38,081 nt of DNA from Chloroflexota bacterium (lineage in GTDB: Bacteria; Chloroflexota; Dehalococcoidia; DSTF01; RBG-16-68-14), in contig JACZYW010000003.1 of the NCBI GenBank assembly GCA_022570885.1, positions 1 through 38,081 of the forward strand, in the 5' to 3' direction. How positions within the stretch are numbered: position 1 is the stretch's first letter; each line of letters opens with the position of its first letter. The notes beneath the pieces are model-generated. The model was not told where the DNA came from and made no database searches. It saw nothing but the letters and a program-made list of their open reading frames with translations. This document shows, piece by piece, positions 1 to 38,081 of the stretch. A program made the translations under genes and the position numbers.

Positions 1-384
1 CTGGGCCTCGCGGCGCACACGTGACCGTCCGGCCTCGTCGAGCCCCTCCGTCTTGATCACGGCGATCGCCACGTCTCGGTCGAGCCGGCTATCGCGAGCC
101 AGGTAGACACGCTTTCGCCCGCCCTCGCCAAGGAAGCTCTTGACCTGATAGCGGCCTTCGCTGAAGGACGTACCAGGAGTTATCGCTGGTTGGACCGAAG
201 GAGCCAGAGTAGCCGAGGACGGCGTTGCGTCCTTCTCTAGTGAGGCGCCGCACTGGCCGCAGAACCGCTCGCCGGGCTCGGGCTGCGTGCCGCAAGCAGC
301 GCAGACGACGGCCAGGTCAGCACCGCACTGGCCGCAAAACTTGCGCCCCTCACGGTTCTCATGGTCGCAGGCTGGACAATGCAA
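1..384 (-). CDS. Ser/Thr protein kinase, N-terminal part (double zinc ribbon + start of kinase domain), truncated by window edge
   Basis: Own translation of the minus strand from TTG at 384: MHCPACDHENREGRKFCGQCGADLAVVCAACGTQPEPGERFCGQCGASLEKD...EGRYQVKSFLGEGGRKRVYLARDSRLDRDVAIAVIKTEGLDEAGRSRVRREAQ. Two CxxC..CxxC ribbons followed by a glycine-rich loop and VAIxxIK lysine motif. Confidence 0.8.
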   Translation of the reverse strand, partial: MHCPACDHENREGRKFCGQCGADLAVVCAACGTQPEPGERFCGQCGASLEKDATPSSATLAPSVQPAITPGTSFSEGRYQVKSFLGEGGRKRVYLARDSRLDRDVAIAVIKTEGLDEAGRSRVRREAQ

Positions 385-595
385 CTAGTTCGACCTCCAA
401 AAGCGTCTGCGGGCATCAGTATACAGCCAGTCGGAAGTATGCGACACTCCAACGTGTCCGCTGGCTGAGCGACGTGCGCAAGATCGGCGCGGGGAGCTAC
501 TACCCTCCGCTTCGGATGCGACTCGTGGAGGCGGCTTACCTATAATCGGGAGCCTTGCGACGCGTGACCTGCTGAGCATGTGAAGGAGGAATAAG

Positions 596-1453
596 ATGAT
601 CGCTCGATCGCAGTTCGGACGCACCGGACATGAGAGCACGCGGACGATCTTCGGCGCGGCAGCCCTCGGGCGAGCGACCGACGACGAGGCGGCGCCGGTT
701 CTCGAGCTCTTGCTCCAACATGGCATCAACCACATCGACACGGCGGCGATGTACGGTCGCTCGGAACGACGCGTCGGGACGTGGATGGACGGGCACCGCA
801 AGGACTTCTTTCTCGCCACAAAGACCAACGAACGAACCTACGAGAAGGCGCGCGCCCAGTTCCACCACTCGCTTGAGCGGATGCGCGTCGATAGCGTCGA
901 CCTGCTGCAGCTACACAACCTCGTCGAGCCAGACGAGTGGGAGGTCGCGATGGGGCCGGGCGGGGCACTAGAAGCAGCGGTCGAGGCGCGCGACCAAGGC
1001 CTGACCCGCTTCATCGGCGTGACCGGGCACGGCGTCACCGTAGCCCACATGCACCAGCGCAGCCTGGAGCGCTTCCCCTTCGATTCCGTGCTGTTGCCCT
1101 ACAACTTCAGCATGATGCAGAACCAGCGGTACGCCTCGGAATTCTCAGAGCTGGCCGCGCTCTGCCGGGAGCGTGGCGTTGCGATCCAAACGATCAAGGG
1201 ACTGACGCTGGCGCCGTGGAACGACAAGGAGCACACGCACAGCACCTGGTACGAGCCGTTTACGGACCAGGCCGATATCGACCGCGCCGTGCACTACGTG
1301 CTTGGCCTGCCCGGCGTCTTCCTGAACACCGCCGGCGATATCGAGCTGCTGCCGCGGATCCTCGACGCGGCGAGCCGATTCCAGCGCGCGCCGGCGGAGG
1401 AAGACATGCGAGGGATGGCGGCGAGCCGGGCCATGGCGCCGCTGTTCACGTGA
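596..1453 (+). CDS. Aldo/keto reductase family protein
   Basis: ORF of 285 aa; FGRTGHES..., [40 protein letters not shown] motifs; RBS aaggaggaataag upstream. Confidence 0.88.
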
Positions 1454-1676
1454 CTCAGGTTACCTGCATGGAAGCGGGCGCTCGTTGCTAGCCGTCGGTG
1501 TCGGTGACCAGCAGCAAAACCGTGTACTTCCCTGGTAGCCTCGGCCTTTGTGATAGAATAGCGCCGTCCGAATCCGGCTGGTTCGGTCGGCGGGTGCTCG
1601 CCTTCAAAACGTGACCGCACGGGCCCGTCCGAACGATCTTCGGCCCGGATGCTCTGATGGGAGGAAAGAAGTCCCG

Positions 1677-3416
1677 ATGAAAGAGCAAACGAAGCAAGCT
1701 CAGGCAGGGTCGCTGCTGGACGTGCTCGGCTCAAGCGAATGGGACTCGTTGCGTCGCCATATGGCCCGCCATGCATACGAACCGGGTGATGTGCTCGTAC
1801 ACCAGGGAGCCGTGGAACCTGACTTTCAAGTCATCGTCGAGGGCGTGGCGTCGATATCGGCAACGAGCCCTCTTGGCCAGCACCTAGAGCTGGCACGACT
1901 CGGGCCCGGCGATTCCATCGGCGAGATGTCCTTGCTCACAGGCGAGCCGGCTTCGGCCCAGGTCACGGCCTGGACTCACCTAGAGGCATACGTGATTCCA
2001 GCTGCCAAACTGGTCACCCTAGACCCTGAGTGGCCACAACTTACGCAGGCGCTATCGGCTATCTTAGCCACCCGGCTCGGGAAGGCGAATGACAGGCTGC
2101 TGAGCATGCACACGGCCAAGGTCCAGGTTGTGTGTTGCTCGCCGTCCGATGTGTCCGCTCTGTCCCGGCTGCCTGGAGAGCTTGCTCAAGTGGCATCGGC
2201 ACGAGTGTTGGTGATGACGGTCGGGGACCATTTCGAAAGCACCGGCTTGTTGGACGCATTTGCAGGACGAAACGTCTCCGTGATCGCTATGGGTACGACT
2301 GACTCATCGGAACTGCGAAATCGGATTCACCTGCTTGAGCAGGAGTACGACCAGATCATTCTCTTCGGGGCTGAGGAAACCTTCCGAGAGCTGGAGGACG
2401 AGGTCCACTCCTTTCTGCGTGTTCAGCCAGAAGACCATCCTGACCAGCATGCAGGCGACGGATCGACCGTGGTCGTTACGGAGAAACCATGGACGCGAGC
2501 GGTGATCCAGCAGATCTCGTCAGCGTTGGACCAAACGGTAGTCGGCGTGCTACCGCCAGAGTCGCCGTCCCCCGGCCCTCGCGATCCAGTAGCGAAGCTG
2601 GCCCGCGTACTCGGCGGCCAGCAGGTTGGGATTGCCCTTGGCGCAGGTGGAGCGAAGGGGTTCGCTCATTTAGGCGTGCTACGGGCGCTGGAAGAGCTGG
2701 GCACTCCGATCGACGTGATCAGCGGCTGTAGCATCGGCGCTGCCATCGGTGCAGGATGGGCGGCGGGGCTGTCAGCCGACGAACTCGCGATAGCCGCGAA
2801 GCGGATCGGATCCCGCGCCATCCGGCCAACCATCCCGCTTCACTCGCTCCTCAGCAATAGGGGGATACGCGACGAACTCAAGCGCCTGGGTGCGGGCAAA
2901 CGGTTCGAGGACCTCGATATTCCCCTCGCACTGGTCGCTACGGACATCTACCGCCGCTGCGAAGTGACGTTCACCTCCGGAGTTGTGTGGCCAGCCATCC
3001 TGGCGAGCATGGCGATCCCGGGTATCTATCCGCCGATTCGAGCCAGGCGGAGCTATCTCGTAGACGGCGGAGTGCTGAGTCCAGTTCCGGCTCAGCAGGC
3101 ACGTGCCCTGGGGGCGGGTATTGTTATCGGCGTCAGACTGACGGGCAAGAGCACTTCGCCGACTGAAGAGCTCGACTTTACACCATCGCGACCGCTAGTA
3201 GCGGAGACGATGACCCGCAGCCTGGAGATCATGAACAATCGGATCTCCGAGTTCAGCAAGGACCAAGCAGACGTTACCATCGAGGTTTGCCTTGATGGCG
3301 GTGGGATAGGCGATTTCAACCGCGGCGACGAATACATGGAGGCCGGATACAAAGCGACTATGGAGGCTGCGGAGATGATTAGAGCGGTGCTGCCGTATCT
3401 GAAAGGCGTCGCGTGA
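1677..3416 (+). CDS. Cyclic-nucleotide-binding-domain / patatin-like phospholipase (NTE/RssA type)
   Basis: N-terminal cNMP fold (GDVLVHQGAVEPDFQVIVEG...GDSIGEMSLLTGEPASAQV); C-terminal GAGGAKGFAHLGVL oxyanion loop, GCSIGA (GxSxG) and DGG catalytic dyad motif. RBS gggaggaaag before ATG 1677. Confidence 0.88.
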   Translation: MKEQTKQAQAGSLLDVLGSSEWDSLRRHMARHAYEPGDVLVHQGAVEPDFQVIVEGVASISATSPLGQHLELARLGPGDSIGEMSLLTGEPASAQVTAWTHLEAYVIPAAKLVTLDPEWPQLTQALSAILATRLGKANDRLLSMHTAKVQVVCCSPSDVSALSRLPGELAQVASARVLVMTVGDHFESTGLLDAFAGRNVSVIAMGTTDSSELRNRIHLLEQEYDQIILFGAEETFRELEDEVHSFLRVQPEDHPDQHAGDGSTVVVTEKPWTRAVIQQISSALDQTVVGVLPPESPSPGPRDPVAKLARVLGGQQVGIALGAGGAKGFAHLGVLRALEELGTPIDVISGCSIGAAIGAGWAAGLSADELAIAAKRIGSRAIRPTIPLHSLLSNRGIRDELKRLGAGKRFEDLDIPLALVATDIYRRCEVTFTSGVVWPAILASMAIPGIYPPIRARRSYLVDGGVLSPVPAQQARALGAGIVIGVRLTGKSTSPTEELDFTPSRPLVAETMTRSLEIMNNRISEFSKDQADVTIEVCLDGGGIGDFNRGDEYMEAGYKATMEAAEMIRAVLPYLKGVA

Positions 3417-5854
3417 CCACTGCCGAAGAAGTCCCTGTTCAGTTGCTGAAGCACGTCCCGATCTTTTCGGCCTGCTCCGAGGAAGCGCTGGCGCTGCTTG
3501 CAGCCGTCCTGCAACCACAACAGGTGCAAGCCGGCGAGATCATCTTCAGCGAAGGTGACCCGGGTGACGAACTGTACATCATCGCCTCCGGCCACGCTCG
3601 GGTCGTCTCCGACGTGCACACTGAGAAGATAGTATTCGCACATCTTGGGCCCGGCGAGTTCTTCGGCGAGATGGCCCTCATTACCGGAGAACAGCGTTCC
3701 GCCGGGGTCATCGCGGCGACCGATGCTAAGCTCTGGCGCCTGCGTAAGGCGGACTTCCAGGCCATCCTGCAACAGCATCCGGAGATCGGCATCGAAATGA
3801 CCCGCATCCAAGGCGAGCGCGTCCGGCGGGGAAACGTTCAACGCTTTGAGAACGAAGCCTTCACGTTTCTCACCCTGACGCCAGAGCGGCCGGAAATCAC
3901 CATCGGCCGGTTGCCGGAGAACGATCTCGTGATCAACGATCCCCAGGTCGCTGGCGTACATGCGCGGGTCAGGAATACTGACGGGCGCTGGGTGATCTAT
4001 GACGAGGGCTCCGAGATAGGGACGTACGTGAACCGCCGTCGCGTCAAAGTCGCAGAGCTACAGGACGGCGACGAGATTCTCATCGCCGCTAACAAGATTT
4101 TCCTCGATGGCGTCCAGGTAAAGGGCTTTCGTGGCAGAGAAGGGATCCGCATCGACGCGCTGAATCTCTCCAAGGAGTTGAAAGACGGCCGCTGCATCCT
4201 GAACGATATCTCGCTAAGCATCGCACCCGGAGAGTTCGTGGCAGTCGTCGGCGGGAGCGGCGCCGGGAAGACGTCGCTCCTCCACGCGCTCAACGGCTTT
4301 TCGCCTGGCACGAGTGGCGCCGTCCGCTACAACGGAACAGACCTCTACGAGAACCAGGGCCTCTTTCGAACCGTGCTCGGCTATGTGCCCCAGGACGACA
4401 TCGTCCACGGCGAGCTGACGGTGGAACGCACGCTCTACTATACGGCCAAGCTGCGGCTGCCCAAGGACACAGGCACCGCTGAACTCGATGAGCGCATAGG
4501 AGAGGTGCTCGAAGCAGTCGGGCTCGCGCAACACCGCAAGACCGAAGTGCGCCGCCTCAGCGGAGGCCAGCGCAAGCGCACGAGCGTGGCGATCGAGCTA
4601 CTGGCGCGGCCGCGCGCACTCTACCTCGACGAGCCCACCTCTGGACTCGATCCGTCGCTGGAAGGTCGGATGATGACGCTGTTTCGAGACCTTTCCGACA
4701 GCGGCACCACGGTTGTGATGTCGACCCACGTGACCCAGAACCTGCGCATGTGCGACAGGCTCGCCTGGATGGCGCCGGGTGGGCATCTCGTCTTCTTCGG
4801 CTCACCGCCGGAAGCGCTGCGCCATTTCGGTGTTCAGGATTTCGGTGAGATCTACGGATTGCTCGAAACCCCCGAGGAGAGGGAGCGCTGGTCGGCCGCC
4901 TTCCTTGATTCGGTCGCCTACCGCGTAAACGTGAAAGAGCGCTTGGCGCCAGAGTCCGCAACAGCCGTCGAGACTGAGGACTCAGAGGAGGGAGTCGAGA
5001 GCCATCGGGAGGTGGAACCGGGCAGGAAGCAGAGCCCGCTACGCCAATGGTTCTGGCTCACGGCGCGTTATGCCGAGACGCTCGTTAGGGATGCTCCCAA
5101 CATGGCGCTCCTCGTAGTCCAAGCGCCGGTCATCGCTCTCGCTGTGCTGCTCTTATTCAACAGCGACATCTTCGGCGCTACGACGGAGGAGGGAGGCGAC
5201 GCGTTCCGTGCGCTTATGTCCCTGCACATCCTCACCACAGCGGCGATCTTCCTGGGCTCCTCGAACGCAGCACGCGAGATCACAAAGGAGTCGGCCATCT
5301 ATAGCCGCGAACGGCTGGTCAATCTGGCGGTCGTCCCGTACGTTATGTCCAAAGTGGTCGTGCTCTCGCTCCTCTGCCTATTCCAGGCGGCGGCGCTCGT
5401 CGGCATCTTCGCTCTTGCCGTGGATCTACCCGGGTCTGACCTGGAGCTCTATCCGAAGCTGTTCTCGGCCGTCCTGCTCACGCAGCTGGCCGGACTGAGC
5501 ATGGGGTTGTTAGTCTCCGCCCTTTCGGCGAACTCCGACCGGGCGATGGCTATCGTGCCGGTCCTGCTCATCCCACAGCTCATCTTCGCCGGCGCCCTCG
5601 TCCCACTCGACCACATGTTGGCGCCAGCGAAGGTCATCTCTCAGTTCATGATCAGCAAATGGGCGCTTCAGCTCGCAGGAAGCCTGACCGATCTCAGCGA
5701 ACGGTTCGTGGCCCAGTTCCCGAGCGTCTTCGCTGAGCCATATCGAAACGAACTGGAACCCACCGTTTGGCTACCTTGGGTCGTCTTGGCCGCCTTCACC
5801 GCCGTCATGCTTCTGGCCACCATCCTCGTGCAACTCCGCAAGGACGTTCACTAG
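3413..5854 (+). CDS. CNBD - FHA - ABC ATPase - ABC2 membrane (ABCG-like) fusion transporter
   Basis: CNBD (GEIIFSEGDPGDELYIIASG...GEFFGEMALITGEQRSAGV); FHA (ITIGRLPENDLVINDPQVAGVHARV); Walker A GGSGAGKTS; signature LSGGQRKRTSVA; Walker B ALYLDEPTSGLD; C-terminal hydrophobic ABC2-type domain. GTG start overlaps upstream stop by 4 nt (GTGA). Confidence 0.9.
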   Translation: MTTAEEVPVQLLKHVPIFSACSEEALALLAAVLQPQQVQAGEIIFSEGDPGDELYIIASGHARVVSDVHTEKIVFAHLGPGEFFGEMALITGEQRSAGVIAATDAKLWRLRKADFQAILQQHPEIGIEMTRIQGERVRRGNVQRFENEAFTFLTLTPERPEITIGRLPENDLVINDPQVAGVHARVRNTDGRWVIYDEGSEIGTYVNRRRVKVAELQDGDEILIAANKIFLDGVQVKGFRGREGIRIDALNLSKELKDGRCILNDISLSIAPGEFVAVVGGSGAGKTSLLHALNGFSPGTSGAVRYNGTDLYENQGLFRTVLGYVPQDDIVHGELTVERTLYYTAKLRLPKDTGTAELDERIGEVLEAVGLAQHRKTEVRRLSGGQRKRTSVAIELLARPRALYLDEPTSGLDPSLEGRMMTLFRDLSDSGTTVVMSTHVTQNLRMCDRLAWMAPGGHLVFFGSPPEALRHFGVQDFGEIYGLLETPEERERWSAAFLDSVAYRVNVKERLAPESATAVETEDSEEGVESHREVEPGRKQSPLRQWFWLTARYAETLVRDAPNMALLVVQAPVIALAVLLLFNSDIFGATTEEGGDAFRALMSLHILTTAAIFLGSSNAAREITKESAIYSRERLVNLAVVPYVMSKVVVLSLLCLFQAAALVGIFALAVDLPGSDLELYPKLFSAVLLTQLAGLSMGLLVSALSANSDRAMAIVPVLLIPQLIFAGALVPLDHMLAPAKVISQFMISKWALQLAGSLTDLSERFVAQFPSVFAEPYRNELEPTVWLPWVVLAAFTAVMLLATILVQLRKDVH

Positions 5855-6017
5855 GCGAGCTGTTCGCCCAATCACTCGGCTGCCAGATTCGAGCTGCCAA
5901 CATCCCGCGCGAGGTGCCCACCGCGTAACGGCGTTCCCTGAGCTCGTTGAACACGCCGTAGGGGGTTGGAAACGCTCTGCTCAGTATGCAGATGGTCGCT
6001 GTTTTGGCGATGACAAA

Positions 6018-6038
6018 GGCCGCCGGAGACGGCGGCCC
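6018..6038 (-). terminator. Hairpin terminator, minus strand, directly downstream of the tRNA-Gly fragment
   Basis: GGCCGCC-GGAGAC-GGCGGCC stem-loop followed on the minus strand by TTTG. Confidence 0.5.
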
Positions 6039-6055
6039 TATGCATATTGTGCAGG

Positions 6056-6081
6056 ATTGGAGCGGAAGAGGAGATTCGAAC
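6056..6081 (+). repeat. 26-bp direct repeat, left copy
   Basis: ATTGGAGCGGAAGAGGAGATTCGAAC, identical at 30623-30648. Confidence 0.85.
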
Positions 6082-6102
6082 TCCCGACCCCCTCCTTGGC
6101 AA
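6058..6102 (-). pseudogene. tRNA-Gly(GCC) 3' fragment (anticodon loop to CCA)
   Basis: Minus strand TTGCCAA-GGAGG-GGGTC-GGGAGTTCGAATCTCCT-CTTCCGC-T-CCA: intact anticodon loop, T-arm and acceptor 3' strand. The 5' anticodon strand (CCCAT) cannot pair with GGAGG, and no GCGGAAG acceptor strand is present. Confidence 0.7.
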
Positions 6103-6116
6103 ATGGGGCCCGGCTC

Positions 6117-6167
6117 TGCAAGCTGCTACCGACGCTACCACTCCTATTCGGTCGATGCAAGCTGCTA
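6117..6167 (+). repeat. Pair of 12-bp direct repeats TGCAAGCTGCTA (6117-6128, 6156-6167)
   Basis: Exact match, start-to-start 39 bp, adjacent to the tRNA fragment; a 12/14 relative (TGCTGGCTGCTAAC vs TGCAAGCTGCTAAC) lies at 30524-30537. Confidence 0.6.
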
Positions 6168-6317
6168 ACAATTAGGGGGTCGCGGAGCGTGTAAGTTAGG
6201 TGGTCTGGCCTAACAGTGGCCTTCAGATCGCTCTACAAGATGGCTGGGAACGGGGCCAAGTCGCCCATCCTCCATTGGCCAACGTCCATGGCTAGCTCAA
6301 AGGCCTAACCTAACCGA

Positions 6318-6370
6318 CCCTCTGCTTCCCCAGCAGAGGGTCGACGGTTTGAGTCCGTTCTCCCGCTCCA
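6318..6370 (+). pseudogene. tRNA-Gly(CCC)-like 3' fragment
   Basis: CCCTCTGC-TTCCCCA-GCAGAGGG anticodon arm, T-arm GACGGTTTGAGTCCGTT, acceptor CTCCCGC-T-CCA. Upstream sequence lacks the complementary GCGGGAG and a pairing D-stem. Confidence 0.6.
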
Positions 6371-6548
6371 CGATCACAATATTGCCCTCTAGTCACTAGT
6401 CTTTAACCCCTTCGTCTCGGAGGCCTCGGGCCTCGTTGACTGCTGGACGCTGACACGGCCGGCGAAGGAGGGTCATCATAGCTCGGAGGTCGAGACGGAG
6501 AGGGTGGCATGACGTGGACAAGTCCGACATCCGGGTGAGTGAACTGGT

Positions 6549-6720
6549 GAGTCATTCCTGGTGAACCAGGATGACCGTAACCATTCGCCCAAGAACGTGC
6601 GCTGGTACAGCGACATGCTGAGCCGCTGGGCCGCTTCGCCGCGTCCCTGTCAGCAGAGGCACGGCTGCGCGACATCGACGCCGCTGCAATCCGCGCGGCG
6701 CTCCGATTCCTGCACCTCGT
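6549..6720 (+). pseudogene. Decayed tyrosine recombinase/integrase, N-terminal core-binding domain remnant
   Basis: Frame 1: ESFLVNQDDRNHSPKNVRWYSDMLSRW; after a frameshift near 6627-6634 the neighbouring frame continues RFAASLSAEARLRDIDAAAIRAALRFLHL. Together they resemble a SAM-like integrase N-domain (xxxSPKTVRWYxxMLxRF). No catalytic R-H-R-Y domain follows. Confidence 0.55.
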
Positions 6721-6855
6721 ACCACACCGGCTGCAAGAAAAGATGCTGATGTTCTCACCGCCCGCCGGTATCGTCGACCAGCACCGCCGTATGGTTCCCG
6801 CATGGCTACGGCAGGTGAAAAGCCCTAGACGGCAGGCCATTCGGCCCCCAATGAC

Positions 6856-6873
6856 GGGCCGTTCGGCCCTTTT
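6856..6873 (+). terminator. Rho-independent terminator upstream of the central operon
   Basis: GGGCC-GTTC-GGCCC followed by TTTT. Confidence 0.5.
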
Positions 6874-6877
6874 AGCC

Positions 6878-6901
6878 TTAACTTAGCAATTACTAGATTA
6901 A
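6878..6901. promoter_or_regulatory. Imperfect palindrome in the AT-rich leader of the central operon (candidate operator/promoter)
   Basis: TTAACTTAG-caatta-CTAGATTAA, about 20 bp upstream of the first CDS start; the only clearly AT-rich stretch at the operon head. Confidence 0.3.
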
Positions 6902-6919
6902 GCATCATGGATATCGGTG

Positions 6920-8506
6920 ATGGCTGACGCGACGTTTGACGCTGTCATTATCGGTGCCGGGCACAACGGGATGGCGCTGGGCACCTACTTGGCGAGATGC
7001 GGCTGGGACGTGGCGATCTTTGAGAAGCGCGCCGAAGAGGGCGGGGGCCTCTGCACGGAGGAGCTCACCCGGCCCGGTTTTCTCCACAACGTTCACTGCA
7101 ACTATCACACGCTGGTTGGCGTCTGTCCTGTGTACGACGACCTAGGGCTCTACGACCATGGCCTGGAATACGTTCAGCCACCGGTGCAGATGGGCAGCGT
7201 GTTCCGCGATGGCACCGCTCTCACGGTGCATACGGATATCGACAAGACCTGTGCCTCCTTCGCCCGCTTCTCGGAAAAGGATGCGGAGACGTTCCGGCGG
7301 CTCCATGATGAGGTGAAGGGGTACCTTGACCTCATCTTAAGTACCTTGATGTACTCCCCGCCTATCCCGCTCGTCGATATTACGAAGGCGATGGTCGTTT
7401 GGCAGGTGGCAGACAAGTCGGAGTTCCTCAGTGTTCATCTGCGTAACAAGACGATTAGCGAGTTCTTGGACGAGCACTTCGAGAACGACAAAATCAAGGC
7501 GCAGCTCGCGTTCCAGGCGGCTATCTCCGGCTACGCCACGGACCGCAGAGGGCTGGCCGTCTCCTTCCCGCTGCTGGTGGGCAAGATGGACAACTGGCAC
7601 GTCTGCGTCGGCGGCTCCCACCAGCTAGCCCATTCATTGTGGGAGGCTTTTAGCCACGCTGGCGGAAGCATCTTCCTAAACACGCCGGTCGCCGGCATAT
7701 TGACCGAGAACGGGCGCAGCACCGGCGTCCGTCTCTACGACGGGAGCGAAGTGCGAGCGCGGCACGTCGTTGCCAGCACGATCGACCTCGAGCAGACCTT
7801 CCTGAAAATGCTTCCTCGCGAAAAGCTCGATCCGAAGCTGATCAGTCAGATCGAAAACTCCTCCCACATGGATTGGTCCTACTATAGCGTCCACCTCGCC
7901 ATGCGGGAGCCACCGCAGTATGCGGCGGCCGAGTTCGATCCGGATGTGCAGAACGCGTGGGTGCTGAACGTGGGATACGAGTCGCTAGAGGAGCTGAATG
8001 CAGACTGGCGGGCGGTGCGAGCTGGTAAGCTTCCCGATCCTCGGCCGAACTGCGCCGTCAACACACTCTTCGACCCCTCGGATGCGCCGGATGGCTTTTA
8101 CACCGGCCTCATGCGCCAGTTCGCTCCTATCGATATCGGCCGGGGCGGCATCGAGGCCTGGGATGAGATGGCCAATTCGTACGGCGAGCGTTGCATCGAT
8201 GCTTGGGCGGACTACGCACCTAACATTCGAGATGCCGTGATCGAATGGGTACCCTATACTCCTCTCGATATCTCGCGACGCATGGTGAACATGGTGCGTG
8301 GCGATTGGATGGGTGGCCTCGTCGATCTGGACAATCTGCTAACGGAGCGTCCCTGCCCAGAGCTCTCTCAGTACCGCACGCCGTTCAAAGGTCTCTACCT
8401 GTGCGGCGCCACCCAGCATCCGCACGGATTTATCACCTTTGCGCCGGGCTACAACGCCTTGCAAGTGATCGCGGAAGACTACGGGTTGGACCGATGGTGG
8501 CAGTAG
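6920..8506 (+). CDS. FAD-dependent oxidoreductase, phytoene-desaturase/PYROXD2-like
   Basis: N-terminal dinucleotide fold DAVIIGAGHNGMALGTYLARCGWDVAIFEKR; C-terminal GLYLCGATQHPHGFITFAPGYNAL. Confidence 0.85.
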   Translation: MADATFDAVIIGAGHNGMALGTYLARCGWDVAIFEKRAEEGGGLCTEELTRPGFLHNVHCNYHTLVGVCPVYDDLGLYDHGLEYVQPPVQMGSVFRDGTALTVHTDIDKTCASFARFSEKDAETFRRLHDEVKGYLDLILSTLMYSPPIPLVDITKAMVVWQVADKSEFLSVHLRNKTISEFLDEHFENDKIKAQLAFQAAISGYATDRRGLAVSFPLLVGKMDNWHVCVGGSHQLAHSLWEAFSHAGGSIFLNTPVAGILTENGRSTGVRLYDGSEVRARHVVASTIDLEQTFLKMLPREKLDPKLISQIENSSHMDWSYYSVHLAMREPPQYAAAEFDPDVQNAWVLNVGYESLEELNADWRAVRAGKLPDPRPNCAVNTLFDPSDAPDGFYTGLMRQFAPIDIGRGGIEAWDEMANSYGERCIDAWADYAPNIRDAVIEWVPYTPLDISRRMVNMVRGDWMGGLVDLDNLLTERPCPELSQYRTPFKGLYLCGATQHPHGFITFAPGYNALQVIAEDYGLDRWWQ

Positions 8507-9033
8507 TGAGCGCCGCTTCAGCGAACGAGGTCTTGCCCGTCACCCTCGCCGCGGGGGACGAGGCCAGCGGCCTGGCCCGCATCATCTGCCAGTACCTGGA
8601 ACAGCTCTTCGCCGATTCGCAGGAGAAACGAGACGAGGCCGCGAGGCTACGCGGCCATCTCGGTCTGCGTGCTCGCGAGGGCGATGTTGCCATCACCGTT
8701 GCTTTTACCGAGGACGGCGTCGCCGTAGAGGAGGGGCTGCGCGAACCGGATGCTGTCGTGAACGGAGAAGTTGAGTTCCTGATGCACGTGCTGGCCGGAC
8801 GGGCGAATCCCGCCTGGGAAGTCCTTAGAGGTACCGTGGCGTTCCAGCCACGGCCCCTCCGTCCGCTGTTTGGCTATCAGGCCTACCGCGTGATGCGTCT
8901 GCCGCACGTGCATCTATGGAGCGGGCTGCCACGCCCACCGGTTGGTCTCCTGGTGGGCACTGCAGTCTTGGTGAGTGCCGTAGTGCTGGCGCGGCGGCGG
9001 CGAGTGCGAGCTTCGGGTGGTGACGATGGCTGA
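8494..9033 (+). CDS. SCP2 sterol-carrier-like protein with C-terminal transmembrane tail
   Basis: EGDVAITVAFTEDGVAVEEGLREPDAVVNGEVEFLMHVLAGRANP (SCP2-like) then hydrophobic VGLLVGTAVLVSAVVLARRRR. Overlaps the preceding CDS by 13 nt. Confidence 0.6.
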   Translation: MVAVVSAASANEVLPVTLAAGDEASGLARIICQYLEQLFADSQEKRDEAARLRGHLGLRAREGDVAITVAFTEDGVAVEEGLREPDAVVNGEVEFLMHVLAGRANPAWEVLRGTVAFQPRPLRPLFGYQAYRVMRLPHVHLWSGLPRPPVGLLVGTAVLVSAVVLARRRRVRASGGDDG

Positions 9034-10639
9034 CGCAACCTTCGACGCGGTGATCATCGGCGCGGGACACAACGGGCTCTGCCTCGCGGCGTACTTGGCC
9101 AAGGCAGGCCTCTCCGTGGGCATCTTCGAACGCCGGCACGAGGACGGCGGCGGCGCCAACACGGAAGAGGCGACCGTCCCTGGGTTCCACCACAATCTCC
9201 ACGGCCAGTACATGGAGTTCATCGACTACATGCCCGTGTATCACGACTTCGAGCTTGAAAAGTTGGGCGCACGCATGATCTACCCGGAAGTGCAGCTCGG
9301 CATTACCTTCGCGGACGGCCGCCCACCCATCGTCATCTACCGGCCAGGCGCCGATCTCGACGAGAAGACCCGCAAGAGCATCGCCCACTACTCCAAGAAC
9401 GACGCTGATGTCTGGCTGGAGCTGAAACGCAAGGTCATGGAGCGTGACCGAACGATAGCCGCCACGCTCTACAGTCCGGCGGAAGCTGAGGACGATGAGC
9501 AAACGCCGGCGGCCATGATGAGCGCTGGGCTGTCCCTTTGGACAGACCTGGGCCTGGCGCCGAACGACATCGGCAAGGCGCCCAAGGTGCTTATCGACCG
9601 GCTCTTCGAATCGACGGAGATGCGTACCCTCCTCTACCGGCAATGCATCGAATGGGGTGCTAACGTGCACGCCGGAAACGGCTACGGATTCCTAATCTCC
9701 GTGCTCTGGCTGAGCGCCATCCACAAGATGTCGGTGGGCGGCACGCATACCCTGGCTCACGCCATGGCGAACGCCTGCATGAAGCAAGGCGTGTCCATTC
9801 GCTTTACCAAGCCGGTCGTGAAGATTGTGATGAAGAACGGGCGGGCGTCCGGCATCCAACTCAAGGACGGAACGGAGATCGAGGCAAGAAAGCTCGTCGC
9901 CTCCAACGTGGACCCAAGGCAGACGTTCGTCGATTTCATCGGCGAGGAGAACCTGACGTCCTTCCGGCGGGAGCGGCTGGCCCACTGGCGCTTCGGGCCG
10001 GAGCATGTGCTGGGCGTGCCATCGTTCGCGCTCCGCGAGGCGCCGAAGTACAAGTCGGCGAGGTGGAACCCGGACATCGACCGCTGCTTCTACACGCTGG
10101 TGGGCTTCGAGGATGAAGAGCAGATGTCAAACTACATTCTCCAGGCGTATGGCGGCGCGATACCGGATCGGCCGGGCGCCGGTACCTGGGTGAACTCTCT
10201 CTGGGACCCGACGCAGGCGCCGCCCGGTAAGCACGCGATGAACGGGTGGTTCTTCTTCCCGCGCGCCTCCTGTCTGTCGCCCGAGGAGTGGGACGAGGTG
10301 CGCGCCACATACAACGATCGCTTCCTCCAACTGTGGGGCGAATACGCGCCCAATATGACCCGCGAGAATGTGATCGCCGACCGGCTCTACACCGCATTCG
10401 ACATCGAGAAGAAGATCGGAATGCCAGAGGGAGACTTCTCCCACGGCCGCTCCGGCAGCGGCATGGGCGGCATCGTCGGCGGCTACCAGTACCGGACGGA
10501 GATCCCCGGCCTCTACCTCTGCGGCGCCTCGGCTGGCGGGGGCGGGATCAGCGCCGCACCCGGTTACAGCGCGTTCAAGGTGATCTGCAAGGATCTCAAG
10601 CTGCCCAAGGTCTGGCAGCAAGAGTATCGGGACTACTAA
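9026..10639 (+). CDS. FAD-dependent oxidoreductase, phytoene-desaturase/PYROXD2-like (paralogue of 6920-8506)
   Basis: MADATFDAVIIGAGHNGLCLAAYLAKAGLSVGIFERRHEDGGGANTEE; C-terminal GLYLCGASAGGGGISAAPGYSAFKV. Confidence 0.86.
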   Translation: MADATFDAVIIGAGHNGLCLAAYLAKAGLSVGIFERRHEDGGGANTEEATVPGFHHNLHGQYMEFIDYMPVYHDFELEKLGARMIYPEVQLGITFADGRPPIVIYRPGADLDEKTRKSIAHYSKNDADVWLELKRKVMERDRTIAATLYSPAEAEDDEQTPAAMMSAGLSLWTDLGLAPNDIGKAPKVLIDRLFESTEMRTLLYRQCIEWGANVHAGNGYGFLISVLWLSAIHKMSVGGTHTLAHAMANACMKQGVSIRFTKPVVKIVMKNGRASGIQLKDGTEIEARKLVASNVDPRQTFVDFIGEENLTSFRRERLAHWRFGPEHVLGVPSFALREAPKYKSARWNPDIDRCFYTLVGFEDEEQMSNYILQAYGGAIPDRPGAGTWVNSLWDPTQAPPGKHAMNGWFFFPRASCLSPEEWDEVRATYNDRFLQLWGEYAPNMTRENVIADRLYTAFDIEKKIGMPEGDFSHGRSGSGMGGIVGGYQYRTEIPGLYLCGASAGGGGISAAPGYSAFKVICKDLKLPKVWQQEYRDY

Positions 10640-10649
10640 GGAGCACGTC

Positions 10650-11141
10650 ATGCCCGCCATCTACACAGGACCGTGGTACGACAGCATGAAGGACATCCTC
10701 AACAGCAGCGACGCCGTGACGAAGAACGCGCCACGTGGTGTCTGGCACATCTTGGCCGAGATCCGAGGTGATGGTGCGTCGCCGTACCTCTCGGAAGACG
10801 AGGTGAAGCGCTTCGCCATCGTCCTCAACGACGGCAAGTGCGAAAGCTACGCGGAGCTGACGGAGCCGCCTCCACGCAAGGACTTCCAGTTCATTCTCGA
10901 GCTACCTGCTGTCCTCTTCGAGCGAATCGTCGCCAACCAAGCTGACCCCGTGGAGGCTGGCCTGAAAGGCGCCATCAAGATCATCGGGGACATGCGGGTG
11001 ATGATCCAAAACGCGGAGCTGGTGAAGATCATCTCGGAGATCTACCAGCAGGAGGTCGAGACAGAGTGGCCGAAGGGCATGCCACCGTATCCGGCCTTAG
11101 CGACGGCTCAGGCCGGGGAGTCGATCGGGGGCAGCGCATGA
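10650..11141 (+). CDS. SCP2 sterol-binding-domain-like protein
   Basis: FAIVLNDGKCESYAELTEPPPRKDFQFILELPAVLFERIVANQADPVEAGLKGAIKIIGD resembles an SCP2 fold (weak binding motif, 'G.ikI.GD' end). Confidence 0.6.
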   Translation: MPAIYTGPWYDSMKDILNSSDAVTKNAPRGVWHILAEIRGDGASPYLSEDEVKRFAIVLNDGKCESYAELTEPPPRKDFQFILELPAVLFERIVANQADPVEAGLKGAIKIIGDMRVMIQNAELVKIISEIYQQEVETEWPKGMPPYPALATAQAGESIGGSA

Positions 11142-13906
11142 CGTACGCAGGCCTACAGCTCCACGCCCTCGGCACGAAGGAAGCGGGAGAACGCGCTTCA
11201 TACGGTTCATGGCAGGACATCTACCGCGAGAAGTGGACCTGGGACCGGGTGGTGAAGGGAACCTGCAACCGGGCGGACTGCATCTCCGCCTGCTCGCTCA
11301 ACCTGTTCGTGAAAGACGGCATCGTCTGGCGGGAGGAGCAGAACCCGATCTTCGAGCAGACCAACGCCTCGGTCCCGGACTTTAACCCGCGCGGCTGCCA
11401 GAAGGGGATTTGCTACAGCGATCTGATGTACGACCCCTCTCGCATCAAGTACCCGCTGCGCCGCGTGGGCGAACGGGGCTCCGGCAAGTGGGAGCGCATT
11501 TCCTGGGACGAGGCGCTGACCGAGATCGCTGACAAGATCATCGATGTCTGTCTGGAAGACGGGCCGGAGAGCGTCGTCTACGACTTCGGCACGACGAACA
11601 TTGACTTTGGCCCGGGCACTCCGGCTGAGCAGCATCTCACCCGGCTCATAGGCACCACCACGCTGGACGAGTGGGCGGGCGTGGGCGACCTGCCCATGGG
11701 CGCCATCCAGACCTGGGGCCTCTTCAACGCTGACGGCACCTCCGACGACTGGTTCAACGCTGAGACGATCCTCGTTTGGTTGGGCAACCCCGTCTATACT
11801 CGCGTGCCGGACGTCCACTTCATGTGGGAGGCGCGCTACCACGGCACCAAGGTCGTCACCATCGCGCCGGACTACAACGCTACCGCCGTCCATTCCGATC
11901 TCTGGCTGAACCCGCGTGTCGGCACCGACGCCGCACTCGCCCTCGCCATGTGCCAGGTCATCGTAGAGGAAGGGCTGCTCAAGGAGCAGTACGTGCAGGA
12001 ACAGACAGACCTGCCGTTTCTGCTGCGCGAGGACACCCGCCGCTTCCTGCGCCAGTGCGATCTGGTCGAAGGCGGCAAAGAGGATGTCTTCTACGTCTGG
12101 GATCGGGCGTCGAACGAGCCGCGGGAGGCGCCGGGAACGGCCGGACAGGAGGAAGCGTTGATCGCCCTCGGCGATCTCGACCCGGCGCTCGAGGGTAAGT
12201 TCATCGTGAAGCTGGCCGATGGTCAACAGGTATCTGTGCGCCCTGTGTTTGCGCTCCTGCGGGAGCGGCTACGCGACTACACGCCAGAGCTGGCGGCGCA
12301 GATCACCGGCGTCAGCGCCAGCGTGATCCGTCGCCTGGCGCATCAGGTGGCCGAGAGCCGGGCGGTCATGGTCTTCTGCTCCTGGGGCTCCTGTAAGCAC
12401 TACCACATGGACCTCGTCCAGCGCTCGATTATCCTGCTGCTGGCGCTGACAGGCAACACCGGCAAGCGAGGCGCCGGCATGCGTATCGGCGCGTGGTGGA
12501 ACATGTCGCTCAGCTACGACCGCTCCATCGGCTCCCTGGCTGGGGGCGGCGAGCGGGCCAAGGTCCGGGACCTTGAGAAGATGATGAAGGCGCTGATGCG
12601 CGCCAATAGCTCTATGACGCCAGTAATGGTCTGGCTCTACGCGCATGACGAGGGGTATGCCAAGCTCGTCGATACGCCGGCCTACCACGATCCCGACCTC
12701 CCCCGCCCCATAAGCGAGTACATGCGCGAGGCGTTGGACAAGAACTGGATGCCGCTCTATCCGAAGGAAGGCAAAACGCCCCGAGTCTTCCTGTACACCG
12801 GCATGAACCCGCTCCGCCGCTGGCCCGCGCCGGACGTCATCCGCGAGAATCTCTGGGCGAAGCTGGAGCTGATCGTCACCTGGGAGTTCCGTATGTCCAG
12901 CTCGGCTATGTTCTCGGACATCATCCTGCCGGCAGCCGGCTGGCACGAGAAGTCCGGCGTGAAATTCTGCCAGAGCTATGTGCCGTACATCTGCGTGGGC
13001 GAGAAAGCGGTGGAGCCGCTCTACGAGTCGAAGAACGAGTTCGACATTATGGCCAACCTGGCAGCCACGCTCCAGAGGCGCGCGCAGGAGCGGGAGGAAG
13101 GCGTGTATACCGACGCCTTCGGAAACGAGCATGACCTGCGTGAGATCGCTCGCCTCTGGAGCTATGACGGCGAGTTCGGCGAGGGCGATGCGGAGAAGGC
13201 GTTGGAAGTCGCATTCGAGCTCTCGGAGCCGGTCGGCGACGCCTCATGGGCGGATGCGGCGCGCGCCGGCGCGGTACGGGTCAAAAGCACCGGCGGCTAC
13301 GGCCCTATCACTGCCATCACCAGCGATATGCGTGAAGACGAGACCGTCTACCCCTTCGCCTGGTTCGTCGAGGAGAAGGAGCCGTGGCCCACGCTCACCG
13401 GCCGCCAGCAGTTCTACATCGACCACCCGTGGTTCCTAGAGGTAGGCGAGGAGTTGCCGCTGCACAAGGAGCCGCCCCCTGCCGGTGGCAACTACCCGCT
13501 GCGGATGACCGGCGGGCACACCCGTTGGAGCATCCACTCCATCTGGCGCGCCAACCGCACGCTCCTCCGTCTTCAGCGCGGTGAGCCGGTGATGTACGTC
13601 AGCCCGCAGGACGCCGAAGCGCGCGGTCTCAAAGATCATGATCTGGCCCGGGTCCGGAATGATGTGGGCGGGTTCAAGGTTCGCGTCAAGCTGGCGGCTA
13701 GCATTCAGCCTGGGCAGGTGGTGATGTACCACGCCTGGGAGCCGTACCAGTTCGAAGACTGGATAGGCCAGCAAGCGGTCAACGCTTCGCCGTTGAAGCC
13801 GCTTCACCTGGTGGGCGATTATGTCCAGCTCCAGTACCGCTTCGCCCTGGCCCAGCCCAGCCACATCTCACGGGCGATGACGGTGGAGCTAGAGAAGGCA
13901 GACTGA
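11138..13906 (+). CDS. Molybdopterin oxidoreductase catalytic subunit alpha-1, type II DMSO reductase family
   Basis: TCNRADCISACSLNLFVKDGIVWREEQ...NPRGCQKG FS0-type motif; GDLPMGAIQTWG (region of the type-II Mo-ligating Asp), NPVYTRVPDVHF, APDYNATAVHSDLW; C-terminal molybdopterin dinucleotide-binding domain. ATGA overlap with upstream stop. Confidence 0.9.
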   Translation: MTYAGLQLHALGTKEAGERASYGSWQDIYREKWTWDRVVKGTCNRADCISACSLNLFVKDGIVWREEQNPIFEQTNASVPDFNPRGCQKGICYSDLMYDPSRIKYPLRRVGERGSGKWERISWDEALTEIADKIIDVCLEDGPESVVYDFGTTNIDFGPGTPAEQHLTRLIGTTTLDEWAGVGDLPMGAIQTWGLFNADGTSDDWFNAETILVWLGNPVYTRVPDVHFMWEARYHGTKVVTIAPDYNATAVHSDLWLNPRVGTDAALALAMCQVIVEEGLLKEQYVQEQTDLPFLLREDTRRFLRQCDLVEGGKEDVFYVWDRASNEPREAPGTAGQEEALIALGDLDPALEGKFIVKLADGQQVSVRPVFALLRERLRDYTPELAAQITGVSASVIRRLAHQVAESRAVMVFCSWGSCKHYHMDLVQRSIILLLALTGNTGKRGAGMRIGAWWNMSLSYDRSIGSLAGGGERAKVRDLEKMMKALMRANSSMTPVMVWLYAHDEGYAKLVDTPAYHDPDLPRPISEYMREALDKNWMPLYPKEGKTPRVFLYTGMNPLRRWPAPDVIRENLWAKLELIVTWEFRMSSSAMFSDIILPAAGWHEKSGVKFCQSYVPYICVGEKAVEPLYESKNEFDIMANLAATLQRRAQEREEGVYTDAFGNEHDLREIARLWSYDGEFGEGDAEKALEVAFELSEPVGDASWADAARAGAVRVKSTGGYGPITAITSDMREDETVYPFAWFVEEKEPWPTLTGRQQFYIDHPWFLEVGEELPLHKEPPPAGGNYPLRMTGGHTRWSIHSIWRANRTLLRLQRGEPVMYVSPQDAEARGLKDHDLARVRNDVGGFKVRVKLAASIQPGQVVMYHAWEPYQFEDWIGQQAVNASPLKPLHLVGDYVQLQYRFALAQPSHISRAMTVELEKAD

Positions 13907-13922
13907 GGAAAGGAGCGAAGCC

Positions 13923-14573
13923 ATGCTCGTAAAACGCGTCGAGGTGAACCGTGAGGACCTGTTGGATCCAACCAATGAGGCGTGGCGGCGGACCCGGGGA
14001 AGCAAGACGGTACTTTCGCCAATACCGTTGGCGATGCAGCCCGCGGAGTATGTGCGCGTCTCCTGGGAAGACCGCCCCTATGGCGTGGTGACCAGCATGA
14101 GAGTGACCGCCTTTCACAATGGTCAGGAGATCTTCTTTCGCCTTGTGTGGGACGACGCCACTGTGGACAAGCAGATCGCGGACATCGATCAGTTTGTGGA
14201 TGCCGCGGCCGTGCTATTCCCTGTGGTGCCCGATGCGCCCCTCATCGGCATGGGGGCCGAAGGCAAGCCCGTCAACGCCTGGCTCTGGCGCGCTGACTGG
14301 GAGCAACCGAAGAACGTGGTGGCGGAAGGGATGGGCACAACCAAACGTCGAGAGGATCCTGCCCTCGTCTCGAAAGCCAAGCACCAGCGTGGGCGTTGGG
14401 TGGTGGTCATCTCGCGTTCGTTGAACGGAAAGGACTCGCCGGCTGGAACGGTGAGATTGGAACCGGGCGCCACATCCAAGGTCGCGTTCGCCATCTGGCA
14501 GGGCTCCAACCAAGAGCGAGCTGGCATCAAGGCCTTCTCGCCGGCCTGGCAGGAGCTGGAGATCGAAGCGTAG
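13923..14573 (+). CDS. Ethylbenzene dehydrogenase gamma / DdhC-like heme-b-binding subunit
   Basis: AFHNGQEIFFRLVWDDATVDKQ...FVDAAAVLFPV...GMGAEGKPVNAWLWRADWEQ...VAFAIWQGSNQERAGIKAFSPAWQELEI, pattern of the EB_dh (PF09459-type) family. Confidence 0.8.
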   Translation: MLVKRVEVNREDLLDPTNEAWRRTRGSKTVLSPIPLAMQPAEYVRVSWEDRPYGVVTSMRVTAFHNGQEIFFRLVWDDATVDKQIADIDQFVDAAAVLFPVVPDAPLIGMGAEGKPVNAWLWRADWEQPKNVVAEGMGTTKRREDPALVSKAKHQRGRWVVVISRSLNGKDSPAGTVRLEPGATSKVAFAIWQGSNQERAGIKAFSPAWQELEIEA

Positions 14574-14590
14574 CAGAAAGCAGGGCTCTC

Positions 14591-15661
14591 ATGCCTGAGC
14601 AACAGATCGAGCGGCAATTAGCCTTCGTCTTTGACCTCAATAAATGTCTCGGCTGCCAGACGTGCACCATCTCGTGCAAGACGCTCTGGACCGACCAGCC
14701 CGGCATGGAGTATATGTGGTGGAACATCGTCAACACCATGCCTGGCCGGGGCACGCCGCGCGACCGCGACCAGTCCGGCGGCGGGTTCGACGCGCAGGGC
14801 AAAGCGCAAGCCGGCATCTTGCCGAGCGCGCGTGACTTCGGCGAGGCGTGGGAGTTCAACTACGACGAGGTATTCTACGGAGGGAAAGGCCAGTCCGCCT
14901 ACCTCCATCCCCGCCGTCCGGGCAGCAACGGCGATAGCGCGGACGAGGCGCCGGACTGGGGCCCCAATTGGGACGAGGACCAAGGCGCCGGGGAATACCC
15001 CAACAGCTACTACTTCTACCTACCCACCATCTGCATGCACTGCACCAACCCCGCCTGCATGGAGGCCTGTCCTCGCGAGGCGATCTTCAAACGCCAGGAA
15101 GACGGGATCGTCCTCATCGACGAGGAACGATGCTCCGGCTACCGCTTCTGCATGGAGGCCTGTCCTTACAAGCGGATCTACTTCAACCCTAAGCGGTTCA
15201 TCTCGCAGAAGTGCGTGATGTGCTTCGCCCGGCTGGAGCAGGGCGTGGCGCCCGCTTGCGTCCGCCAGTGCCCGGGGCGGGTCCGCCACTTCGGCTACCT
15301 GGACGACCAGGAGAGCGACGTCTACAAGCTAGTGAAGACGTGGAAGGTGGCGATACCCCTCCATCCCGAGTTCGGCACCCAACCCAACGTCTACTACGTG
15401 CCACCGCTCGCTCCGCCTCGTTTCGACGAGAACGGCGATATCGACGAGGAGAATCCGCGCATCCCCATGGAGTACCTCCGTTCGCTCTTCGGCCCCGAGG
15501 TGGATGGGGCGCTGGCCGTACTCAAACAGGAGATGGAGAAGACGCGCAGCGGCGAGCGATCAGAGCTGATGGACCTGCTCATTGCCTACCGCTGGCAGGA
15601 CATGTTCACGCCCTTTGTCGAAGACCCGGGCAAGCTGGATCGGTCACAGGTACGATCGTGA
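14591..15661 (+). CDS. 4-cluster ferredoxin-type beta subunit (NarH/EbdB-like) beta-1
   Basis: CLGCQTCTISC, CMHCTNPACMEACP, CSGYRFCMEACP (Tyr in place of one Cys, [3Fe-4S]-like), CVMCFARLEQGVAPACVRQCPGR. Confidence 0.92.
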   Translation: MPEQQIERQLAFVFDLNKCLGCQTCTISCKTLWTDQPGMEYMWWNIVNTMPGRGTPRDRDQSGGGFDAQGKAQAGILPSARDFGEAWEFNYDEVFYGGKGQSAYLHPRRPGSNGDSADEAPDWGPNWDEDQGAGEYPNSYYFYLPTICMHCTNPACMEACPREAIFKRQEDGIVLIDEERCSGYRFCMEACPYKRIYFNPKRFISQKCVMCFARLEQGVAPACVRQCPGRVRHFGYLDDQESDVYKLVKTWKVAIPLHPEFGTQPNVYYVPPLAPPRFDENGDIDEENPRIPMEYLRSLFGPEVDGALAVLKQEMEKTRSGERSELMDLLIAYRWQDMFTPFVEDPGKLDRSQVRS

Positions 15662-16338
15662 TGCAGATCGATGCTCTGACGACGCCAGAGGAAGAGACGG
15701 CCGCCGCCCGCAGCAGCCTCTACCGGCTTCTGGCCGATGGCTTCGTCTATCCAGATAAGGCCTGCTTCGCCGCCATCAAGGCGGGCCGCTATCGAGATGA
15801 CGCGCAGGGAATCTGTGACGCTCTTCCCTATGATCTGGAGCCCGCCTACGATGGCCTCGTCGCTTCCGGCACCTACATGGACTTTCAGGCCGAGTACCTG
15901 CGGTTGTTCGAGCTTGGCACAGGCATGCCGCCGTGCCCCCTCTTCAGCGGCCTGTTTCAGGGTGGCCGCAAGGCAGTGATGGAGGAGCTCACCCGCTTCT
16001 ACCACTTCTTCGGCCTCTCGATCGAGCAGGGCAGCGGCGAGCTGCCGGACCACATCACGACCGAGCTTGAGTTCATGCACTTTCTTACGTTCAAGGAGCT
16101 GATGGCGCTACGGCAGGGCGAGGACGCGGTTCCCTGCCGCCGGGCGCAGGCGGACTTCCTGGAACGGCAGCTCGTATCGTGGCTGCCGGCGCTGGAGGAG
16201 CGACTGCAGAAGCTGGAGCCGCCGACGTTCTACGTTGCGTTGGTCTGGCTGACGAGCGCCGTTACCCGGGCCGAACTCGATTCGCTCCGCCAGACACTGG
16301 AACGAACCGCCACGATCCCCCTGGAGGTACGGGCATGA
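15661..16338 (+). CDS. TorD/DmsD/NarJ-like molybdoenzyme assembly chaperone
   Basis: AARSSLYRLLADGFVYPDK...FQAEYLRLFELG...PPCPLFSGLF...DHITTELEFMHFL, typical of the family. ATG overlaps upstream TGA. Confidence 0.85.
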   Translation: MQIDALTTPEEETAAARSSLYRLLADGFVYPDKACFAAIKAGRYRDDAQGICDALPYDLEPAYDGLVASGTYMDFQAEYLRLFELGTGMPPCPLFSGLFQGGRKAVMEELTRFYHFFGLSIEQGSGELPDHITTELEFMHFLTFKELMALRQGEDAVPCRRAQADFLERQLVSWLPALEERLQKLEPPTFYVALVWLTSAVTRAELDSLRQTLERTATIPLEVRA

Positions 16339-17450
16339 CCGCTGCCATCTGCATCGTAGGAAGCAAGAACGCCGGAAAGACGTCGCTTATCGAGCGATTG
16401 TTGCCGGAGTTGATAGCCCGCGGCCGCCGGGTAGCCACCATCAAGCACGATGCCCATGACTTCGAGATCGACCTGCCCGGAAAGGACACATGGCGTCACC
16501 GCCAGGCTGGAAGTGGCACGACGATCATCGCCTCTTCTACCAAAGTCGCCATGGTGCGGCTGACGGAACGAGAGGCACCACTGGAGGAGCTGCTTCGTCT
16601 GGTGGACCGCTCCTACGACTTGGTGCTCGTCGAAGGTCTACGCCGTAGTCCGCTGCCGAAGATCCTCGTCCACCGATCGGAACTGGGGCTCGAGCCGCCC
16701 CATGTGCTCGGCGAGGTATGGGCCGTCGTCTCGAACGGCAAGACTGACGTCGCGCCAGCAGCGCCGCGGTTCCGGCCGGACGAGGTAGCTGCCCTGGCCG
16801 ACCTGATCGAGCAGCGGCTGCTGGGCGGGCCGTCGCAGACGCCGGCCTGGAATCTCCCGGCGCTGCTGGCGGAGGCTGGCCGGATGCACGGCCACCTCTG
16901 TCCGGGACAGGTGCTCGGCGTGCGCATGGCGATCCTGGGCTGCGAACGTCTCGGCATCTTCGACCCGAAGTTGTCGAAGCGGCTGATCGCGTTCGTCGAA
17001 ACTGACCGGTGCGGCGCTGACGCCGTCCAGACGGTCACCGGCTGCACACTGGGCAAGCGCACGCTGAAGTTCGTCGATTATGGCAAGCTGGCAGCGACCT
17101 TCCTCGATACCGAAACTGGCCGGGCGGTGCGGGTCGCTGCCCGCGAGAGCGCGCGGGGGGCGTCGGAAAGGTTCGCTCCAGAGGAGTTGGACCCGCATCA
17201 GGCGCAGCTTCGCGCCTACAAAGCCCTGCCCGACGACGAGCTGTTCGCCGTCGAAGAGGTGCGCGTCGCCCTCAGCGAGGCCGACTTGCCCGGGCGGCCA
17301 CGCCATCGCGTGGTGTGTGACTCATGTGGCGAAGAGGTGAACGACGGCCGCGACGTATCGGAGGGCGGCCGGACGCACTGCCGCGCCTGCGCAACCGGCG
17401 CATACTACGCGCCGGTCGGAGAGGCGCAACGAAAGCAGGTGCGGGCATGA
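16335..17450 (+). CDS. MobB - FmdE fusion protein (molybdopterin-guanine dinucleotide biosynthesis adaptor + FmdE/Zn-finger domain)
   Basis: N-term CIVGSKNAGKTSLIERLLPELIARGRRVATIKHDAHDFEID...DTWRHRQAGS; C-term MHGHLCPGQVLGVRMAILG ... VVCDSCGEEV...HCRACATGAYY. Confidence 0.85.
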   Translation: MTAAICIVGSKNAGKTSLIERLLPELIARGRRVATIKHDAHDFEIDLPGKDTWRHRQAGSGTTIIASSTKVAMVRLTEREAPLEELLRLVDRSYDLVLVEGLRRSPLPKILVHRSELGLEPPHVLGEVWAVVSNGKTDVAPAAPRFRPDEVAALADLIEQRLLGGPSQTPAWNLPALLAEAGRMHGHLCPGQVLGVRMAILGCERLGIFDPKLSKRLIAFVETDRCGADAVQTVTGCTLGKRTLKFVDYGKLAATFLDTETGRAVRVAARESARGASERFAPEELDPHQAQLRAYKALPDDELFAVEEVRVALSEADLPGRPRHRVVCDSCGEEVNDGRDVSEGGRTHCRACATGAYYAPVGEAQRKQVRA

Positions 17451-18106
17451 CAGGCGAAGTGATGGGCGCGGTGCTGGCCGGAGGCCGCGGCCGTCGCATC
17501 GGCGGTGACAAGCCGTCGCTGGAGGTGGGCGGGCAAACGATGGTGCGCCACGCCGTCGATGCTCTGCGTCTGGCAAGGCTAGATGTCACCTTGGTGCTGC
17601 GCGCTCATCAGCCGGTGCCACTCACTGCCCATACGTTTGCTGTCGTCCGAGACGAGGTGGAGAACGCCGGCCCCTTGGGCGGCCTACATGCCCTTCTGCG
17701 CTGGCTGCCGATGGAGTGGACGTTGGTCGTACCATGCGATCAGCCTTTCCTGACGCCGGATCTACTGCGCGGGCTGCTGGTGCAACCGAGGGGAGGCGTC
17801 GACGCCATCGTGGGGCGGCCAGCCAACCTGCCTGAGCCGCTGCCCGGCCTCTACCGCCACACTTGCCTTGGCGCTATCGAAGAGGCGCTAACCCAAGGCG
17901 AGCGCAGCCTCCGGGAGCTCCTCACCAAGCTCCGGCTAAGCGAAGTCCCTAAGACGACGCTCTGCCGGTGGGACCCCCGGCTCCTCTCGTATCTGAACGT
18001 TAACACCCCGGCCGACCTAGAGCGGGCGCGCGCCCTCGCCACGCCGGTCGCGCCGGTTAATAGCGAACACCGCGAGCTTCAAGAGGCCATGAACCATCGG
18101 AGGTGA
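17447..18106 (+). CDS. mobA: Molybdenum cofactor guanylyltransferase (MobA-like)
   Basis: GAVLAGGRGRRIGGDKPSLEVGG, NAGPLGGLHALL, LVVPCDQPFLTP, FNVNTPADLERA-like end (LNVNTPADLERA). Confidence 0.88.
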   Translation: MTGEVMGAVLAGGRGRRIGGDKPSLEVGGQTMVRHAVDALRLARLDVTLVLRAHQPVPLTAHTFAVVRDEVENAGPLGGLHALLRWLPMEWTLVVPCDQPFLTPDLLRGLLVQPRGGVDAIVGRPANLPEPLPGLYRHTCLGAIEEALTQGERSLRELLTKLRLSEVPKTTLCRWDPRLLSYLNVNTPADLERARALATPVAPVNSEHRELQEAMNHRR

Positions 18107-18108
18107 GC

Positions 18109-20940
18109 ATGCCTGGTCGAACGAAAGCCAAGACGAAAGCACCATCGACAGCCGACCGTTATCGCCAGCGCTGGCGCTGGGACAGCGTCGCCTGGGGCAG
18201 CCATTGTGTGGACTGCTATCCCAGCAACTGTCCGTACCGTGTCTTTGTCCGCGATGGCAAGGTGGTGCGGGAGGAGCAGTCGGGCACCTTCTCCACGATC
18301 GAGCCCGGCGTACCGGACATGAACCCCGCCGGCTGTCAGAAGGGCGCCATGTGGAGCCAGATGCTCTACGGCCAGGAGCGGGCTCTCTACCCGATGAAAC
18401 GGACGGGGCCTCGCGGCTCCGGCAAATGGCAACGCGTCTCCTGGGATCAGGCGTTGACTGAGATCGCCGACAAGCTCATCGATACGATCCAGGAGGTCGG
18501 GCCGGAGTCCATCGTACGCATTGGCGCGCCGGCCGAGGGGGGCATGCAGGTGCTCGTCTGCGCGAGCGCGCTGATCAGCCGCCTCGGCGGTATCTCGACA
18601 GACGTGCAGGCGGAGATCAACGACTTCAGCCCCGGCCTCTACACGACCTTCGGCAAGTTCGATCCGGCGCCCAGCGTGGACGACTACTTCCACTCTGAGC
18701 TGATCCTTATCTGGCACTGCAACCCCATCTACACCATCATTCCCTGGTACCACTTTGTCGCCGAGGCGCGCTACAACGGCGCGGAGGTCGCGCTGATTGC
18801 GCCCGACTACAGCCCCTCCGCCCTCCACACCGATATCTTCGCGCCGGTTCGCGTGGGGACAGACGCGGCGTTGGCGCTCGGCATGTGCCAGATCATCATC
18901 GAGGAGGGGCTCTACCACGCCGGCTTCGTGAAAGACCAGACCGACCTGCCGCTGCTGGTGCGGCTCGATAACAGGCGCTTCCTCCGCGCCAGCGATGTGG
19001 ACGGCGGCCGGGACGACCAGTTCTACTGGTTCGACACGAAGACGGAGAGCGTGGTCGAGGCGCCTCGTGGCACCCTTGCCCTGGGCGACGTCGATCCTGC
19101 TCTCGAGGGAGCATTCGAGGCGACGCTGTCTGACGGCTCGAAGGTGCAGGTAACGCCCGTCTTTGTCCTCCTGCGCGAGCTGCTGAACAAGGACTACACG
19201 CCGGAGAAGGCTTCCAAGATCTGCGATGTCCACCCGGACGTGATGCGGCGTATCGCCCGCACGGCGGCCCGCAAGCGTACACGTCTCCTTATGGGCTGGA
19301 ACTCCGGCAAGTACTACCACGGCGACCTGATGGAACGCTCTATGGCGCTGTTCTTGGCCCTCACCGGAAACTGGGGAAAGAAGGGCACAGGCGCTCGCTC
19401 CTGGGCCGTAGGCATGTTCGATGGGATGGGCATCACGCCCGCGAAGGCGGCCCCCGGCCCGGAGGCCGCTCGCCAGATGCTCGCGATGCGCGACCAGGGC
19501 CTGGACGCCCTCAAGGCGGAAGACCCCACGATGACCGACGAGATCGCCGTGGCCGAGCAGGGCTACCGCGCCGCGCGCCTGGGTGGCATGGTGCCGCCCG
19601 TCTTCTTCTGGTACTACCACTGCGGCTACCGCGAGCGCTGGAACAAGGCGGAATGGAACGACCCCAGCATGAAGCGCACGTTCGACGAGTATGTCGAAGA
19701 GGGCATCGAGCGCGGCTGGTGGGAGGGATTCCGCACGCCCGACGAGAAGACGCCGCCCCAGGTGATCTTCGAGATCGGCAGCAATCTGTTACGCCGCCAG
19801 CGCGGCGGCGCGAACGTGCTGCTGAAAGAGCTGTGGCCTAAGCTCAAGCTCATCGTCACGATCGACTGGCGGATGAACACCACCGGCCTCTACTCGGACT
19901 ACATCCTGCCGGCGGCCCATCATTACGAGAAGCCGAATCTCTGCTACCCCGTCCCTGACATCCTCAACATCACGCTCTCGGACAAAGCGGCCGAACCGCC
20001 CGGAGAGGCGAAGTCCGAGTGGCAGATCACGCTCGCCCTGGCAAAGAAGATCGAGGAGCGGGCGAAGGCGCGCAACTTCGTTGAGTATCAGACGCGCGGG
20101 TTTTCCATCCGCCTGGACACGCTGTACAACTCGCTCACGAAAAACGGCGCCCTCGCCGAAGACGACCGGTTCATGGACGAGATGATTCGCGATAGCGTCG
20201 TCGCAGGGGTGCTGCCCAAGGGAACCAATCTGAAGACCCTACGCAAGAAGGGACACGTGCGATTCATCGACTGGGGCAAGAGTCCGATGGCGCTGGCCCA
20301 GGCGTCGGACTTGAAGCCCGACGAGACCATGGCCCCATTCCGCTGGCATACCGAGAAGAAGCAGCCCTTCCCCACGCTCACCCGCCGCGCCCAGTTCTAC
20401 ATTGACCACGACTGGTTCTTGGAGGCCGGCGAGGAGCTGCCCATGCACAAGGAGACGCCCATGCAGGGCGGCGACTATCCGTTCCAGCTCACGTCAGGCC
20501 ACCCGCGGCACAGCATCCACTCGATGAACATGACGAACAAAATAATACTGGAGACGCACCGCGGCCATCCCTTCATGTTCATGAACCCGGACGACGCTCG
20601 CACCTGCGGCGTCGAGGACGATGAGGAGGTGAGCGTCCACAACGACGTGGCGTCCATCCAGATAGCGGTCAAGATCTCCGCCACAGTACGCCCCGGCCAG
20701 GTCATTATCTACAACGGCTGGGAACCCTACCAGTTCCGCAAGTGGAGAGGCGCCGAGAACGTAGAGCCGGGAATGGTGAAATGGCTGCACTTGGCGGGCG
20801 GCTATGGCCACCTCCAGTACCGAAGCATCCATTGGCAGCCGATACCCATCGACCGCGCCATTCACGTAGACGTCACGAAGATCAAGCCGAAGTCCCGGGC
20901 AGTGAACGGCGCTAAGACAAGCCGTCGCCGCCGGCGGTAG
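18109..20940 (+). CDS. Molybdopterin oxidoreductase catalytic subunit alpha-2, type II DMSO reductase family
   Basis: SHCVDCYPSNCPYRVFVRDGKVVREEQ...NPAGCQKG; INDFSPGLYTTFGK; NPIYTIIPWYHF; VRVGTDAALALGMCQIIIEEG. Confidence 0.9.
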   Translation: MPGRTKAKTKAPSTADRYRQRWRWDSVAWGSHCVDCYPSNCPYRVFVRDGKVVREEQSGTFSTIEPGVPDMNPAGCQKGAMWSQMLYGQERALYPMKRTGPRGSGKWQRVSWDQALTEIADKLIDTIQEVGPESIVRIGAPAEGGMQVLVCASALISRLGGISTDVQAEINDFSPGLYTTFGKFDPAPSVDDYFHSELILIWHCNPIYTIIPWYHFVAEARYNGAEVALIAPDYSPSALHTDIFAPVRVGTDAALALGMCQIIIEEGLYHAGFVKDQTDLPLLVRLDNRRFLRASDVDGGRDDQFYWFDTKTESVVEAPRGTLALGDVDPALEGAFEATLSDGSKVQVTPVFVLLRELLNKDYTPEKASKICDVHPDVMRRIARTAARKRTRLLMGWNSGKYYHGDLMERSMALFLALTGNWGKKGTGARSWAVGMFDGMGITPAKAAPGPEAARQMLAMRDQGLDALKAEDPTMTDEIAVAEQGYRAARLGGMVPPVFFWYYHCGYRERWNKAEWNDPSMKRTFDEYVEEGIERGWWEGFRTPDEKTPPQVIFEIGSNLLRRQRGGANVLLKELWPKLKLIVTIDWRMNTTGLYSDYILPAAHHYEKPNLCYPVPDILNITLSDKAAEPPGEAKSEWQITLALAKKIEERAKARNFVEYQTRGFSIRLDTLYNSLTKNGALAEDDRFMDEMIRDSVVAGVLPKGTNLKTLRKKGHVRFIDWGKSPMALAQASDLKPDETMAPFRWHTEKKQPFPTLTRRAQFYIDHDWFLEAGEELPMHKETPMQGGDYPFQLTSGHPRHSIHSMNMTNKIILETHRGHPFMFMNPDDARTCGVEDDEEVSVHNDVASIQIAVKISATVRPGQVIIYNGWEPYQFRKWRGAENVEPGMVKWLHLAGGYGHLQYRSIHWQPIPIDRAIHVDVTKIKPKSRAVNGAKTSRRRRR

Positions 20941-20954
20941 CAAAGGAGGCAATC

Positions 20955-21998
20955 ATGGCAGCGAAACAATCACAGACTGCTCCACTGAAGCAGATAGCGA
21001 TGGTGTTCGACCTGAACAAGTGCATCGGCTGCCAGACCTGCTCGGTCGCCTGCAAGGTGCTCTGGACCCAAGAGGAGGGCGAGGAGTACCAGTGGTGGTG
21101 CACGGTCAACACGTTGCCTGGCCGCGGCCATCCCAAGGATTGGGAGCAGATGGGAGGCGGCTATGGTAGCGGTGGTTCCCCTGCAGCCGGACGTCTTCCA
21201 TCTCGAGCGGAGTTCGGCGGCGGCTGGGAATACAACTACGAGGAGGTCTACACCAGTAAGGAACACATCCCGCTCCGGCCTGTCGATAGCAACGGTACGA
21301 CCAGTTGGGGCCCCAACTGGGACGAGGATGAAGGTGGCGGCGAATACCCCAACAGCTACTTCTTCTACATGCCCCGGCTCTGCAACCACTGCACCCGTCC
21401 CGTCTGCGTGGAGGCGTGTCCTCGGGGCGCCATGTCCAAGCGTCCCAAGGACGGCATCGTCCTGCGAGACGAGGACGAATGTCGGGGGTACCGGTTCTGC
21501 ATGGAGGCCTGCCCCTACAAGAAGATCTACTTCAACCTGGCGCGACAGGTAAGCCAGCACTGCATCCTGTGCTTTCCCCGGCTGGAGAAGAACGTCGCGC
21601 CTGCCTGCGTGCGCCAGTGTCCCGGACGTCTCGTCTTTGTCGGATACCTGGACGACGAGGAGGGCCCGATCCACAAGCTGGTGAATCAGTGGCGGGTGGC
21701 ACTGCCCCTGCATCCCGAGTACGGCACCGGCGCGAACATCTTCTACATCCCGCCGCTCGCGCCGTACCGGCTCAACGAGGACAGCAGCCTGGACGAATCA
21801 ACGCCGCGCATCCCCATGGCGGAGCTGGAGCGGCTCTTCGGCCCGCGGGTGGGCTCGGCCCTGGACACGATGCGAACAGAGATGGAGAAGAAGCGACGCG
21901 GGGAGCCATCCGAGTTGATGGATACGCTCATCGTCTATCACTGGAACGAACTGCTGGGCCCCTGGACCCGAGACCCGGCGAGCATCCACTGGCGCTGA
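20955..21998 (+). CDS. 4-cluster ferredoxin-type beta subunit beta-2
   Basis: CIGCQTCSVAC, CNHCTRPVCVEACP, CRGYRFCMEACP, CILCFPRLEKNVAPACVRQCPGR; strongly similar to beta-1. Confidence 0.92.
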   Translation: MAAKQSQTAPLKQIAMVFDLNKCIGCQTCSVACKVLWTQEEGEEYQWWCTVNTLPGRGHPKDWEQMGGGYGSGGSPAAGRLPSRAEFGGGWEYNYEEVYTSKEHIPLRPVDSNGTTSWGPNWDEDEGGGEYPNSYFFYMPRLCNHCTRPVCVEACPRGAMSKRPKDGIVLRDEDECRGYRFCMEACPYKKIYFNLARQVSQHCILCFPRLEKNVAPACVRQCPGRLVFVGYLDDEEGPIHKLVNQWRVALPLHPEYGTGANIFYIPPLAPYRLNEDSSLDESTPRIPMAELERLFGPRVGSALDTMRTEMEKKRRGEPSELMDTLIVYHWNELLGPWTRDPASIHWR

Positions 21999-22064
21999 GG
22001 CCGGCGCAATGACGCTTGCCAGACCTTCGGGCCGGGCGCAGGCCTCGACGTCGAAGGAGGCGAG

Positions 22065-25064
22065 ATGTCAAGTAAGCGCGAGCGGCAACTGACGAAAAGC
22101 TCAGGCGACGCGTCGCTTCAGCTTTTGGGCCAGCACATCACCCGCAGGAGCTTCCTAAAGGGCGCCTCGCTGGGTGTGGCCGCACTCTACCTGACGCAGT
22201 TGGGCTGCCGGGGTGGCGAGGAAGGCATCCGCCGCGTCGTCGAGCAGAGCTCCCTCTACGGCAACTGGACCGACCTCTACCGTCAGAAGTGGACCTGGGA
22301 CAAGGTCACCTGGGGGACGCATCTCATCGACTGCTACCCGGGGAGCTGCCTCTTCCGCGTCTACACCAAGGACGGCGTCGTCTGGCGCGAGGAGCAGGCG
22401 GGCCTCTACCCGGAGATCGAGCCCGGCGTGCCGGACATGAACCCCCGTGGCTGCCAGAAGGGCGCCTGCTTCAGCGACGTCATGTACGGGCCAGAGCGAT
22501 TGCGCCACCCTCTGCGGCGTGTTGGCGAACGGGGCGCCGGCAAGTGGGAGCGCATCTCCTGGGACGAGGCGCTCACCGTGGTCGCAGACGGCATGCTCGA
22601 TGCGATGGAGGAGGTGGGGCCGGAGTCGATCATCTACGAGACCGGCCCCGGCAACGGCGGCATCGTCAACGGGCCGCTGCCCGGCTGGCGCCTCTCTCGG
22701 CTGATCGGGGCAACGGTGCTCGATACCAACGGCATGATCGGCGATTTCAACGTCGGCCTCTACGAAACGTTCGGCAAGTTTCAGTTCGTCTCGTCCGTCG
22801 ATGACTGGTTTCACGCCGATCTGATCCTCACCTGGCACATGAACCCTGTCTTCACCCGAATCCCCAGCGCCCACTTTATCTACGAGGCGCGTTACCACGG
22901 CACTCAAGTCGTCAACATCTCGCCGGACTACAACGCCTCTGCCGTTCACGCCGACCTCTGGGTGCCCGTCGAGCCGGGGTCGGACGCGGCGCTGGCACTG
23001 GCCATGTGCCGGATCATCATCGACGAGGGGTGGGTGAACCATGACTTCGTCGTAGAGCAGACGGACCTCCCCCTCCTGGTTCGGCTGGATAACCGCCGCT
23101 ACCTGCGCCAGACCGACCTCGAGCCTGAGGAGCCGGACGCGCGCGATGACCAGTTCTACGTGTGGGATGAGGAGTCCGGCGGACCTGCGCTCGCACCGCG
23201 CGACACGCTGCGAATGAAAGTCCGCCCGGCGCTGGAAGGCCGCTTCGCCGTCGCCCTTCCCGGCGGCGAGCAGATAGAGGTCACGACAGTCTTCGAGCTG
23301 CTGCGCGAGCGGCTGGACGCCTACACGCCAGAGCATGCAGCGTCCATTACCGGTGTTCGGCCTTCGATCATCCGGCGCCTGGCGAAGATGGTTGCGGAGG
23401 CGAAGCGCGTTCACATCTTGCAGGGCTGGAACGTCAATAAGTACTACCACGGCGACCTGATCGAGCGCTCGCAGGCGCTGCTGCTGGCGCTCACCGGCAA
23501 CTTTGGCCGCAAGGGCACGGGCATGCGCGGCTTCAACACCGGCCAGCTCCAGGTGGGAACAGTGGTGAAAGACCACGCCGGCATCGAGGGCTTCATCAAG
23601 CTCGCCGAAAACGTGCTGAGCGTTGAAGAGGAGCTGCTCGCGGAAGATCCCACGCTCACGGAGGAGATGCTCGCCATCGGCGTGGAGCAGGCGGAGTCGC
23701 AGCGGCGGGTGCTCCTGCCTTACCCGTCCGGACCGCTGACTGTCCCAGCCGCCTTCTACTGGTACTGGCACGCCGGCTATAAGGAGGTTTGGAACCGGCC
23801 AGAGTGGTCGGACCCGGCGATGAAGCGGCCGTTGGGCGAGTACTTGGATGAGGCCGTCGCGAAAGGCTGGTGGGAGGGTGTTGCACTACCGCCTCCGGAC
23901 CGGCCGCCGCGCGTGCTCATGGAAGTTGGCTGCTCTACGCTGCGGCGAACTCGGGGTGGCTACAAGATCCTGCGCGAGCGCCTCTGGCCGCAGCTCAAAC
24001 TCATCACCACGGTCGATGTGCGAATGAGCGCCACCGCTCGCCAGTCGGACATCGTGCTGCCGGCGGCAGGCTTCTACGAGAAGACGGACTTTCGCTTCCC
24101 TACGGCCCATATCAATTTCCTCACCTTTACCGAGCAAGCGGTGAAACCCGTCGGCGAGTCGAAGCCCGAGTGGGAGATCTTCTCGCTGCTTGCCAGCAAG
24201 ATTCAGGAGCGCGCCCAGGCCCGCGGCATGACGACGGTCACCGACGCCGACGGCCGCGAGTTCCCGCTCGACCAGCTCGTCGAGCGCTTCTCCATGCACG
24301 GCGCGGTGCGCGAGCACGACGGCGAGGCCCTGGCCGAGGACATGGTGCGCGATACCGTGCGCGTCGGCGCGCTGCCGGAGCGCACCTCTCTCGAGACGTT
24401 TCGCAAGAAGGGCATCGTACGCTTCACGGGCCTGGGCCAGACGGCAGAAGGGCTCAACATGGCGACGGACATCAAGCAAAACGAGACAGTCTCGCCCCTG
24501 CGCTGGCACATCGAGCGGAAGATGCCCTATCCCACTCTCACCCGCCGCATCCAGTTCTACATCGACCATGAGTGGTTCCTGGAGGCGGACGAGGCGCTGC
24601 CTCGCCACAAGCCCAACCCCCGGATGGGCGGCTCGTTTCCCCTCACCATGGTGAGCGGCCATCTCAGATGGAGCATTCACTCCACTTGGGTGGCGAACCG
24701 ACTGATGCTCCAGACACACCGAGGCGAACCATTCCTCATGATGAACCCTCAGGACGCCGTCGCGAGAGGCTTGGCTGATAACGACGAGGTGCGCGTGTAC
24801 AACGACTTCGACGACTTCCATGTGCGCGTTAAGTTCTCGCCGTCGGTGCGGCCTGGGGAGGTGATCATCTACCACGCATGGGAGCCTTACCAGTACCGCA
24901 ACTGGAAGCCGTACGACACCGTGATCCCCGGCATGATCAAGTGGCTCCACCTAGCGGGCGGCTACGGCCATCTCAAGTTCTGGCGCAACAACTGGCAGCC
25001 CCAGCAGGCCGACCGGGCCATTGCCGTAGACGTAGAGAAATCGTCCTCGGAGGCAGTAGTGTGA
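22065..25064 (+). CDS. Molybdopterin oxidoreductase catalytic subunit alpha-3 with Tat-type signal, type II DMSO reductase family
   Basis: Twin-arginine RRSFLKGASLGVAALYLTQLGC; THLIDCYPGSCLFRVYTKDGVVWREEQ...NPRGCQKG; GDFNVGLYETFGK; NPVFTRIPSAHF. Confidence 0.9.
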   Translation: MSSKRERQLTKSSGDASLQLLGQHITRRSFLKGASLGVAALYLTQLGCRGGEEGIRRVVEQSSLYGNWTDLYRQKWTWDKVTWGTHLIDCYPGSCLFRVYTKDGVVWREEQAGLYPEIEPGVPDMNPRGCQKGACFSDVMYGPERLRHPLRRVGERGAGKWERISWDEALTVVADGMLDAMEEVGPESIIYETGPGNGGIVNGPLPGWRLSRLIGATVLDTNGMIGDFNVGLYETFGKFQFVSSVDDWFHADLILTWHMNPVFTRIPSAHFIYEARYHGTQVVNISPDYNASAVHADLWVPVEPGSDAALALAMCRIIIDEGWVNHDFVVEQTDLPLLVRLDNRRYLRQTDLEPEEPDARDDQFYVWDEESGGPALAPRDTLRMKVRPALEGRFAVALPGGEQIEVTTVFELLRERLDAYTPEHAASITGVRPSIIRRLAKMVAEAKRVHILQGWNVNKYYHGDLIERSQALLLALTGNFGRKGTGMRGFNTGQLQVGTVVKDHAGIEGFIKLAENVLSVEEELLAEDPTLTEEMLAIGVEQAESQRRVLLPYPSGPLTVPAAFYWYWHAGYKEVWNRPEWSDPAMKRPLGEYLDEAVAKGWWEGVALPPPDRPPRVLMEVGCSTLRRTRGGYKILRERLWPQLKLITTVDVRMSATARQSDIVLPAAGFYEKTDFRFPTAHINFLTFTEQAVKPVGESKPEWEIFSLLASKIQERAQARGMTTVTDADGREFPLDQLVERFSMHGAVREHDGEALAEDMVRDTVRVGALPERTSLETFRKKGIVRFTGLGQTAEGLNMATDIKQNETVSPLRWHIERKMPYPTLTRRIQFYIDHEWFLEADEALPRHKPNPRMGGSFPLTMVSGHLRWSIHSTWVANRLMLQTHRGEPFLMMNPQDAVARGLADNDEVRVYNDFDDFHVRVKFSPSVRPGEVIIYHAWEPYQYRNWKPYDTVIPGMIKWLHLAGGYGHLKFWRNNWQPQQADRAIAVDVEKSSSEAVV

Positions 25065-26497
25065 TGGCGCTTCTCGACCTCGGCAGCGAGGCTCCGGCCC
25101 GCCGCCTGCCGCTCCGCTTCGACGAGCTGGAGCGGACGACGGCTGAGGCGCTGGCCGACGCCGACCGGCCGCTGGGCACGCTAGGCCACCTGGCGCTGTG
25201 GGCCAACCTGGGCACAGGCCTCTACCTGCTGGTCGTCGGCGCCTGGCTGGTGCCGGCGCTCAGCATCCCCCAGGCGATCGTCGCCACCGTCATCGGCGCC
25301 TCGCTGGGCTCAGCGATGGTGGCCGCGGCGGTGCGGTTGGGGGCGGCCGAGAACCGGCCGGGCGTGGCACTCCACCGAGATGCTCTGGGCAAATCCGGCG
25401 CGAACGTCTACGGCGTCCTCGCAGGCTTTCGACACCTGGCCTGGGGTGCGATCCAGCTCGCCATCGCCGCCGAGGTAGCCGCCGTCGTGATGGCCCGCCA
25501 GGGCATGGGCGGCGGCCGGCCGCTCTGGGCGGCGATCTTCGGAGCGCTGGTGCTCCTCATGGTGCTCGCCGGGCCGAGCACGGTGATCCGTCGCTGGCTG
25601 GTGCCGAGCGTGGCGCTCACGCTGCTCATCGCCGCCGTCTTCGCCTACTCGGCCTGGTCCGACTTCGGCATTTCGGCGATGCTCAAGCGCGAGCCGACGG
25701 GCGGCTGGCCGGGCATGACCGGCGCCGTCGACATCGTCGCTGCCGTCGCTCTCATCTCGCTTCCCGTCGCCACAGACCTTGGACGGCTGGGGAGCGCGCG
25801 GCGGGCAGGCCGCGCCGCCTTCGCCGGACTGGCGGGCATGACGATATGGTTCGTCCTCCTGGGCGTACTCTTCGTGCCGGCTGTCGATGGCCGCGACCTG
25901 GCGGGCTTCCTGCTCGCGACGCCGGCCGGCGCTCTGGTACTGATACTGCTGGTCGTACTCGAACTGGACGGCGCGTTCGTCAGCCTCTACGCGCTGTCTT
26001 CGACAGTGCGCGGCTGGGCGCCGAAGGCGAACGCCGCCCTGCCGGTGGCAGTCGGGGGTGCGGCGGTCTTCGCGCTGGGTGCGGCGCTCCTCGACCCGTT
26101 CAACTTTGGCGACGCGCTCCTGCTGCTGGGCGCTGCCTTCGCGCCACTGCTCGGCGTGCTGCTGGCAGTCAGGCTGGTGCGTCGCTGGTGGTTCCAGGTG
26201 ACGGGGGAAACTCGGCTGCGGCCTGACGGACGGTTGGAGATCATCAGCGGGAGTGTATCGCTGCCAGTACTGGGTGGCGCCTTTGCCTGGGCGATGGGCT
26301 TTCTGCTCTACAACTGGGCGGCGCCGCTAGAGGTGCCTGGATGGACAGCAGCGATGTCGGTCCTCTTTCAAGATGTCCTGCGGCTCCCCTTCCCGGCGGG
26401 CGTGCCTGGCCTGAGCGCTACCGCTCTGGGCTTCGCTGTCGCGTTCGTGGTGGCTGGGGGGTCAACGGCGCTTGGGGCGCGGCGGCATGCCGCCTGA
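25064..26497 (+). CDS. Multi-pass permease, NCS1 (purine/cytosine/allantoin permease)-like
   Basis: About 12 hydrophobic segments; WANLGTGLYLLVVGAWLVPALSIPQAIVATVIGASLGS and late NFGDALLLLGAAFAPLLGVLLA resemble NCS1 carriers. ATG overlaps the alpha-3 stop. Confidence 0.6.
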   Translation: MALLDLGSEAPARRLPLRFDELERTTAEALADADRPLGTLGHLALWANLGTGLYLLVVGAWLVPALSIPQAIVATVIGASLGSAMVAAAVRLGAAENRPGVALHRDALGKSGANVYGVLAGFRHLAWGAIQLAIAAEVAAVVMARQGMGGGRPLWAAIFGALVLLMVLAGPSTVIRRWLVPSVALTLLIAAVFAYSAWSDFGISAMLKREPTGGWPGMTGAVDIVAAVALISLPVATDLGRLGSARRAGRAAFAGLAGMTIWFVLLGVLFVPAVDGRDLAGFLLATPAGALVLILLVVLELDGAFVSLYALSSTVRGWAPKANAALPVAVGGAAVFALGAALLDPFNFGDALLLLGAAFAPLLGVLLAVRLVRRWWFQVTGETRLRPDGRLEIISGSVSLPVLGGAFAWAMGFLLYNWAAPLEVPGWTAAMSVLFQDVLRLPFPAGVPGLSATALGFAVAFVVAGGSTALGARRHAA

Positions 26498-26513
26498 GGC
26501 TGTGGGAAACGCG

Positions 26514-28265
26514 ATGTTCAACAGCAACGTACAATCAATGGCGCCAGAGAAACCGGACGGTAGCCGCGTCTTGGTCATCGCCGCCGTGATGGCAGCACTC
26601 TTCGTATCGGCCATCAGTCAGACGGTGGTAACGACAGCGCTGCCGCGCATGATCGGCGATCTGGGCGGGCTGAGCCTCTATAGCTGGGTGCTCACGTCAT
26701 CGATGCTCGCCGCTACCGTGGCCATGCCTCTGGTGGGCAAGCTCTCCGATCTCTACGGACGCAAGCCGTTCCTGATGGGTGGTATCGCCCTCTTCATGGT
26801 CGCCTCGGCCTTTACTGGGGCCTCACAGAACATGTTGCAGCTCATCGGTTTCCGGGCCGTGCAGGGGCTGGCAGGCGGGACGATCATGGCCAGCGCCTTC
26901 GCCACCATCGGTGATCTCTTCCCGCCGGCGGAACGCGGACGGTACTTCGGACTCTTCACCGGCGTCTTCGGTCTCGCCAGCGTCGCCGGGCCGCTCCTCG
27001 GCGGTTTCGTCACCGACCACTGGGGCTGGCGCTGGGTCTTCTACATAAACGTGCCCTTTGGCCTGCTGGCGTTGGCGGTGCTGACAAAAGGGATGCGCTG
27101 GCAGCGCCCAGACGAGTCGGAGCGTCGGGCGGTGCCTATCGATTGGATGGGGATGGTCGCCCTCCTCTGGGCCGTGATCCCTCTGCTGCTGGCGTTGGCC
27201 TGGGCGGGCGACCGCTTCCCATGGGTCTCCGCCCCGATCGGAGCGTTGCTGGGGATAGCAGGACTGGGTTTCTTCGCCTTCCTCGCGATCGAGCGTGGAG
27301 CAGCGGACCCGGTGCTCCCGCTCTCCCTCTTTCGCGTGCGGACGTTCGTGGTGGCATCCGCCGCCGCCTTCCTGACGGGCATCGGGTTGTTCGGAGCGCT
27401 CAGCTACATGCCGCTGTTCATCCAGGGCGTGCTGGGCGCTTCGGCGACGAACTCCGGCCTGGTCAATATGCCGCTGATGCTCGGCTTGACCGCCGCCAGC
27501 CTTGCCTCCGGCATGGTGGCCAGCCGGACAGGCCGCTATCGATGGATGGTCATCGCCGGTGGCTTTGTGCTGGTGGGCGGGATGGCCATCATGGCTACGC
27601 TGGACGAGCAGGCCAGCCTGGCCCTGCCCATCGTGGGGATGATCGTGGTGGGCCTGGGACTGGGGCTCAGCATGCCGCTGCTCGGCCTCGCCGTCCAGAA
27701 CGCCCTAGACGACCGTTTGCTCGGCGTGGCGACAGCATCGAGTCAGTTCTTCCGCCAGATCGGCGGCACGCTGGGTATCGCCCTCTTCGGCACCATCATC
27801 ACGACGCAGATCCAGGGCGGCCTTATTGGACGGCTGCCAGAGGAGGTGACCAGCGTTGCGCCACCAGAAGCGCTCCGCCAACTGGAGGAGCCGCGCATCC
27901 TGCTCAGCCCCCAGGCGCTGGAGCAGCTACGCGGGACGTTCGCAGCCTTCGGCGACACTGGGCCCGCGCTCTACGATCAGACGCTCGCTGCGATGCGCGG
28001 TGTCCTGGCGGACGGCCTGCAAGAAGTCTTCCTCGTAGGGCTCTTGGTGGCGGTCCTCGCTTTCGCCGTTAGCGTCTTCCTTCCGGAGCTGCCGCTGCGA
28101 ACGCGAGCGTCTGGAGAGCAAGAGCGGGCGTCTGCGCCGGCCGACTTGATCTGGGACGACGCATCGTGGATACGCGAGGGACGCACCCTCCACGAGGTGC
28201 CAGTCGATGAAGCACCGCCACACGCGGCAGCGGTCCCCCAAGCCGGAGAGGCAGGTGACAGCTAA
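26514..28265 (+). CDS. MFS transporter, DHA2 (14-TMS, EmrB-like) family
   Basis: VSAISQTVVTTALPRMIGDLGGLSLYSWVLTSSMLAATVAMPLVGKLSDLYGRKPFLMGG; RAVQGLAGGTIMASAFATIGDLFPPAERGRYFG. Confidence 0.92.
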   Translation: MFNSNVQSMAPEKPDGSRVLVIAAVMAALFVSAISQTVVTTALPRMIGDLGGLSLYSWVLTSSMLAATVAMPLVGKLSDLYGRKPFLMGGIALFMVASAFTGASQNMLQLIGFRAVQGLAGGTIMASAFATIGDLFPPAERGRYFGLFTGVFGLASVAGPLLGGFVTDHWGWRWVFYINVPFGLLALAVLTKGMRWQRPDESERRAVPIDWMGMVALLWAVIPLLLALAWAGDRFPWVSAPIGALLGIAGLGFFAFLAIERGAADPVLPLSLFRVRTFVVASAAAFLTGIGLFGALSYMPLFIQGVLGASATNSGLVNMPLMLGLTAASLASGMVASRTGRYRWMVIAGGFVLVGGMAIMATLDEQASLALPIVGMIVVGLGLGLSMPLLGLAVQNALDDRLLGVATASSQFFRQIGGTLGIALFGTIITTQIQGGLIGRLPEEVTSVAPPEALRQLEEPRILLSPQALEQLRGTFAAFGDTGPALYDQTLAAMRGVLADGLQEVFLVGLLVAVLAFAVSVFLPELPLRTRASGEQERASAPADLIWDDASWIREGRTLHEVPVDEAPPHAAAVPQAGEAGDS

Positions 28266-29260
28266 TGCGAGCGAACTTGGTTGCGATACAGGTGCGGGCG
28301 AGTATCGAAGATTACGCAAGTGGCGATACGTTTCGCCGCCGCATGGAAGGACTCATGGAGCAGGCGGCGACGAAGGTAGATTTCAACCTGCCAACCATCG
28401 TCTGCTTCCCGGAGACGGTCGGGCTATGGCTGAGCTTCGTTCCCGAGATCTATGACAACATCCGAGACTGTACGACGATTCAGCAGGCGATCGTACGGGG
28501 CATTCCACCCAATTGGAGACGCTTCCTTCGAGCTTGCTGGCGCTTCCGCACGATCGGCGTCACCACGATCTTCCTTGAGACGGCGCTGGACGCTGAGGCG
28601 ATCTACCGGAAGACTTTTTCGGATCTTGCCAAGCGCTATGGCTGCTACCTGCAAGCGGGCACGATCTACATTCCTACGATCGAAGACGAGCCAGTGAAGG
28701 GCCGTCATGTCCTCGGTCGAAAGGTGTACAACATCGCATATCTGTTCAACCCGAAGGGTGTTATCCTACAGCGTGTGCCCAAGCGCAACCTATCGCCGCC
28801 TCTCGAGCGACGCTTCCATTTCTCCCCCGGCGACCGCTTGGACCTCCACCCCGTGAATACCGCGCTCGGCCGCATGGGCATCCTTATCTGCTACGACGGG
28901 TTCCACGAATCGCTTGTGGAGCATTACGACAGTCTCGGCGTGGAGATCATCCTGAATCCTTCTCACAGCGATCGCAACTGGGAGCAGCCCGCTGGCTTCA
29001 ACCACGCCATCACCGTAGGCGAGGCCTGGGAGCAACATGGCGTTGGAGCGATGATCCAGGGGAGACCGAACATTCAGTACGCGATCGTACCCATGATGGC
29101 GGGCCGCATCCTCGACCTGGAAGGTCAGGGATGCTCCCACATCGCCGGTAACACGGGGGAGGTAGGAGCGCCGGCCGCTCGCTTCCTGCTGGCCCGGGCT
29201 ACTTCGCACACCGGCGAGGAGATCGTGGCGGCCACCGTTGAGCTACCAGAGGGCTGCTAG
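28265..29260 (+). CDS. Carbon-nitrogen hydrolase (nitrilase superfamily)
   Basis: Glu-Lys-Cys triad contexts: VCFPETVG, PKRNLSPP, GILICYDGFHE. TAATG overlap with MFS stop. Confidence 0.82.
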   Translation: MRANLVAIQVRASIEDYASGDTFRRRMEGLMEQAATKVDFNLPTIVCFPETVGLWLSFVPEIYDNIRDCTTIQQAIVRGIPPNWRRFLRACWRFRTIGVTTIFLETALDAEAIYRKTFSDLAKRYGCYLQAGTIYIPTIEDEPVKGRHVLGRKVYNIAYLFNPKGVILQRVPKRNLSPPLERRFHFSPGDRLDLHPVNTALGRMGILICYDGFHESLVEHYDSLGVEIILNPSHSDRNWEQPAGFNHAITVGEAWEQHGVGAMIQGRPNIQYAIVPMMAGRILDLEGQGCSHIAGNTGEVGAPAARFLLARATSHTGEEIVAATVELPEGC

Positions 29261-29299
29261 GAGGAAGAGGCACCGGCAGCATCACAGGAGGGCGCAGCA

Positions 29300-30091
29300 A
29301 TGGAGCAAGACATTATCTCGTCTGGCTACGACGCAGTGTATGGGAGCACGGCCAAAAGCCCTACGTTGCGCCGGTTGTGGCACAAGTATGCGGAAGGCCT
29401 CGACTTCCCAGAGGAGTTCAGCCACATCAGTCTTACGACGCTGCCGGAGCTCCAACGAATATCCGCCGAACTTCGGCTTAGCGCTGACGAGACGTTCGTC
29501 GACCTCGGCTGCGGCATGGCCGGGCCAGCGCTATGGGTGGCACGCGAGACGGGCGCGCAACTCATCGGTGTAGACCTCTCGCGTGTCGCGACGGAGCAGG
29601 CAAGCGCCCGCGCGGCCGAGCTTGGGCTGGCTGAGCAGGCGCAGTTCGTCGTTGGTTCGTTCACTGATACTGGCCTGGAGGCCAATGTAGCCGCGGGGCT
29701 CATGAGCGAGGACGCCATCCAGTACGCGCCCGACAAGCGGGCCGCTATGGTTGAGGCCGCGCGTATCCTGCGCCGTGGCGGCCGGTTCGTCTTCACTGTC
29801 TACGAACTCGATCCGGATCGCGCCGCCGGCCTCCCGATCCTCGGGGCTGATCTAGTCGATGACTATCGACCGCTGTTGGCGGATGCGGGATTTCGCGTGG
29901 AGACCTACGAGGAGACTCCGGGCTGGCCGGAGCCGATGACGACGACGTACTCGGCTCTTCTCGACGAAAAGGAGGCGCTGACCGAAGAGATGGGCGAGGC
30001 CGCCGCCGGCGCGCTAATCGTTGAGCTTTCGCTGACGCTCGAGCATCGGCCGTACCGGCGGCGTGTGCTAATCGTGGCGACGAGGGAGTGA
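29300..30091 (+). CDS. Class I SAM-dependent methyltransferase
   Basis: FVDLGCGMAGPALWVARETGAQLIGVDLS; AARILRRGGRFVFTVYE. Confidence 0.85.
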   Translation: MEQDIISSGYDAVYGSTAKSPTLRRLWHKYAEGLDFPEEFSHISLTTLPELQRISAELRLSADETFVDLGCGMAGPALWVARETGAQLIGVDLSRVATEQASARAAELGLAEQAQFVVGSFTDTGLEANVAAGLMSEDAIQYAPDKRAAMVEAARILRRGGRFVFTVYELDPDRAAGLPILGADLVDDYRPLLADAGFRVETYEETPGWPEPMTTTYSALLDEKEALTEEMGEAAAGALIVELSLTLEHRPYRRRVLIVATRE

Positions 30092-30195
30092 CGTAATCCA
30101 GAGGCAGCGCGCTATGATCTCGAGTTTAATCGGCGATAGAGAGCAACTCGTCACTTGTCTAGGCCAGGCCAGGAACCACCCCCGCGAGGAGAGCC

Positions 30196-30348
30196 GTGGG
30201 AGATAGGCCAAACGCCCCGGCTGAGGGATCGCTCGAAGATCGATTGGCCGCATACCTCAGCGAGCGGCTGCCGAGCGCAGAGGACGTCCGAGGGGAAGCG
30301 CAGGTGCCCATGCGAGGCGGCCACATGCTAGCGGGTCAGCCTGGTTAG
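30196..30348 (+). pseudogene. Truncated N-terminus resembling an aminoglycoside-phosphotransferase (APH) family protein
   Basis: GTG after gaggaga RBS: VGDRPNAPAEGSLEDRLAAYLSERLPSAEDVRGEAQVPMRGGHMLAGQPG*; matches the first about 40 residues typical of APH-like proteins, then stops. Confidence 0.35.
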
Positions 30349-30384
30349 GCTCGGCATCTCCCTGCGCGCGCGTGAAGCCAACAG

Positions 30385-30483
30385 CTAGCGTACCGAATCA
30401 AAGTAGCCTTTGATCGTTTTCGGGCTCTTGCCCTCGGCCCTGAGGAAGACCTGCCAGCTCGTGAGCAAATCTTCATCGAGATC
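30385..30483 (-). pseudogene. Decayed tyrosine recombinase/integrase N-terminal fragment
   Basis: Minus-strand translation DLDEDLLTSWQVFLRAEGKSPKTIKGYFDSVR* matches the integrase core-binding N-domain pattern (sWxxFLRAexxSPKTIxxYxxSVR); terminated by an in-frame TAG. Confidence 0.6.
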
Positions 30484-30622
30484 TAATTGATCACCTTCGA
30501 GTAGATAATTAGGGTGTCGCGGATGCTGGCTGCTAACGTTAAGGCGCACGGCGCACGGCCCACCTCCCCCTCCGACCGAAAAACGGCCAGATCTAGATTC
30601 GAGCCGTGCGTCTTATTGTTTT

Positions 30623-30648
30623 ATTGGAGCGGAAGAGGAGATTCGAAC
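30623..30648 (+). repeat. 26-bp direct repeat, right copy
   Basis: ATTGGAGCGGAAGAGGAGATTCGAAC, identical at 6056-6081. Confidence 0.85.
30625..30648 (-). pseudogene. tRNA-Gly 3' fragment (acceptor strand + part of T-arm)
   Basis: Minus strand GTTCGAATCTCCTCTTCCGCTCCA, identical to the 3' end of the fragment at 6058; the T-stem 5' side is displaced. Confidence 0.6.
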
Positions 30649-30743
30649 CCACGGGCGGACCCCGACGGGCCCCGTCCAGGGGCGTCTGCCCGAACTCCCG
30701 ACCCTCTGCCCTGAGCGAAACGGGCCGGTTGTCGTGTCGCTGG

Positions 30744-31253
30744 TTACCGGGTCGGCTCCAGGACGACAACCGGAATCTGTCGATCCGTGTTGGCCTGGTA
30801 ATCCGCGTACGCCGGCCAAGCGTCGAGAGCCAGCGCCCACCAGCGCGCCTTCTCATCCCCCTGCACCTCGCGAGCCGCCATTTCGTAGACGTTCGCGCCG
30901 TCCTGCAACGTCACCGCCGGTGAGGCGATCAGGTTGAGGTACCAGACCGGATGCTTCGGAGCGCCGCCCATCGAAGCGATGACGGCGTATGTTCCGTTCT
31001 GCTCGACGCGCATCAGGGGCGACTTGCGCACCTTGCCGCTATGGCGACCCCGAGTGCCGAGGATGACGACTGGCTTGTCCTGGAGTGTCCCACCCTCCTT
31101 GCCACCGGTAGCCTCGTAGAGCGCCACCTGATCAGCGACGAACTTCGCCGGGCTCGGCTCGTACTCTCCTTGGATGGGCACGTGGCGATCGTACCGCGAA
31201 GCCAGCGTAGCTGCAAGCTGGCAGGCGATTGCGCTGACACGGTTGGTGAGCAC
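30744..31253 (-). CDS. Deazaflavin(F420)-dependent nitroreductase (Ddn-like) family protein
   Basis: VVILGTRGRHSGKVRKSPLMRVEQNGTYAVIASMGGAPKHPVWYLNLIASPAVTLQDG motif. True start may be GTG at 31181. Confidence 0.88.
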   Translation of the reverse strand: MLTNRVSAIACQLAATLASRYDRHVPIQGEYEPSPAKFVADQVALYEATGGKEGGTLQDKPVVILGTRGRHSGKVRKSPLMRVEQNGTYAVIASMGGAPKHPVWYLNLIASPAVTLQDGANVYEMAAREVQGDEKARWWALALDAWPAYADYQANTDRQIPVVVLEPTR

Positions 31254-31381
31254 CGCCCCTAGAGAGTGCGGGTACGGACGAGCGTCCTAGCATCGCGCCA
31301 CAGTTCGCCGGGCGCAACGGCGACGAAGCAACTCTGTTCCGGCTGGCGACGCAGCTCAACGAGCGCCTGCCGCAACGTTCC

Positions 31382-32683
<1,302 letters not shown>

Positions 32684-32867
32684 GCCAGGGCATTGTATCG
32701 GGGCGCGAGAGGAACTGAAAGCGCGGGCTTGCGGCAGCCGGGGCTCGCAGTTAGCATACGCGGCGCAACCCAAGAGACCGCCAACAGATCCTCTCGCTGC
32801 TGCGCCAAGATGCGCCGCGGCTCCATTCGCATGGCCTATTCGACAAGAAAGTCGCTACACTGAGCGG

Positions 32868-33827
32868 GTGCAGCAACACTCTTTCGGCACGACCGACCTG
32901 ACCGTATCGCAGCTCTGCATGGGCACCATGCAGTTTGGCTGGACGGCGGACGAACGTTCATCGTTCGCCGTGCTAGACGCTTTCGTCGACGCGGGCGGCA
33001 ACTTCCTGGATACCGCCGACATGTACAGCAGCTGGACGCCGGGTAACCCAGGCGGCGTCTCCGAGGAGATCCTGGGGCGCTGGCTGAAGGAGCGAGGCAA
33101 CCGCGACCGGATGGTCATCGCCACCAAGGTGCGGGCCAAGATGTGGGACGGGCCGGATGGAGAAGGGCTGAGTCGCTCCCACATTCTCCGCGCGGCAGAG
33201 GAAAGCCTCCGCCGCCTCCAAATCGAGACGATCGACCACTACCAGTGCCACTGGCCTGACGAAGACACGCCCATCGAGGAGACACTGGCCGCGTTCGAGG
33301 AGTTGATCGACGCCGGTAAAGTGCGCTACATCGGCGTCTCAAACTACTCACCGGCGCTACTGGCGGAGGCGCTGCGCACGGCTGACGAAAAGCACCTCTC
33401 CCGCTTCGTTTCGTTCCAGCCCCACTACAACCTGATGAACCGCTCTGAATTCGAGGGTGCGCTCGCCGATCTTTGCGACAGCGAGCGGCTCGCGGTGATC
33501 CCCTATAGCCCGCTCGCCGGTGGCTTCCTCACCGGCAAGTACCAGCGCGGCCAACCCCTACCGGATAGCGCGAGGGCCGAGCGAACGAAACGCCACATGA
33601 CCGTGCGGGGATTCCGCGTCGTCGATGCGTTAGACGCCGTGGCGAGAGCCCATGGCGTGAAGCCCGCCGCCATAGCGATTGCCTGGCTGTTACACCAGCC
33701 GACGGTCACGGCGCCGATCATCAGCGCGAACACCCCAGAGCAACTCGCCGATCTGTTGCCTGCGGCTGAACTACGGCTCAGTCCGGAGGAGCTGGGTTCG
33801 CTGAATGAAGCGAGCGCGGACGAATAG
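32868..33827 (+). CDS. Aldo/keto reductase
   Basis: GTG start; LCMGTMQFGW, GGNFLDTADMYSSW, KVRYIGVSNYSPALL, IPYSPLAGGFLTGKY. Confidence 0.9.
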   Translation: MQQHSFGTTDLTVSQLCMGTMQFGWTADERSSFAVLDAFVDAGGNFLDTADMYSSWTPGNPGGVSEEILGRWLKERGNRDRMVIATKVRAKMWDGPDGEGLSRSHILRAAEESLRRLQIETIDHYQCHWPDEDTPIEETLAAFEELIDAGKVRYIGVSNYSPALLAEALRTADEKHLSRFVSFQPHYNLMNRSEFEGALADLCDSERLAVIPYSPLAGGFLTGKYQRGQPLPDSARAERTKRHMTVRGFRVVDALDAVARAHGVKPAAIAIAWLLHQPTVTAPIISANTPEQLADLLPAAELRLSPEELGSLNEASADE

Positions 33828-34033
33828 CGCGGGAGGGCAGACGAGACTCACCTACGAGGCCTCCTGGGCCTATCGGCGCAGGTAAACCAGGCGCTGATCG
33901 ATGACGGGATCATCTGCGATAGGCACCGCCGCAGTAGAGCGCCCTGCTGGCGTTGGCTATGTGATATGTGCACAGCCATGGTCCATCGGGGTATGATCCG
34001 GGAGATGGGCGAACAGATGAATGCCTTGGCGGC

Positions 34034-34639
34034 ATGTGCATGACACCCGAAAGATCGAACCGTTGGCTGAAGAACCGGAACGTCTCCGGCGACATCTACG
34101 ACGCGACCTATGAGTCCCGCGCCGCTGCCGGCGAGAACGTCCACGGTGAAGCCGACTTCGTCGAGCGGTTCGCGCCGGCATCCGTGCTCGATGCCGGTTG
34201 CGGAACCGGTCGTGTCGGGCGCGAGCTCGCTCGTCGCGGACTGGACGTTGTTGGCGTCGACCTCGACCCAGCGATGCTCGCTACGGCGCGACGAAAGGCG
34301 CCTCGCATAGACTGGCATCTGGCTGACCTTGCGACTGTTGACCTTGCCCGTTCGTTCGACGCCGCCGTCCTTGCCGGCAACGTCATGATATTCCTGACGC
34401 CGGGGAGCGAGCCGGCCGTTGTCGCGAACATCGCACGCCATCTGCGGCCAGGGGGCTTGCTCATCGCCGGGTTCCAGATTATGCCTGGCCAACTCACCAT
34501 CGAACGGTACGACGAGATCGCTGGCCTTGCGGACCTCGTCCTCGCCGAGCGATGGTCAACCTGGGATCGCGACAGCTGGGATGCAGGGCACGACTACGCG
34601 GTGTCCGTTCATCAGAGGCCCACCGGCAGTCCCGAATAG
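34034..34639 (+). CDS. Class I SAM-dependent methyltransferase
   Basis: VLDAGCGTGRVGRELARRGLDVVGVDLDPAML; LRPGGLLIAGF. Confidence 0.86.
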   Translation: MCMTPERSNRWLKNRNVSGDIYDATYESRAAAGENVHGEADFVERFAPASVLDAGCGTGRVGRELARRGLDVVGVDLDPAMLATARRKAPRIDWHLADLATVDLARSFDAAVLAGNVMIFLTPGSEPAVVANIARHLRPGGLLIAGFQIMPGQLTIERYDEIAGLADLVLAERWSTWDRDSWDAGHDYAVSVHQRPTGSPE

Positions 34640-34647
34640 TCTAGAAC

Positions 34648-34676
34648 GAGGAGCGTCCCGACTTAGGACGCTCCTC
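34648..34676 (+). terminator. Strong 11-bp hairpin downstream of the methyltransferase
   Basis: GAGGAGCGTCC-CGACTTA-GGACGCTCCTC perfect stem; weak T-tract. Confidence 0.55.
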
Positions 34677-34739
34677 TTCGTGACCGGGGCGCTGCCTAGC
34701 CGCCCGTGCTGCACTCTGACGACCACAGAAGGAGGTGGC

Positions 34740-34847
34740 GTGACGAATGTTCGCACTTTAGCACCCGTAGTGATGACATCAGTAGTGCTGGTGTTTGGTC
34801 TGGCCTGCGCCGGTAGCAGGCGCACCCCGCGGCCGCCCTTGACCTGA
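34740..34847 (+). CDS. Small ORF (35 aa) with signal/lipoprotein-like hydrophobic segment
   Basis: GTG preceded by gaaggaggtggc; VTNVRTLAPVVMTSVVLVFGLACAGSRRTPRPPLT*. Could be a truncated lipoprotein. Confidence 0.3.
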   Translation: MTNVRTLAPVVMTSVVLVFGLACAGSRRTPRPPLT

Positions 34848-34858
34848 GGTTGCTAGGA

Positions 34859-35767
34859 ATGAGAGATTCCCTTAGAGAAGGGGGCCAGCCCCGCAGCAGC
34901 CCCGTGTCCCCTACCGGCCGGGGGTGGCGAGGCCCGTTCCTGCGACGGGGATTGCTCTACCTGGGCCTGCCGCTGGCCTTGCTCGTGGCTCTCATCTTCG
35001 TGACGATTCGGTGTGAAGTGATCGAGCGCTACTTCATCTACTTTCCTGAGAAGGACCTCGTCGCCGACCCCGCCCAGGTGGGGCTGTCGTTTGAGGAGGT
35101 GTACTTCGTAACCAGCGACGGCGTGCGCCTCCACGGTTGGTTCGTGCCCGGCCGCCGAGATGTGACCTGGCTCTGGTTCCACGGCAACGCCGGGAACATC
35201 AGCCATCGACTTGAGAACCTGAAGCTCCTCCACGACGAACTGGGCGTGAGCATCTTCCTTTTCGACTACCGGGGCTATGGCCAAAGCCAGGGGAAGCCCT
35301 CGGAGGAGGGGAGCTATCGGGATGCCCAGGCGGCGCTGACCTACCTGCGTTCGCGGGGAGATACCGACCCGGAGCGGATCGTCTACTTCGGCCGCTCTCT
35401 TGGGGCAGGGGTGGCAGTCGAGCTGGCGACCCGCGAGCCGCCGCTGGCCCTCATCCTGGAGTCGTCCTTCCCCTCTATCCCGGCCCTGGCCCGGCACCTC
35501 TATCCCTTCCTGCCCATTGGGCCTCTCTTGCGCACCAAGTACGATTCCCTCGCAAAGATCGGCAGCGTCGAGGTGCCACTCCTGATGCTTCACGGTGATA
35601 GCGACGAGATCGTTCCACTCAAAGCTGGGAGGAGCCTTTTCGAGGCCGCACGGGAGCCGAAGCAGTTTCATGTCATCCAGGGCGCGGGCCATAACGACAC
35701 CTATCTAGTGGGAGGCAAGGAGTACCTCCGAGTGCTGCGGCGGTTCCTGGATAACCTGGGCAGGTAA
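34859..35767 (+). CDS. Membrane-anchored alpha/beta hydrolase (BEM46/ABHD13/17-like)
   Basis: N-terminal TM LLYLGLPLALLVALIFV; WFHGNAGNISHR, FDYRGYGQSQG, YFGRSLGAGVAVELA, HGDSDEIVP, GAGHND. Confidence 0.88.
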   Translation: MRDSLREGGQPRSSPVSPTGRGWRGPFLRRGLLYLGLPLALLVALIFVTIRCEVIERYFIYFPEKDLVADPAQVGLSFEEVYFVTSDGVRLHGWFVPGRRDVTWLWFHGNAGNISHRLENLKLLHDELGVSIFLFDYRGYGQSQGKPSEEGSYRDAQAALTYLRSRGDTDPERIVYFGRSLGAGVAVELATREPPLALILESSFPSIPALARHLYPFLPIGPLLRTKYDSLAKIGSVEVPLLMLHGDSDEIVPLKAGRSLFEAAREPKQFHVIQGAGHNDTYLVGGKEYLRVLRRFLDNLGR

Positions 35768-35856
35768 AGCGGGCGTCCCAGCCCGCGCGGTCACCTTCGC
35801 AGTGCCCTATCGAGCGGCCCTAGCCTAACGCAGCTCGTCCGCGCTACCATCGGCAC

Positions 35857-36729
35857 GTGAACGAGAGCGAGCCCTGGACGCACCACGAGGCCGTGGTCAA
35901 CGGCGTACGGCTTCACTTCGTCGAGCAAGGCGAGGGCCCGCTCGTCGTGCTGCTGCACGGCTTTCCCGAATTTTGGTACTCCTGGCGGCACCAGATCCCG
36001 GCCCTCGCCGAGGCCGGCTTCCGCGTGATCGCACCCGACCAGCGCGGCTACAACACATCCGAGAAGCCCCCAGGCGTCCGGAGCTACCGCATCGAGCACC
36101 TCGTCGACGATGTTGCTGCCCTCATCGAGCACGCTGGTGAATCGCGCGCGGTGGTGATTGGGCACGACTGGGGCGGCGTGGTTGCCTGGGCGGTCTCGAT
36201 GCTGCGCCCTGAGGTGGTCGAGAAGCTCGTCGTGCTGAACGCGCCCCATCCAGGAGCCTTGCAACGAGAGTTCCGCCGGCTCCGGCAGCTCGCGAGGTCT
36301 TGGTACGTCTTCTTCTTCCAGTTGCCGTGGCTGCCGGAGGCGGCCATTCGGTTCCGCGGCTACCGGATGCTAGATCGCGGGCTGAGACGCGAGTCGACGC
36401 GGCCGGGCGCCTTCAGCGATGAAGACATCGCCGCGTACAAGAACGCGCTCGCGCAGCCCGGCGCGCTCACGGCGGCGATCAACTACTACCGGGCCGCTGT
36501 GCGCCGGAACCCCTTTGAATCCGCACGAATGCTTCGCCAGATCGACGTGCCCGCACTGCTCATCTGGGGTGAGCAAGATCCTTACCTGGGCATTGAGCTC
36601 ACCGAGGGCTTGGAGCGATGGGTTCCAGGCATCCGGGTGGAGCGTATCCCGGAAGCGAGCCACTGGGTGCAGGTGGATGCTGCGGAACGCGTGAACGAGC
36701 TTATGATTGAGTTCCTACGAGAAGGCTAG
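35857..36729 (+). CDS. Alpha/beta hydrolase, epoxide-hydrolase-like
   Basis: VLLHGFPEFWYSWRHQIPALAEAGFRVIAPDQRGYNTSEKP; VIGHDWGGVVAWAV; WGEQDPYLG; ASHWVQVD. Confidence 0.9.
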   Translation: MNESEPWTHHEAVVNGVRLHFVEQGEGPLVVLLHGFPEFWYSWRHQIPALAEAGFRVIAPDQRGYNTSEKPPGVRSYRIEHLVDDVAALIEHAGESRAVVIGHDWGGVVAWAVSMLRPEVVEKLVVLNAPHPGALQREFRRLRQLARSWYVFFFQLPWLPEAAIRFRGYRMLDRGLRRESTRPGAFSDEDIAAYKNALAQPGALTAAINYYRAAVRRNPFESARMLRQIDVPALLIWGEQDPYLGIELTEGLERWVPGIRVERIPEASHWVQVDAAERVNELMIEFLREG

Positions 36730-36780
36730 TCGGAGAGGGCAGTCTCAAGAGCAGAGATTAGCCCGCAGCAAGGAGGCAAT

Positions 36781-37713
36781 ATGGGGCACAAGTTTCGGTT
36801 CGGGATCCAAACCTCTCACGCCAACTCAGCCGAGGAGTGGGCCGCGAAGGCCAAGCAGATAGAGGAGCTGGGCTACTCCACGCTCTTCATCCCCGATCAC
36901 TTCACCGAACAGTTCGCACCGGTTCCCGCACTGATGGCGGCCGCGGACGCTACATCGACGCTGCGGCTCGGCACCATGGTGCTCGATAACGACTACCGGC
37001 ATCCTCTGGTGCTCGCCAAGGAGATCGCTACGCTGGACATTCTGTCGGGCGGCCGCGTAGAGCTAGGCTTAGGAGCTGGCTGGATGCGCAGCGACTATGA
37101 GCAGTCCGGCATACCGTATGACCGGCCCGGCGTCCGCATCCGGCGGTTTGAAGAGGGCTTGCAGGTCATCAAGGGAATGTTCGCGGACGGCCCCTTCTCT
37201 TTCTCCGGCGAGTTCTATAACATCACTGACCACGATGCCTTGCCGAAGCCAGTGCAGAAGCCGCATCCGCCTATTCTCGTTGGAGGTGGCGGTAGGCGCG
37301 TGCTCTCCATCGCCGCGCGAGAGGCGGACATCGTTGGCGTGAACTTCTCGCTGGCCGAGGGCGAGGTGAACCCAGTGGTCGCTGCCACCGGTACCGCCGA
37401 GGCGACTCGCGAGAAGATTGCCTGGATCCGTGAAGCAGCGGGGGAGCGGTTAGGCGCGATCGAAATGAACGTGACGGTCTTCGTCTGCGTGGTGACGGAC
37501 GATCGTGAAGCGATGGCCGAGCGCGTCGCGGGCGGATTTGGCCTTAGCCCCGACGAAGTGAAGGCGACGCCTCACGTCCTCGTCGGAACGGTCGACCAGA
37601 TCACGGAGGATCTGGAGCAACGCAGAGACGAGTTCGGATTCTCGTATGTAGTTCTGTCTGGAGACGTATTCGAGGCGATGGCGCCGGTGGTGAAACGGCT
37701 CGCCGGAACGTAG
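36781..37713 (+). CDS. LLM-class F420-dependent oxidoreductase
   Basis: FGIQTSHANSAEEWAAKAKQIEELGYSTLFIPDHF; LRLGTMVLDNDYRHPLVLAKEIATLDILSGGRVELGLGAGWMRSDYEQSGIPYD. Confidence 0.9.
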   Translation: MGHKFRFGIQTSHANSAEEWAAKAKQIEELGYSTLFIPDHFTEQFAPVPALMAAADATSTLRLGTMVLDNDYRHPLVLAKEIATLDILSGGRVELGLGAGWMRSDYEQSGIPYDRPGVRIRRFEEGLQVIKGMFADGPFSFSGEFYNITDHDALPKPVQKPHPPILVGGGGRRVLSIAAREADIVGVNFSLAEGEVNPVVAATGTAEATREKIAWIREAAGERLGAIEMNVTVFVCVVTDDREAMAERVAGGFGLSPDEVKATPHVLVGTVDQITEDLEQRRDEFGFSYVVLSGDVFEAMAPVVKRLAGT

Positions 37714-37799
37714 GGCGCGCCATATTGCGCTCGCGCGGCGCGATGTCTAGTGCCTAGCAGCTGCTGCTAGCGGGTGCCCGTTCCAGGGGGAAGCCGCAC

Positions 37800-38081
37800 T
37801 TAGGTTTGCGCGCCGTGGGCCTCCGGCAGGCTCAGGGACCAGCGGCGGAAGAGCTTCGCGTACTCGCCATCGAGCGCGAGCAGCTCGTCATGGTGGCCGT
37901 CCTCGATCACGCGGCCATCGTCGATCAGCAACACCCGCTCTGCGTGTTCAGCCGTGCTCAGCCGGTGCGCGACGACGACGCTCGTGCGGCCGGCGAGTAG
38001 CTGGCGCATCGCCACCTCGACGAGCACTTCGGTGCCCGGATCGAGGCTCGAAGTCGCCTCGTCCAGAATCAGCACGGCCGG
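37800..38081 (-). CDS. ABC transporter ATPase, C-terminal part, truncated by window edge
   Basis: AVLILDEATSSLDPGTEVLVEVAMRQLLAGRTSVVVAHRLSTAEHAERVLLIDDGRVIEDGHHDELLALDGEYAKLFRRW. Confidence 0.93.
   Translation of the reverse strand, partial: PAVLILDEATSSLDPGTEVLVEVAMRQLLAGRTSVVVAHRLSTAEHAERVLLIDDGRVIEDGHHDELLALDGEYAKLFRRWSLSLPEAHGAQT

Follow-up and report, generated by a model that had tools for sequence, protein, structure and literature searches.

Introduction

Limonene dehydrogenase CtmAB and the steroid delta-24 desaturase are the published bearers of a histidine motif for covalent flavin, with the consensus GF[L/R]x[N/S][T/L]HA (PMC11061730). These enzymes are made of two adjacent paralogous subunits that are 26–27% identical to each other, their substrates are limonene or the side chain of a sterol, and the known relatives with this motif are heteromers (PMC11061730). 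In the case of CtmAB, the reaction is an oxygen-independent allylic oxidation of an isoprenoid (PMC4109377). Relatives of the desaturase have been reported in Acidimicrobiales and Deltaproteobacteria, and cyclodextrin is used to solubilise the substrate in published assays (PMC11061730). How, then, would enzymes of the cell interior reach sterols or triterpenoids without oxygenases? The question becomes testable with the gene set described here, which brings together a candidate flavoenzyme, two putative carriers of the SCP2 type and hydroxylases that resemble ethylbenzene dehydrogenase (EBDH). The set lies in the window, that is, the whole stretch of 38,081 nucleotides of Chloroflexota DNA that was analysed.

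A single tightly packed unit

All the features given below are on the plus strand. FAD1 (6917..8506, starting at GTG 6917 or ATG 6920) is a flavoprotein of the phytoene-desaturase/CrtO superfamily, recognized by its open reading frame and by PF01266/PF01593 matches above cut-off, and is the proposed alpha-type subunit. It overlaps SCP1 (8494..9033) by 13 nt (8494–8506), exactly as a first-pass annotation of this DNA had it. SCP1, an SCP2-fold protein with a C-terminal transmembrane helix, in turn overlaps by 8 nt, counted from the ATG, the second flavoprotein FAD2 (9026..10639, starting at ATG 9026, with GTG 9017 also possible; open reading frame call and Pfam), the proposed beta-type subunit. 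After a spacing of 10 nt comes SCPb (10650..11141), a second and different SCP2-fold protein that has no transmembrane helix. Every element of that annotation was found where it had been placed.

The unit then runs on into a molybdoenzyme operon, as the ATG of MoA1 (11138) overlaps the SCPb stop by 4 nt; this continuation was absent from the first-pass annotation. MoA1 (11138..13906) is a molybdenum subunit of the type II DMSO-reductase family, followed by an EB_dh/heme b gamma subunit (13923..14573; PF09459, with TIGR03477 above cut-off) and by MoB1 (14588..15661), a four-cluster iron-sulfur beta subunit (TIGR03478 above cut-off). A second molybdenum subunit, MoA2 (18103..20940), and a second iron-sulfur subunit, MoB2 (20955..21998; TIGR03478 478.5 bits), lie further downstream. 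Promoter and terminator scans gave chance-level results only, and the tRNA scan found none.

Two flavoproteins of ancient divergence

FAD1 and FAD2 share the N-terminal start MADATFDAVIIGAGHNG and end in GLYLCGATQHPHGFITFAPGY and GLYLCGASAGGGGISAAPGY, respectively. They are indeed paralogues, with 35% identity across 552 alignment columns (E 7e-84). In the tree, the FAD1 orthologues form one clade and the FAD2 orthologues another (support 100/100), while the sister group of FAD2 (support 99/97) consists of partner subunits from other tandem pairs of flavoproteins, to which FAD2 is closer than to FAD1. Both flavoprotein types thus diverged long before this locus existed, which makes FAD1 and FAD2 ancient paralogues. 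Plasmid records yielded distant single-gene relatives only.

The covalent-flavin motif reads GFLHNVHC in FAD1 (7076..7099; His codon 7094–7096, His60 when numbered from GTG 6917) and GFHHNLHG in FAD2 (9182..9205; His codon 9200–9202, His59). Both subunits match the published consensus with substitutions: FAD1 has V at the T/L position, and in the window's FAD2 an H replaces L/R and the final A is a G. The exact consensus occurs in several FAD2 orthologues (GFLHNLHA, GFRHNLHA). The histidine itself is kept in all 30 FAD1 orthologues having that column and in 30 of 30 FAD2 orthologues, and the motif is absent from two of the three single-gene relatives used as controls. The locus also presents the arrangement of the CtmAB/delta-24-steroid desaturase family, two adjacent and deeply diverged paralogous flavoprotein genes. 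Membership of this family is the best reading of FAD1 and FAD2, judged by published motif and architecture rather than by direct alignment.

Conservation and gene order

The four genes are found together far beyond the genome of the window: of 34 loci that were fetched independently and represent at least four phyla, 27 have the complete set. Seven loci are incomplete (four cut by contig ends, one with masked bases), and SCP1 is absent in L051 and L055. Contig-end cases aside, FAD1 is always accompanied by FAD2. The distribution is patchy, about 3–5% of genomes in two classes. Neighbours elsewhere are catabolic, with thiolases, an APH-type kinase and DUF7064/7065, as well as proteins recognized by eye as acyl-CoA dehydrogenase-like and enoyl-CoA hydratase-like.

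Do these arrangements speak for two enzymes or for one? The first-pass annotation had proposed that each flavoenzyme works with its own carrier, which would make FAD1 with SCP1 and FAD2 with SCPb two independent systems acting on successive substrates. SCP1 does directly follow FAD1, and SCPb FAD2, in both main gene orders; L043 has FAD1-SCP1 apart from FAD2-SCPb, the two pairs being divergent, and the two carriers are different proteins. The two main orders are however circular permutations of one another, so they cannot discriminate between pairings, and the pairs are broken in L057 (SCPb-FAD1-FAD2-SCP1), as is FAD1-SCP1 in L064, where FAD1 directly precedes FAD2 (FAD1-FAD2-gene-SCP1). Moreover, the constant company of FAD1 and FAD2 is what is expected of subunits, and the relatives with the histidine motif are known as heteromers (PMC11061730). 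We consider two independent flavoenzymes unlikely, although worth keeping in mind. What stands of the earlier proposal is the SCP2 folds and the conserved set of two flavoproteins and two carriers; separate flavoenzymes with a fixed pairing do not follow from gene order, and a private carrier for each flavoprotein goes beyond the evidence.

Two different SCP2-fold proteins

PF02036 (SCP2) matches SCP1 at 23.6 and SCPb at 21.6 bits, just above the cut-off of 21.3, and also 15 of 22 SCP1 orthologues and all 22 SCPb orthologues. AlphaFold2 models of the two proteins (pLDDT 82.8 and 81.5) have as best Foldseek matches the solved SCP2 proteins 1wfr/2cx7 (E 3.0e-7 and 5.7e-9). Since the folds are real and the two-by-two set is widely conserved, neither outcome on which the first-pass annotation was to fall, failed SCP2 calls or pairs never seen together elsewhere, came about. 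Its description of the module as “duplicated” fares less well. SCP1 and SCPb have no detectable similarity in pairwise BLAST (best chance match E 0.46) and an hhalign probability of 21%; together with the tree, which places the flavoprotein split far before the locus, this rules out a recent duplication of a FAD-SCP2 unit. Nor are SCP2 proteins general companions of tandem FAD pairs: Chloroflexota genomes rich in other such pairs are mostly devoid of SCP2 genes, which indicates that the carriers go with this flavoprotein subfamily.

The membrane helix of SCP1 (8941..9024; AlphaFold2 helix 150–177, Kyte-Doolittle peak 2.12) is predicted in 17 of 24 SCP1 orthologues. This anchor could also mean that the SCP2 proteins, instead of carrying substrate, help a flavoenzyme complex to assemble or to dock to the membrane as subunits of it, in the manner of UbiJ/UbiT in the quinone pathway; UbiJ is among the closest folds of SCP1, and the NCBIfam UbiT model matches weakly (14.8 bits). 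SCPb, on the other hand, lacks such an anchor and finds its best structural matches among SCP2 proteins; we see docking as distinctly improbable. UbiT and UbiJ bind lipids themselves, and the docking and carrier readings therefore overlap.

The molybdoenzyme connection

The neighbouring genes belong to the type II DMSO reductase family by its alpha, beta and gamma models: the beta and gamma models score 518.9 and 180.9 against cut-offs of 480.7 and 169.9, and the alpha model (TIGR03479) gives MoA1 970.6, just under its cut-off of 984.75. Among PDB entries, MoA1 matches PcrA at 595 and EbdA at 586 bits, while MoA2 is clearly nearer to ethylbenzene dehydrogenase (2ivf 814 against PcrA 505 bits). 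Neither MoA1 (629 bits) nor MoA2 (861) reaches the NCBIfam ethylbenzene dehydrogenase equivalog cut-off of 2000.

In the window's family, and likewise in L039, L043, L048 and L059, genes of the module lie side by side with those of type II DMSO reductases. In the Chloroflexota class, such molybdoenzymes occur in 7 of 10 genomes with the module and in 16 of 284 without it (Fisher p 7e-7; p 0.004 when the window's family is left out). In the class of L051, the counts are 6 of 9 and 0 of 189 (p 1e-9). Several carriers of the module have no MoA1 matches or weak ones only. No obvious twin-arginine (Tat) signal was seen on MoA1 or MoA2, unlike the MoA of L059, which bears one. For these two reasons, a hand-over taking place directly within a single compartment is no more than a possibility.

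This linkage in several lineages, with the catabolic neighbours and the patchy distribution, also weighs against a role in biosynthesis or membrane-lipid maintenance, for example in the modification of carotenoids, polyprenols or quinones. Such a role would suit the superfamily of the flavoproteins, and quinone synthesis also has SCP2 domains. FAD1 and FAD2 nevertheless score 243 and 160 bits with the generic CrtO model (NCBIfam cut-off 1000) and 88 and 66 with crtI_fam (cut-off 238), far too low for a CrtO or CrtI identity, which was rejected; we regard the biosynthetic role as very unlikely. Both FAD oxidoreductases and SCP2 domains are widespread, but their meeting here by chance can practically be dismissed in view of the same four orthologues recurring in several orders across the complete loci.

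Proposed mechanism

From what was observed directly (the SCP2 folds, the four-gene conservation, the old flavoprotein divergence, the histidine motif, and the association with type II DMSO reductases both in the operon and across genomes) we infer heteromer formation, covalent flavin, a substrate class, a carrier role and hand-over. With somewhat more confidence than doubt, we propose one heteromeric oxygen-independent flavin desaturase or oxidase with two lipid carriers, which together with molybdenum hydroxylases of the EBDH kind would attack a substrate that is sterol-like or a large isoprenoid. FAD1 and FAD2 would be two different subunits of one CtmAB/delta-24-steroid-desaturase-type enzyme, each with flavin covalently bound to its conserved N-terminal histidine, and would remove hydrogen from the hydrocarbon part of the substrate, either by desaturation or by oxidation beside a double bond. 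As substrate we envisage a large isoprenoid that does not dissolve in water; a lipid resembling sterols, hopanoids or other triterpenoids is the most plausible choice. The soluble SCPb and SCP1, which is anchored to the membrane in most cases, would be dedicated carriers taking this substrate from the membrane to the flavoenzyme, and would probably hand the product to the molybdenum hydroxylases (MoA1/gamma/MoB1 and MoA2/MoB2), which would add water to it.

A plain steroid-degradation label was rejected. The genome of the window (about 91% complete) has no strong match to 3-ketosteroid delta-1-dehydrogenase (NF009478; best E 2.6e-6), which leaves a steroid substrate without support in that genome. 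Several other carriers likewise lack a better match, and the enzyme is present in some, e.g., G003, G005, G296, G315 and G317. No ctmEF-like ferredoxin or reductase was found among the scanned neighbours in the window. More tentatively, and short of calling it probable, we suggest an assembly, present in several phyla, that handles lipids and attacks membrane triterpenoids without oxygen, in which a covalent-flavin heteromer and a molybdenum hydroxylase are served by anchored and soluble SCP2 carriers. If true, it would be without precedent for dedicated proteins of the sterol-carrier type to feed insoluble isoprenoids to flavin and molybdenum enzymes that activate C-H bonds. The gene set also provides a marker by which metabolism of this kind can be looked for in uncultured members of the Chloroflexota, Acidimicrobiia and Myxococcota.

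Comparison with known systems

Literature searches on SCP2 with phytoene-type enzymes and ethylbenzene dehydrogenase, on PYROXD2 and on sterol gene clusters with SCP2 were unproductive. The carotenoid enzymes CrtO and CrtI have their flavoprotein superfamily in common with FAD1 and FAD2, which differ from them by scores far below the curated cut-offs and by the covalent-flavin histidine motif. With the SCP2 family (PF02036; Thermus 1wfr/2cx7), both carriers share the fold and a weak sequence match, but their identity is low (about 15–24%), SCP1 has an extra C-terminal membrane helix, and the two are distinct subfamilies occurring with the flavoprotein pair. Like ethylbenzene dehydrogenase and steroid C25 dehydrogenase, the operon directly downstream encodes alpha, beta and heme b gamma subunits; MoA1, however, stands at the same distance from EbdA (586 bits) as from perchlorate reductase PcrA (595 bits), and an obvious Tat signal is missing from both MoA1 and MoA2.

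In CtmAB of Castellaniella defragrans, two subunits of the FAD oxidoreductase type, both bearing the same histidine motif, form a heteromer (PMC4109377). Its substrate is small and volatile, and its cluster, without a reported molybdoenzyme, is listed with ferredoxin, ferredoxin reductase and hypothetical genes and no SCP2 (PMC4109377). As for the delta-24-steroid desaturase of Sterolibacterium denitrificans, SCP2 proteins go unmentioned in its description (PMC11061730), and its subunits are 26% identical to each other, against 35% for FAD1 and FAD2. It likewise has two adjacent paralogous flavoprotein genes, for products of about 57–63 kDa, the histidine motif near the N terminus of both subunits, and a pathway that includes molybdenum hydroxylases of the type II DMSO-reductase family (PMC11061730).

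The four-gene module

The genes named in the first-pass annotation are all present on the forward strand. FAD1 (6917-8506), a flavoprotein, overlaps by 13 nt with SCP1 (8494-9033), an SCP2-type small protein, which in turn overlaps by 8 nt with the second flavoprotein, FAD2 (9026-10639); after a gap of 10 nt comes the second SCP2-type small protein, SCPb (10650-11141), which shares 4 nt with the next gene. FAD1 and FAD2 have their first 17 residues in common and are 35% identical. At 1611-5854, the window also encodes a patatin-like phospholipase that has a cyclic-nucleotide-binding domain, with an ABC transporter immediately after it; the transporter seems to carry cyclic-nucleotide and FHA regulatory domains.

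Since both small proteins pass the Pfam SCP2 cut-off only narrowly, the SCP2 call was tested further. A match was found in 22/22 SCPb orthologues and in 15 of the 22 SCP1 orthologues, AlphaFold2 models built from orthologue alignments reached mean pLDDT values of 81.5 and 82.8, and SCP2 proteins were the top Foldseek matches among solved structures for both. Pfam, AlphaFold2 and Foldseek agree, and the parts list of two flavoproteins and two SCP2 proteins stands. SCP1 has a C-terminal membrane helix in the window (17 of the 24 SCP1 sequences examined, window counted); SCPb lacks one.

Can the module then be read as a duplicated FAD-SCP2 pair, as that annotation claimed? This is ruled out by the dissimilarity of SCP1 and SCPb, for which pairwise comparison found no similarity, and by a phylogeny of 62 flavoproteins. 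In it FAD1 and FAD2 each form one clade (100/100 for both); the sister group of FAD2 (99/97) consists of partner subunits from other tandem flavoprotein pairs of the same bacterial class, so the two flavoprotein types split before their association with SCP2 proteins here.

Conservation and gene order

Relatives were fetched at 34 loci, 32 in one scan with FAD1 as query (Chloroflexota, Actinomycetota, mainly Acidimicrobiia, Myxococcota, Hydrogenedentota and Pseudomonadota) and 2 through a class-wide search with an SCPb alignment. All four orthologues occur together in 27 of the 34, bearing out the proposed conservation of the two-by-two module. Among the seven incomplete loci, four (L050, L060, L061, L064) run off a contig end and one (L062) contains masked bases; SCP1 is truly missing next door in L051 and L055. 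The window's gene order is found in 11 loci and a rotated order, FAD2-SCPb-FAD1-SCP1, in 13. L043 has two divergent pairs (labelled Acidobacteria, but its genome was grouped in the class of L051 and adds no phylum), L052 has FAD2 set apart, and L057 reads SCPb-FAD1-FAD2-SCP1. The combination is real and conserved, and no prior description of it was found in the open-access papers searched.

Several loci show further particularities. Five from Acidimicrobiia (L044, L046, L048, L056, L066) carry a second tandem flavoprotein pair just upstream of FAD2-SCPb-FAD1-SCP1, making a six-gene cluster with two different pairs. FAD2 of L037 (12104-13704), from a MAG, lies in two frames, through a frameshift or an assembly error. 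Weak SCP1-like and SCPb-like genes adjoin, with no flavoproteins, in two genomes from the same class (L094, 5301-6253; L095, 606-1525). The closed 2.2 Mb genome G162 encodes an SCPb orthologue (L091, 8604-9188; 59% identity), with FAD1, FAD2 and SCP1 absent within about 10 kb.

Molybdoenzyme neighbours

The gene that follows and overlaps SCPb encodes MoA1, the alpha subunit of an enzyme in the type II DMSO-reductase family; MoA1 itself is equidistant from ethylbenzene dehydrogenase and perchlorate reductase. Downstream lie a heme b gamma subunit, an iron-sulfur beta subunit, and a second alpha/beta set, more similar to ethylbenzene dehydrogenase. The same kind of neighbour is also found in L039, L043, L048 (MoA beside SCP1) and L059 (MoA beside SCPb). 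In the window's class, a strong MoA1 homologue occurs in 7/10 genomes with SCPb vs 16/284 without; in the class of L051, the counts are 6/9 vs 0/189. Shared descent within families makes the p-values optimistic, the window's class still giving p 0.004 without the window's family. The genome-level link between the module and MoA1-type enzymes is strong.

A TorD/NarJ-like chaperone frame (15661-16200; its relative at L035:13588-14331 matches PF02613) lies between MoB1 and a single ORF combining MobB (molybdopterin-guanine dinucleotide), FmdE and zinc-finger domains (16179-17450); in L039, L043 and L089, too, MobB-like genes lie close to the module. A third molybdenum subunit, MoA3 (22065-25064), differs from MoA1 and MoA2 in having an N terminus that resembles a twin-arginine signal. 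Many MoA1-type paralogues occur in each of G296, G297, G315 and G317, the genomes of L040, L041, L059 and L062.

Proposed mechanism and comparison with known systems

Of the enzymes described so far, the closest are the delta-24-steroid desaturase of Sterolibacterium denitrificans (PMC11061730) and the limonene dehydrogenase CtmAB (PMC4109377). Each is built from two distinct paralogous flavoproteins encoded side by side, with 26-27% identity between them and flavin bound covalently to the histidine of the consensus G-F-L/R-X-N/S-T/L-H-A (PMC11061730, PMC4109377). The window's flavoproteins are likened to them by published motif and architecture. The histidine is kept in 30/30 FAD1 and 30/30 FAD2 sequences covering the site; the window's motifs are GFLHNVHC and GFHHNLHG, and the consensus occurs unaltered in several FAD2 orthologues (GFLHNLHA, GFRHNLHA). 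The histidine is present in one of three single-gene plasmid relatives used as controls and absent from the other two; the motif is therefore discriminating, not exclusive.

Alongside the observed folds, linkage, motif and conservation, we infer a complex, a covalent flavin, a substrate and a transfer role. FAD1 and FAD2 would form one heteromeric covalent-flavin enzyme, dehydrogenating or oxidising the hydrocarbon part of a large isoprenoid lipid, and the two SCP2 proteins would be carriers between the membrane, the flavoenzyme and the molybdenum hydroxylase. Two separate flavoenzymes, each with its dedicated carrier, as initially suggested, are probably the wrong reading. A steroid substrate is not secured: the search of the window's genome gave no convincing 3-ketosteroid delta-1-dehydrogenase, though some other module carriers have one.

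No SCP2 protein is listed for the cluster of CtmAB, whose substrate limonene is small and volatile (PMC4109377), and SCP2 genes are mostly absent from Chloroflexota genomes rich in other tandem flavoprotein pairs; both fit, as indirect evidence, the idea that SCP2 carriers are needed only for the substrate of this flavoprotein subfamily. Thiolases, an APH-type kinase and DUF7064/7065 proteins are further recurring neighbours. The anaerobic sterol pathway described in the literature has a molybdenum C26 hydroxylase act after three earlier steps, those of a molybdenum C25 hydroxylase, a phosphotransferase-like 25-hydroxysteroid kinase and a lyase, all three of which the flavin desaturase bypasses; the module's neighbourhood follows a similar logic at the level of enzyme type. 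The module is a known kind of enzyme in a new form, not a new kind of enzyme.
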